A DNA stretch of 44,935 bases from a virus: positions 1 to 44,935 of IMG/VR virus record IMGVR_UViG_3300045922_000149. One strand, 5' to 3'. Below the pieces are notes generated by a model, which was not told the DNA's origin, made no database searches, and worked only from the letters and a program-made list of their open reading frames with translations. This document shows, in pieces, positions 1 to 44,935 of the stretch (within the stretch, counting starts at the first letter, position 1; each line of letters starts with the position of its first letter). A program made the position numbers and the translations under genes.

Positions 1-12
1 GACACGGAAGAT

Positions 13-21
13 TGTGGACAA
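13..21 (-). promoter_or_regulatory. DnaA-box-like site
   Basis: The plus strand reads TGTGGACAA, so the minus strand reads TTGTCCACA, one base from the DnaA box consensus TTATCCACA. The same site recurs in the right-hand repeat, and a perfect box in the opposite orientation lies about 140 bp upstream on the circular map. Host DnaA binding is inference. Confidence 0.45.
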
Positions 22-29
22 CTCCACTA

Positions 30-58
30 TTGACTTCGGCGCGGATTTGTTGTAGGTT
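30..58 (+). promoter_or_regulatory. Possible sigma70 promoter for the first early gene
   Basis: TTGACT at 30-35 is followed after exactly 17 bases by TAGGTT at 53-58. The -35 matches consensus in five of six positions; the -10 is weak (three of six). It lies 50 bases before the ATG at 109. A stronger promoter sits upstream on the circular map at 44592-44620, so this one may be secondary or fortuitous. Confidence 0.35.
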
Positions 59-108
59 GTTCGCAGGTTCACAGGCTCACAGTCCATCATCCATCGGGAG
101 AACCAAAC
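48..108 (+). repeat. Early-gene leader element, copy 1
   Basis: The leader contains CGCAGGTTCAC, AGGCTCAC and AGTCCATC, then the ribosome site GGGAGAACCAAAC directly before the ATG at 109. Closely related leaders lie at 471-525 and 1075-1139, and the ribosome-site half recurs before 1494, 1855 and 6291. The shared block is longer than a ribosome site needs, so it may be a regulatory target or a recombination joint for exchanging early genes. Both roles are inference. Confidence 0.7.
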
Positions 109-453
109 ATGTCCACCACCACCACCACCATGCCCCGCCTCACCCTCGCGATCGACGACACCGCCCTCAACCTCACCCGCGACGAGCAGGCGCTCGTCCT
201 CGATGTGACCCGCTCCGACGCGCGTTATGCGAGGAGCTATATCCGAGGCCTCCACCGCGTGAGCGGTGCCGACCTGATCGGAAAGGCCAAGGCCTGGAGC
301 GGGCGCTATTATGAGATGCGCCAGACGATTCACACTCGCTGCGCGGACCTCGGCATCCCGCTCGTCGAGGTCATCGGTCGCCACGGCTGCCGCTCCATTT
401 GGTCGGTGGACGCTCTCGCCGCCCATTTCGGCGTCAGTGAGCCCACCGCCTGA
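109..453 (+). CDS. Early hypothetical protein, 114 aa
   Basis: I do not recognise a family. The ATG is chosen because GGGAG lies eight bases upstream in the common early leader. The protein begins with five Thr from an ACC run (four in the partial right-end copy). It then has an Asp/Arg-rich helical middle, and its C-terminal third (from about residue 75) ends in DALAAHFGVSEPTA, which resembles a small helix-turn-helix or winged-helix recognition segment. A DNA-binding early regulator is possible but unproven. It is the first gene of the plus-strand early operon. Confidence 0.75.
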   Translation: MSTTTTTMPRLTLAIDDTALNLTRDEQALVLDVTRSDARYARSYIRGLHRVSGADLIGKAKAWSGRYYEMRQTIHTRCADLGIPLVEVIGRHGCRSIWSVDALAAHFGVSEPTA

Positions 454-470
454 TCGCACGCACGCAAAGG

Positions 471-525
471 TTTGTAGGTTCGGAAGGTTCGCAGGTTCAC
501 AGTCCATCCATCAGGAGACACGACG
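471..525 (+). repeat. Early-gene leader element, copy 2
   Basis: TAGGTTCGGAAGGTTCGC is followed by AGGTTCAC and AGTCCATC, then CAGGAGACACGACG before the ATG at 526. The piece at 490-508 matches copy 1 except that copy 1 holds one extra eight-base AGGCTCAC unit. The related units AGGTTCGC, AGGTTCGGA and AGGTTCAC suggest growth and loss of short tandem repeats. Confidence 0.7.
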
Positions 526-1077
526 ATGCTTTACGACGAAAGGGTTTTTCGGGTTTACTTGAATACCGACGCGCCTTGCTTGAAGAATGCTCGCGTCTGG
601 GAGGTTGCAGACAAGGTAAAGAAAGCACTGAAAGACGCATTCCCTTGCGCTACTGTCATCGTTTACGTGGAATCCGTGGGGAGCGACTTCGCGCCGTTTC
701 ACGTCACCTACGAGGCCCTGGAAGACGCTCGACGCATCGTCGATGATGTCGTACAGTCTGAAACTCGGCCCGAGCCCGAGCCCGCGCCCGAGCCCGCTTC
801 CATCCATCGGGAGACTAAGCAAGCAATGGACACCAGTGAGCCCATCATCTACGTTGCATTAAACGGCGACTCGACAGCTTTGCGCGATAATCCGTACTGG
901 CTATTCGCGGATAGTGCTAGCAAGCTGTATAAGATACTCCCGATGAACGCAATCGTACGCGTTTACCTTACGTATTGGGGTCCTGGATCGGCATACCGAC
1001 TCAAGGTGAAGCTTCCGCCATGCTCCCATTTCGATATTGTGGAAGCAATGCGCATCATTGAAGAAAGCTTGCCGTAG
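526..1077 (+). CDS. Fused tandem paralogue, two-domain early protein, 183 aa
   Basis: No known family is recognised. The protein contains two related domains of about 75-80 residues. Domain 1 (about 5-80) runs from FRVYLNTDAP to ARRIVDDVVQ; domain 2 (about 106-183) runs from IIYVALNGDS to AMRIIEESLP. Each has an N-terminal strand, a helix, a central hydrophobic strand and a C-terminal helix, as also in the proteins at 1140 and 2582. The linker (about 84-100) is rich in Pro-Glu and is encoded partly by a GCCCGA-like repeat. It then reads through CCATCCATCGGGAG, a remnant of the early leader and ribosome site. An internal ATG at 826 could still start the second domain alone (83 aa). Confidence 0.8.
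   Translation: MLYDERVFRVYLNTDAPCLKNARVWEVADKVKKALKDAFPCATVIVYVESVGSDFAPFHVTYEALEDARRIVDDVVQSETRPEPEPAPEPASIHRETKQAMDTSEPIIYVALNGDSTALRDNPYWLFADSASKLYKILPMNAIVRVYLTYWGPGSAYRLKVKLPPCSHFDIVEAMRIIEESLP
826..1077 (+). CDS. Possible internal start for the second domain of the fused early gene, 83 aa
   Basis: The ATG at 826 is in frame with the 526-1077 gene and follows CATCCATCGGGAG, nearly identical to the leader before the gene at 109. Spacing from GGGAG to ATG is 12 bases, longer than the 8-9 seen at sister genes, so initiation would be weaker. It marks the ancestral start of a gene that has since been fused to its upstream neighbour. Independent expression is inference. Confidence 0.35.
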   Translation: MDTSEPIIYVALNGDSTALRDNPYWLFADSASKLYKILPMNAIVRVYLTYWGPGSAYRLKVKLPPCSHFDIVEAMRIIEESLP

Positions 1078-1139
1078 GTCCGGAGGTTCGCAGGTTCGGA
1101 AGGTTCACAGGTTCACAATCCACTAGAGAGGAACGAACG
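1075..1139 (+). repeat. Early-gene leader element, copy 3
   Basis: TAGGTCCGGAGGTTCGC is followed by AGGTTCGGA, AGGTTCAC, AGGTTCAC and AATCCAC, then AGAGAGGAACGAACG before the ATG at 1140. It is the longest copy, with at least four AGGTTC-type units, and it starts within the stop codon region of the preceding gene. Confidence 0.7.
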
Positions 1140-1418
1140 ATGATGTATCCCGACCAAATCCACGTCGCAGTCGATTCCCTTTCCCTTATCTTCCCTTTCA
1201 TGACCTTGCGCGAGCTGGCGAAGCGAACCGAGGCGGCGCTACTGGCGGAGTTTCCCAATGCCTACATCATCGTCGAAGAGTCCGATATCCCTGGCGACGG
1301 ATTCGTGCGATGCTATAATGCGAAAGGTGACTGCTGCGATTTCGACACGTATCAATACGTGGATCACGTAATCGACGAAGCTTGGCGCAGCTATGCCCAA
1401 GGTACGGACGCAGTGTGA
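1140..1418 (+). CDS. Early hypothetical protein, 92 aa, same small family
   Basis: The ATG follows AGAGAGGAACGAACG and the third leader copy. No database family is recognised. The order of elements matches both domains of the 526-1077 protein: an N-terminal strand (IHVAVDSLSL), a helix (LRELAKRTEAALLAEF), a hydrophobic strand (AYIIVEE) and a C-terminal helix with a hydrophobic/acidic face (YVDHVIDEAW). Two Cys (CCDF) lie before the last helix. A strong hairpin follows the gene. Confidence 0.75.
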   Translation: MMYPDQIHVAVDSLSLIFPFMTLRELAKRTEAALLAEFPNAYIIVEESDIPGDGFVRCYNAKGDCCDFDTYQYVDHVIDEAWRSYAQGTDAV

Positions 1419-1429
1419 CGGGTAACTCG

Positions 1430-1461
1430 CACGGGAGGCAGGGAATGCCCTGCCTCCCGTG
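1430..1461 (+). terminator. Strong intergenic hairpin
   Basis: A perfect 14-bp stem (CACGGGAGGCAGGG paired with CCCTGCCTCCCGTG) closes an AATG loop between the genes ending at 1418 and starting at 1494. No U-tract follows, so it may attenuate transcription, stabilise the RNA 3' end or serve as a processing site rather than act as a simple intrinsic terminator. Confidence 0.6.
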
Positions 1462-1493
1462 AGGTCCACATTCCACTAGTGGAGAACCAAACG

Positions 1494-1814
1494 ATGCTCG
1501 GAACCCGCTTTCACATTCACGATAGTGCTCGCCAGCTTATGGCAGTCGTGAAGCTTGCTCATCCATCCACGCTTGAACGGCGCACGCTACTCGCCTGGGC
1601 GAATGGTGCTGATGTTATGCTGCGCCAAGGTACTGACTACCTTGGCCAAGATACTGTAGAAGTACTGCACGCAGTGCCCATGCCCGATGGCCATTCGGAA
1701 TTGCGATTAGTGGCAACCTTCGCATTCCTGATGCCTGCATGGGATTCGCGGTCGGCGGCTTTTCTTCTGCAGTCTGTCGCGCATAACGCGCATAGCATTA
1801 CTCGAATCGGGTAA
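1494..1814 (+). CDS. Early hypothetical protein, 106 aa, tandem duplicate of next gene
   Basis: The ATG at 1494 is preferred over an in-frame ATG at 1479 because GGAGAACCAAACG precedes it at normal spacing. The protein aligns along its whole length with the next gene: both begin M-x-GTRFH-HD, share a central TD-LGQ-TVEVL segment and have the C-terminal motif WDSRSAA-LL-S-A. Roughly half of the positions are identical by eye. No function is recognised. Confidence 0.8.
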   Translation: MLGTRFHIHDSARQLMAVVKLAHPSTLERRTLLAWANGADVMLRQGTDYLGQDTVEVLHAVPMPDGHSELRLVATFAFLMPAWDSRSAAFLLQSVAHNAHSITRIG

Positions 1815-1854
1815 TGAGCCCAAACGGAACAATTCACTAAGGGAGAACCAAACC

Positions 1855-2205
1855 ATGTTCGGAACTCGCTTTCACGTGCACGACCATGCGCACGTCGTCG
1901 TCGCAGTCGTGAAGCTTTCGCAGCATGGCACAATCACGCGGGAGACTCTTATCCGTTGGGCGGATCATTCCGGCATTCTCTTGCGTCCTGGGACCGATGT
2001 CCTAGGGCAACGCACGGTGGAAGTACTTACAGAAGTCCCTGCGCCGAACGATGACCTGGACCCGCCGGACAATGATTCAGACCGAGACCTGCTGTCCATC
2101 GCAATGGTGGCGCTCCCGTTCGTGCCACAATGGGATTCCCGGTCGGCAGCGTCCCTGCTGCGATCCATCGCGAAAGCTGCGGAGCGCATCGTCCGGGTCG
2201 AGTGA
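1855..2205 (+). CDS. Early hypothetical protein, 116 aa, tandem duplicate of previous gene
   Basis: It starts after AAGGGAGAACCAAACC. It is a diverged copy of the gene at 1494 and carries about ten extra acidic residues (around 70-80) between the TVEVL segment and the WDSRSAA motif. The conserved ends and variable middle suggest one compact fold with a tolerant surface loop. Function unknown. A GC-rich spacer and a putative promoter follow. Confidence 0.8.
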   Translation: MFGTRFHVHDHAHVVVAVVKLSQHGTITRETLIRWADHSGILLRPGTDVLGQRTVEVLTEVPAPNDDLDPPDNDSDRDLLSIAMVALPFVPQWDSRSAASLLRSIAKAAERIVRVE

Positions 2206-2278
2206 CGGCGCGGCGGGCGGGCGGATGCTGGCCAGCCCACCGGCACCCTCCCGGCCCGCCCACCGGCCCGATTCCCTC
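2206..2278 (+). other. GC-rich intergenic spacer with inverted segments
   Basis: The spacer is almost all G and C, with GGCGGGCGGGCGG near its start and CCGGCCCGCCCACCGG near its end that can pair in part. It separates the early paralogues from the next promoter and could act as a transcription pause or terminator, although no T-tract is present. Confidence 0.35.
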
Positions 2279-2307
2279 TTGCGCGTCCTTCTCCTGGGCA
2301 CTACATT
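2279..2307 (+). promoter_or_regulatory. Putative middle promoter 1
   Basis: TTGCGC at 2279-2284, a 17-base spacer, and TACATT at 2302-2307 followed by AG. The same boxes at the same spacing, also followed by AG, recur at 2810-2838. The spacers differ in sequence, so the boxes appear selected. It lies 28 bases before the ATG at 2335. Confidence 0.6.
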
Positions 2308-2334
2308 AGATGCCAACCCAACCCTGGAGGCCCA

Positions 2335-2550
2335 ATGTCGGCACTACCGTACCGTAAGAGCTACGAGATCATCGGATACGCACTCGAAGCGGACTGCATC
2401 TGTCGGTGCGCCCGCGACATGCTTGGGGTTGATCCAGCAACGCCTGGCCTCACTGACAGTGAAGGGAACCCCGTCGCCCCTGTCTTCCTCGACCAATGCG
2501 AGGAAGACACCTACTGCGGCAACTGCGGCGAACCCTTGATCGAATCGTGA
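2335..2550 (+). CDS. Small zinc-ribbon-like protein, 71 aa
   Basis: The ATG follows CCTGGAGGCCCA. Cysteines are paired in two knuckle-like places: CICRC at about residues 21-25 and CGNCG at about 61-65, a pattern that suggests metal binding. The centre is acidic and Pro-rich. The exact family is not recognised. It is the first gene after putative middle promoter 1. Confidence 0.7.
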   Translation: MSALPYRKSYEIIGYALEADCICRCARDMLGVDPATPGLTDSEGNPVAPVFLDQCEEDTYCGNCGEPLIES

Positions 2551-2581
2551 ACATCGCCACCCGCCCTAATCCGAGGAAACC

Positions 2582-2806
2582 ATGATAACGGTAAACATCG
2601 GCACCGATACAGATAGCATCCCCGCAAGCATGGTGCAACCCTATCTGGACCGTATCCGCGCCGCAATCAGGGAAGCATTGCCCGACGTTCCGGTTCTGAT
2701 CGAACCTCTCATTGTGTTCCCGGGTGTCATTATCACTGCGACGCCGGAGTATGTCGAGCATGTTGCTGCGGTGCGCGGCATCGTGGAGAGGTTGTGGGAA
2801 AGTTAG
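2582..2806 (+). CDS. Small early protein, 74 aa, fourth member of the duplicated family
   Basis: The start follows GAGGAAACC. The order of elements repeats that of the 526 and 1140 proteins: a strand (ITVNIGTDTD), a helix (YLDRIRAAIREALP), a hydrophobic strand (VPVLIEP) and a C-terminal helix (VAAVRGIVERLWES). Identity to the others is low, so relatedness rests on the shared pattern, length and location. Function unknown. Confidence 0.7.
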   Translation: MITVNIGTDTDSIPASMVQPYLDRIRAAIREALPDVPVLIEPLIVFPGVIITATPEYVEHVAAVRGIVERLWES

Positions 2807-2809
2807 CCC

Positions 2810-2838
2810 TTGCGCCCCATCGCGCACCCTGTTACATT
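2810..2838 (+). promoter_or_regulatory. Putative middle promoter 2
   Basis: TTGCGC at 2810-2815, 17 bases, TACATT at 2833-2838, then AG. The boxes match promoter 1. The -35 box starts immediately after the stop codon of the preceding gene. A leader of about 150 bases separates it from the ATG at 2992. Confidence 0.6.
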
Positions 2839-2887
2839 AGTGAATGAAGGTCGCGGCTATCCCTTCCCGTTCGCCGCACGGGCCGCC

Positions 2888-2906
2888 GCCGAGTCGGCTA
2901 CTCGGC
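2888..2906 (+). other. Hairpin in the 5' leader of the gene at 2992
   Basis: GCCGAGT and ACTCGGC form a 7-bp stem around a CGGCT loop, within the untranslated leader between promoter 2 and the ATG at 2992. It could be a regulatory or RNA-stabilising leader structure. No known riboswitch was recognised. Confidence 0.4.
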
Positions 2907-2991
2907 ACAAGCTGGAGCGGAACAATGGACCGGATCACAACCCTTCGCAACGCCATTCGCGCCCGCTCCGCATATTCGGAGGATTCATCCC

Positions 2992-3480
2992 ATGCGTACC
3001 GTACCATTTGGACCCGCCACGTCTCACAGTGGCAAGCCTCGGACTCTCACGTTCACGACATCCATTCCGGCGGAGCAAGCACCAGGATGGCAGCATTCGG
3101 AAGGAAAGGCGCTCGCCGTCATTCCTGCGGATGCTCCGCAAGTCATCGCGCCGACCTACGATGAGTTGGTTTCCACCGGTGGCGACAAGTTCGCACCTAC
3201 TGTCGAGGAATGGGCGCAGAATGCCGCTCGTGCGAAGGTGCGCGTCTTGCTCACGAATGAGTTCCGCAAGCTTGTGACGCCACCTTCCGATCCGGCAGCA
3301 TTCGCAACGGACGTTAGCGGTCGCATTACGGTTCAGTCACTGTTCGAAGAGGCCGGGCGGCGCGGTCGCAAGCCGGTCGTGAAGATCGCAAAGACTGACC
3401 TTGAAGCTGTACTCTCCGCGTCTCATCTGTCGGACGCCGAGAAGCTGGCGCGGTTTATGCAGATGGCGGGCCTGTCCTGA
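2992..3480 (+). CDS. Hypothetical protein, 162 aa
   Basis: The start follows CGGAGGATTCATCCC. The N-terminal 40 residues are Thr/Ser/Pro-rich and probably disordered. The C-terminal two-thirds are helical, with a stretch RRGRKPVVKIAKTDLEAVL and a final helix SDAEKLARFMQMAGLS. It could be a small DNA- or protein-binding regulator, but no family is recognised. It is transcribed alone between promoter 2 and the terminator at 3510. Confidence 0.75.
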   Translation: MRTVPFGPATSHSGKPRTLTFTTSIPAEQAPGWQHSEGKALAVIPADAPQVIAPTYDELVSTGGDKFAPTVEEWAQNAARAKVRVLLTNEFRKLVTPPSDPAAFATDVSGRITVQSLFEEAGRRGRKPVVKIAKTDLEAVLSASHLSDAEKLARFMQMAGLS

Positions 3481-3509
3481 AATGATGGGATTGCATTAGC
3501 TTGCATGGT

Positions 3510-3543
3510 GGGGAGGGAGCCGTCACGGTTTCCTCCCCATTTG
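3510..3543 (+). terminator. Rho-independent-type terminator
   Basis: A 13-bp stem (GGGGAGGGAGCCG with CGGTTTCCTCCCC, including two G-U pairs) and a TCA loop lie 30 bases after the stop codon at 3480. It is followed by ATTTG, a short imperfect U-tract. The hairpin is clear; the tail is weak. Confidence 0.65.
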
Positions 3544-3577
3544 TGCTGTCCATCACCTAACAACCCATGGGGAAGCA

Positions 3578-4180
3578 ATGCGAGACTATCACGCCCTACT
3601 GCAACGTGCCCTGGATTCCCTTTGGGAGGCTACGCGGTGCGATGCGCCCGCCGTCGTCGTGGCGGATGATGAAGTACCCTTCCCGATCCCCGTCCGAATT
3701 GATCCCGGCCCTATCCCGCACGTTCGCGTATCGTGCGCGTGGCTCGGCAAGATGGCGCTAGATCAAAGGATCGACCTAGTGCGTCACTTGCTCCGCCGCG
3801 TCGCGGAGTTTGTTCCGCGAATGACGCACACTCTAAGCAATGAACCGAAGTTCTCCATCGTCCTAGAAAACAATCGTTTCCGAAAGGATACGCGCACCTA
3901 TCGTGACATTCCACGCTTTGCGGAAACTTGTTCTATTACGCTACGCCATCCCGAGACTGGTGAAACGGAAACTGTCGCCGACGTGCCGACTCACCTTTTC
4001 CATTCGGCACTGGCGAATGCTCGCGCCCGGCTCGCGGCTAGAGTCTACGTCACGCAGCAAACAACGGAACGCGATGACGCCGTAGAGTTTATCACGCTCG
4101 CGCCATCGGAAAGCGATCCCAAGGCTACAATCGCCACAATCCACTACACGGGAGAGAACAGCAGCAATGGAAACGAATAG
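3578..4180 (+). CDS. Hypothetical protein, 200 aa
   Basis: The start follows CATGGGGAAGCA. No family is recognised. The protein has a short N-terminal helix, a central part with several Arg-rich helices (about 55-85) and beta-type segments, and a polar C-terminus. It overlaps the helicase gene by 14 bases, which implies translational coupling and perhaps a shared role in DNA metabolism. That role is inference from position. Confidence 0.75.
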   Translation: MRDYHALLQRALDSLWEATRCDAPAVVVADDEVPFPIPVRIDPGPIPHVRVSCAWLGKMALDQRIDLVRHLLRRVAEFVPRMTHTLSNEPKFSIVLENNRFRKDTRTYRDIPRFAETCSITLRHPETGETETVADVPTHLFHSALANARARLAARVYVTQQTTERDDAVEFITLAPSESDPKATIATIHYTGENSSNGNE

Positions 4181-5855
4181 CTTTGACGTGCAGGTCACGT
4201 TGCTTCGCACCCATCAGCTACGCGTCACATGGGCGGATCACCTGCCGACGATTTATCCGAACGGATTAGAAGGTGCCCGATGGCTCCAAGATGGCAACGG
4301 ATGGACGATCCCGGCGCTCGGCGCTACGGATTTGATGTTGTGGCTACGCACGCGCCATCCTGACTTGCGCGTGTCATTCGATCGCGGATCGGCAACCCTA
4401 ATTTTCGAGGCGCTCCAGCGCGAAGCGAATACGAACGAACTTGCCATTGCGGAGGATGGTGATACGCCGGAAGTGCTGTCGGTCCCTTCCCGCAACTTCC
4501 AGCGTGCGGCCCTAGCCTATCTGCTGCGCGGAAATCCGCGCAAGATTGTCGCCCTGGACACCGGACTCGGAAAAACTTTCGTCGCCGCTGCGTATACGAA
4601 CATCCGGCAAGCTAGGACGCTTTGGATCACGAAAGCTGCCCTAGACGAAAACCTAATGTGCGAAATCCACAAGCTGACAGGTCTCAAGGCAACGCGTCTC
4701 ATCGGCACGATTCCCAGCCCGACGGCCCAACATATCCTGCTGGACACAAGCGTTCAGCATATCGTGATGACTTACGAACAGCTTGCGTCTGGCATTCGGA
4801 AAACGGAAACAGGGGACAGCATCTCACTATGGGGATACATGCTTTCCGTTTCGCCATTCGATCTATTGGTTTGCGACGAAGCTCACAACCTTCGGAATCG
4901 ATCATCGAATCGTTATCACGTCGTTTCGATGTTGGCGAAGTCCATCCCGTCTGCCCTACTGCTGACGGCTACGCCCCTGGTGAACAACGGCGATGATCTG
5001 TTCTCCCTGCTGCACCTTCTGGACAAGTCTACGTTCGGAAGCTTAGTGGAGTTTCAGCGGATGTACACGTCCTACAACGGGAAAACAATCCGCAATCCCG
5101 AGAAACTCCGCCGCGACTTGCTTCCGTTCATGTTCCGCCGGGATAAGAAGGAAGTATTGAAAGACCTGCCGCCAGTCATCCGTTCCACGCATAATGTCAA
5201 CCTAGACGATGAATGGCGCAAGAAGTACCTGGACATTATGCAAGGCATCTATCGTGACTTGGCCGGTAGGATCACTGACGTTCCGAACTCGGTCCTAGCA
5301 CAAATCACTCGATGCCGTCAAGTATGTTCAGCCGCCAAAGTTGAACATACTGTGGAACTTGCGAGGAACCTCGAGGAACAAGGTGAGAAGTGTCTGGTAT
5401 TCACCGCGTTCAAGGAAACATCGGAAGTCCTAGCGAAGGAACTCTTCTGCGACGTAATCAACGGCGACGTGGACAAAGAAAATCGGATCAGGATACGGGA
5501 TCGTTTCATGAATGATCCGAACGTGAAGCATCTAGTCCTAACTTTGGGAACCGGAGGCGAAGGACTGACACTTACGAAGGCGACGGCGGCAATCATGAAT
5601 GACTATGCCTGGACGCCGATTGCCCATCAACAGGCGGAAGGTAGAGCATGGGGCAGACTGAATGACCTTCATGGGTTGCTTGTGTACTACGTTTCCATCT
5701 CCAATACTGTAGATGAGTTTATGTTGCAGACGCTGAAGCGGAAACAAACAATGATCGATCAGGCAGTTGATGGACAACGCAGCTTCGCTGAGGCTAACGC
5801 CTCAATGTTGTCTGATTTCATTGCGTATGTAGTGGAGAACAAAGGAAGGTTGTAG
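4167..5855 (+). CDS. SNF2/DEAH-type superfamily 2 helicase, 562 aa
   Basis: An ATP-dependent DNA translocase or helicase. Walker A DTGLGKT is at 131-137, motif II DEAH at about 237-240 and motif III TATP at about 267-270. The C-terminal RecA-like half has LVFTAF, then LTLGTGGEGLTL and QAEGRAWGR, the motif VI arginine region of SNF2 proteins. The N-terminal 110 residues contain a small domain with repeated Trp and Gly that may bind DNA. Such proteins serve in phage replication and recombination. The start overlaps the previous gene; a GC-rich non-coding block follows. Confidence 0.93.
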   Translation: METNSFDVQVTLLRTHQLRVTWADHLPTIYPNGLEGARWLQDGNGWTIPALGATDLMLWLRTRHPDLRVSFDRGSATLIFEALQREANTNELAIAEDGDTPEVLSVPSRNFQRAALAYLLRGNPRKIVALDTGLGKTFVAAAYTNIRQARTLWITKAALDENLMCEIHKLTGLKATRLIGTIPSPTAQHILLDTSVQHIVMTYEQLASGIRKTETGDSISLWGYMLSVSPFDLLVCDEAHNLRNRSSNRYHVVSMLAKSIPSALLLTATPLVNNGDDLFSLLHLLDKSTFGSLVEFQRMYTSYNGKTIRNPEKLRRDLLPFMFRRDKKEVLKDLPPVIRSTHNVNLDDEWRKKYLDIMQGIYRDLAGRITDVPNSVLAQITRCRQVCSAAKVEHTVELARNLEEQGEKCLVFTAFKETSEVLAKELFCDVINGDVDKENRIRIRDRFMNDPNVKHLVLTLGTGGEGLTLTKATAAIMNDYAWTPIAHQQAEGRAWGRLNDLHGLLVYYVSISNTVDEFMLQTLKRKQTMIDQAVDGQRSFAEANASMLSDFIAYVVENKGRL

Positions 5856-6196
5856 GTCGTGGGCCGTGGGCGGTGGCCGGGTGCAGTTTCCCGGCCCCGC
5901 TCCGGCGCGGAGCCCTGCATGGCCCCTAGCGCTCCGCTACGGCCCTCTAGCGCCCCGCTACGGCCTTACCTGACCCGCAAGGTAGCCTAGCCCTGCGGCC
6001 CTTCCTGGAGCGCCGATCCGGCCCCCTGCGGCCCCCTTGCCCTGCGCCCCCTGCCCTGCTACCTTGTCCCCACCGCGCACGGGTCCGGCCCGATCCGCTC
6101 CCTCGCCAAAGCAAAAACAAACCTTTGCGGAATGGCGACGAACTTCCCATGACACGACTCATCCGGTTGACGTGCCCTAGACGTGGAAATCCGCAC
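5856..6196. other. GC-rich non-coding block
   Basis: No convincing gene is present. The first 260 bases are dominated by C and G and contain a 19-base direct repeat, CTAGCGCTCCGCTACGGCC, at 5926-5944 and again with one mismatch at 5947-5965. From about 6110 the composition drops sharply (AAAGCAAAAACAAACC). A sharp GC-to-AT transition followed by iterons is a layout seen at replication origins and control regions, but nothing proves this. Confidence 0.6.
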
Positions 6197-6260
6197 AATC
6201 CATCCGATGCACACTCGGGCGAAATCCATCCGATACGCCCTTGGCCACAATCCATCCGAT
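6197..6260 (+). repeat. Three iterons spaced 26 bp
   Basis: AATCCATCCGAT occurs at 6197-6208, 6223-6234 and 6249-6260, each start exactly 26 bases after the last. The second and third copies extend to AATCCATCCGATACGCCCTT. Even spacing places them near the same helical face after about 2.5 turns. They end 30 bases before the ATG at 6291, so they could bind an activator or repressor of the replication operon, or a replication initiator. Confidence 0.75.
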
Positions 6261-6290
6261 ACGCCCTTCACCCAAAACGGAGAACAAACA

Positions 6291-6542
6291 ATGTACCTCT
6301 CAGAAAAGGATCGCGAAGCTGTGACTCGCGTCCATACTGAACTTGTAATGGCGCTTCAGGCCCTGGATGACATCGCATCAGGATACCCCGAAACGGGAAA
6401 CAAGAATCCCAATCGCTTTCGTAAGGCAGTCGAGGCACTCGGACTTGCCATCACGAACCTCGAAGATTTCACCTATGAAGGAACAGAAATCCTCGAGGAT
6501 GAACCTGACATGAACATCAACCCGGAGCATCCGTACTCATGA
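6291..6542 (+). CDS. Hypothetical protein, 83 aa
   Basis: The ATG at 6291 is chosen because GGAGAACAAACA precedes it; an upstream in-frame ATG lies in the iteron region. The protein is helical and ends in an acidic tail rich in Glu, Asp and Pro (about 60-83). It overlaps the next gene by ATGA. No family recognised. It is the first gene of the long replication operon. Confidence 0.75.
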   Translation: MYLSEKDREAVTRVHTELVMALQALDDIASGYPETGNKNPNRFRKAVEALGLAITNLEDFTYEGTEILEDEPDMNINPEHPYS

Positions 6543-6826
6543 GCATTCTTCGTGACATTCGCCTGTTGGTAGCGCGTCGCCTCGACGAACCCTTGCCAGT
6601 ACGAACCGCAGTCCTGGACGTATTGAATCTTCTCGACATCGATCTCGATGCAAATGGCTATTCCCCTCCAGTAGAAATGGACTCTGCAATTCGTCGTCTC
6701 GAAGCTGCGATCCTGAATGCAACCGATGACCCGGAGCAAGATGAGGAAATCGACTTCCTCGACTTGGATGATCTTGAAGATTGGGAATTGCCAATGGAAG
6801 ATGAAAATGACGAAGATGATTCCTAA
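6539..6826 (+). CDS. Very acidic small protein, 95 aa
   Basis: ATGA overlap with the upstream gene. After an N-terminal helical region, the last 35 residues are almost entirely acidic or hydrophobic (DEEIDFLDLDDLEDWELP, then MEDENDEDD). Such tails occur in DNA-mimic inhibitors, SSB-tail mimics and chaperone-like phage proteins. No family recognised. The gene overlaps the next by 20 bases. Confidence 0.75.
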   Translation: MSILRDIRLLVARRLDEPLPVRTAVLDVLNLLDIDLDANGYSPPVEMDSAIRRLEAAILNATDDPEQDEEIDFLDLDDLEDWELPMEDENDEDDS

Positions 6827-7196
6827 CTTCTCGTACAGGTGGAGGACACCAGATGGAGATGTAACTATCTTCATCGTGGATGACATCAAGCCATCCATCC
6901 AAATCTTCATTGGGAAGTGTGGCTCCACCGTAGCAGCATGGGCATACGCACTAGCAGAAATGACCACGTTCGCATTGGAGAATAGGTCACTCGACGAAGT
7001 GATCGATAAGTTGTCCAACATCTCTTCGGATCGTGTCACTTTCTCTCGTGGTGTCCAGTGCAAGTCCACAGCCGAAGCCTTGGCATTCTCACTCCTTGAA
7101 TACAAGAGGGCAAAGTTGAATGACGCACGAACAGCTAACAAAGCGAGCAATCGAACTGAACAGGATTCTGATCTCCAGCTTTCCCGAGCTGAATGA
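6807..7196 (+). CDS. TSCPD-domain-like protein, 129 aa
   Basis: Residues 12-100 resemble the TSCPD domain found at the C-terminus of some ribonucleotide reductases and as stand-alone phage proteins: a beta segment (VTIFIVDD), then FIGKCGSTVAAWAYALAEMT, a helix SLDEVIDKLSNI and a terminal block SRGVQCKSTAEALAFSLL. Recognition is from pattern only. The ATG at 6807 is chosen for GGAAG six bases upstream; 6801 and 6816 are alternatives. The last 25 residues overlap the following gene in another frame and look less constrained. Confidence 0.6.
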   Translation: MTKMIPNFSYRWRTPDGDVTIFIVDDIKPSIQIFIGKCGSTVAAWAYALAEMTTFALENRSLDEVIDKLSNISSDRVTFSRGVQCKSTAEALAFSLLEYKRAKLNDARTANKASNRTEQDSDLQLSRAE

Positions 7197-7323
7197 CTCT
7201 GAAATCATTGGATTGCTCCTGATCCAAAGTTCGATGTACATGAACCTTGCAGAAATGCGGGAAGCAGCAGGCATATTCGGACGAATCGGCTATAGTCTAG
7301 CCGTAGGAGAGGAAGAAACATGA
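7120..7323 (+). CDS. Small helical protein, 67 aa
   Basis: The reading frame is helical throughout (LTKRAIELNRILISSF, then IGLLLIQSSMYMNLAEMREA) and ends with an ATGA overlap into the next gene. It overlaps the TSCPD-like gene by 77 bases, so one of the two overlapping ends may be less important. No family recognised. Confidence 0.6.
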   Translation: MTHEQLTKRAIELNRILISSFPELNDSEIIGLLLIQSSMYMNLAEMREAAGIFGRIGYSLAVGEEET

Positions 7324-7871
7324 CCAGAAACCTGAACGCAGAAACCATCAAGAAGCTCACACCGCTGATCCAAAAGATCGATGACACTCTCGCCAAGCCA
7401 CAAGACGAGCGTGTCGATTTCACAGTCCAAGCAATGTCCCCTGCCACACTCAAGTCTCAGCTTGAGACGTACAAGGCACAAATCCGCCCGGACTGGAAAG
7501 GAAAGTTCCAGATGTGGCACAAGAGAAACGCGGGAGTCTTGCAGTTCAGATTCCATCCGCCTTCCTCAGTCAGCTTCAAGATTCTCACTAAGGATGAAGA
7601 AGCCGAGGCACAGCGTGACTTCACAATCATCGACAATTCTCCAGCTCCGCAGACAAGCGTAGTGCTTGAGATGAATGACATGGCACTTGGACAGTACGTG
7701 ATGATGGAACGTCCAACTTCCGCATCGTTCCACATCGAAAGTCTAAGTAAGGAAACCCAGGATTACCTCAGTGATCCTGCCAATGCACCGGAGCCTGCAC
7801 TAATCAAACTTCTTCGCCGTCAAGGCTACACGATCCAGTCCAACGACACAACTCTCAAGGTGAATCTATGA
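7320..7871 (+). CDS. Hypothetical protein, 183 aa
   Basis: The ATG follows GGAGAGGAAGAAAC and overlaps the upstream gene by ATGA. The N-terminal third is helical and charged; the middle has beta-type segments (VLQFRFHPPSSVSFKIL, then TSVVLEMND); the C-terminus is again helical (ALIKLLRRQGYTI). Function unknown. Its position in the replication operon suggests DNA metabolism. Confidence 0.8.
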   Translation: MTRNLNAETIKKLTPLIQKIDDTLAKPQDERVDFTVQAMSPATLKSQLETYKAQIRPDWKGKFQMWHKRNAGVLQFRFHPPSSVSFKILTKDEEAEAQRDFTIIDNSPAPQTSVVLEMNDMALGQYVMMERPTSASFHIESLSKETQDYLSDPANAPEPALIKLLRRQGYTIQSNDTTLKVNL

Positions 7872-8170
7872 GCACGGTCTACGTGGTGAACTTCAATGCC
7901 AACTATGACTACACTGACGCCGCCCGCTTCGGTGAAGTAGTCTATATGTCCAAGGGTTACCTTCCTGACCGTAGCCCTGAGGACATGGCAAAGTTGTTCA
8001 GGGAATACGCAGCCAACTCGAAGCCAGAAGACTACCTCCTTCTCTCCGGTTCCAACATCCTGTGTGCCATTGCCGTGGCGGAATGGATGGCAAAGGGACC
8101 AGTGAATGTTCTCTTCATGTCCACCAAGAACAAGAAGAGACAGTACGAAACCTGTGTTCTGGGTGCATAG
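7868..8170 (+). CDS. Conserved phage hypothetical protein, 100 aa
   Basis: It starts by ATGA overlap. The protein begins with a strand (VYVVNFNANYDYTDAARFGE) and has the later block EDYLLLSGSNILCAIAVAEW. I recall similar small phage proteins with an N-terminal YVVN-x-HDYSDA-like segment and a GDYLLLTG-like middle. Their function is not established to my knowledge. Confidence 0.75.
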   Translation: MSTVYVVNFNANYDYTDAARFGEVVYMSKGYLPDRSPEDMAKLFREYAANSKPEDYLLLSGSNILCAIAVAEWMAKGPVNVLFMSTKNKKRQYETCVLGA

Positions 8171-8172
8171 CC

Positions 8173-8364
8173 ATGAACGCACCACCCCGGAAAAGAAAGG
8201 ATGTCGTCATCGACACCGCACTTCTCGACTGGATTGATGTGAATCTTCCGGGCGTAGCACTTTCTCATCTCTGCAATGAAATGCTCCAGGTTCTTCGTGA
8301 ACGCATGGAGCTTCAACCGACACTCACACTAGAGGAAGCTCTGGCTTCTTTCCAAAATGGATGA
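8173..8364 (+). CDS. Small protein, 63 aa, possibly DNA binding
   Basis: The ATG at 8173 lies just after the previous stop codon. The protein starts basic (MNAPPRKRKD), then VVIDTALLDWIDVNLPGVAL and helices SHLCNEMLQVLRERM and TLEEALASF. The basic arm, short strand and two helices loosely resemble ribbon-helix-helix proteins. The family is uncertain. Confidence 0.6.
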   Translation: MNAPPRKRKDVVIDTALLDWIDVNLPGVALSHLCNEMLQVLRERMELQPTLTLEEALASFQNG

Positions 8365-8479
8365 AGATCAGGAACTCAGAAAGAGAGTCCACGATCTCGA
8401 AACAGAGATTCAGAGACTCTTGGCAAGAGTGAAAGAACTCGAAGAAGAAGTGTCATGGATGCGGGAACTTCTGGAGTAG
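8357..8479 (+). CDS. Coiled-coil mini-protein, 40 aa
   Basis: The ATG overlaps the end of the previous gene (ATGGATGA). Nearly every residue fits a heptad coiled coil: ELRKRVHDLETEIQRLLARV followed by KELEEEVSWMRELLE. Length and overlap match the dense gene packing around it. It may be a dimerisation or adaptor peptide. Confidence 0.6.
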   Translation: MDEDQELRKRVHDLETEIQRLLARVKELEEEVSWMRELLE

Positions 8480-8480
8480 T

Positions 8481-8519
8481 CACTTCGCACTTCGCACTTC
8501 GCACTTCGCACTTCGCACT
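8481..8519 (+). repeat. Heptanucleotide tandem repeat
   Basis: CACTTCG repeats five times and continues with a partial CACTA. It starts one base after the stop codon of the coiled-coil mini-gene. Slippage could change its length in the population. No function is evident. Confidence 0.9.
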
Positions 8520-8570
8520 ATCACCACTGCCGAGGTCTCTCCGGCAGCATTACACCAACCAGAGAATCCC

Positions 8571-8891
8571 ATGACTGAACCGGAAGAGGTTACCATATTC
8601 CGCGACTTCACCCTGCGGTTTCCAAACTCTGATGACAGCGCCATGCGCCAAGCAGTTCTTGCTCATATCGACGCGCTCACGGCTGAGCGTGACGCGCTCG
8701 CCACAAAGCTCGCGAGACTCGCGACGCTCGCGGCGGAGGTGGCCAACGATCTTGAAATTGAGCTAAATGCGCGGTATCATGCACCCAATGTGCATCCAGC
8801 ACTACAGGGCCGCTACAACCGCGACATGCAACCAGTGCGAAAGCTACGTGCTGTGCTGGAGTCACTGGTCCCGAAACGCACCGACTCGTGA
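8571..8891 (+). CDS. Coiled-coil hypothetical protein, 106 aa
   Basis: The ATG at 8571 follows CCAGAGAATCCC. Residues about 23-65 form an uninterrupted Ala/Leu/Glu-rich coiled coil (AHIDALTAERDALATKLARL). The C-terminal third is basic and includes RYHAPNVHPALQGRYNRD. No family recognised. Codon use is more GC-rich than in the flanking genes, which may mark an insertion. Confidence 0.7.
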   Translation: MTEPEEVTIFRDFTLRFPNSDDSAMRQAVLAHIDALTAERDALATKLARLATLAAEVANDLEIELNARYHAPNVHPALQGRYNRDMQPVRKLRAVLESLVPKRTDS

Positions 8892-8972
8892 GAGTTCAGA
8901 AAAGACCCGAAACATACAGCATGATGCCTCTGCATCTCTCCGCACGCCTAGCCTGGGCCATCAACAACTAAC

Positions 8973-9881
8973 ATGACTAAGAGAATCCTTCCCGTGTTCG
9001 AGCGACACGAACCCACGTCGCTGGATCACACTGCAACAAAAGAGTTCAAGAAGTGTCCGCGTTCATACTTCTATCGTATGGTACTCGGCCGCTCGGCACC
9101 AGAAGGACAATGGGAAACCGTATTCGCGTGGGGTTCTTCGCTTCACAAGTTCCTCGAAGTACTCTACAAGACGGACAACGTACTCCTCGCAACGGAAGAA
9201 GCGGCCAAGCTATTCCGCGCCCCTTCCCATCATAGGTTCATGTTCCAGGATAAGGCAAGGTGGAATCAGACTATCCTGGAACTGTTCAAGTTCTACACCG
9301 AGGAAAAGCGTGCAGGAATGATCGAAGTCCTTGCCATCGAACAGCCGTGGCACTTGGTATTTCCTGACGGCAAGACTATCGGTGGAAGATTCGATCAGCT
9401 CGTCAAGTGGAATGGTCGAATCTGGGTTCGTGACTGGAAGACGACCAGCAAACAGTTGAACTACTTCTCGATGAGCCTCGATCCAAATGACCAAGCAATG
9501 CGCTACATCTATGCCGCATCATGCTTGCAGTTTGGACAGGACAAGAACGGATATCCAGTCAAGGTGATTGACGGAGTTCTATTCCCCGCAATCATCAACA
9601 TGAAGTCCGTCGGCCCCAAGATTCAAGTAGTGACTAGAAGCTCCACGTTGAACCAAGTCTGTCAGTGGGTTGAGGAACAGAAGTTCATCCATCGCCAGAT
9701 GGACATGTGCAGAGAAGAAGACATCTGGCCGATGTACGAAGTAAACTGTGGCTTTTGTGACTACCGTGTAGTCTGCACTCAGCCAAGCGAGGCCGCGATG
9801 GAAAACATGTTGCGGATGAGCTTCAAGTTGCAGCCTTGGGATCACACGACTGTTGACCAGACGGTCAAGGCGGAAGCATGA
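8973..9881 (+). CDS. RecB/Cas4-like PD-(D/E)XK nuclease, 302 aa
   Basis: A probable 5' or single-strand exonuclease for recombination or DNA end processing. The nuclease core is GGRFDQLV followed by VRDWKTT (the D and DxK segments, about 130-155). A Cys near the N-terminus (KKCPRSYFY) and a C-terminal C-x2-C-x5-C (CGFCDYRVVC) match the four cysteines that hold a 4Fe-4S cluster in Cas4 and AddB-like nucleases. It sits with a Sak4-like ATPase and an SSB-like gene, a typical phage recombination set. It overlaps the next gene by ATGA. Confidence 0.88.
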   Translation: MTKRILPVFERHEPTSLDHTATKEFKKCPRSYFYRMVLGRSAPEGQWETVFAWGSSLHKFLEVLYKTDNVLLATEEAAKLFRAPSHHRFMFQDKARWNQTILELFKFYTEEKRAGMIEVLAIEQPWHLVFPDGKTIGGRFDQLVKWNGRIWVRDWKTTSKQLNYFSMSLDPNDQAMRYIYAASCLQFGQDKNGYPVKVIDGVLFPAIINMKSVGPKIQVVTRSSTLNQVCQWVEEQKFIHRQMDMCREEDIWPMYEVNCGFCDYRVVCTQPSEAAMENMLRMSFKLQPWDHTTVDQTVKAEA

Positions 9882-10330
9882 CAGAGAAAGGCGCACTCGA
9901 ACGTGAACGGTACAAGGAATGGCTATTCTCTAGGGGAGTGAAGTACAACTTCCACGAAGAAATCGCCAACCTTGCCAACAATGTCGTGATGGGAGTAGAG
10001 AACGACACTCCACCTGTGTGGAAGTGGCACAAAATCCTGCCGACGATTCGCCTCGTCGAGTTAGTCAGGGAGCAATTCGGACCAACGACCATCAACTCCG
10101 CATACCGTTCGTTGATCTACAACTCCGTACTTCCAGGCTCGGCAAAGGATTCCAGGCATAACCACAACGATGCCCTGGACTTCCGCTGCAAGAGTGGAAC
10201 GCCGAAAGATTGGTATGACTTCCTGATGTCGATGCGTAACGAAGGAAAGTTCACTGGTGGTCTAGGTCTATACAAGACGTTCGTACACGTCGATACCAGA
10301 GGAGTCAATGCAACATGGAAAGGCTCGTAG
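9878..10330 (+). CDS. Peptidase M15-like protein, 150 aa
   Basis: The C-terminal half carries the M15_3 signature: SRHNHNDALDFR (zinc His and Asp) and FVHVDTRGVNATW (second metal His-x-Asp). M15 proteins are D,D- or L,D-peptidases and serve many phages as endolysins. The N-terminal half is helical, with WKWHKILPTIRLVELVREQF as in other M15_3 phage proteins. No signal peptide is seen. It overlaps both neighbours and lies in the replication operon rather than a late lysis cassette. Confidence 0.82.
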   Translation: MTEKGALERERYKEWLFSRGVKYNFHEEIANLANNVVMGVENDTPPVWKWHKILPTIRLVELVREQFGPTTINSAYRSLIYNSVLPGSAKDSRHNHNDALDFRCKSGTPKDWYDFLMSMRNEGKFTGGLGLYKTFVHVDTRGVNATWKGS

Positions 10331-10500
10331 AACTCTACCAACTGACAATGGATGAGGACGAACTGGTTATTCTGTCAGTCGTGTTCGGGTCGCTAGTCTT
10401 GGTGATGTCCGGACAGCCATATCCACGCATAACACTCCCGGCTGACAAGGTCGAAAGTCTCTCCAACAAAATCTTCACACTACTCGAGGCCAATCCATGA
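10315..10500 (+). CDS. Small protein with a hydrophobic stretch, 61 aa
   Basis: It overlaps the M15 gene by 16 bases and the next gene by ATGA. A segment LVILSVVFGSLVLVMSG (about 17-33) is hydrophobic enough to enter a membrane, though it could also be two buried strands. Being next to an M15 peptidase, it could be a small membrane partner, but a soluble replication accessory is equally possible. An alternative start is the ATG at 10345. Confidence 0.6.
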   Translation: MERLVELYQLTMDEDELVILSVVFGSLVLVMSGQPYPRITLPADKVESLSNKIFTLLEANP

Positions 10501-11330
10501 AACTCCACAAAGTCTCCGAACGGAAGGAATACAAGGGAACGTGCATGTTGCTCTTCGGCGCGGCGGGGAGAGGAAAGACATTCTTCTCCGCGTCGGCAGG
10601 TGACCGCACGGTAATCATCACGGATGGAAATGGAGAAGCCACGCTGCACTCTCCGATCTTCAGAGAGAAAGTCAAGACTGATCCGTACATCGTGAAGATC
10701 AATGGTGATCCTTCACCATCCAAGCCGACTGCATTCGATGCGATTCGGAATGTCATCGATGATCTCTTCTCCGACAACAAGGATGACTTCGACACGTTGG
10801 TGATCGATGACATCGACTTCGTGAGGGAATCCTCCATGACCAAGGGGATTTTCCTCAACGGATTGATCAATCGATCAAAGACATCGGCCAATATGCGTAG
10901 CCCTGCGTGGAAGGATATCATCATCCAGAGCCAGGCGGACTATGCAACAGAAATGCGACTGGTCGATTCCTTCCTCCAACAGCTTACAGAAGTCTGTCGC
11001 AATGAGGGAAAGAACCTAATCGTCAATGCACACGAACGCTTCATCCGCAAGGAAAACGACAAAGGGGAGGAATACCTAGCGAAGATCACACCACTTTTCA
11101 CTGGCCGTGACACTCCAGACAACGTAGCTCGATACTTTGATCTTGTGTGGTACATCCGAACAGTCGGAGCGGGATCAAACGTCAAGAGGGAGTTCGTCAC
11201 TGAACCAGAAGGACCGCTCGATTGCAAGACACGTTGGGGTGGACTATTCCGAAACCCTGAACGAGACTTGACCGCGAAGCAAGTATTCGACCGCATCACA
11301 ACCTACCAGATGACAGGAGCGAAGCCATGA
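10497..11330 (+). CDS. Sak4-like RecA-fold ATPase, 277 aa
   Basis: Walker A GAAGRGKT at about 21-28 and Walker B TLVIDDIDF at about 100-108. Overall arrangement and length match the AAA_24/Sak4 phage ATPases, RecA-fold single-strand annealing or recombination proteins usually encoded beside an SSB. Here the next gene is SSB-like and overlaps it by ATGA. It probably handles single-stranded DNA during replication or recombination. Confidence 0.88.
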   Translation: MKLHKVSERKEYKGTCMLLFGAAGRGKTFFSASAGDRTVIITDGNGEATLHSPIFREKVKTDPYIVKINGDPSPSKPTAFDAIRNVIDDLFSDNKDDFDTLVIDDIDFVRESSMTKGIFLNGLINRSKTSANMRSPAWKDIIIQSQADYATEMRLVDSFLQQLTEVCRNEGKNLIVNAHERFIRKENDKGEEYLAKITPLFTGRDTPDNVARYFDLVWYIRTVGAGSNVKREFVTEPEGPLDCKTRWGGLFRNPERDLTAKQVFDRITTYQMTGAKP

Positions 11331-11821
11331 AAGTCTTCAAGCCCAACCTCGACAGCTATTCCTCGGCCTACTTCGTCGCGCCGCCCGACGAATACGAGCT
11401 GGAGATCATCAAGTTTTCCTTCCGCACGCGGACGTACAAGGACAAGAACGATGTCGAACAGACTCGTCCCATCGTCTCTGTCACATTCCGCATCGTGTCC
11501 GGTGCAACTTCTGGAACGGACTATGCCGACAAGCCAGTGACTCATGACTTCTGGCTTTCGGAAGATGAGCGTGACTGGAACAATCTCCTTCGTTTCATCT
11601 CCGCAGCGAAGGGTATTCGTCCTGGCACTGCCGAAGCTGATCGTCAACTCCGTGATGCTATCAGCTCTCTGGACTTTTCCATCGATGTGGAGGAGGGACA
11701 GCTCGGTTCCGGCTATGCCTCACTCGTTGGCGCACGAGTCCGTTGCAACCTTTCCACGACCGTGGCGAAGAACGATCCGAACAAGCTCTATCAGAAGTTC
11801 GGTAGCTTCTTGCCATTCTAA
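11327..11821 (+). CDS. SSB-like protein (DUF669-type), 164 aa
   Basis: Placement directly after a Sak4-like ATPase, an all-beta N-terminal domain (YELEIIKFSFRTRTY, then PIVSVTFRIVSG), a central KPVTHDFWL and a C-terminal aromatic tail (FGSFLPF) are typical of DUF669-like phage single-strand-binding proteins. The function of this protein is inferred from context and fold pattern. Confidence 0.72.
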   Translation: MKVFKPNLDSYSSAYFVAPPDEYELEIIKFSFRTRTYKDKNDVEQTRPIVSVTFRIVSGATSGTDYADKPVTHDFWLSEDERDWNNLLRFISAAKGIRPGTAEADRQLRDAISSLDFSIDVEEGQLGSGYASLVGARVRCNLSTTVAKNDPNKLYQKFGSFLPF

Positions 11822-11830
11822 GTAGTGCCC

Positions 11831-11903
11831 CGCCCCATAGCTCAATTGGTAGAGCGTCACACTTTGGATGTGAAGGTTACGGGTTCAAGTCCCGTTGGGG
11901 CCA
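11831..11903 (+). tRNA. tRNA-Gln (anticodon TTG)
   Basis: Cloverleaf: acceptor strand CGCCCCA with TGGGGCC, D arm GCTC...GAGC, anticodon arm TCACA-CTTTGGA-TGTGA giving anticodon TTG, T arm ACGGG-TTCAAGT-CCCGT, discriminator A. CCA is not encoded. The first acceptor pair would be C-C, unpaired, while all others pair. It reads CAA and CAG, fitting a phage rich in Gln (the 507-aa virion protein is Q/N-rich). Degenerate copies of its 3' end follow. Confidence 0.9.
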
Positions 11904-11953
11904 TTGTTCCAAGTCCGATCCTCGGGCCATTGTTCCAAGTCCGATCCTCCCCG
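11904..11953 (+). repeat. Tandem copies of the tRNA 3' end
   Basis: After the tRNA, CCATTGTTCCAAGTCCGATC occurs twice (from about 11902 and about 11928), 26 bases apart. Each copy resembles the T loop plus acceptor 3' strand of the tRNA (GTTCAAGTCCCGTTGGGGCC). The copies look like partial tandem duplications of the tRNA end, perhaps left by recombination. Confidence 0.7.
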
Positions 11954-11975
11954 CCCACCACAAACCTAAACACCC

Positions 11976-12173
11976 ATGAACATCGAAAAGCTCCTCGAAG
12001 ATCACCTGTGGAATGAAGTATGTCTCATCCGAAAGGAGATCACCAAACTCGAAGAGAAGATCAGTGGACTTCGTGAGAGGGAAGAGAGACTGATCCGCAT
12101 CGGCAATGCAGCACTCATTCCATTCCGAGACGGAACGGACAATCCAATCATGGATGAAGCAAGCTTCGTGTGA
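11976..12173 (+). CDS. Coiled-coil small protein, 65 aa
   Basis: The first 45 residues form a continuous amphipathic helix (KEITKLEEKISGLREREERL). The start lacks a strong ribosome site, so an alternative start is possible. Family not recognised. It lies between the tRNA repeats and the next small gene. Confidence 0.55.
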   Translation: MNIEKLLEDHLWNEVCLIRKEITKLEEKISGLREREERLIRIGNAALIPFRDGTDNPIMDEASFV

Positions 12174-12214
12174 GTCTGCGTGATGTGAGTAAACCAACCA
12201 ACCCGGAGGAAACG

Positions 12215-12406
12215 ATGCCGAAGTACCAAATCAACCTGACTCTCTCATTTGCTCTTGAGGCTTCAACTGCAGAACAAGCACTGAACCTGATTCATCAGGT
12301 CATTCCGCAGTCTGTCAATCCAGGTGGAGTCAACTACAGGGAGATTCCGGTACACGTTGACTTCATCAGCGTGAATGTCTCCGAGAACAAAGAGTCCAAT
12401 GTATGA
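12215..12406 (+). CDS. Small alpha/beta protein, 63 aa
   Basis: The ATG at 12215 is preferred over 12170 because CCCGGAGGAAACG precedes it. A strand (YQINLTLSFALEA), a helix (TAEQALNLIHQVI) and a final strand (VHVDFISVNVSE) give a compact ferredoxin-like half-fold, similar in architecture to the small early family but without clear identity. Function unknown. Confidence 0.65.
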   Translation: MPKYQINLTLSFALEASTAEQALNLIHQVIPQSVNPGGVNYREIPVHVDFISVNVSENKESNV

Positions 12407-12587
12407 CCATTCCGTAGCCGACGAACTTGAGTTCGAGGCATGGACCGAGGAACACAAGACACTAATCAAGCGACTAATCCTGGGAGGATACTTCGATGAA
12501 CTCTTCGAGCAAAGTAAATATCCACCGTTTCCATCTCCCGTACTGTATCGACATGACGATCATACACCTGGAGGCAAACTGCCGTGA
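12399..12587 (+). CDS. Small acidic protein, 62 aa
   Basis: The ATG overlaps the end of the preceding gene. The protein is acidic at the N-terminus (VADELEFEAWTEEHK) with one helix (TLIKRLILGGYFDELF) and a Pro-rich tail. No family recognised. Confidence 0.55.
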   Translation: MYDHSVADELEFEAWTEEHKTLIKRLILGGYFDELFEQSKYPPFPSPVLYRHDDHTPGGKLP

Positions 12588-12690
12588 TCATCCTGCACTT
12601 CCACTCATCGTGAAGTTCCTGGCCGAACAGAGAGAAAGTGCCCTCGAACGCGCACTGAAGGAGTTCGATCGTGCTTATCCCAAGAAATGA
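12553..12690 (+). CDS. Small overlapping protein, 45 aa
   Basis: The frame overlaps the previous gene and the start of the GroES-like gene. A helix (PLIVKFLAEQRESALERALK) with well-spaced hydrophobics suggests a real product. The ATG at 12553 lacks a good ribosome site and an upstream ATG at 12496 is possible, so the start is uncertain. Confidence 0.4.
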   Translation: MTIIHLEANCRDHPALPLIVKFLAEQRESALERALKEFDRAYPKK

Positions 12691-13096
12691 CATGGTGGTA
12701 GTCCTCGGCATCGATGATCCAGACACATGGTATGACTCGAAGCTCATCGTCAGGCCGGAGTCAACTAAGGATCGTTGTGACCAAGGAATAGTGAAGGCCG
12801 TAGGACCGAACGTGAAAAGTGTTCAAGTCGGAGACTACGTTATGTTCTCACCATACTCAGGTATGGTAGCGAACGTAGAGGGCGAAGGAGACAAGTGCAT
12901 CATCATGAAGGAAGAAGGCGTGATCGCTATCTTGACTCCACCGACTACTCCAGTCCCAGGTCTATTCGTGCGGACTGAGGACGGATACATTCCTGCAACT
13001 AGTGAAAGTGCGGCCCTTCTTCTCCGCCGTGCTTATCACGAAATCCCCCGCGTAGCACAGATCATCCACAAGTGGGAGCATCGTCATGGAGCTTAG
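12671..13096 (+). CDS. GroES/Cpn10-like co-chaperonin, 141 aa
   Basis: The GTG start at 12671 is chosen because LIPRNDMVVVL then aligns with the LRPLGDRVVV strand of Cpn10. Further matches are LIVRPESTK, GIVKAVGPN (the G-x-V-x-A-V-G turn), VQVGDYVMFSPYSGM and an ILTP-type end. Residues after about 96 form an extra C-terminal extension of 45 residues not present in standard Cpn10. Phage co-chaperonins (as in T4 gp31) work with host GroEL in capsid folding. It overlaps the MazG-like gene. Confidence 0.82.
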   Translation: MLIPRNDMVVVLGIDDPDTWYDSKLIVRPESTKDRCDQGIVKAVGPNVKSVQVGDYVMFSPYSGMVANVEGEGDKCIIMKEEGVIAILTPPTTPVPGLFVRTEDGYIPATSESAALLLRRAYHEIPRVAQIIHKWEHRHGA

Positions 13097-13412
13097 AGAA
13101 ATCCAGAACAACGTACACGCACTTGCACGAGAGAAGGGCTGGTGGGATGCTCCACGTCGCCCGCCCGAAGTACTTATGTTGATCGTGACGGAACTAGCCG
13201 AGGCGATGGAAGAATATCGCAATGGCTACGGCGTGGCGATTCGATACAACGAAGATGGAAAGCCGGAAGGAATGCCAATCGAACTGGCAGACGCAGTGAT
13301 CCGCATCCTCGACTTCTGTGCGTATGTTGACGTGGACCTAGAGAAGTACATCTTGTTGAAGCATGAATACAACAAGACACGTCCATATCGCCACGGAGGA
13401 AAGGCAGCATAG
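13086..13412 (+). CDS. MazG-like nucleotide pyrophosphohydrolase, 108 aa
   Basis: The MazG-like fold is evident from EKGWWD at about 18-23, the helix VTELAEAMEEYRNG that holds the metal-binding Glu residues (about 36-50), ELADAVIRILDFCAY with a further Glu/Asp pair (about 67-81), and a C-terminal KYILLKHEYNKTRPYRHGGK. These enzymes hydrolyse NTPs or dNTPs to monophosphates. Encoded next to the polymerase genes, it may clean the nucleotide pool or lower alarmones during infection. Confidence 0.85.
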   Translation: MELREIQNNVHALAREKGWWDAPRRPPEVLMLIVTELAEAMEEYRNGYGVAIRYNEDGKPEGMPIELADAVIRILDFCAYVDVDLEKYILLKHEYNKTRPYRHGGKAA

Positions 13413-13437
13413 ATGCACCACCAACGGAGGGATTAGG

Positions 13438-15042
13438 ATGGGCCACGTTTCCAATAGAAAGGTGCCTCACGTCGGCCCGGAAGACGCCGACATTTTCATC
13501 GTGGGCGAAGCTCCAGGGAACCATGAAGATGTAGCACTACAGCCATTCGTCGGCCCTTCCGGCGACTTGCTCAACTTGGCACTGGAACAGGCAGGACTCG
13601 ACAGGGAATCAATCCGTATTGGAAACGTACTGAACTACCAGCCAGTGAACAATGTCTTCCAACATGCCAACACGACGTGGCAACTGGAGGAATCGAGGAA
13701 GGAACTCTACAACTACATGAGAACGGCCAAGCACAAGGTAGTAGTGGCAATGGGCCGACATGCGATGGAGTTCTTCACTGGACATACAGAGATCGAAAAG
13801 CGCAGAGGCTCGGTGTATCAGTTGAAGAATGGAATCTACGTCATTCCAACGATCCACCCTGCCGCAGTCCTGCGTGATGGTTCACATACGGTCGGCTTCC
13901 TCCATGATCTCATCAAAGCTGCCCGCGTCGCGAGGGAAGGTTGGCAAGAGCCCAAGTTCAACTTCATCACTGATCCTGACCAATACCAAGTAGAATCACT
14001 CATTCCCATCCTCACTTCCGCTGAGCGTCTCTGGTGTGACATCGAGACGAAGAAGTACACGAACTACATCCGATGCATGGGCTTCGCGTGGAGTCCGACG
14101 GATGCAGTTTGTCTGTGGAATGATTCACACACGGGAATCGGCCCCAACTTTACACGCTGGCTCCGCATGATCCTAGGATCACCAGCCAAGAAGACATTCC
14201 ACAACGGAATGTTCGACACAAGGATACTCAAAGAAAACGGAATCTTCGTGGAGAACTGGGACTATGACACGATGCTTGCACAACATTCAATCCAGCCCGA
14301 ACTTCCTCTCGGACTGGACTACTGCACTTCGATCTACACTGACATCAACTACTACAAGGATGATGGCAAGGAGACTAGTAACAAGACTACTAGAGAATCT
14401 CTTGCTGTGTACAACTGTAAGGACGTGGTAGCGACTTGTCAGGTGCATATAGCTCAGCTAGAGGAGATGGATGAAGTCTCCTGGAAGATGTTCCAGAACA
14501 AGTGGATCGAACGGGAATGTGCAGAGGAAATCTCCGACTGTGGACTGTTGATCGATACAGATCGCCAGAAGGAGCTAAAGGAACGTGTCGAGGCACTTCT
14601 CCATGATGCCTACGTCATCCTGTACTCCGCGTGTTCCATGTACAATGTAGAACCTTTCCGCGTGGCGCAACACAGCAAGGTCAAGGACTTCCTCTACAAG
14701 ACTCTCGCCCTTCCCATCAAGACGAATAAGGAAGGAGCAATCACTGCGGATGAAGATGCACTAGTCTCACTCATCGCTACTTGTCGCCGGAGACTGGACG
14801 AACTGAAGACCGATGCATCGAGAACTCCCTGGATCATTCGTCTCGGTGTTCTCAGGGCGATTCTCAAGATTCGTGGATACGAGAAGATGTTGTCTTCATA
14901 CATCAACGTCACACCTTCTCCAGACGGGAGAGTCCGTAGCATTTACAATGTGACTGGAACCGAGACGACACGTTGGTCGGCTTCTTCATGGTATGATCGC
15001 TCAGGGCTCAACGCACAAACAATCCCCAGGGAATACGTCTAA
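13438..15042 (+). CDS. Family A DNA polymerase, chain 1: UDG-like + 3'-5' exonuclease + thumb, 534 aa
   Basis: The ATG at 13438 follows GGAGGGATTAGG; an in-frame ATG at 13363 overlaps the MazG-like gene and is rejected. Residues 10-165 form a family 4-type uracil-DNA glycosylase-like domain: GEAPGNHED at 23-31, PFVGPSG at 36-42, NVLNYQPVNN at 63-72, HPAAVLR at 140-146. The Cys residues of iron-sulfur UDGs are absent at the N-terminus. Exonuclease motifs follow: DIET at 201-204, HNGMFD at 255-260, YNCKD at 325-329. The thumb and entry to the palm end at TGTETTRWS...QTIPRE (506-532). SPO1-type phage polymerases also carry such a UDG-like domain. It overlaps chain 2 by TAATG. Confidence 0.92.
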   Translation: MGHVSNRKVPHVGPEDADIFIVGEAPGNHEDVALQPFVGPSGDLLNLALEQAGLDRESIRIGNVLNYQPVNNVFQHANTTWQLEESRKELYNYMRTAKHKVVVAMGRHAMEFFTGHTEIEKRRGSVYQLKNGIYVIPTIHPAAVLRDGSHTVGFLHDLIKAARVAREGWQEPKFNFITDPDQYQVESLIPILTSAERLWCDIETKKYTNYIRCMGFAWSPTDAVCLWNDSHTGIGPNFTRWLRMILGSPAKKTFHNGMFDTRILKENGIFVENWDYDTMLAQHSIQPELPLGLDYCTSIYTDINYYKDDGKETSNKTTRESLAVYNCKDVVATCQVHIAQLEEMDEVSWKMFQNKWIERECAEEISDCGLLIDTDRQKELKERVEALLHDAYVILYSACSMYNVEPFRVAQHSKVKDFLYKTLALPIKTNKEGAITADEDALVSLIATCRRRLDELKTDASRTPWIIRLGVLRAILKIRGYEKMLSSYINVTPSPDGRVRSIYNVTGTETTRWSASSWYDRSGLNAQTIPREYV

Positions 15043-15866
15043 TGGAAAAGAAACTTGCCATCCGTTCGATGTATCGTGCCCCCAAAGGTAAAGTCCTGTG
15101 TGCATTCGATCTTTCCGCCGCCGAGGCCTGGATCGTAGCCTATCTGTCTAACGATCCTAACATGAAGCGAGAGTTGGCTAATGGCGACATCCACTCATTC
15201 TCGGCCTGCGGAATCTTCGACATTCCCATCCCGCCCGGAGAAGGAAAGGCACGATACAAGGGAGTAGTACCCGATGACAAGCGTTACGTCGGGAAGAAGA
15301 TGAATCACGCAGGTAACTACCGCACGAGTCCATTCAAGATTGCGGAGTTCATCAACGCGGAAGGTATCATCACAGTCTCGCTCGCCGAGGCAAAGAGATT
15401 CCATGCGAAGTGGCTATCTTCTTTCAGCCTGCACTCTTGGTGGAATGAAGTTGACTACATCGCACAGACTACCAAGACGATCACGACATGTTACGGATTC
15501 CGAAGGAAGTTCTGGGGAATCTACAACGATGACTTGAAGAAGGAAATGACTGCCTTCGAGCCTCAGTCAACGGTGGCAAGCCACATGCATGGAGCAATCC
15601 ATCCAGAGCTTGGCATCGAAGGTGGAAACGCAGCCATTCTGAAATACATCGTAAAGCCTAGCAAAGGAGAAATCAGAATGTGCAACACAGCACACGATTC
15701 CGTCATGCTGGAAGTGCCTACGCCCCTCGTGAACGAAGTAGTGCCCCAAGTCATCTCGTACCTCAAGCGGCCCATCGTAATCAAAGGACAAGAGTTCACC
15801 ATTCCAGTAGATGCTGAAGTAGGCGAGCGTTGGAAGGAAATGGAAGATTGGCGCGGAGAACACTAA
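15042..15866 (+). CDS. Family A DNA polymerase, chain 2: palm and fingers, 274 aa
   Basis: It starts in the TAATG overlap. Motif A is AFDLSAAEAWIVAYLS at about 21-36, with the catalytic Asp at 23. The O-helix region RYVGKKMNHAGNY lies at 81-93, with Lys85 in the conserved place and His89 where E. coli Pol I has Phe762. Motif C is AHDSVMLEV at 217-225, with Asp219. Together with chain 1 all polymerase segments are present in order, with no residues missing at the break, so the enzyme is probably rebuilt from two polypeptides. Confidence 0.92.
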   Translation: MEKKLAIRSMYRAPKGKVLCAFDLSAAEAWIVAYLSNDPNMKRELANGDIHSFSACGIFDIPIPPGEGKARYKGVVPDDKRYVGKKMNHAGNYRTSPFKIAEFINAEGIITVSLAEAKRFHAKWLSSFSLHSWWNEVDYIAQTTKTITTCYGFRRKFWGIYNDDLKKEMTAFEPQSTVASHMHGAIHPELGIEGGNAAILKYIVKPSKGEIRMCNTAHDSVMLEVPTPLVNEVVPQVISYLKRPIVIKGQEFTIPVDAEVGERWKEMEDWRGEH

Positions 15867-15867
15867 G

Positions 15868-17073
15868 ATGTCTCGGCGCTGCGAGAACTGGCTACTGACC
15901 TATAGAGACTACGTTCTACCGAGAACCGACGCACCAGAATCCTTCATCTTTTGGTCAGGTATCTACGCCATCGCCGCCGCCATCCGTCGCCAAGTCTTCA
16001 TCCCGAAGAAATACCTAGGGCTGTGGGACTGCTATCCGTATCTGTACCTGATGTTCGTAGGCCCGCCGGGAATGCGGAAGACTACGACCATTCAACATGG
16101 AGCAGAGGCACTTCTGAGTCAAGTCGAAGGACTCGATCCAGGGCCTACAGTATTCTCCAAGGAAGCAGTCATCGAGCGAATGCAGAAGTCCAAGGACAAC
16201 TCGATGTACTTGGTGATCGGAGAGTTCTCAGACATCTTCCAGAAGGCCGGGAAGGACAGGAATGGAATGTACGAGTTCTTCACGTCCATGTTCGATGGAA
16301 AGACTATCTATGACTCCGCGACGAAGACTAGTGGAAACTTCCTGCTCAACAAGCCGTGTCTGAACTTCTTCTCCGCGACGACGCCAGGATGGATCACGGA
16401 CAACATGCCAGAAGGCGTGATTACTGGAGGCTTTGCATCTCGGGTAATCTTTGTATGTGAAGAACAGCCACGCATCCGCAAGTCATTCTTCGATGATGTC
16501 GAGGGATCATTCACTCAGTATGAAGAAGACCTAGTAGCAGACCTAGCACACATCTCTAAGTCTATCTCAGGCAGTTTCGAGTTCACCAAGGAAGCACTTG
16601 ACTTCGCCCGCCATGTATCCGAACAAGAGCCTCGAAGAGCACTCTTGCAGAACGAGAAGCTAGGCGGATACCTGAACCGCAAGTTCACACACATCGCCAA
16701 GCTTGCACAGATTCACAGCCTCGCCACGAAGGACGAACTGGTCATCACGAAGAAGGATTGGGAGTTTGGAATCTGGGCCATCGAGTCCACGGAAGAAGGA
16801 TTGGAAAGGGTCTTCGGCGGAGTAGGAAAGAACAAGTACACCAGCGAGGCGGAGAAGATTGTAGCCTTTGTACGGGCAACGAACTTCTTCACCAAGGCCC
16901 CCGTTCCCAAGCATGAAATCCTCCGACACTTCATTTCGAGTGCCGAGCCTAGAATCCTGAATGAGCTGATCCGTTACCTGGTCGAAGCAGGCTTCATGCG
17001 GGAACAGGCCACCATCCGAAATGGCGAAGCCGTGCAGGTGTACACAGCACTGGAGCTGGATGAACTGCAATGA
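15868..17073 (+). CDS. DUF3987-like P-loop ATPase, 401 aa
   Basis: An N-terminal helical region (PESFIFWSGIYAIAAAI) precedes Walker A GPPGMRKTT at 65-73 and a Walker B-like YLVIGEFSDIF at about 113-123. A central ATPFIFE-like region reads FFSATTPGWI. The C-terminal part (from about 310) looks like a winged-helix domain. DUF3987-type proteins are found beside phage polymerases and may act as primase-associated helicases. This gene ends the plus-strand operon at the shared terminator. Confidence 0.75.
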   Translation: MSRRCENWLLTYRDYVLPRTDAPESFIFWSGIYAIAAAIRRQVFIPKKYLGLWDCYPYLYLMFVGPPGMRKTTTIQHGAEALLSQVEGLDPGPTVFSKEAVIERMQKSKDNSMYLVIGEFSDIFQKAGKDRNGMYEFFTSMFDGKTIYDSATKTSGNFLLNKPCLNFFSATTPGWITDNMPEGVITGGFASRVIFVCEEQPRIRKSFFDDVEGSFTQYEEDLVADLAHISKSISGSFEFTKEALDFARHVSEQEPRRALLQNEKLGGYLNRKFTHIAKLAQIHSLATKDELVITKKDWEFGIWAIESTEEGLERVFGGVGKNKYTSEAEKIVAFVRATNFFTKAPVPKHEILRHFISSAEPRILNELIRYLVEAGFMREQATIRNGEAVQVYTALELDELQ

Positions 17074-17120
17074 AAAACCCCCGGCGCCGAAAGGCTAACC
17101 GGGGGCTTTTATTTTGTTCA
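17074..17120. terminator. Bidirectional terminator between converging operons
   Basis: CCCCCGG at 17078-17084 pairs with CCGGGGG at 17099-17105. An inner GCC-GAAA-GGC stem with a GNRA tetraloop lies between them. On the plus strand the hairpin is followed by CTTTTATTTTG; on the minus strand by TTTTTCA. Both the plus operon (ending at 17073) and the minus operon (ending at 17143) can use it. Confidence 0.9.
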
Positions 17121-17163
17121 ATCCTCCCAATCCTCCCAATCCTCAATCCCGATCCTCAATCCC
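17121..17163. repeat. Short tandem repeat at the end of the minus operon
   Basis: AATCCTCCC occurs twice and is followed by two diverged copies of ATCCTCAATCCC. The last units lie inside the C-terminal codons of the 1394-aa gene. Probably a slippage product. Confidence 0.7.
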
Positions 17164-20100
17164 AAGATATTGCTTTGCCAACTTGGTCCTTTCACGTTGC
17201 AAGATGAGGATTTCATCACGCTTCTCATCTGGCGTCATGGCTTCATTGAATCGAGTGAAATTGATCTGTTCATTGAATCGGTCAATCAATTCCTTGTACA
17301 TTGCCACCTTCAGAGCTTGTTCAATCTTGTCCTTGTGGGCATTGTAGATCGCGTCCACTCTTTCCGGTGCGCCATCAAGCATGGCTCGATTCAGGCTATT
17401 GATTACTGGAGTGTACTTGTCCACGTCATTGTAGAACTTCTCCATGTATCTCCGTCCGCCCTCATCCTTGCTTCCGGTCGAGAGCCCAAGGAAGGGAATG
17501 TACACTGACTTGTTGGATGGAGAAGGATTCTTATTGGAACTCCCGGCGATAGCCTGGTCCGCGCGGAGGAAGTCATTGTACAGATTGCCCACGAGCATAG
17601 TCTTGACGATGCGATCCAAGACTCCGGCGTCCTTGCCAGTCTTCTGCGCGAGGAACTGTGCAAGGTTGCTGGTCTGGCCTGAACGTGCATCTTCCGGCAG
17701 GAGATTCTTTCTACCCTGCGGAATGACGCTGTAGTTCTTGAATCCGAATCCATCGAGATTGTACTCTTGTCCAGTGACTAGAGTGATCCCGCCCTGGACC
17801 ATCAGTGGAACGAAGTTCGGAATAGTTGATCTTTGAGTAGTCTCCCAAATCCTGCTCAGTGCATCAGTGTCATTGGAGTCCTGAAGCTCATCGAGTAGTG
17901 TTTCCACCGCATTGACTAGGCCGAGACTGACTGGACCCTGAGGCTTCGGAACGGCGAAGTATGAATTGGGATCAAGTGGATTACCAATGTAGAAGTACCC
18001 CGCGCCCTTCCTGTCATTCCGCAACGCTCTGATCTTCTCATCGTCCTTGTTGAGATACCAGTTGATAACCGTGGCAGGAACAAGGAGCTTAGTTGCATGG
18101 ATGAGAGTCTTGGCAAGGAGTTGTGGATTCTCTCTAGTTGACTTGCCAAAGACTAGCTTGTACTGTGCCTTCGCCGCCTGGATTGGATAATTCATGAAGC
18201 CGATGAATCGCGATGCCGCTGCGAGTCTGGCCCCACTCAAAGCTGGATCACCAAGTGACGCATTGAATGCCTGGACCAACTCAGACATTGGAACGTCTTT
18301 GTAGTTCCTGACTACGAGGCCCATGCGTCCTGCATTCGACAAGTTCCCTGCGAACTCCTTGGCGACCTTTCCCCAGTTAGAAGGATGGAGTCTCCAGTTC
18401 TTTCCGTAACGCTGGAGAACCGTGGAAAGTTCCTCGACGTTACGAGCGATTTCTTCCACGTTCGGATCAGCATATCGGAATGAGTTTCCTCCACCATTGT
18501 AGATCAGATCATTGACAATCTGTGAATTGTCTTTGTAAAGCTCGAAGATTCCAGCGACAGGATCAGTGAGAATGTTGAACTTCCATCCCTTGTTCTTTGC
18601 ATAGATGCTCAGATCAACAGCATCTTGCAATACACCAGCCCGAACAAGGTCACGATACACCGAGAAAATGCCCGTCGCGGCCTTCTCGGTGCTGGCCGCA
18701 GCGTTCGCAGGAAGATTCTTGTAGAAAAACTTCTCCAGCTTGGGAGCATTCTCCGGGACAAAGCCTTGCTTCGTGCCCTTCCACTGCATGAGTCCGAGGG
18801 ACTCGGCCAGTTCATTATTGACTTGGAGAGAATAATTGATCCCATTCAACTTGAAGTTGTATTTGCCACTAAGCCCCTGGTCAATGCTCATCGCCTCGGC
18901 CATAGCCTTTTGTAGTACTTCCGGGACATCAGGATTCTGTTGCTTGACTAGCTCAAGAGCTTCCTTGATCTGCGGAGTGAATTGCCACTCCTTGACATCA
19001 ACGATTCCCGCGAGGTCTGGATTACGAATCCGTGCCTTAGCCAGCTCCGCAAGAATCCTGTTTCGCTCACCATTGAAGATGATAGCTCTTTGCATGTCAT
19101 ACAGACTGGCCCACAAGTCTGCGACTAGCTTCTGGCTCTCTGGATTAGTCCTGGTCTTGAGGAATCCAGAAGTATTGGAGTACACTGAACGGAACAGTGG
19201 TGCGTATGCAGGATTATCCAAAGAGTCAAACACATCCTTGCTGATCAAACCATAGTCGTAAAGTGCCTGCTTGAGGCCCTTGACGAATGGAATGTAAACT
19301 TCATCGTATGCTTGGACAAACTTCGGATAGTCCTGAGCATACTGATTGACTAGCTTGGTTGCTTCCTCTACAGTCCACGGAGTCTTGATATACTCAAGTC
19401 CGGCCTCCCTCTGGACTTGTCCCAAGGTCTGCTTTGCATGGACGAACATTGCAAACCTGTTCATGTCATCGGCATTTCCACCGACGGCCTGAATGACCTT
19501 TCCGAGTCCTGGTCCGACGACTCTGGCATTTCCATCTAGGTCAGGCGCAGTGAGATCATTGAGAATACTGTGCCGAGCCTTCAGCGTCCAGCGCAGGAAG
19601 TTCTGTGAGAGTTCTCCGGCCTTCTGAGAAACCTTGCGAATCGGAAGCAAGAAGTCCGTCGTGGCAAAGTCTGCGCGTTCCAGTGGAGTCTCGAGGAGCA
19701 TGGCCTCCTTGAAACGAGCCTCTTGCGCATTCTTGTTTCCGAAGTCAATCTTCTCGAAGAATGGCTTCTCTGCTTCACTAAGATTCGGCGGAGGATCAAC
19801 TGTGCCTTGGACCTTCGGCTTGAGGATTGGCGTAGTCGGATCACCGGACACTTCCGGCGGAACGTATGGATATGGCGATTGCTTTCCGCTGCCTGGACGC
19901 CACGGAGACTCGAACGGAATCTCAAGCTGCTTGCTAACACCTTGAAGTGGAAGTTCGATTTGGTACTCTGCACTCTGCTTGATGACATTGTTCAGATTAG
20001 TGATCTGTTCAATCAGATTGTCTTCTTCCTTAGCATACTTAGCCAGAAGATTCACATCTGCACTTCTGATGTACTTCTTCCTCATGTTCTCAGTGACATT

Positions 20101-21327
20101 GCCGATCTTCTCTATGATCTTACTATGCTTGGCAACGATCTTATCCAGAGGAAGTTCTTCTCCCTTGGACAGCCTGCCCATGAAGCGAATCTTGTCAATC
20201 AGCTCGCCTTCTTCCTTGACATACTTGTTCAGTAGATTGACTTCTGAAGCCTTCACGGAGCCCTTCTGGATGTTATCTGCAATATCATTGATCCTCTTGA
20301 TTACCAAGTCATGCCGAGAGACCATTTGATTCATCTGCTCGGGAGGGATTCTGTGCATATCAATCTTGTCGAGCAGATCGGCTTCTTCTCGGATGTAGGT
20401 GTTCAGAAGATTGAGATCAGCATCCCGCACCGACCCTCTGCGGATATTGTCCATGATGCTGCCCATTCGCTCCACTACCTTAGCATGCCGCTTGGTCAGA
20501 CGTTGCAATTCCACAAGCGGAGGCTGGCTAGGTGCAGTAGGCTCAGGCTGAGCCTGATTGAAGATGTCAATCTGCTTCGTATCGACGACTGGCTGTTCAC
20601 CGAAGAGATCGAGTTGCTTGACGGAAAGACCAGGATTGTCCTTCGCACGAATATCAAGCTCAACCGATGCCTGCTTCGCCGCCTCCGCTGGATTTGGACT
20701 CTCAATGACTGCCTGTGCTAGGCTTCTGCCAGTGTTCCTAACGTTGAACGCTCCATCCATCACTGATCCAACGAGACTCCAAGCACCGATGCGAATGAAG
20801 TCTTCCTTGGTCTTGGTAGTTTCTGGACGCGCCAAGCGTTCAGACACTGCGCTGGCGAGAACATTCCCTGGAGTCCCAGCGATTGCCCCCTTGATGAATG
20901 CCCCGGCCTTTGTGGTAGCTGGACCAAGTGCTTCCAGAATTGGAGCCTTGGCAACGGAACCAAGACCCATCGAAAGAGGAACATTGATCGGAGCTTCACC
21001 AATCATTGTACCGAGCATGCGTCCGGCCTTCCCTGCGAATCCCTCCGCCGGCATGTCTGAACGATATGTGCCGGTGCCAGTGGCCATTTCGATGGCGGCT
21101 TGCATTTGGAGAGGACCAGAACCACCAGCAAGTTTCATAACTCTGCCAGTGTTTGAGATGCCCTCCTTGAAGCCTTCCTTGAGATTAGGTAGGAACTCCC
21201 CCGGAGCAGAGAGTTCCTTCCGACGCTTGTTGTAATAGAACTTGATGAACTCATCTGACTCTCCGGCCTTCATCAAGTCGATCACTTCTTTACGAAGGAT
21301 GTCTTCAATGTCCTGAGTATCTTCCAT
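17143..21327 (-). CDS. Giant internal virion / polyvalent-like protein, 1394 aa
   Basis: Last and largest gene of the late operon. It has an acidic N-terminus, then a Gly/Ala-rich hydrophobic region (about 60-200) with several possible membrane-active helices. Three tandem helical repeats of about 44 residues, roughly 60 residues apart, follow at about 279-322, 337-380 and 399-442, each ending in N-L-L-x-x-Y-x-x-E-E-x-x-L-I/L-x-K/Q-I. A large C-terminal region of mixed helices has blocks recalling the large polyvalent proteins of podoviruses (for example around RARVVGPGLGKV-like and AMFVHAKQTLG). It carries QLDLF at 238-242 and QIDIF at 252-256, which match beta-clamp-binding pentapeptides. 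Ejection with the DNA is the likely role. It starts in a TAATG overlap with the upstream gene. Confidence 0.8.
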   Translation of the reverse strand: MEDTQDIEDILRKEVIDLMKAGESDEFIKFYYNKRRKELSAPGEFLPNLKEGFKEGISNTGRVMKLAGGSGPLQMQAAIEMATGTGTYRSDMPAEGFAGKAGRMLGTMIGEAPINVPLSMGLGSVAKAPILEALGPATTKAGAFIKGAIAGTPGNVLASAVSERLARPETTKTKEDFIRIGAWSLVGSVMDGAFNVRNTGRSLAQAVIESPNPAEAAKQASVELDIRAKDNPGLSVKQLDLFGEQPVVDTKQIDIFNQAQPEPTAPSQPPLVELQRLTKRHAKVVERMGSIMDNIRRGSVRDADLNLLNTYIREEADLLDKIDMHRIPPEQMNQMVSRHDLVIKRINDIADNIQKGSVKASEVNLLNKYVKEEGELIDKIRFMGRLSKGEELPLDKIVAKHSKIIEKIGNVTENMRKKYIRSADVNLLAKYAKEEDNLIEQITNLNNVIKQSAEYQIELPLQGVSKQLEIPFESPWRPGSGKQSPYPYVPPEVSGDPTTPILKPKVQGTVDPPPNLSEAEKPFFEKIDFGNKNAQEARFKEAMLLETPLERADFATTDFLLPIRKVSQKAGELSQNFLRWTLKARHSILNDLTAPDLDGNARVVGPGLGKVIQAVGGNADDMNRFAMFVHAKQTLGQVQREAGLEYIKTPWTVEEATKLVNQYAQDYPKFVQAYDEVYIPFVKGLKQALYDYGLISKDVFDSLDNPAYAPLFRSVYSNTSGFLKTRTNPESQKLVADLWASLYDMQRAIIFNGERNRILAELAKARIRNPDLAGIVDVKEWQFTPQIKEALELVKQQNPDVPEVLQKAMAEAMSIDQGLSGKYNFKLNGINYSLQVNNELAESLGLMQWKGTKQGFVPENAPKLEKFFYKNLPANAAASTEKAATGIFSVYRDLVRAGVLQDAVDLSIYAKNKGWKFNILTDPVAGIFELYKDNSQIVNDLIYNGGGNSFRYADPNVEEIARNVEELSTVLQRYGKNWRLHPSNWGKVAKEFAGNLSNAGRMGLVVRNYKDVPMSELVQAFNASLGDPALSGARLAAASRFIGFMNYPIQAAKAQYKLVFGKSTRENPQLLAKTLIHATKLLVPATVINWYLNKDDEKIRALRNDRKGAGYFYIGNPLDPNSYFAVPKPQGPVSLGLVNAVETLLDELQDSNDTDALSRIWETTQRSTIPNFVPLMVQGGITLVTGQEYNLDGFGFKNYSVIPQGRKNLLPEDARSGQTSNLAQFLAQKTGKDAGVLDRIVKTMLVGNLYNDFLRADQAIAGSSNKNPSPSNKSVYIPFLGLSTGSKDEGGRRYMEKFYNDVDKYTPVINSLNRAMLDGAPERVDAIYNAHKDKIEQALKVAMYKELIDRFNEQINFTRFNEAMTPDEKRDEILILQRERTKLAKQYLGIEDRD

Positions 21328-22373
21328 TATCTCTTGCCTCCTCGGTACATGTTGTACTTCTTCTCCATGTCATCCTTCGAGGAAGTCTTGTTGCCGAACA
21401 TTCTATTGTACCTCTCTTCGAACGTTTCCATCTGATCCAAGTCTGTCGGCGCTTCGGGAAGTGGAGCATCCTCGATGCCGAGTGGCCTAGCCATAGTGTT
21501 GTAGATGTTTTCGTATGCCTTCTTCGCATTCTTGACATTCTGCACAGCTTGGAGGTACTCAGGACTGCTGCGGATTCGATCAGCGAAACTTGGAATCGTC
21601 ATCATCTTCGGGTCCATCAGCTTACTCAGCGCAGCGAGGGCACTCATGTAAGCCTGACGACTATTGCTAAGCAATGCACGAACGTCACTACCTGTCTGAT
21701 TGGAGACACGCATGTTAGCGATGTCCCTGTTGGCCTTGAGTTCCTCATTGACCCTGTAGATGGTAATCATATTGTTGAGAGTTTCCATCGCACCAGGAAT
21801 GGTATTGAGGACTTGCATTTCAGTAGCCGTCGCGGGACTGATGTTCAAAGAAATAATGTCCTTGAGGATTCGTGTCAGATCAACCTTTCCGCCGGTCTGC
21901 TGTAGGGCATCTTCAATACGAGCGCGGCCCTCCTTCATCACTTGAGTAGTGATTCTGTCTCGCTCGATGTCGAGTTCTTCCTTTTCTTTCTGTCTAGTCC
22001 TAGAATCTTTCAGCCAGTCGATGTCTTCCTGAACTGGCAATCCTGCTTCCGTCGCCATACCGCGCTCACGGACTTCTGGCGAAGCATTCTTCCATGCCTC
22101 GGCGATGCGCTCCCTTTTCTCACGCTCAGGCCCGGCGGGAAGGTCCTTGAAGGGATTCTTCTTTTTGAATCCGATGGCCTCCGCGATTGCTTGTCGTGAA
22201 GGATCATCCATGTTCTGAATGAATGGAAGCAGAGTAGGGTCTCTCTGGACTAACTGCTGAAGACGCCTCTCTGCGAAGTTGTCAGGCATTGCCCGTTCCA
22301 TCACCGCCTGCATGAATGGAACAGTCGAATCCTTGATCTCATCCCAGAATCCGGGAAGCATCGGGATAGTCAT
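21327..22373 (-). CDS. Putative internal virion protein, 348 aa
   Basis: Strongly helical and charged, with MPDNFAERRLQQLVQRDP near the N-terminus and long coiled-coil-like stretches in the middle (RTRQKEKEELDIERDRITTQ, about 125-145). No known family is recognised. Its position between the Q/N-rich 507-aa protein and the 1394-aa protein, with a TAATG overlap to the latter, suggests a second ejected or internal core protein. Confidence 0.72.
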   Translation of the reverse strand: MTIPMLPGFWDEIKDSTVPFMQAVMERAMPDNFAERRLQQLVQRDPTLLPFIQNMDDPSRQAIAEAIGFKKKNPFKDLPAGPEREKRERIAEAWKNASPEVRERGMATEAGLPVQEDIDWLKDSRTRQKEKEELDIERDRITTQVMKEGRARIEDALQQTGGKVDLTRILKDIISLNISPATATEMQVLNTIPGAMETLNNMITIYRVNEELKANRDIANMRVSNQTGSDVRALLSNSRQAYMSALAALSKLMDPKMMTIPSFADRIRSSPEYLQAVQNVKNAKKAYENIYNTMARPLGIEDAPLPEAPTDLDQMETFEERYNRMFGNKTSSKDDMEKKYNMYRGGKR

Positions 22374-22397
22374 CGGTCTAGTTCTCCTAAGTTATGG

Positions 22398-23921
22398 TCA
22401 GCGCTGACCGGGAAATCCGCCGCCCGTGCTTCCGCCGCCCTGGCCGGGGAACCTTCCGCCGCCCGCGACGTACAATCCGCCGAGCTGCATGAGAGGATTC
22501 CAAATCTGGCTGAACGTGCTTGGCATTCCGAAAATCTGAGCCTGTGGAGTGCCGAGTGCCTGGGTTTGCATCAAAGACTGCCACAGACGACCCATCGCGC
22601 TATTCTGCATGTTGCCGGACAATCCCGCTTGGTTGAACAGGTTATTCAGAATGTCCATATTCTGCGTCCAAGCCTGTTGATTGCCTTGCAGATTCTGTTG
22701 ATTAGTAGCCAAGTTATTCTGTGAGTTCAATTGGTTAGTTCCGAGGCCGAGCTGTGCAGAGTTGAGGGCATCTTGGAGGTTGAAATTGTTGAGCATCTGT
22801 GACAGAGCCATAGCATTCTGGTTGTTCATCTGGAGAGCATTCTGGTTCAGTCCAGCATTCTGGAACTGGAACTGGTTACCTAGGCCCTGATTCTGGAGAA
22901 TGGCACTCAGCATTTGTCCTTGATTCTGCAATCTTGCCTGTTGATTACCTAGTCCTTGCTGTAGCCCGAGGCCAAGCTGCTGATTGTCCAAACCACGGCT
23001 CGAAAGATAATTCTGCAAATCCTGGCCCCGCCCAGCAAGAGCCAGATTGCCTTGACCCAAGCCAAGTTGCCCCGCCGCTTGCAGCGCATTTAGGTTCATC
23101 CCGCGATTCTGCAATCCTGCCTGTTGATTAGCGATGCTGGCCTGGAGCTGTTGTGCTTCGGAACCGAGGCCAACATTAGCACGGCCCATGCGTTCATTCA
23201 AGTCTTGCGCAAGGACAGACTGAATCATGTTGAATGCATTCTGCGCATTCCGCGCGGCCAGGTCTGCATTCAAGGTTGACTCTGCGAACTTCGCACCACT
23301 GCCGAGAGCACCAGCACCTTCAGCACCGAATCGTGAGCGTTGATCTGCAACGGCACGTTGGCGCATGATTTCTGACCAGTCAAGCGCATTGCCAATCTTA
23401 GATTTTGCCTCTTCATAACTCATGGCCGGATCGAGAGCAACACGATTCGCAGCCGCGCCGCCCCCGCCTCCGCCTTGCTGTGCGAAAGCGTTCAGGAGAT
23501 TGATCGCATTTCCACCGAACTGACTGGCATCGAAAGGATTGAGATTAGCCTGTTGACCCAAGCCCCTTTGCCAGTCGATGTTGACATCACCGATATTCCC
23601 AAACTTGGAAAGATCGGCCATGCCATTGCCCTGCAAGACATCAAGCTTGTGCTGGCTGAGTTCCGGCCTGTCGAATTGTTGCTGCTGGTATGGATTGGTA
23701 AACTGCATGGGATTGAACTGCATAGCTTGCTGAGGACCGCCAGCAAACTGCTGCATCCACTGATTGACACTATCCATGCCAGGAACCTTCCCCTGCAATT
23801 GGTCATTCATGGTGTTCTTCATCAAGCTATCGTCATCCAAGTGACGCATCAGATAGCTTGAAAAGTGCATCGCGGGGATTCTAGCAGAACCTCCGCCGAC
23901 TTCCTTAGTCTTGGCGCCCAT
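22398..23921 (-). CDS. Gln/Asn-rich virion protein, 507 aa
   Basis: From about residue 215 the protein is a long array of Gln-Asn-Leu-rich segments such as NQGLGNQFQFQNAGLNQNAL, with a rough period of short NQ/QGL units. The C-terminus is GGGRFPGQGGGSTGGGFPG. The N-terminus has helical MRHLDDDSLMKNTMNDQLQG. Such low-complexity Q/N-rich proteins are common among podovirus internal or tail-needle proteins. The overlap with the GNAT gene is 17 bases. Confidence 0.78.
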   Translation of the reverse strand: MGAKTKEVGGGSARIPAMHFSSYLMRHLDDDSLMKNTMNDQLQGKVPGMDSVNQWMQQFAGGPQQAMQFNPMQFTNPYQQQQFDRPELSQHKLDVLQGNGMADLSKFGNIGDVNIDWQRGLGQQANLNPFDASQFGGNAINLLNAFAQQGGGGGGAAANRVALDPAMSYEEAKSKIGNALDWSEIMRQRAVADQRSRFGAEGAGALGSGAKFAESTLNADLAARNAQNAFNMIQSVLAQDLNERMGRANVGLGSEAQQLQASIANQQAGLQNRGMNLNALQAAGQLGLGQGNLALAGRGQDLQNYLSSRGLDNQQLGLGLQQGLGNQQARLQNQGQMLSAILQNQGLGNQFQFQNAGLNQNALQMNNQNAMALSQMLNNFNLQDALNSAQLGLGTNQLNSQNNLATNQQNLQGNQQAWTQNMDILNNLFNQAGLSGNMQNSAMGRLWQSLMQTQALGTPQAQIFGMPSTFSQIWNPLMQLGGLYVAGGGRFPGQGGGSTGGGFPGQR

Positions 23922-24441
23922 TTACCTCCTCCGCGAGAATGCCATACAAGTAAACATCGAACTTCTCTCCTTTGTACCACACTGCCTTGCGCTTCCGCCC
24001 TTCCAGCCTGAATCCGCAGCGTTCTGCAAAGATGCGAGGGCCTAGTCCGGCATAGGCAGGAATCTGAGCATTCAGCCTAGTGAAGCGATACTTGTTGAAA
24101 GCATACTTCAACATGGCACTGACGAGAGTTTCCCTTCCCTTATGCCTGCGGTCGAAGAAGGAATAGTGTACATCGGCTTCTTCCAGACTGATGTTGTTCA
24201 TGTACACGATTCCCACGAAGTCATCGATGACCCAAATCAATCCCGCAGGTTCGATGTCCCCCGAAAGATTCTCCACGAGGAACCGAGAGAGGAAGTTCTC
24301 CATCGTTCCTACGGCACCGTCGAACAGAACTGGAAACTGTGACGCAGCCTTATACAACTTGAAGATGTTCTCTCTATTGAAGACGAACGGCCACACTTCC
24401 CGTTCGACCGGACCTTCAGGCTCTTTGCACACTACCTTCAT
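23905..24441 (-). CDS. GNAT-family N-acetyltransferase, 178 aa
   Basis: A GNAT fold is supported by the central strand GIVYMNNISLEEADVHYSFF (about 77-96), motif A with RRHKGRETLVSAMLKYAF (98-115; the acetyl-CoA phosphate-binding turn), the strand TRLNAQIP and a C-terminal FAERCGFRLEGRKRKAV, as in RimJ/RimL-type acetyltransferases. The gene overlaps both neighbours in the virion operon, so it may modify a virion or host protein late in infection. The substrate cannot be predicted. Confidence 0.88.
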   Translation of the reverse strand: MKVVCKEPEGPVEREVWPFVFNRENIFKLYKAASQFPVLFDGAVGTMENFLSRFLVENLSGDIEPAGLIWVIDDFVGIVYMNNISLEEADVHYSFFDRRHKGRETLVSAMLKYAFNKYRFTRLNAQIPAYAGLGPRIFAERCGFRLEGRKRKAVWYKGEKFDVYLYGILAEEVNGRQD

Positions 24442-26018
24442 TTATCCTCCGGCGAGGCGGACACGTCAATACGATATTCGAGGAGCTTGATGCTGCTGTT
24501 AGTCGAAGTCACGCGCCATTGATATTCATTAGCGCGGATGAGCTTCTTGAAGTATGTCCTACGGCGCTGAGTGTCCGTGACGGCTACCGTCCTGTACTCG
24601 ATCCAGTTGCCATTATTCTTCCTGTACCAGACAGTGAAGGAACCTGGACGAATACCTTGGTAGAGAATGTGCAGGCGAGACACCATGATGTCATCTTTGG
24701 GAAGTCTGTACACTTTCGACTCCCAAGACATTACGATGTCAGTGTCCATCACTTCATCACGGGTGGCTTGGAGAGATTCGTATCCAATCTTGCCATTCTT
24801 GTAGCCCATGAAGTTGGATGCTTCTACTGACGCCCCCGCTTCCAGTGCTGCGTATGATCCAGTGATTTGACCGTAGGTGCCCGTGATCTGTTCGTAGAGC
24901 TTCTTGTCTTGGCCTCCATCCAGAGGATAGACACCATATAGATTCTCTCGCTCATCGATGGACCAAGAACCAGTGTCGAAGTTGAACAGAAAGACTCGGC
25001 TCTTAGTCGTAGTGACGCCAGGAACAGTCAGGAAGTATGTATTGTTCTGGAGATCGTATGCACCCCACACTAGATCGGGATTCTCCATAGCGTTCTTGAT
25101 GAGAGTCCGGACAGGATTGCCAATTGGCCGTGGAGTCTGCCCTACTTCATACAAGAAGACTTGATTAGTGCGGGAGTCATACCAAACTAATCCATTCCTC
25201 GTTTGGGTCGCAGAGTTGGGCACATCGCATCCCACATATGGGAAGGCTGCTTGAAAGAGGAATGGAGCTGAGGCAACAGGACGCTTCGTTGCAAGCCACA
25301 ACGAACGTTCCCTCAGAAAAAGCATCACCTGTGCGAAGCCGAACACGCCAGTAATTGGGTCCGCATAATCCGCTTGTGCTTCCGCAAGTGGCGTATCCCC
25401 AGCCGAGATGTCGTTCGAAGGATTCCATTCCGTGAAGTTGTAGTCGCCCGACCAAGCTACTTGGACAGGCTGTGGAGAAGAACCTGCAAGATTCGCCCCG
25501 ACGACACGATTGAAGAATACACAGATGTATCGGTATTTGTCTGAGTTGCCTAGGTCACTGAAGGAAGTTGCAGATGCATTGAGTGACTTGATCTTGTTCA
25601 CTCCATTGTTCGTGAAGAAGAAGTGATCCGAGTTCGCGTCAGCCGTCGTGACGAAGCGGAACCGATCGGATACAGTTCCATTCAACGATCCGGTGAGTTG
25701 CGTCCAGGTTCCAGAGCTATACTTATCAACCCGGTCCTCCGTGAAGCGAAGGAATACTGAAGAACCGTCGAATCTCTTATAGATGGTGTAGAGAAGAACT
25801 GGCTTCGTATTCGGAGGATCATTCGTGCCGGTCTGCCTCACTACGCCCGGAGCACGAAAAGTATAGTCTGCAAACGTGCGCGTGTTGATGGAATTGGTTC
25901 CGATGTTCTCCGGAAGATCGGCGGGATCGATGAAAGAGTCCATCCCGCCAGTGATGCGCGCAGAGTACAATGGCGCTTCGAGAATGGGTTGTTCGGGCTG
26001 GATGGGGAGGACTCTCAT
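24438..26018 (-). CDS. Beta-propeller-like tail protein, 526 aa
   Basis: A long all-beta protein with repeated WSG/WS motifs (VQVAWSGDYNFTEW, LVWYDSRTNQVFLYEVG, VWGAYDLQNNTYFLTVPG) and a later jelly-like C-terminal region (VMSWESKVYRLPKDD). The organisation resembles podovirus tail-tube or nozzle proteins that form a head-proximal propeller. It overlaps both neighbours by ATGA. No enzyme motif is seen. Confidence 0.72.
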   Translation of the reverse strand: MRVLPIQPEQPILEAPLYSARITGGMDSFIDPADLPENIGTNSINTRTFADYTFRAPGVVRQTGTNDPPNTKPVLLYTIYKRFDGSSVFLRFTEDRVDKYSSGTWTQLTGSLNGTVSDRFRFVTTADANSDHFFFTNNGVNKIKSLNASATSFSDLGNSDKYRYICVFFNRVVGANLAGSSPQPVQVAWSGDYNFTEWNPSNDISAGDTPLAEAQADYADPITGVFGFAQVMLFLRERSLWLATKRPVASAPFLFQAAFPYVGCDVPNSATQTRNGLVWYDSRTNQVFLYEVGQTPRPIGNPVRTLIKNAMENPDLVWGAYDLQNNTYFLTVPGVTTTKSRVFLFNFDTGSWSIDERENLYGVYPLDGGQDKKLYEQITGTYGQITGSYAALEAGASVEASNFMGYKNGKIGYESLQATRDEVMDTDIVMSWESKVYRLPKDDIMVSRLHILYQGIRPGSFTVWYRKNNGNWIEYRTVAVTDTQRRRTYFKKLIRANEYQWRVTSTNSSIKLLEYRIDVSASPEDK

Positions 26019-26872
26019 GGCTTGAACTCGAAGGATACGGAGTAGATTGTGGTGTCAACATTTGTTGATAGTGCTACGGACACTAGAGTGTTAGCATTGC
26101 GAGCATTGGTTGGTAGGGTCTTCCAACTTCCGATGCCGTACACTGGTTCTCCAGCACCATAGTAGTGTGTCCAGGAGTCGGAAGTGTGATCCGTCCAAGA
26201 TGCGCCATCATTCGTAGAATATCTGAGAGCAAAGCCGGGAGTGTCAAATGAGGGGATTTCGTATCCAAAGCTGACCCTCATTTGAGTCATGCCAGTCAAG
26301 TCAACGCCAACAGCATGTCTTTGGATGACTCCACCCCAATTACCGCCAGTATTCTCCACCAAAGAACCAGAAAACACAGACACGGACTTTCCGACGTACA
26401 GATTGCTGATCGTCGAGCCAGAAATGCCAATGCCTGCCCCGGCTACTGGAGAGAATCCAGGACCGCCTACTTGCTTCCATTCTCCATTCCTGTGGAACAG
26501 ACCGTAGACAGTTCCATTGGCGAGTAGGAAGTTCACTCCGCCGGGAAGATTGAGCGTCGTGTATCCATCTCCGATCACGTAGACCGTCTGGCCTTCCTGC
26601 GCATCGGTCAGATTGGTTACTGTAGTTGCAGAAGTATTGATGAATTGCAACCTAGTGGTGTTGAGTACACTGACAGTGGTTGATCCCTTGGACTTGTCAA
26701 TCGGAGTTTCTGGAAGTTGGGCAAAGCGAACATTGCTCAGAAACTCTACTGGATCGACTACCTGGATTTCTTGTCCAGTGTATCGTGGCTTTGGCTCTTC
26801 GCCAGAAAGCACATCGAAAGTCTTAGGTTCTTGAAGGGACTGTTCTGACTTAGACTTAGGGACAAGAACCAT
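26015..26872 (-). CDS. Tail-fibre or appendage protein, 285 aa
   Basis: The ATG at 26872 is preferred over 26893 because GAGGAGGAATA precedes it. The N-terminus is Lys/Ser-rich and charged; residues from about 50 are beta-rich, with LTDAQEGQTVYVIGDGYTTL, a segment often seen near virion attachment domains, and a C-terminal domain with WTDHTSDSWTHYY. The 28-bp duplication at its start is listed separately. Confidence 0.7.
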   Translation of the reverse strand: MVLVPKSKSEQSLQEPKTFDVLSGEEPKPRYTGQEIQVVDPVEFLSNVRFAQLPETPIDKSKGSTTVSVLNTTRLQFINTSATTVTNLTDAQEGQTVYVIGDGYTTLNLPGGVNFLLANGTVYGLFHRNGEWKQVGGPGFSPVAGAGIGISGSTISNLYVGKSVSVFSGSLVENTGGNWGGVIQRHAVGVDLTGMTQMRVSFGYEIPSFDTPGFALRYSTNDGASWTDHTSDSWTHYYGAGEPVYGIGSWKTLPTNARNANTLVSVALSTNVDTTIYSVSFEFKP

Positions 26873-26914
26873 TATTCCTCCTCCTCGGGACAAGAACCAT
26901 TATTCCTCCTCCTC
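26859..26914 (-). repeat. Perfect 28-bp tandem duplication over a start codon
   Basis: The same 28 bases occur at 26859-26886 and 26887-26914. Each copy holds on the minus strand GAGGAGGAGGAATAATGG, that is a ribosome site, TAATG and the first codons of the 285-aa gene. The upstream copy overlaps the stop of the 95-aa gene in a TAATG; its start leads only to a 14-residue frame because 28 is not a multiple of three. The duplication pushed the true start downstream and left a decoy start. Confidence 0.9.
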
Positions 26915-27187
26915 GTCATAGTCATTTTCATGGACTTCTGTGGTTTTCTTGTCCTTACGATTGGCAGCTTCAATGACAATCAGCTTCTCCAACTTGCGCT
27001 CTAGACGAATGATCCTAGAACGAAGACCATTTTTTCCATCGGCGCCAATCAAGATAGTTTCAGCCCTGTCAACTTTGCGATTCAAGGCAGCAAGTGAGTT
27101 CACAACATACCAAAAGAATGGTATGAATGCGATCTCGACTATCTTGAACACGACTCCAATAGGAGAGTCCGTGAGAAGTTCACTCAT
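26900..27187 (-). CDS. Membrane-anchored coiled-coil protein, 95 aa
   Basis: The ATG at 27187 forms an ATGA overlap with the upstream fibre gene; a longer frame upstream lies inside that gene and is rejected. A single membrane segment (VVFKIVEIAFIPFFWYVVNS, about 12-31) is followed by a basic coiled coil (SRIIRLERKLEKLIVIEAAN) and an acidic tail (EVHENDYDEEEE). This layout fits a lysis-associated or virion-associated membrane protein such as a holin or spanin-like partner. The role is inferred. Confidence 0.65.
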   Translation of the reverse strand: MSELLTDSPIGVVFKIVEIAFIPFFWYVVNSLAALNRKVDRAETILIGADGKNGLRSRIIRLERKLEKLIVIEAANRKDKKTTEVHENDYDEEEE

Positions 27188-28209
27188 GTATAGAAGTCCA
27201 CTTTGATGTAGCCGGATGTACCGGCTGAACCTAAAGATGCCCTGTAGAGATTTGCAGACACACACCCACCACCGCCACCACAGCCGTAGCCCGTTGCTGG
27301 AGTAGCATTTACATTTGGATCAGTTGATCCAATGCCACCAGTAGAAGCAGGTCCAATCCCAGCAAAGGCAGCGCCACTCAGTCCTCCATTTCCGCCCTTA
27401 CCATTAATCTCTATAGGAGGCTCAATGATAAGCCCTGCGCCAGTTGCTGATGACCCACTTTGCCCGACGCCAGAGTTAGTTAGTCCAAGAAACACGCCCG
27501 TCGCTTCGATTGGATCAGGACCATATGTGCCCGCTGGCCCAAAATGAGGATTAGGCATTTCGGAAGATGCGTATCCGCCGCCAGCACGAATCCAGTTGGT
27601 TTGATTGTATGATACGCCCTTGAAGATGTATGTCTGTCTCGAACTAATCGAATTTGCAGAATGCCCGACGAAATAGCCGAACACTTCTCCGGGAGATACA
27701 GAGACATTATTCTTCATTGCGAATCCACCACCGCCTCCGCCTCCACCGCCCCAACCATAGTAAGGTTGCGGAAGATTCTGCTCCAACGCTGGATTACCTC
27801 CATATCCACCGGCCCCAATCACCAAGACTTCCATTCTCGCTGCGTTGGCTGGTACAGTGAAGCTGCCACTCCACCCAGCATTAGTGTATGTAAGTGTGGA
27901 AATGAGAGTGGATTGAGATGTAATGCTATTACTCCAAGCACTTTGCCTACCAGTGCTATCCACTAAACGAACAAAGTATGTAGTGCCTGGACTCCAACCG
28001 CTCACTACAATCTCATGGAAGTCCGAGACGTTGTTGATTGGGCTCCCCGAGATTACAGTCTGTCCAAGAACCTCGACAGTGAACTCAGTGTCAGGGTTCT
28101 GAGAGGCTACTGTATAAATGACCAGCTTCGTGTTCGAGCCATTTTGTGAGACAGACTGGAGTGATGGTGTATTGATCTGCCTGACTGGGATAAGTAGGCT
28201 AAGAAACAT
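27184..28209 (-). CDS. FN3 and glycine-rich tail-fibre protein, 341 aa
   Basis: The ATG at 28209 overlaps the preceding gene by 11 bases; the longer frame beyond it is antisense to sense coding and is rejected. Residues about 12-98 form a fibronectin type III-like domain (WSPGTTYFVRLVDSTGRQSA). From about 127 comes a glycine-rich receptor-binding-type region with GGYGGN, a run of nine Gly after YYGW, and many GG/GSG turns, ending in GSAGTSGYIKVDFYT, as in glycine-rich phage adhesins. Likely host receptor binding. Confidence 0.8.
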   Translation of the reverse strand: MFLSLLIPVRQINTPSLQSVSQNGSNTKLVIYTVASQNPDTEFTVEVLGQTVISGSPINNVSDFHEIVVSGWSPGTTYFVRLVDSTGRQSAWSNSITSQSTLISTLTYTNAGWSGSFTVPANAARMEVLVIGAGGYGGNPALEQNLPQPYYGWGGGGGGGGGFAMKNNVSVSPGEVFGYFVGHSANSISSRQTYIFKGVSYNQTNWIRAGGGYASSEMPNPHFGPAGTYGPDPIEATGVFLGLTNSGVGQSGSSATGAGLIIEPPIEINGKGGNGGLSGAAFAGIGPASTGGIGSTDPNVNATPATGYGCGGGGGCVSANLYRASLGSAGTSGYIKVDFYT

Positions 28210-28720
28210 TGAAGCCAGTTCCGTAAAGGCTCGCCAGATACACCGAGCCAGTGTAGTAAAGAGTGACGACAGTGACGCGGCCATTTGTGTACACCAGTGT
28301 TGGAGCTGAACCGTTGTTGTTCCAACGGATGGAAGCAGGCCATGTGATCGCAGTGCCACCAGTCGTAGTGAGTACCAAGGTATAGGCCGTGTCCGCGACT
28401 GGATTACTGAAGGTAATGCTAGTGATACTGACATTGACATTACCCTTCACAACTGGCCCATTGTTCCAGTTGATCGTAGGCGTAGCTCCCAGATTTCCTA
28501 AGGACTGCGCGGTAGCCTTGACCTGCTTGCTCTGAATGGCAAGCACGTCCCCTAGCTTTGTCAGTACTAGAGGGTCTTGCGTCTTCCATGTAGTACCGAA
28601 GACAGAATCAAGACGTTCATTGTACGCAGTCTTGATGTCCCGCAGATGGTCATCTACCGTTGCGGTGTCCGAGTTCGTGGGGAAGGTATTGTCCACCCCA
28701 GAAGTGTTCGTGAATGGCAT
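28199..28720 (-). CDS. Virion structural or fibre-base protein, 173 aa
   Basis: The start is in a TAATG overlap with the adaptor gene. The N-terminal helical part (TVDDHLRDIKTAYNERLDSV) precedes an all-beta C-terminal region rich in Thr, Val, Asn (VNVSITSITFSNPVADTAYT). The same order is common in short fibre or collar proteins. No clear family recognised. Confidence 0.68.
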   Translation of the reverse strand: MPFTNTSGVDNTFPTNSDTATVDDHLRDIKTAYNERLDSVFGTTWKTQDPLVLTKLGDVLAIQSKQVKATAQSLGNLGATPTINWNNGPVVKGNVNVSITSITFSNPVADTAYTLVLTTTGGTAITWPASIRWNNNGSAPTLVYTNGRVTVVTLYYTGSVYLASLYGTGFNVS

Positions 28721-29361
28721 TACGGATACCTGCGTCGGAGGATGGTTACACCGGAATACCTGAGGTCTTCAAGTTCCTTCGTCTCTTGTGATTCAAGAAG
28801 CTGGAAGGAAAGTGCCTGCTTGTTGCGGTAAACAGTTGCCCGATTCACATCCCCGAAAAGATCAAATCCCCGGCTGACAGCACCCCACAAAATGACTTCG
28901 TGCCATTCTTGTGGGATTTCTGGGCCGAGGACAGAGATGTCTTCGAGAGTCTTTCTGTACTTTACCCTGACTTGATACTCTCTGTCAGGATTCGGGAACA
29001 AGATGAACTTGTCATCCCGCCTGCTGTAGTGTGTCGGTCGGCCTGTCCGAGAATCATCCCGAAGGGGAAACATGTTCCAGTCATCGATTCGGATCAGGCG
29101 AGTGTAGTCTGATTCTTCAGGGTGTTGTAGGATGACTGATTGAACAGCCATGATGTCACTAGTCGGCATGTTGTATTCTCTGGTTCCATCCACGGTGAGG
29201 AAGGATGACTCCCCCTCACCTTCAGAGAATCTAACAATCGACTGCATCTCCCACCACGATCTATTCAGCAGTCGATCCGCAGCGGCATCGGTCAGCTCTT
29301 GATTATCAACGCCTAGAGCAGTGCGAAGGTCTGCTCGAAGAAGTCCTAGGGTGTAAGACAT
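28720..29361 (-). CDS. Head-tail adaptor (connector) protein, 213 aa
   Basis: Predominantly helical with a beta insert: N-terminal LRADLRTALGVDNQ, RLLNRSWWEMQSIVRFS, the central RREYQVRVKYRKTLED-like strand, and a C-terminal helix (ALSFQLLESQETKELEDLRY). It resembles phage adaptor proteins that sit below the portal. The starting order portal, capsid, adaptor is preserved. Overlaps the 81-aa gene by 16 bases. Confidence 0.78.
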   Translation of the reverse strand: MSYTLGLLRADLRTALGVDNQELTDAAADRLLNRSWWEMQSIVRFSEGEGESSFLTVDGTREYNMPTSDIMAVQSVILQHPEESDYTRLIRIDDWNMFPLRDDSRTGRPTHYSRRDDKFILFPNPDREYQVRVKYRKTLEDISVLGPEIPQEWHEVILWGAVSRGFDLFGDVNRATVYRNKQALSFQLLESQETKELEDLRYSGVTILRRRYP

Positions 29362-29591
29362 ACGAAGACCGTGATGGAGGATTCATTTCCTTTCTTGGTG
29401 AACTTGACCTGGACTTCCGCATGATCAGACAAGACTAGAGTTTCAGTGTTAGATTCGGAACCGTTCACCAACACTGAAAACTCTGAGTCTTGTCCGTCAT
29501 GCTCAATGGTCCACTGGCCACGCCCAATGCGGACGCTAGGCCAAATGGTTTCGACGGAAGGACGCGCACATACGATTAGAGGAACACGCAT
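29346..29591 (-). CDS. Small all-beta protein, 81 aa
   Basis: The start overlaps the previous stop as TGATG. Alternating residues throughout (GQWTIEHDGQDSEFSVLVNG, then VQVKFTKKGNESSITVFVC) predict a beta-sandwich. It is placed between the decoration protein and the adaptor, so a head-tail joining or stabilising role is plausible. No family recognised. Confidence 0.62.
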   Translation of the reverse strand: MRVPLIVCARPSVETIWPSVRIGRGQWTIEHDGQDSEFSVLVNGSESNTETLVLSDHAEVQVKFTKKGNESSITVFVCLTP

Positions 29592-30073
29592 CAGAAGTGT
29601 TGAATGAGGATGAGAACTTCCGCGCCGGCGGTTGCCTGCGTAGAGAGAACAACTCCGAGACGTTGACCCGCAGTGGTACCAGGAATGATTCGTCCGGCAG
29701 TTGCACCGGAAGGAACGGCATTGAAGTCCGTACCAGCGGTGAAGCCAGAAGCACCGACGATGCCACGAGCAACACCACTGATCTGAACTAGAACCTTCTG
29801 TCCTTCCGTCGCCGCAGTAGTTCCGACAGGACTTGAAAGATTCCTGCCATTAGCATCACCAGCAACCACGAAACCGATAAAACCAACATAGTTCGCGGCC
29901 GTGGTTGACTTGTTGACAGTGCCAACGCCAGAGAGATAAACTGCGTCGCCAACAAGAAGTGTGGCACCAGAAGCGACAGTGAAGACATGGACAACGCCTC
30001 CGACTGCATTGCTTTGGTTTTCATCACTCGAACCTCGCAGGTTCAAGTATGACAGGCCGGTTGCGTTCGACAT
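29591..30073 (-). CDS. Head decoration-like protein, 160 aa
   Basis: A beta-rich protein with low-complexity Ala/Gly/Thr/Val composition, in the position of DUF2190-like decoration proteins just after the capsid gene. It shares a motif order with the 171-aa protein on the other side of the capsid gene (an early segment with G-D/T-x-V-x-L-S-G and a later nucleus LGVVLST), suggesting related roles. Confidence 0.7.
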   Translation of the reverse strand: MSNATGLSYLNLRGSSDENQSNAVGGVVHVFTVASGATLLVGDAVYLSGVGTVNKSTTAANYVGFIGFVVAGDANGRNLSSPVGTTAATEGQKVLVQISGVARGIVGASGFTAGTDFNAVPSGATAGRIIPGTTAGQRLGVVLSTQATAGAEVLILIQHF

Positions 30074-30075
30074 GG

Positions 30076-30990
30076 TTACGCACTCGGATTAGTGCCGTAC
30101 CAGCCGCGCCAGTCATTCACATAGATCATCCAACGTCCGCGAGCCTTGACCTTCGCTGCATCCACTTCCTCGTCGTACCAATCACGCATCGAAACCTTTT
30201 CCTTGTCGCGGAACCAGGCATCGTTGAGGCGCGAGTCGATGACGAAGTAGTGGAACAGATTCGCCATGTACGGATTGATGATGATCTTCGTCGGCTTGAA
30301 GTTACGACGGATCGGATTGTCCTGATTGTTTGCAGTGAACGGCTCAAGGGTGGACTCAAGGATTTGATAAGCCTTGTTGATCTGCCCCTGATCGTTAGCC
30401 AGCATGAGCATATCAGGATTGGCAAGCATCGGATCGCCGTTCTGATTCTTCACCTTGCGGGCGAGGTCCATCAGAGCGGTGAAGCCCGCAACAGAAAGAG
30501 AAACAGCAGTGGTAGGACGATTCGACGAAGTGGCACTGGAATTGATGAGCGTATGAGCAGTGTTGCAAAGCGACAGGTTATCCTGGGCCTTGAACGTGCT
30601 GCCAGCAAACGCATCATCAACAAGAGCACAGGCAGTGTACTCCTTAGTGTACTGCACTGCCTCGGCAAGCCACTTTGCACCCTGATTCAGCTTGCCATAC
30701 TGATCGTCGTCGATGGCTTCCTTTGAAAGGAAATAGCCACCCTTGTAGGTCTTATCCACGGCGACAATCTTGGGACCAGTAACAACCTCTTGGTATGCAA
30801 CTGGCTCAAGCTCGCGTGACTGGATGAGACGATTCGGACCAGCGATGGTCGTCATCGAAATCTCAGGAGTATCGACAGTGCCGACCTTGAGATACTGACT
30901 ACGAACATCAGGCCACATTTCGTAAGTATCCTTGAAGTCCTTCTGGAGGCCAGGACGTGCAAGGAGACGGTGCTGTTGGATCATATTCAT
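30076..30990 (-). CDS. Major capsid protein, 304 aa
   Basis: HK97-fold-type architecture: N-terminal arm, E-loop-like segment (YQEVVTGPKIVAVDKTYKGG, about 66-85), spine helix region (EAIDDDQYGKLNQGAKWLAE), P-domain with MDLARKVKNQNGDPMLANPD, and a C-terminal beta-hinge (TKIIINPYMANLFHYFV). The overall sequence resembles Mu gpT-like major heads. It lies between the two decoration-like genes and follows AAGGAACCCTAACT. Confidence 0.92.
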   Translation of the reverse strand: MNMIQQHRLLARPGLQKDFKDTYEMWPDVRSQYLKVGTVDTPEISMTTIAGPNRLIQSRELEPVAYQEVVTGPKIVAVDKTYKGGYFLSKEAIDDDQYGKLNQGAKWLAEAVQYTKEYTACALVDDAFAGSTFKAQDNLSLCNTAHTLINSSATSSNRPTTAVSLSVAGFTALMDLARKVKNQNGDPMLANPDMLMLANDQGQINKAYQILESTLEPFTANNQDNPIRRNFKPTKIIINPYMANLFHYFVIDSRLNDAWFRDKEKVSMRDWYDEEVDAAKVKARGRWMIYVNDWRGWYGTNPSA

Positions 30991-31002
30991 AGTTAGGGTT
31001 CC

Positions 31003-31518
31003 TTAGATGAGTGCAGTGGATGCAATGAACTTGAAGAAAACAACACCGTTCGGACCACCTTCCGACAGATCGAAACCAATGACACGAACAACAATATTGG
31101 TAGTGTCGGAAGTATCGACAGTCCAGGCCCCGTCAGTCTGCTTCTGAAGGCCATATGCCACGCCGACATTAGAAGTAGACGGAGTGACGAGAGCAGTAGT
31201 GCCGTTAGAAAGCTGACCGACGAACACAGTGTTGCGGCTATTGAGTGCAACCGGAGTGGTATCTGCGCGTCCGGTCACAACAAGGGGAGAATCCCCAATG
31301 TCATAGCCGTAAGCAGACTCACTCTTGCCTTGTGCGACACCGAGAATGTTAGTAGTAGCGTCATTCGCGATTTCGGCCGCGAGACCGCTAGAAAGAGTCA
31401 CGGGCGTCCCAATCTTGAGTGACTGGGCATTAGCAATGGTGTAATGCTTTACTGGGGGAATACCCTGCCCACTCTCAACATAGGCAGGACGGATGGGACG
31501 TGCGCCGGAAATCGGCAT
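31003..31518 (-). CDS. Second decoration-like or capsid-stabilising protein, 171 aa
   Basis: Beta-rich, Thr/Val/Ser-rich protein (SLKIGTPVTLSSGLAAEIAN, then NTVFVGQLSNGTTALVTPST) directly upstream of the capsid gene in transcription order. A common organisation is decoration before capsid, so this may be the classical decoration protein and the 160-aa protein a second one. No decisive motif. Confidence 0.65.
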   Translation of the reverse strand: MPISGARPIRPAYVESGQGIPPVKHYTIANAQSLKIGTPVTLSSGLAAEIANDATTNILGVAQGKSESAYGYDIGDSPLVVTGRADTTPVALNSRNTVFVGQLSNGTTALVTPSTSNVGVAYGLQKQTDGAWTVDTSDTTNIVVRVIGFDLSEGGPNGVVFFKFIASTALI

Positions 31519-31524
31519 GGTTTA

Positions 31525-32001
31525 TCACCTCGAAGTGTTAGAAATGATCCTTGCTGACGGACGATCAGGCTCGATACCCAAACCAATCTCACGAGCCATA
31601 GTATTGTACATTTCCTCTGCGATATCTCTGTCGATTCCACTACGCCGCTTTGCTGTGATGGCGTCAATCTCTTGCATTGCCAAATACTTCTTCTTCGGGA
31701 TCACCATGAACATCACGTCACCCACCGAAGGACCGTCTGGACTATTGTGAGAAATGTTCTTTTCGCTTAGGAACTCCCGGCCGTCTACGAAACCCTTCGC
31801 TCTGGCATGGAATTGTGAGAACTCATCCTTTCCAATCCACTCTCCATGAAGGTGCTCTGGTAGAGTAACACGAAGGCGGTCATCGATAAAGGACCGATCC
31901 GCGGTCTCAATGTACCTTCGCTTGAACTCTTTTAGCTCTTCCTCAGTGACATCTGCAATAGTCGGCTTGATGACTACATCCTTCGCAGCAGTAGTGCTCA
32001 C
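31525..32001 (-). CDS. Hypothetical head-module protein, 158 aa
   Basis: A charged N-terminal helix (TEEELKEFKRRYIETADRS), a beta segment with PSVGDVMFMVIPKKKYLA (about 95-112) and a helical C-terminus with DRDIAEEMYNTMAREIG. It overlaps the scaffold gene by ATGA. I do not recognise it. A head-assembly role is inferred from position. Confidence 0.68.
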   Translation of the reverse strand: MSTTAAKDVVIKPTIADVTEEELKEFKRRYIETADRSFIDDRLRVTLPEHLHGEWIGKDEFSQFHARAKGFVDGREFLSEKNISHNSPDGPSVGDVMFMVIPKKKYLAMQEIDAITAKRRSGIDRDIAEEMYNTMAREIGLGIEPDRPSARIISNTSR

Positions 32002-32699
32002 AGTTCAATACCTCCATCGTTATTCACGATGTCAAAGAAACGTTGAACATCTTCCTTCTTGTTCGGATCGAATCCGGCGCGTCTCATCGCCTTGATTTCG
32101 ATGGGAGAGAGTTGCTTCGTGTTACTAGTGGACGGAGCAGGAACAGCGCCACGCGGAGGAGGCTGTGGTGCAGGAGTTTGTGCAGGAGGCTGTGCAATAA
32201 GACTCTGGATTGCATAGTTCCCTACGACCGCAGCAAGCGTGGTAGCATACGTTCCAGGATCAACAGTCCGTGCAGAACTGAGGGCCTGTCGAACAGTTGT
32301 GGAGAGAGCCTCGCGATAAGGCTGGAGGTGAGGATAGGCAGAAAATACCTTCTCCTCCGCTTCCGCGATTTGCTTGTCACGCTTGAATGACTGGGAGATT
32401 TCTTGCACTTCGCCGAGGGCACTCCTCAGTTCCCTCTGGATGATCTCCTTGATCGCAGTGGCAGGACGCTGCTGGATGTCTTCATCAGTGATGTCAGGAT
32501 CAGGTTCCGCACGACGTTGAGTAACGTTCTGCTTGATTGCCTCAAGTTCCTGCTCTTGAGCAAGCAGGCGGCGGACCATTTCGTTGTACTGCGCCCGATA
32601 ATCAATCTGTGGTTCAGTAGGGATAACGGGCGCTTCCTGCTGTGTTTCCTGCGAGGCCTCTTGGCTCTCCGTCTGGTTGATCGTCTCCTGCTCCGTCAT
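31998..32699 (-). CDS. Capsid scaffold protein, 233 aa
   Basis: Highly acidic and Gln-rich N-terminus, then a coiled coil (MVRRLLAQEQELEAIKQNVT, about 38-57), a helical body, and a basic C-terminus that ends ALKAMRRAGFDPNKKEDVQR-like, fitting the typical negative N-arm and positive capsid-binding C-end of scaffolds. It lies between portal and capsid. A ribosome site AGAGG precedes the ATG by nine bases. Confidence 0.82.
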   Translation of the reverse strand: MTEQETINQTESQEASQETQQEAPVIPTEPQIDYRAQYNEMVRRLLAQEQELEAIKQNVTQRRAEPDPDITDEDIQQRPATAIKEIIQRELRSALGEVQEISQSFKRDKQIAEAEEKVFSAYPHLQPYREALSTTVRQALSSARTVDPGTYATTLAAVVGNYAIQSLIAQPPAQTPAPQPPPRGAVPAPSTSNTKQLSPIEIKAMRRAGFDPNKKEDVQRFFDIVNNDGGIEL

Positions 32700-32820
32700 C
32701 GTTTAGTACCTCTTGGATGAAACGTTGAACTTCGGATAGTGCAGAGAGTTTACCCTGCAAACGGTAGATTTCCTGCGAGTTGTCCTTGAAGCGCAGCAAG
32801 CTCAGGTGGGATTCCTCCAT
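32614..32820 (-). CDS. Possible overlapping small protein, 68 aa
   Basis: In another frame across the portal-scaffold junction lies a convincing helix, SQEIYRLQGKLSALSEVQRF, followed by IQEVLNDDGAG. It is similar in style to small Gln-rich phage proteins encoded after portals. It overlaps the portal 3' end by 71 bases and the scaffold 5' end by 86. Its status is uncertain. Confidence 0.4.
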   Translation of the reverse strand: MEESHLSLLRFKDNSQEIYRLQGKLSALSEVQRFIQEVLNDDGAGDDQPDGEPRGLAGNTAGSARYPY

Positions 32821-34606
32821 TTCCTTGAATACCTTGAGGAGGAGCTTGGCCTGGGGCTGGAGGAGCCATTTGCGAAGCTCTTTGTGCTGCTGCCTGTCTG
32901 ATCGAATCGAGGTCAACGATCAATTTCTCCGGGTTAGGGATGTCGAATGCTTGCAGGATGGCAAGATTGACTTCATTCGCTGCGAAGATTGCTTGTTCTG
33001 TTGCAGCATTCATCGCTTCCGGCCCCATTACTTGGATTAGCTGTAGCATCTGGCTCCAGTATTGTACTTGCATGCCCATGAGCTGGGTGTATGTATTTCG
33101 ATCAAGCACCTTATTCGCTCGAGCACTCGTCAGTTGAATGTTGAAGAACATCTTATTCTTGAGTCTTTCCTTCTGGAGGAGGAATGTCTGAATCTCTGGA
33201 CCATTCGGAACATACTCGAAGATGACGGTGTCCCGGAATCCGTACTTGATGATTGACTGGGCGGCCCGATGAACTACTCGATTGAGAAAGTCCTTGATGT
33301 TGTTGTAGGTGTAATCGAATCTCCTATTCGACTCTTGGACGCGGGCCATAGAATCGCTGGCTGTGCCGGGAGTACCGATGTTAGGCATTCCCAGCGTAAG
33401 CTCATTGATTCCAGTTCGCTGCTGAGAGTAGATGACCGCCTGATTCTCGTTGTTGTATGAAGACACTTTGACATCACCCATTGGAAGCGGCATGATGTCA
33501 TCCATGTCCTGGACATACCACTTCTTTCCAGGGAAGATCGGCTCATCATCCTTAATCCACTGACGAGCAGATTCCTTCACCTTGAACATCGACATGTTAG
33601 CGATGGTCGCATTGTCGATGCGCTGACGGTGCTGTGTGGTTACTTCAAATTGGAACTCGTGATTCTGCTTGGCGATCCCGTAGCCGTACCACCTATTCTC
33701 TAGCGGCAGGTAGACGCCCTTCTCAAATGGACGATCCTCCGCGTAGGAGACATGGCAGATGATGTTCGACTGATCGTGGAAGATGACTTCATAATGTCCG
33801 AAGTCGCCCCCCTCATCCAGTTGGAAGTCAACGAAGATGCGAGAGAATAGAACGTCCTGCGGGAATACTGGCTCGGTGTTCGTCAGGTTCTCATGGACTG
33901 ATTGGACTTTGTCCTTGTCTACATCACTTGGAGTGTAGTGAAAGCGTAGCTTTTCTGTAGTTCCAGGATAAAACCAGCCAGTAGCTTCGGCCTGTCGAAT
34001 CTGCCTTTCGGTGTATCGGAAGTCGTAGCCAACCCAGGGCGCAGACTCACAGGACAATGCGTAGAATGGCATCAGGAAGTCCTTGATAGGAATAGTATCG
34101 ATGCACGTTCCCTTCTCAAGGTAGATCGGTACTTTGATCCTGTTGCCATTTGCATCTAGCACCGCGCCCCGCTTCGTCTCTCTGTATCCGACGGCGATGA
34201 TGCCAGTCCCGTGCTTCTCTAGTTCGAGAATGGCTGATTCAGTCTTGGCCCGGAACTGTACGGATTCGAGAAGTTCATGGTTGAAGACTTTCTCAAGTCC
34301 GTGCTTCAAGTTGGAGAATTGATCTGGTACTTCGACTGTGACCAGTTCTTTGAGTCCATACAACATCCCCATGACTCGTGCATGTACAGCCTCGACCGCA
34401 ATGGCGGTGAGTGGCACGATGAGTGAAGCAAAGCCTACGACAGGAAGCTCTTGTGGATCAGGATTAGGTTCTGCCCAGAAATCTAGTGCTTCTTTTCTCC
34501 AGCGATCTTCCAGTTCGGCCCTTTCGGTACGGTGATGTGAAAGTTCGGTTGAAAGGTATGAAGACAGCCGAATTGACTGTTCCTCAGAGAGTTGCACTAG
34601 TGGCAT
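32750..34606 (-). CDS. Portal protein, 618 aa
   Basis: Length and arrangement fit podovirus portals: an N-terminal alpha-rich clip/stem (EQSIRLSSYLSTELSHHRTE), wing region with WYGYGIAKQNHEFQFEVTTQ, the core helix DNATIANMSMFKVKESARQW (about 332-352) and a C-terminal helical crown with EQAIFAANEVNLAILQAFDI and Pro-rich tail. It lies after the terminase genes in transcription order as in many phages. Confidence 0.88.
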   Translation of the reverse strand: MPLVQLSEEQSIRLSSYLSTELSHHRTERAELEDRWRKEALDFWAEPNPDPQELPVVGFASLIVPLTAIAVEAVHARVMGMLYGLKELVTVEVPDQFSNLKHGLEKVFNHELLESVQFRAKTESAILELEKHGTGIIAVGYRETKRGAVLDANGNRIKVPIYLEKGTCIDTIPIKDFLMPFYALSCESAPWVGYDFRYTERQIRQAEATGWFYPGTTEKLRFHYTPSDVDKDKVQSVHENLTNTEPVFPQDVLFSRIFVDFQLDEGGDFGHYEVIFHDQSNIICHVSYAEDRPFEKGVYLPLENRWYGYGIAKQNHEFQFEVTTQHRQRIDNATIANMSMFKVKESARQWIKDDEPIFPGKKWYVQDMDDIMPLPMGDVKVSSYNNENQAVIYSQQRTGINELTLGMPNIGTPGTASDSMARVQESNRRFDYTYNNIKDFLNRVVHRAAQSIIKYGFRDTVIFEYVPNGPEIQTFLLQKERLKNKMFFNIQLTSARANKVLDRNTYTQLMGMQVQYWSQMLQLIQVMGPEAMNAATEQAIFAANEVNLAILQAFDIPNPEKLIVDLDSIRQAAAQRASQMAPPAPGQAPPQGIQGNGGIPPELAALQGQLAGNLPFAG

Positions 34607-34814
34607 TTTTCGGTCCGAAAAGGATTACGAAGATGTCCTCTACGTCTTGGAGGACCAAAGTCTTGCGAAGGAACCACCAGCGAAGTGTGACAAGAGGCCG
34701 AGTACGATTCTGTTCATACCAAGCCCAGAAAAGCTGATTGATTAGGAGTCGGATTGCTGTCTGATTGGTAGACGCAGCGACTCTGGAAAAATCAATCTCG
34801 GAAAGTGCGCTCAT
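34584..34814 (-). CDS. Small portal-neighbour protein, 76 aa
   Basis: The ATG at 34814 is preferred; a longer upstream frame runs through the repeat-rich GC block. Hydrophobic and Trp-rich helix (TAIRLLINQLFWAWYEQNRT, about 19-38). It overlaps the portal start by 23 bases. No family recognised; perhaps a portal or packaging accessory. Confidence 0.6.
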   Translation of the reverse strand: MSALSEIDFSRVAASTNQTAIRLLINQLFWAWYEQNRTRPLVTLRWWFLRKTLVLQDVEDIFVILFGPKNATSATL

Positions 34815-34962
34815 TGGAAACTCGGGTTGCAGGGCAAGATCGGCGCGTCTTCGGAGAGATGGTCGCCAGGGCAAGGAAAAAGCGCCGGTTCGGGAAGTCG
34901 CCGGAGGCTGGTTCCGGCGCGTCTTCGGAAAAATGGTCGCCAGGGCAGAGTATCCCGCCCGC
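34815..34962. repeat. GC-rich spacer with a 33-base direct repeat
   Basis: Between the HNH gene and the 76-aa gene. CGGCGCGTCTTCGGAGAGAT begins a 33-base unit at 34841-34873 that recurs at 34915-34947 with two mismatches, 74 bases apart. GCTCGC-TTC-GCTCGC lies just past the second copy. It may be a packaging-initiation or recombination site near the terminase genes. This is inference. Confidence 0.7.
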
Positions 34963-35325
34963 CTACTCCGCCCCGCGCTCGCTTCGCTCGCGGACGGGGC
35001 TCCGTGGCGGGGGCAAGATCGTCCCGTTGTGCTGTTCATTGTGACATTGTGCACAGAGAAATCTTCCGTTATCGGGATCAGTGACGAGCTTTAGATTCTT
35101 ATAGACTGGAATCACGTGATGGACATGTTCCCCGTCCGCGCCGCACTGTTCACAATAGCCTTCCGCCCGGACGATGACTTGTGCGCGAAAGAGTCGATAT
35201 TCTCTAGTCTCGGAAAGGACTCGTCTCCACTTCGACCAGGACTTGTACCACTTCGCGCGGGATAGGCCATTGTTCCATTCTCGAAGTTTGTCCAGCTCGT
35301 CGATGGCTCGACGGAACTTACTCAT
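34963..35325 (-). CDS. HNH endonuclease, 120 aa
   Basis: Zinc-HNH architecture: C-x2-C (CEQCG, 58-62), HVHHVIPV at 67-74 (the catalytic His pair), then CAQCHNEQH at 91-99 with two more Cys and metal-binding His. The N-terminal 50 residues are basic (RAKWYKSWSKWRRVLSET). HNH proteins next to a large terminase often assist DNA packaging in phages. It overlaps the holin-like gene by eight bases. Confidence 0.88.
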   Translation of the reverse strand: MSKFRRAIDELDKLREWNNGLSRAKWYKSWSKWRRVLSETREYRLFRAQVIVRAEGYCEQCGADGEHVHHVIPVYKNLKLVTDPDNGRFLCAQCHNEQHNGTILPPPRSPVRERSERGAE

Positions 35326-35551
35326 CCTTCTTGGCGGACTTGTTGAACGAAGGACCGATGATAGTGAGGATCAATCCGATAGTGACCAGTCCGGCGAGGA
35401 TCACAGGATTCTCACTTTCATTGATCGCTCCGATGCAATTCTCCCGGATGTTACTGGGGATTAGTGCAAGCACGAGTCCACCGAAGCCTGCGAGTCCGCC
35501 GACAATCGTAGTCGTGCGGGACTTGGACAGAGAAGAAATGAACTTCGCCAC
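35318..35551 (-). CDS. Putative holin, two membrane segments, 77 aa
   Basis: Two clear hydrophobic helices, about 14-32 (TIVGGLAGFGGLVLALIPS) and 49-67 (PVILAGLVTIGLILTIIGPS), joined by a short polar hairpin, with a basic C-terminus (KSAKKDE). Size and topology fit a class II holin, which opens the inner membrane for endolysin. The adjacent genes are HNH and terminase. Other membrane roles are possible. Confidence 0.72.
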   Translation of the reverse strand: MAKFISSLSKSRTTTIVGGLAGFGGLVLALIPSNIRENCIGAINESENPVILAGLVTIGLILTIIGPSFNKSAKKDE

Positions 35552-35559
35552 AGACCCTC

Positions 35560-37137
35560 CTATGCTATGCGTGTGTAGCCTGTAAGTGGATCACGGAGTG
35601 AGAGGAACTTCTGTTCAGCATTCTTCTGTTCCTCGATGCGCGAACGGTTCACGCTTGAACGCCAGAACTCTGGTCCATAGGCCAAGGCATCGAGCATGTG
35701 ATAGGCATTTCCAAGACCGAACTGCATGTACTCTTCCACGAGGGCAGTTTGTTCCTGGTTGAACCAGATTTGCCCGGCGGAGAAGTACGGAGCCAAGCCG
35801 AGGACGCGGGCATCCTTCGCCTTCTGCCTCGTCTTGGCAGGGATCACATTGAAGAACATGCCCCTGTGACGCATTTCCGATTGGAGCCAGTGTCTATACA
35901 GCCTGGAGAAGAGCACTTCCTCGATCACCACGGCACGGAGTTGCCACTTTTCCACCGCCGCGAAGATTTTCGGAATCATCTTGTCCGGTGGAATGGGGCC
36001 TCTTTGTGCCTCTAGAACGAAGATGTTCGGCTTGTTCGAAATGTAATCAGTTCCCGTGATGATCCACCCAGCATCACCTTCAACCGCAGGATCGATGAAG
36101 AGCACCTTGTCGAGTCCTTCAACATCCCGTGTGAGTCTCTCAGTCCCAGTAAATGCATGAATCTGATTGCGTCGCGCGGCCCATTGGTAGTATCGTAGCC
36201 ATGCGGGATCGAGTTCGTGCTGTTCTCTGAAGTCTGGAGCATTCAGATAGTTCGCAGTCCAGAGCTTCCTGTTCTTCTTGAGATGTGCCAGAGACTCCAG
36301 CGTGAACATCTCAGGGAAGATGGGCTCATAGCTCTGCGTCTCAGGATTGAACTCGATTACAGAACGGACGTAGCGTGGAAGACTGTCTCCGTACTTCTCG
36401 AATGCATGGCTGTAGACATCCTTGTGATTGTACCGTGTCCCGATGAGATCGAATCCGTCCGAGAGTGGAGTGACGAGATATGGTTCGATTTCGTCAAACC
36501 ACTGGATCGTCCTCTCGTGCATCGCCTGGGAGTCACGGGCATCAGTCCCATAGATGTCATCCAGCTTGAGACGATTGTAGTGACGACCTTGGCTCTTGGT
36601 TCCTACACCCATTGTGTCGAATGTAGGTTCCGACCATGAGGCAGTGCGACGAAGCTCCAGTTCTGTGATGTTGATCCTTTGTTCCCTGTTCGTAGGGATG
36701 ATCTCAGGAAAGAGAAAGCGGAGAAGTTCGTTGGAAGTGACCCAGTTCGTGATTTCCTGAAGGAACCTGGATGCCATTCGATCCGATTCGTGGATGAGAC
36801 AAATACGAACGTTCGGTCCTAGATTCCTCGGATAGGGCGCTGTTCCAAGATCATCCGGCAGGGCGATCTGGAGTGCATCTACCTTCGTGCAGTAGGTAGT
36901 CTTGCGATGTGAACGTGGAAGTAGGATGCACCTATTCTTGGACGCTTCGTGGAGCTTCATCCACGAGAATAGATGTTTGTACAGAGGATAGTCCGACCGA
37001 CTGTTCGGAAGGAGGACTCCCTGCGAGAGAAAGAGAAGATCGTTCTTCGCTTTGATCCGCAGGTGTGTGTACTCCTCGTCCGTGAAGTTCTTTCTGATCT
37101 CGTCCGGTGGAAGGTGGTGCACCCAGGTACTCGACAT
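35560..37137 (-). CDS. Terminase large subunit, 525 aa
   Basis: ATPase: PRSHRKTT at 74-81 (adenine/Walker A-type loop) and KLDDIYG at 191-197 (Walker B). Nuclease: FIDPAVEGDAG with catalytic Asp at 349, a further acidic pair in VVIEEVLFS, and DALAYGPEFW near the C-terminus as in other RNase H-like terminase nucleases. It drives DNA packaging into proheads and cuts concatemers. The start overlaps the small terminase-like gene by 206 bases in another frame. Confidence 0.92.
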   Translation of the reverse strand: MSSTWVHHLPPDEIRKNFTDEEYTHLRIKAKNDLLFLSQGVLLPNSRSDYPLYKHLFSWMKLHEASKNRCILLPRSHRKTTYCTKVDALQIALPDDLGTAPYPRNLGPNVRICLIHESDRMASRFLQEITNWVTSNELLRFLFPEIIPTNREQRINITELELRRTASWSEPTFDTMGVGTKSQGRHYNRLKLDDIYGTDARDSQAMHERTIQWFDEIEPYLVTPLSDGFDLIGTRYNHKDVYSHAFEKYGDSLPRYVRSVIEFNPETQSYEPIFPEMFTLESLAHLKKNRKLWTANYLNAPDFREQHELDPAWLRYYQWAARRNQIHAFTGTERLTRDVEGLDKVLFIDPAVEGDAGWIITGTDYISNKPNIFVLEAQRGPIPPDKMIPKIFAAVEKWQLRAVVIEEVLFSRLYRHWLQSEMRHRGMFFNVIPAKTRQKAKDARVLGLAPYFSAGQIWFNQEQTALVEEYMQFGLGNAYHMLDALAYGPEFWRSSVNRSRIEEQKNAEQKFLSLRDPLTGYTRIA

Positions 37138-37633
37138 TGCGTGGAACCTCGATGTGTTGAAGTGTCGGTGCGGATCGCAGTCGCTCCAACACGTCGCTCG
37201 ACAGGATGTTCTGGGTGATGTTTACGTTAGTGTTCTTAGTCTGCGGAGTGTCCATACGAGAGACTGTTTCCAGAGTCTTCCGCGAGGCATCCCAGAATGA
37301 GAATGGCTTGGCCGCTTTGAGTTCAGTGTTATCCAGCATCTCGGACATCGCATCCAGTGCTCTGGACTTGATCGAGTTGATTCTGTCCTGCATCGTGTCG
37401 GAGGCATGCTTGATTGCCCGACGCTCGATTTCCAGAACGATGTTCTTAGCCTGTTCCGTGTTCATGATGTTCCGCAAGTGGTGATCCGACTTGCCGAAGC
37501 GAACACGGAGTTCTGGAATGGACACTCCACTGTAATGGAGAACGACTGCCTCGGTCATCCAAGGCAGCCATTCCCTCACAGTGAAAGAAGCGAATCCAGA
37601 ATTGTTAGGGACTACTCCAATGATTCCTGCCAT
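36932..37633 (-). CDS. Putative terminase small subunit, 233 aa
   Basis: The ATG at 37633 is chosen because a separate small basic gene (37639-37776) occupies the region upstream; the longer frame starting at 37870 is rejected. Residues about 25-60 contain a helix-turn-helix-like SGVSIPELRVRFGKSDHHLR, followed by a helical body with ERRAIKHASDTMQDRINSIK, as in phage small terminases that recognise the packaging site. The C-terminal 69 residues overlap the large-subunit gene and look less constrained. Confidence 0.75.
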   Translation of the reverse strand: MAGIIGVVPNNSGFASFTVREWLPWMTEAVVLHYSGVSIPELRVRFGKSDHHLRNIMNTEQAKNIVLEIERRAIKHASDTMQDRINSIKSRALDAMSEMLDNTELKAAKPFSFWDASRKTLETVSRMDTPQTKNTNVNITQNILSSDVLERLRSAPTLQHIEVPRNVEYLGAPPSTGRDQKELHGRGVHTPADQSEERSSLSLAGSPPSEQSVGLSSVQTSILVDEAPRSVQE

Positions 37634-37638
37634 TGGGT

Positions 37639-37776
37639 CTAAGGCTGAGGTTTGCGAAGGCGAGTGAACATCTTGGAGACTGTACGTTTCATAGGTGTCA
37701 TCTTGGGCTTGCCGATTGTTTTCTTCGGCTTGAGGACTTTGTATGCGTTTCCAGGCTTCTTGGACTTGCCAGCCAT
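37639..37776 (-). CDS. Small basic protein, 45 aa
   Basis: ATG at 37776 after GGGAGTCACT. Lys/Arg-rich with repeated K-P motifs (MAGKSKKPGNAYKVLKPKKT, followed by IGKPKMTPMKRT). It ends five bases before the small terminase ATG. Probably a nucleic-acid-binding or virion-assembly peptide. No family recognised. Confidence 0.65.
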   Translation of the reverse strand: MAGKSKKPGNAYKVLKPKKTIGKPKMTPMKRTVSKMFTRLRKPQP

Positions 37777-37809
37777 AGTGACTCCCAGAGAGGATTGAAA
37801 TGACAAGGA

Positions 37810-38502
37810 CTAGCGAAAGAGCTGAAACAGCAATGAGAAGTCCTTCCTCTTTTTGATCTCGACGAAGCATAGCATCATACCGAGTCCTACTCCAGGACTG
37901 GATGCTCCCGTGTCACTGACAGTGAGATTACCTGTTAGTCCAGAAGGAGCATCCGTTCGGTACATCAGTGTCATGCCAGCGTCGTTTCCAGCAGTGCTGT
38001 TTGTAAGCTCGGCCTGTGTGAAGTTAGCCAGACTGCCCGAGCCAGAAAAGTCATTCGACTTTCCGGCACTTACCACCACGAGCGAGCCGGGAATGGGAAC
38101 TGACAGTTCACTGATTGGTCCGATGTCGTGGGCACTGGTATTTGTGCTGGCAGAACCACTAGCGGCAAAGAGCATTCTGTTCTTGCCAGTAGCGTAGAAT
38201 CCATGAACTCTACTTACTTGAGTATCATCCGTTGCGCCAGTTCCGGTCCATGTCACTACTGGAGTGTCTTCATTCGGACTGGCATATTTCCATGCCAAGA
38301 GATGATACGATGTGCCGTTCGTGATCAGGTAAGAGTTCCAACTTCCGCCGATGCTGGGACTCCGCGCATTTGTTCCACCGAAGTTCTGTGCTTGGAGGAC
38401 TAGCACGTCCCCAGGAGATGTTCCGAATGGCAATCCTGGAGATAGACTAGTGGTGTTCACACCTACAGACTCTGCTCCACTTCCACGATAAATGATTGCC
38501 AT
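37810..38502 (-). CDS. Tail structural protein, paralogue A, 230 aa
   Basis: Aligns throughout with the first two-thirds of the 316-aa protein at 39723: both start MAI-Y/F-R-x-x-GA, share TSL-PGLP-GT--GD-L-LQAQ, then VSRVHGFY, then SAGKSNDF-G and GNDAGMTLMYR-DAP-G. It lacks the C-terminal domain of that paralogue and ends KKRKDFSLLFQLFR. All-beta, virion-associated by position. Confidence 0.75.
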   Translation of the reverse strand: MAIIYRGSGAESVGVNTTSLSPGLPFGTSPGDVLVLQAQNFGGTNARSPSIGGSWNSYLITNGTSYHLLAWKYASPNEDTPVVTWTGTGATDDTQVSRVHGFYATGKNRMLFAASGSASTNTSAHDIGPISELSVPIPGSLVVVSAGKSNDFSGSGSLANFTQAELTNSTAGNDAGMTLMYRTDAPSGLTGNLTVSDTGASSPGVGLGMMLCFVEIKKRKDFSLLFQLFR

Positions 38503-38507
38503 GCCTG

Positions 38508-38969
38508 TCAGCCTCCAAACCTGATGCGGAACCAGAAGAACTTCTTACCTTCTCCCTTCCCTTCAGGAAGGTCTGGAGGGGTCCAAAGAAACTGGGAAAA
38601 ATCAACTGACTGAACAGAAAGCTGAAGTCCGACGTAGCCTACACCCCAAGTATCTCTGAATGTTACTGGCTGGGGACTTACAACTAGTTGAACTGGACTT
38701 GCAAGTAGGACTGTTCTGTACGTTACTGATTGTGGGGCAACCTGGAGTCCAACATGCCCCACAGGGGAGGCATAGAGGAATGTTACCGATTGTGGAGCTA
38801 GACTGATTCCTACATGGGCTACACTGGCTGAATATCGGAAGGTCACCGGCTGTGGGCTGATTACCACTTGGACCGGATTGGCGGGCATCGTGGTCAGATT
38901 TTCATCTTCTAATCTCCAGATGTCAGCCCAGATGTCCTCCCAAATGTCAGCCCACACTTGAAGTGCCAT
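38508..38969 (-). CDS. Beta-repeat virion protein, 153 aa
   Basis: The N-terminus is a Trp-rich direct repeat (WADIWEDIWADIW). From about residue 32, five units of 18-23 residues follow, each containing a V-x-L/V-x-P-Q-P/S-V-T-F/Y-like core (VQVVISPQPVTFRYS, then VGISLAPQSVTFLY, VGLQVAPQSVTYR, VQLVVSPQPVTFRD, VGLQLSVQSVDFSQ). A regular beta-solenoid or stacked beta repeat, probably in a fibre or adhesin. The C-terminus is basic. Confidence 0.78.
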   Translation of the reverse strand: MALQVWADIWEDIWADIWRLEDENLTTMPANPVQVVISPQPVTFRYSASVAHVGISLAPQSVTFLYASPVGHVGLQVAPQSVTYRTVLLASPVQLVVSPQPVTFRDTWGVGYVGLQLSVQSVDFSQFLWTPPDLPEGKGEGKKFFWFRIRFGG

Positions 38970-38970
38970 A

Positions 38971-39726
38971 TTACACTCCGAACTTATTATTAGTGCTTCC
39001 GTCGCCAGTGATGGTTACATCATTGATGCTTTGGACATTCACATCGAGTTCATTGGTCTTAGTAAAGACAAGTTGATCGGTCTTTGCCTTGATGGCTGCG
39101 ACTTCCGTGTCCACATACCCTGCAACCTCTGTGAGCAGTGTTGATGTCGCTAGGCCATCCTGAATCTTATTCACAGCGTCAGTGGCAATCTTTGCTCCGG
39201 CAATGGCGTCGGTAGCGATGGTTCCACTAGTGATTGCATTGTTTGCAATGTCACCAGCAGCGATAGTGGCGGGAGCCTTTCCGCTCGCCACGTTCAGTTC
39301 ACCAGTGCCCGTTCCGACTTTCAGCGTGACGACCGGATGACCAGCAGAGGCAGGAGTCGCTACGTTGGAACCATTCCACTGTGTTACGTTGGCTGCAATC
39401 GTCGTGTCGAATACAGTGCTGTGGAAGATTTGACAAGAGAATGTCGTCAAAGCGCAGCCTGTAGGCTTGATGTATCCACGGATCACAGTGCCAGCCGTTT
39501 GGTTGGTTTCCGACTGGGTAAGCTCCAGGTAATACTGACCATTAGCACCGTTGAGCTTCGTGATGTCATTCGTGCTATCCGCCGGTGTTCCACCGTCGAT
39601 GGAAAGAGAAGCCTTTACTCCAGTGACCGTGATGTCCTTCGGTGTAGTAAAGTCAGTACCATCGACAAGTGTAAAGAATACACGACGGAGCGCCGCTGTA
39701 CTTGTGTTACTTGGAATGATTCTCAT
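38971..39726 (-). CDS. Beta-rich tail or virion protein, 251 aa
   Basis: Thr/Ala/Ile-rich with a middle segment IANNAITSGTIATDAIAGAK (about 165-184) typical of trimeric phage fibre stalk repeats, and an earlier VTQWNGSNVATPASAGHP block often seen in phage and phage-like surface proteins. Overlaps the 316-aa gene by ATGA. No enzyme motif. Confidence 0.7.
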   Translation of the reverse strand: MRIIPSNTSTAALRRVFFTLVDGTDFTTPKDITVTGVKASLSIDGGTPADSTNDITKLNGANGQYYLELTQSETNQTAGTVIRGYIKPTGCALTTFSCQIFHSTVFDTTIAANVTQWNGSNVATPASAGHPVVTLKVGTGTGELNVASGKAPATIAAGDIANNAITSGTIATDAIAGAKIATDAVNKIQDGLATSTLLTEVAGYVDTEVAAIKAKTDQLVFTKTNELDVNVQSINDVTITGDGSTNNKFGV

Positions 39727-40673
39727 AGGTCGTCTCCGCTAGTCAAACCACACAAATCTCGATAGTACCAGGATGGAATGTTTCCACCAGGAACTTCTGT
39801 TCCATCAATCTCCGCGTTGATCTCCAGTACTTGCACGTCACCGACGGCACCCCGCTTCGTCACGCGCACCCGCAGCGCCGACGCATCGGTGATGTTTGCA
39901 CGCTCTCCGCTCGTCAGCGTGACCACAATATTTCCTGCATTCCAGCCCACACTCTGCGTTGTGCGCGTCGCAATTACTGTCGTGTTCTGAAGCACTTCAA
40001 CATCGAGCGTGTCCAGATCGACTTCCTGAAAACACAGCATTTTTCCGAGGCCGACGCCATTGCTGTTTGTGTTACCATCGTCTTGCACGGTGAGATTTCC
40101 CGTGGCACCAGCCGGGGCGTCGAGCCTATACATCAGTGTCATGCCCGCGTCATTGCCGACCGTGCTTTCCGTCAGTGCCGCCTGCGTGAAGTCCGTGAGC
40201 GCGCCCTGACCATTGAAATCGTTGGACTTGCCCGCCGAAATGACGACCAGCCCGCCACCTGTCGGCACGGTGATGCCGGAAATGGGGCCGATATTGTCGG
40301 CGCTCGCGTTCGTGGAATTGTCACCCACGACGGCCAGAACAAGACGCTTGCCACTGCTGTTCGTGTAAAAGCCGTGGACGCGACTGACCATCGTGTCATC
40401 CGTCGCGCCCGTGCCCGTCCATGTGATCGTCGGTGTGGATTCACCCCTACGCGCGAACTTCCACGCGAGCAAGTGTCGCGACGTGCCGTTGTTCCACTGA
40501 TAGGATGTCCAATCCGATTCGACACTCGGCACACGGGAATTGGTGCCGCCGAATGATTGTGCCTGAAGAATGAGCAAATCACCCGACGTGGTGCCGCTCG
40601 GCAATCCTGGTGTCAGGCTCGTGGCATTGTTTCCGTTGGATGCAGCGCCCGCCGCACGAAATACGATCGCCAT
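39723..40673 (-). CDS. Tail structural protein, paralogue B, 316 aa
   Basis: The first two-thirds align with the 230-aa protein at 37810; the extra C-terminal third (from about residue 222, with DVEVLQNTTVIATRTTQSVG) is a separate domain. Codons are more GC-rich than in paralogue A, so one of the pair probably arrived by transfer. It overlaps the next gene in the operon. Confidence 0.78.
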   Translation of the reverse strand: MAIVFRAAGAASNGNNATSLTPGLPSGTTSGDLLILQAQSFGGTNSRVPSVESDWTSYQWNNGTSRHLLAWKFARRGESTPTITWTGTGATDDTMVSRVHGFYTNSSGKRLVLAVVGDNSTNASADNIGPISGITVPTGGGLVVISAGKSNDFNGQGALTDFTQAALTESTVGNDAGMTLMYRLDAPAGATGNLTVQDDGNTNSNGVGLGKMLCFQEVDLDTLDVEVLQNTTVIATRTTQSVGWNAGNIVVTLTSGERANITDASALRVRVTKRGAVGDVQVLEINAEIDGTEVPGGNIPSWYYRDLCGLTSGDDL

Positions 40674-40675
40674 CG

Positions 40676-41464
40676 CTAACTCCCGATGCGCGTGCGAACG
40701 TGAAGAATCATGGAATCCACCGAGGACAGCGCCGGACTTGGCGCGGCCAGTCCGAGTGTCATCACGGCATCATCCGCCGATGCGCTGGCAAAAGTCGTGT
40801 TACTCTGATCGCTCGTGTCACTGTGCAGCGTCGTGTCGCTCGCCGTCCATCCCGATGCGCTCACCGTGCTGTTCGGACGGATCGTCTGCCCAACGGAAAT
40901 GTCAGACACCTCGACGCGACCAAAACGACCAGAGGGTAGTGCTGAGTTTGTGTTCCGAAGTCGGAATCCTGTCGCCGTTTGGTGGTCGGTGACCGTTTCA
41001 TCAATGCAATAGGTGTCGTTGATATAGACCTTGATCGACGATCCGAGTGCTTCAAGACGAATGGTGATATCCTCCCCAACGATACCAGTAGCATAATCAC
41101 TGATGAGTGTAGCGGTTCCGCTGACGACAGAAGTGAGATCGACAACGCCATCAGAAGACAGACTGAGCCGAAGAAAGTTGTTCGCATCACTCCGACGAAA
41201 ATGCACGCTAGTATAGTCACCGGAGCTTCCTTCCGTCCGCATCACGACATCCATCGTGAAATCCGAAACGGCGCTCGTCGGCGTAAAGACCGCCTGTCTT
41301 ACGGCACCAGATGACACGCTCCGCGCATAGCCGTTGCCGTCAAGCTGCAACGCACCGCCGCTCGCAATTTCATTCGTGAACGCGCCGACCTCGGGTGTAT
41401 ATGATAGCCCGCGCAACTCGGTGCCCGATGTTCCGTCGAACTCCGCACGAAAGAGCGTCGCCAT
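40676..41464 (-). CDS. Lectin/LamG-like virion protein, 262 aa
   Basis: A jelly-roll pattern of concanavalin-A-like lectins: FRAEFDGTSGTELRG at the start, VSDFTMDVVMRTEG (about 66-79), VHFRRSDANNFLRLSLSSDG (about 87-106), ITIRLEALGSSIKVYIND and ATGFRLRNTNS. The C-terminal module VGQTIRPNSTVSASGWTASD (about 191-210) and following residues resemble the separate 43-aa protein just upstream. Likely carbohydrate binding on a virion appendage. Confidence 0.75.
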   Translation of the reverse strand: MATLFRAEFDGTSGTELRGLSYTPEVGAFTNEIASGGALQLDGNGYARSVSSGAVRQAVFTPTSAVSDFTMDVVMRTEGSSGDYTSVHFRRSDANNFLRLSLSSDGVVDLTSVVSGTATLISDYATGIVGEDITIRLEALGSSIKVYINDTYCIDETVTDHQTATGFRLRNTNSALPSGRFGRVEVSDISVGQTIRPNSTVSASGWTASDTTLHSDTSDQSNTTFASASADDAVMTLGLAAPSPALSSVDSMILHVRTRIGS

Positions 41465-41596
41465 TCAGTCCTCCGCCGCTGATGCGCTTGCCAATGTCAT
41501 ATCACTCTGATCGCTCATATCGCCATGTAGTGTGGTGTCGCTGGCGGTCCATCCCGATGAGCTAACCGTACTGTTCGGGTGAATTGTCTGTGCCAT
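41465..41596 (-). CDS. Small protein homologous to the lectin-gene C-terminal module, 43 aa
   Basis: ATG at 41596 after TAAGGGAATGAT; the stop TGA is followed directly by the ATG of the lectin-like gene (TGAATG). MAQTIHPNSTVSSSGWTASD and what follows match residues about 191-232 of the 262-aa protein. It is either a truncated duplicate or a free-standing version of a shared module. Confidence 0.72.
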   Translation of the reverse strand: MAQTIHPNSTVSSSGWTASDTTLHGDMSDQSDMTLASASAAED

Positions 41597-41630
41597 ATCA
41601 TTCCCTTACGAGTGAAATGTGTCTAGCAAT

Positions 41631-42167
41631 TTATGCCGCATAGAGCGCATCCCGCATCGGTGCGATCACGCGGCGCAATCGAGCAATTGCGCGGCTGGTC
41701 ATCATTCTTGCGACACCATCAGACACTCCGAGCGCCGACGCGATCTTGGAATATGGCTCGTCGTGCCAATAGCGCCGCACGAGCACATCTCGCCAGTGGG
41801 CAGGCAACGTCTGAAGTGCCGCACGGATCGTTGCAATAACCACAGGTCGATCAATCATTGCATCAACCTGTGCCCAGTCGTCACGGGTGAGCACACCATC
41901 ATGCACTACTGGCGACAACGGCACTGTCCTCTGTACGGTGTGTGACTTCCACCGATCCCGCAGGATGTTGCGTGCCGTGATCACCAACAGGACATCAGGC
42001 GACGCCCACGCATGGCCGCGCCCGTAGAGCCGCGCAATTGCCTCCGCCACGGCATCGTCGGCATCGACGCTCGCCGGCATCTTGCCACGCACCCGAAGCA
42101 AAATCTGCTCCAGATCGTGTGTGGTAAGCTGCTCGATAAAGCGGTCGAACGACGACACTTGGATCAT
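41631..42167 (-). CDS. ECF-type sigma factor (sigma-70 family), 178 aa
   Basis: Region 2-like at about 34-76: DADDAVAEAIARLYGRGHAW then LLVITARNILRDRWKSH, as in the -10-recognition helix of ECF sigma factors. Region 4 at about 114-170: RAALQTLPAHWRDVLVRRYW then EPYSKIASALGVSDGVARMM, a helix-turn-helix that reads the -35 box. No region 1.1 or region 3 insert, so it is ECF-sized. Phages rarely carry ECF factors. It starts in an ATGA overlap with a virion gene, so it is produced with late proteins. Confidence 0.88.
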   Translation of the reverse strand: MIQVSSFDRFIEQLTTHDLEQILLRVRGKMPASVDADDAVAEAIARLYGRGHAWASPDVLLVITARNILRDRWKSHTVQRTVPLSPVVHDGVLTRDDWAQVDAMIDRPVVIATIRAALQTLPAHWRDVLVRRYWHDEPYSKIASALGVSDGVARMMTSRAIARLRRVIAPMRDALYAA

Positions 42168-42586
42168 GCAAGTGAGAACTGGATCAATCCATTAGTAGGA
42201 CTCACCTGCACTCTGAACGTGTCACCGTTCGGAATCGTGCTACTGACACCTCTGTCCCACCAACAGACGAGAGCATTCGTAGTCGAGTTGACAAGGACGG
42301 GGTAACGAAACGCAGCGATGTCTCCACCAGAGGCAGTGAAGTCAACATCATTGGCATATACGGTCGCGATGCTTCCTGAAGTAGAGACATTGGTTACAGT
42401 TACAGTGGCACCACCGGCAGTATAGCCATTCCCTGCCGCAATCTCGGAAGGAAGATCAGCGATCACCTCGTTCGATGCGCTTGGAACTGTGTTCAACAGG
42501 CGAATCTTGTATGTATGCGTATCGAAGTCATGCAGGCCTTTTGCGACCTGCTCTCGAAACACAGTGAATACGTTCGGGGAAGCCAT
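42164..42586 (-). CDS. Virion structural protein, 140 aa
   Basis: N-terminal helix FREQVAKGLHDFDTHTYKIR followed by an all-beta Thr/Val/Ser-rich region (GGATVTVTNVSTSGSIATVY, then FRVQVSPTNGLIQFSLA). Similar small beta proteins are common among phage tail components. It is translationally coupled to the sigma factor. Confidence 0.7.
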   Translation of the reverse strand: MASPNVFTVFREQVAKGLHDFDTHTYKIRLLNTVPSASNEVIADLPSEIAAGNGYTAGGATVTVTNVSTSGSIATVYANDVDFTASGGDIAAFRYPVLVNSTTNALVCWWDRGVSSTIPNGDTFRVQVSPTNGLIQFSLA

Positions 42587-42760
42587 CTATCAGGTTCCGT
42601 TGAGGAGTGTGATGTGTGCTACGGCACTGAGCATACTACTTATCAATGCCATGCGCCCAAGCATTGTCTTTGTGATGAATGCTCTTTCTTGCCAGAGGAG
42701 GCAGCCTTCTTTGCGTACGCGGTGATAGATCATTCTACGTGCTGCACGTCGAGCACCTAG
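42530..42760 (+). CDS. Alternative antisense frame with a zinc-finger-like pattern, 76 aa
   Basis: On the plus strand of the same gap, EECDVCYGTEHTTYQCHAPK is followed by HCLCDECSFL and a later CC. The Cys/His spacing recalls RING or other treble-clef zinc sites. The start (ATG 42530) lies antisense inside the 140-aa gene and has no good ribosome site, so it may be chance. Confidence 0.2.
   Translation: MQAFCDLLSKHSEYVRGSHLSGSVEECDVCYGTEHTTYQCHAPKHCLCDECSFLPEEAAFFAYAVIDHSTCCTSST
42590..42733 (-). CDS. Possible small late protein, 47 aa
   Basis: In the otherwise unexplained 42587-42816 gap, a minus-strand frame MIYHRVRKEGCLLWQERAFI... continues with a hydrophobic MALISSMLSAVAHITLLNGT and ends TGATAGATG, three bases before the next gene. 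The operon direction supports it, but the ribosome site is weak, and a plus-strand frame here also looks coding. Confidence 0.3.
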   Translation of the reverse strand: MIYHRVRKEGCLLWQERAFITKTMLGRMALISSMLSAVAHITLLNGT

Positions 42761-42816
42761 TGGTACTTGAACAAATGGACTGAGAACAGTTCATCGTACC
42801 AAATGACAACGTTGCA

Positions 42817-43437
42817 TCAACTGCTCCGTTCGGCCTGGACTGCCTTCCTCGCAGACTCGCACGCCTCGACGATTTGCTCCTCTTCCTCCTGACTCACTCT
42901 TACATCAATGAGTGTCACCATTTCTCCAGTTGACTTGCGTCGTGCAAATGCACACAGTTGAACACTGCGGCCAGTCAACATTGTCAGTGGTCCAGCCGCG
43001 CCATTCACTGTACGTACGAGGATTGGCAGATCAAACTCGGCCAGGAAAGCCAGCGTGTCAATCTTAAGGGAGTCCACGGACGGCGGAGGGGCATCAGGAT
43101 TATGAATCCAAATGTTCGCCGTGCGTGGAGAAGAAGCTTGTCCACGACGAAGAGCTACAACAGAGACAGTGACGAGTGTTGAATCACCGATAGGAGGATG
43201 TGGAATGACTACAGTATCCGCCTTTCCAGTTACAGTGCGCGTATTACCTGGAGTCCAGGTCACACGGAAAGAGTCAGGACAACCTCGCCAGTCACAAATA
43301 GAGGACCAACGTGCAACTACTCGGACTCCATCCTGTCGGTATGAGACACTGAGCGCAGGGGAAGCAAAGGCAACTGCTGCGACAACGATGATGCCAGAAC
43401 CAAAAAGTGCGGCCAGGACCTTCCAGAAAGTAGACAT
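42817..43437 (-). CDS. Membrane-anchored or secreted FN3-like protein, 206 aa
   Basis: An N-terminal hydrophobic helix (LAALFGSGIIVVAAVAFASP, about 8-27) acts as an anchor or signal peptide. Residues about 32-110 form an Ig/FN3-like beta-sandwich (DSFRVTWTPGNTRTVTGKAD, then STLVTVSVVALRRGQASS). The C-terminus is helical and acidic (SQEEEEQIVEACESARKAVQ). Could be a virion or cell-surface protein, for example superinfection-related; this is open. Confidence 0.7.
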   Translation of the reverse strand: MSTFWKVLAALFGSGIIVVAAVAFASPALSVSYRQDGVRVVARWSSICDWRGCPDSFRVTWTPGNTRTVTGKADTVVIPHPPIGDSTLVTVSVVALRRGQASSPRTANIWIHNPDAPPPSVDSLKIDTLAFLAEFDLPILVRTVNGAAGPLTMLTGRSVQLCAFARRKSTGEMVTLIDVRVSQEEEEQIVEACESARKAVQAERSS

Positions 43438-43451
43438 CAGCTTGAGTTCTC

Positions 43452-43790
43452 CTATGCAAGCCAGAGTTTGCTAACCTTGAATGTCCTGTTCGCTGCGGCA
43501 TTGGCAGAGGACTTGATTCTCCAGTAAGGAAAACCGAGCAGTTCGGTATATTGGCGTCCCGATCCTGCAGGCGGAGGGGCGAAGTTCGCTGTTCCATCAT
43601 GCAGCGTGGCGAACGTAGAACCATCAAATGACACTTCCAGCGTCCACGTTGCCGAATCGAGAGTCCCTGGGGAAATGATGGCGATTGCCGCAGCGTCGTG
43701 ACACTCAGCACTAGTATCAACGACACGCGAGGCGTTCGTACCCGATGAAACTACGAGGTCCGCGAGTGGGGAAATGAATGAAGTGGACAT
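43452..43790 (-). CDS. First late-operon structural protein, 112 aa
   Basis: A beta-sandwich-like pattern (DSATWTLEVSFDGSTFATLH, about 44-63, then YTELLGFPYWRIKSSANAAA). Similar domains occur in phage tail and appendage proteins. It is the first gene of the minus-strand late operon, facing the non-coding control region. Confidence 0.68.
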   Translation of the reverse strand: MSTSFISPLADLVVSSGTNASRVVDTSAECHDAAAIAIISPGTLDSATWTLEVSFDGSTFATLHDGTANFAPPPAGSGRQYTELLGFPYWRIKSSANAAANRTFKVSKLWLA

Positions 43791-43849
43791 GGGTGTAGGG
43801 AGTGGGAAGCCATGCGTGGAGGATGAGGACTCGGCGGGAAGCGGTCTGT

Positions 43850-43901
43850 GCCAAGAGGCCTATGCCAAGAAGCCTACGCCAAGAAGCCTACGCCAAGTGC
43901 C
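43850..43901. repeat. Fourteen-base tandem repeat
   Basis: GCCAAGAAGCCTAC and close variants repeat 3.7 times from 43850 in the leader upstream of the first late gene. In the minus direction it reads CTTGGCGTAGGCTT... Perhaps a slippage repeat; it may influence the late mRNA leader. Confidence 0.85.
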
Positions 43902-43980
43902 AAAAGACCGAGAAAAACTACAAACCCTGATCCCTGCGATGGTGAATGGTAAACGTCTCTGCTAGGTTTGTCGAGGATCG

Positions 43981-44032
43981 GGGGCATTATGGATTGGATT
44001 CAAAAAGGGGCATTGTGGATTGTATTCAAAAA
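43981..44032. repeat. Tandem 26-base repeat in the control region
   Basis: GGGGCATTATGGATTGGATT with CAAAAA (43981-44006) recurs at 44007-44032 with two mismatches. It begins an AT-richer stretch. Candidate binding sites for a replication or transcription factor. Confidence 0.9.
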
Positions 44033-44036
44033 TTTG

Positions 44037-44097
44037 AAAATATTGCAAAAATTATAAAGGTCATGTTTCAAAAATATTGCAAAAATTATAAAGGTCA
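44037..44097. repeat. AT-rich direct repeat with TATAAT on the minus strand
   Basis: AAAATATTGCAAAAATTATA with AAGGTCA occurs at 44037-44063 and exactly again at 44071-44097. Each copy contains ATTATA, that is TATAAT when read on the minus strand in the direction of the late genes, although no good -35 was found. The pair suits an unwinding element or late promoter region. Confidence 0.85.
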
Positions 44098-44172
44098 CTT
44101 AATCTTCGCGCGTCACGCGTTCTTTATCCTCCCCCCGGGGTCCAGGCATTCATTACCGTACGCTCTTCGCGT

Positions 44173-44298
44173 CGCATGTTTACATCGTCGCATGCCGACA
44201 TGTTCGCATGACTGTATGCCGATGTGATCGCATGATCGCATGCCAATGTAACCAAATAGTTATATGTTGATATGCTTGCATGTTCGTGTGATCGCATG
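44173..44298. repeat. GCATG-rich degenerate repeat array
   Basis: GCATG occurs seven times in 126 bases (44173, 44190, 44206, 44230, 44238, 44278, 44294), often as TCGCATG or GATCGCATG. The spacing is uneven. Such dense short repeats are typical of replication-initiator or regulator binding arrays. Confidence 0.75.
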
Positions 44299-44391
44299 GC
44301 CACGTGATCACATAGTTGCTTGACTGAGGGATGGAATCGGAATGGAAGTTTAGGGATCGGCACGTCGGGAAGCGGGGCGCGGAGACGTGAT

Positions 44392-44446
44392 GCATTCTTA
44401 TGGATGGACGGCGATGCGGGGCGCAGGACGCATTCTTATGGATGGA
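44392..44446. repeat. Repeated 17-mer with related flanks
   Basis: GCATTCTTATGGATGGA occurs at 44392-44408 and exactly at 44430-44446. The upstream flanks (GCGGGGCGCGGAGACGTGAT versus GCGGGGCGCAGGAC) are also related, making a unit of roughly 38 bases. It lies between the GCATG array and the early promoter. Confidence 0.85.
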
Positions 44447-44546
44447 AGCGGAGCGCGTCGCTGGTATGCTAGAGTGAGACTCGAGGGCGCAGGGCGCATG
44501 CAGTACTATAGAACGCGTCTCATTTAATAGCGCCGGGCGAACGGAA

Positions 44547-44577
44547 TTGATAATGATAAATCGTTACATGTTATAAG
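44547..44577 (+). promoter_or_regulatory. Possible weaker upstream promoter
   Basis: TTGATA at 44547-44552 and TATAAG beginning 19 bases later (44572-44577). Both boxes resemble sigma70 elements but the spacing is two bases too long. It would run in the same direction as the stronger promoter at 44592. Confidence 0.3.
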
Positions 44578-44591
44578 TAAAAAAATGGCCC

Positions 44592-44620
44592 TTGACTAAA
44601 TAAATCGAGCATGTTATTAT
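44592..44620 (+). promoter_or_regulatory. Strong sigma70 promoter for the early operon
   Basis: TTGACT at 44592-44597, exactly 17 bases, TATTAT at 44615-44620. Both hexamers differ from consensus by one base. It points towards the repeat, and hence towards the first early gene when the ends are joined. The predicted start (about 44627) abuts a perfect DnaA box, so DnaA could repress early transcription. Confidence 0.8.
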
Positions 44621-44627
44621 GAAAGAG

Positions 44628-44636
44628 TTATCCACA
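44628..44636 (+). promoter_or_regulatory. Perfect DnaA box
   Basis: TTATCCACA matches the bacterial DnaA box consensus exactly. It lies immediately downstream of the early promoter, and a near-consensus box in inverted orientation occurs at 44770-44778. Two boxes, AT-rich repeats and the short-repeat array make this the best origin candidate. Confidence 0.65.
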
Positions 44637-44757
44637 ATCGGCCCGGTGCATCGGATTCGGCCGGTGAACGTATTACTGAGGTAGGGGGGTATGTCCAGGT
44701 TAGTCCGCCCCTCCGTCCGTCCACTCCTAGAAAATTCTGTACCGGCCGGCTAGGACC

Positions 44758-44935
44758 GACACGGAAGATTGTGGACAACTCCACTATTGACTTCGGCGCG
44801 GATTTGTTGTAGGTTGTTCGCAGGTTCACAGGCTCACAGTCCATCATCCATCGGGAGAACCAAACATGTCCACCACCACCACCATGCCCCGCCTCACCCT
44901 CGCGATCGACGACACCGCCCTCAACCTCACCCGCG
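44758..44935. repeat. Right copy of the terminal direct repeat
   Basis: Equivalent to positions 1-181 with one ACC unit less. It includes a DnaA-like box at 44770-44778, a TTGACT/TAGGTT promoter candidate and the start of the first gene. Together with the left copy it shows that the two contig ends are joined in nature or in the replicating form. Confidence 0.95.
44866..44935 (+). CDS. Partial duplicate of the first early gene
   Basis: The start and first 23 codons of the gene at 109-453 recur here, with four Thr instead of five after MS. The gene is cut by the contig end; on the circular map it is the same gene. Confidence 0.9.
   Translation, partial: MSTTTTMPRLTLAIDDTALNLTR

Follow-up and report, generated by a model that had tools for sequence, protein, structure and literature searches.

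Introduction

ECF (group IV) sigma factors consist of the sigma2 and sigma4 domains only, in roughly 160-200 residues and without region 1 or 3. Their sigma2 domain binds core RNA polymerase, which is guided to promoters by contacts that the factor itself makes with the -10 and -35 elements; a cognate anti-sigma factor is usually, though not universally, encoded alongside. Some sigma homologue is present in about 13% of 4,350 phage genomes (PMC9429907), and two ECF-like proteins, gp36 of phage phiEco32 and gp47 of phage 7-11, have been shown experimentally to drive phage transcription (PMC8948821, PMC4281155, PMC7881722). gp47 directs late promoters of the form GTAAtg-16-aCTA, while gp36, which is without a recognisable region 4, employs a single-element promoter (PMC8948821). 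Virion proteomics of SU10 recovered one peptide of a phiEco32-type sigma factor (PMC4281155). Of the sporulation-like sigma factors of phages, one, SP10 g120, is not required for lytic growth, and some turn on host genes when expressed (PMC9429907). Detailed knowledge of ECF-like phage sigma factors comes for the most part from the phiEco32 group, in which they act as core late factors.

Here we analyze a gene for an ECF-type sigma factor that a preliminary description had noticed within the late operon of a viral genome, and which it had considered to be of a class rare in phages. That rarity has to be tempered: in addition to gp36 and gp47, whose functions are experimental, BFVD holds several predicted proteins from uncultured phages annotated as 'RpoE, sigma24 homolog'.

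Results

Genome organization and late operon

The window, by which we mean the whole stretch analyzed, is one complete IMG/VR record of 44,935 bases and is a tailed-phage genome. Its plus strand carries replication genes, namely those for an SNF2-type helicase, an exonuclease, a Sak4-like protein, a split DNA polymerase I and a primase. The minus strand carries a late operon whose terminase, portal and capsid-like genes all lie downstream of the sigma gene on the same strand (Table 1), so that the late-operon position had been correctly recognized. The early operon includes the SNF2-family helicase gene (4167-5855; PF00176, 3e-24) and a single tRNA-Gln (TTG) gene (11831-11903). The coding sequence of DNA polymerase I is divided between two ORFs (13363-15866), which meet at 15042 and match successive parts of phrog_17, positions 547-988 and then 996-1239. 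Between the divergent operons, the non-coding stretch 43791-44935 looks like a replication origin; it contains a 41-nt inverted repeat (44625-44665 / 44741-44781) bearing the DnaA-box-like sequences TTATCCACA and TTGTGGACAA, exact 27-nt direct repeats (44037, 44071), 26-nt repeats (43981, 44007) and GCATG-rich repeats (44201-44317).

Table 1. Features of the late operon around the sigma gene (L001 is the sister contig; L002 to L006 are TerL-related records)
Feature	Position	Strand	Remarks
112-aa protein, first gene of late operon	43452..43790	-	48-51% conserved in relatives L003, L004, L006
206-aa protein	42817..43437	-	N-terminal hydrophobic segment and FN3-like beta domain; AF2 beta strands 28-112
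140-aa protein, phrog_644	42164..42586	-	phrog_644, 1.5e-20
ECF-type sigma factor, 178 aa	41631..42167	-	Intact ORF; ATG at 42167, stop ends 41631
Segment absent from L001	41480..42161	-	Sigma gene and partial domain copy
43-aa ORF	41465..41596	-	Partial copy of C-terminal domain common to 262-aa gene and L001 271-aa gene
262-aa protein, putatively virion/fibre-like	40676..41464	-	Downstream neighbour
Probable small terminase	36932..37870	-	Suggested by position and sequence; overlaps terL; homologues in L002-L006
Terminase large subunit	35560..37137	-	phrog_38, 1.3e-48
Portal	34606-32750	-	Late operon
Capsid-like protein	30990-30076	-	Late operon

In the late operon three clear genes, those for the 112-, 206- and 140-aa proteins, precede the sigma gene, which is the fourth. 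The preliminary description had given its position without a strand; the ORF is indeed intact there, and lies on the minus strand. The reported overlap with the neighbouring gene was borne out: the start codon of sigma (ATG) and the stop codon of the 140-aa gene before it (TGA) overlap in ATGA. Homologues of this 140-aa phrog_644 protein are found in the virion gene cluster of phage Pam1, where gp9 comes after the needle-head gene, and after the tail genes in a second contig, L080, which is described below. The small-terminase candidate has 217 aa in relatives and an HTH-like N-terminal part, and gave no match in Pfam.

The 178-aa protein is a two-domain sigma homologue

We scanned the sigma protein with 24,736 Pfam models. 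Both region 4 models exceeded their cut-offs, Sigma70_r4 (PF04545) with an E-value of 6.1e-10 and 38.9 bits against a Pfam cut-off of 24.1, and Sigma70_r4_2 (PF08281) with 9e-9 and 35.3 bits. Sigma70_r2 (PF04542) reached 12.2 bits against a cut-off of 24 (E 0.17, or about 7e-6 for one model), and a six-frame search with the r2 model alone returned nothing at E<=0.001. The description of regions 2 and 4 as clear therefore stands for region 4 and was overstated for region 2. Two NCBIfam models span both regions: TIGR02983 (SigE family), the best match (3.7e-13, residues 32-167), and the sigma70-ECF model TIGR02937 (1.1e-10, residues 30-166). The TIGR02983 score of 49.7 bits is below the family cut-off of 141.55, and that of TIGR02937, 41.4 bits, is 1.5 bits short of a curated cut-off (42.9) that is a property of the model rather than a biological feature. 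Since the latter cut-off is missed, we call the protein 'ECF-type' and assign it to no ECF group. For comparison, the proven sigma factor gp47 of phage 7-11 scores 21.8 bits with r4_2, against a Pfam cut-off of 25.7.

Judged from its sequence, region 2 appears to be real but weak, and is corroborated by the match between the N-terminal half of the protein and the L080/L104 sigma factor (17.4 bits; the maximum in about 1000 shuffles was 9.5). The layout comprises sigma2 (approximately residues 6-77), a linker (approximately 78-106) and sigma4 (approximately 107-177). In the AF2 model, helices span residues 6-12, 16-27, 36-48 and 57-77 in the sigma2 half and 107-120, 123-134, 139-146 and 150-177 in the sigma4 half, and the predicted order of four helices, linker and four helices is that of ECF sigma factors. 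The mean pLDDT of the model is 61, with low confidence in the N-terminal half. Its best PDB matches are ECF sigma factors (sigma H, AlgU), with whole-chain TM values of about 0.3-0.4 and none at E <0.001; the sigma4 half gave good matches (TM of 0.87 at best, relative to the target). With 178 aa and helix blocks at residues 6-77 and 107-177, the protein has the two domains of an ECF sigma factor, and we regard its ECF-type identity, which the preliminary description had proposed and which the matches of the Pfam and NCBIfam searches to sigma-70 models bear out, as very probable.

The sigma gene lies in a segment absent from a sister phage

A sister contig, L001 (IMGVR_UViG_3300045911_000056), is 97.5% identical to the window over 17.8 kb; in the leader of the late operon and its first genes, identity is 88%. 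It has the same flanking genes and is without sigma at exactly this site, where the phrog_644 stop joins the GCGGCGGAGG ribosome-binding region and ATG of the next gene almost directly. The segment that is present in the window alone also includes a partial domain copy, the region of the 43-aa ORF showing 115 nt at 80% to L001 5980-6094. In addition, the 262-aa protein differs from its L001 counterpart in its N-terminal part, while the last 71 residues are 94% identical. Since the insert bears a partial copy of a virion domain and the N-terminal part of the neighbouring protein has been swapped, the pattern is that of a modular exchange site. The GC content of the sigma gene (0.596) is the highest among 32 genes compared (as compared to 0.518 +/- 0.019), and its codon usage is within the range of the phage.

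The absence of sigma from L001 holds at this site; the contig is incomplete, with no counterpart of window 7968-21421, and could thus carry a sigma gene elsewhere. The relatives favour gain of sigma here over its loss in L001. An L001 reading, MIYAAEE* (ATGATCTACGCGGC...), bears a faint resemblance to the two ends of the sigma gene (MI...YAA*); this very short match could be a deletion scar. An assembly chimera is unlikely, because the insert holds phage-derived sequence and is ATGA-coupled.

Two further observations concern virion-region genes. A 76-aa ORF of L001 (4700-4930, corresponding to window 42590-42814, minus strand) is coupled to the 206-aa gene, and in the window its N-terminal part has been lost through a frame change and a stop. 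Two virion-like genes of one operon (39723-40673 and 37810-38502) are paralogues, with 63-65% when the copies of the window are compared to those of L001, as would be expected where fibre-like genes duplicate and are swapped.

Distribution of the sigma gene

Whole records related to the window by TerL, L001-L007 and L093-L102, were searched with the sigma70-ECF model; L004, L006, L095, L096 and L098 are of 47-53 kb and the others are fragments. No sigma factor was found in these records, including the five of 47-53 kb. The only match to the model, 12.6 bits over 25 positions, was in L097, where it falls in a gene immediately upstream of the terminase; it resembles a terminase-type helix-turn-helix rather than a sigma factor. 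Sigma is therefore probably no core gene of this phage group, being absent at the L001 site and found in none of L002-L007 and L093-L102.

We also examined 80 contigs with phrog_644 homologues. One, L080 (IMGVR_UViG_3300042465_003302, 67% GC), from an unrelated phage, encodes an ECF-like sigma factor of 221 aa in its late/lysis region; the terminase and portal of the window have no match in it. Its sigma factor is 27% identical to that of the window and closer to TIGR02989, and like the window sigma gene the L080 one has an ATGA overlap, here with the next gene, which encodes a membrane/coiled-coil protein and precedes a holin-like one. The L080 sigma gene lies directly downstream of a homologue of the window 206-aa gene (33% over 83 residues; phmmer 1.3e-5 / 3.8e-6 with L080/L104), a match whose 25.8 bits were reached by 0/917 scored shuffles; the link of the 206-aa gene with sigma thus recurs in the window and L080. 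The window sigma scores higher against some actinomycete ECF factors than against the L080 one, and the best NCBIfam models of the two differ; therefore, common descent and two separate acquisitions beside this neighbour are equally likely, and with n=2 the recurrence allows no firm claim. A primary-like (group 1/2) sigma-70 of much greater size is encoded in another phrog_644-bearing contig, L103 (IMGVR_UViG_3300025646_000104, 3355-4044), where its gene overlaps a dCTP-deaminase-like one.

Pattern scans of IMG/VR revealed no close sigma relatives beyond L080, and INPHARED gave one weak match to the window sigma (E 1e-3) and none to that of L080. The best plasmid matches were weak and from Streptomyces, and genomes gave weak actinomycete matches only, in a sample that consists of actinomycetes alone. 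Identity to the cellular ECF factors compared is at most ~29%, so that no recent donor is visible. A phylogeny with host ECF factors had been proposed; a tree of 14 rows was built and gives sigma no supported position, so the host could not be read from it.

Promoter motifs and anti-sigma candidates

A bipartite GGAAC-type motif, which the preliminary description had put forward as a possible target, occurs in the window DNA at or below chance: the canonical form GGAAC-N15-18-CGTC was found 0 times (1.8 by chance) and a variant ECF motif twice (2.1 by chance). Sigma70-type promoters, 6 as compared to 3.7 by chance, are also near chance level, and no repeated promoter motif or sigma target was found in the window.

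None of the neighbours of sigma matches an anti-sigma factor, in agreement with the earlier statement that none is recognisable beside it. The Cys-rich antisense frame (42515-42760) that had been offered as a candidate is broken in L001 by an in-frame stop, while the L001 sense frame (the 76-aa ORF) is conserved C-terminally; the antisense frame is thus no gene. An anti-sigma role for the 206-aa neighbour is unsupported, since its hydrophobic segment is N-terminal, it is without a cytoplasmic domain and it matches no family or PDB entry.

Discussion

The reading that we favour, and which we hold to be about as probable as its opposite, is that an intact ECF-type (group IV) sigma gene was acquired as an accessory cassette ('moron') in an exchange site of the late operon and redirects host polymerase. 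We infer timing, core binding, promoter specificity and targets as follows. Since its gene sits inside the late operon, the protein would be made late, its translation coupled to that of the phrog_644 gene; through sigma2 it would bind the core RNA polymerase of the host and divert part of this enzyme to a set of promoters specific to sigma. These would lie mainly in host genes, or be a few late phage promoters on which it would act as a booster, rather than the main late promoter. A factor encoded within the late operon cannot be what first switches that operon on, and L001, without sigma at the site, keeps both the operon and its leader, which makes sigma most likely optional; for these two reasons we prefer an accessory role to a master switch of the gp47/gp36 type. 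Its absence at the site in L001, and from L002-L007 and L093-L102 as searched, suggests the same. Further points in favour are the truncated domain copy, the swapped N-terminal part of the neighbouring protein, the high GC content of sigma, the comparable gene arrangement in L080 and the precedent of SP10 g120 as a non-essential phage sigma factor. Against an accessory role speak the incompleteness of the L001 contig, the weak region 2, the lack of any promoter motif or target in our searches and, by analogy, the studied ECF-like phage sigma factors of phiEco32 and 7-11, which drive phage promoters.

This analogy is the basis of a somewhat unlikely alternative, in which sigma is the phage's own late-gene factor: traces made by read-through would recognise late promoters of the phage and boost the late operon in a positive feedback, in the manner of gp47 of 7-11. 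Independently acquired ECF-like sigma factors do act on late genes in phiEco32 and 7-11 (PMC8948821, PMC4281155), the 7-11 sigma gene also lies inside a gene cluster whose transcription it aids, and no RNA polymerase was found among the larger window proteins scanned. However, late operon (97.5%) and leader (88%) are common to the window and L001, which is without sigma at this site; this also renders doubtful the earlier suggestion that sigma is what redirects polymerase to late promoters; moreover, no sigma was found in the other relatives searched, no repeated promoter motif was detected, and gp47 and gp36 are encoded outside the structural operon (PMC8948821). The gene might instead be a passenger: an ECF gene captured from a bacterium, under no selection for function and in the course of being lost. 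Occurrence in one known genome only, the adjoining truncated domain copy, a region 2 under cut-off and a GC content above that of its neighbours all agree with this, but the intact, ATGA-coupled ORF, codon usage within the phage's range and at most ~29% identity to the cellular ECF factors compared make it improbable.

It is very unlikely that the protein is no sigma factor at all and that its region-4-like helix-turn-helix is that of an HTH regulator or a small terminase. Region 4 does dominate the score, and there are weak matches to the antiterminator-Q-like phrog_79 and the regulator phrog_36; yet TIGR02983 and TIGR02937 span both domains, the region 2 halves of two phage sigma factors match beyond all shuffles, and a separate TerS-like gene overlaps terL. 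A small terminase is rejected on position as well, sigma being ~4.5 kb upstream of terL, whereas the gene that overlaps terL is conserved in relatives. We give least credence, and hardly any, to the packaging of sigma in the virion for injection and action at the start of the next infection, which the preliminary description had also raised: its coupling to a virion-cluster gene and the one phiEco32-type peptide in SU10 virions (PMC4281155) would agree with it, but there is no known packaging signal and a single peptide may reflect lysate carry-over. A broader conjecture, to which we attach a low probability, is that unrelated phages repeatedly place ECF sigma factors beside the same membrane/FN3-like gene in late/lysis modules, the sigma activating a host envelope regulon late and the membrane protein serving as its sensor or partner. 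Were it true, such a regulon could alter receptors, block superinfection or time lysis.

An accessory late sigma factor differs in several respects from the systems described so far. gp47 of phage 7-11 (SaPh711_gp47, 185 aa) is, like the window sigma, a small sigma2 and sigma4 protein; it was acquired independently from the bacterial ECF stock, and its phage relies on the RNA polymerase of the host. The two show no pairwise similarity (BLASTP E 5.2), and gp47 lies among DNA-metabolism genes that are transcribed opposite to the structural genes. gp36 of phiEco32 (Kuravirus) is likewise ECF-like and reprograms host RNA polymerase, but the strong region 4 of the window sigma sets the two apart. 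The actinomycete SigE-family factors (TIGR02983) are the best NCBIfam match in both domains; identity to them is nonetheless at most ~29%, and the position in the tree is unsupported. The sporulation-like phage sigma factors SP10 g120 and that of Goe3 (Schwartz et al. 2022) are accessory and host-like, and are of the SigF/SigG type with region 3, whereas the window sigma is of the ECF type. Of interest here are the placement in a structural operon and the presence or absence between sister phages. The window phage and L001 would form a natural with/without pair for what an extra sigma factor gives a phage, and a strain-variable ECF sigma in a structural operon may represent a capture stage that precedes late sigma factors like gp47.
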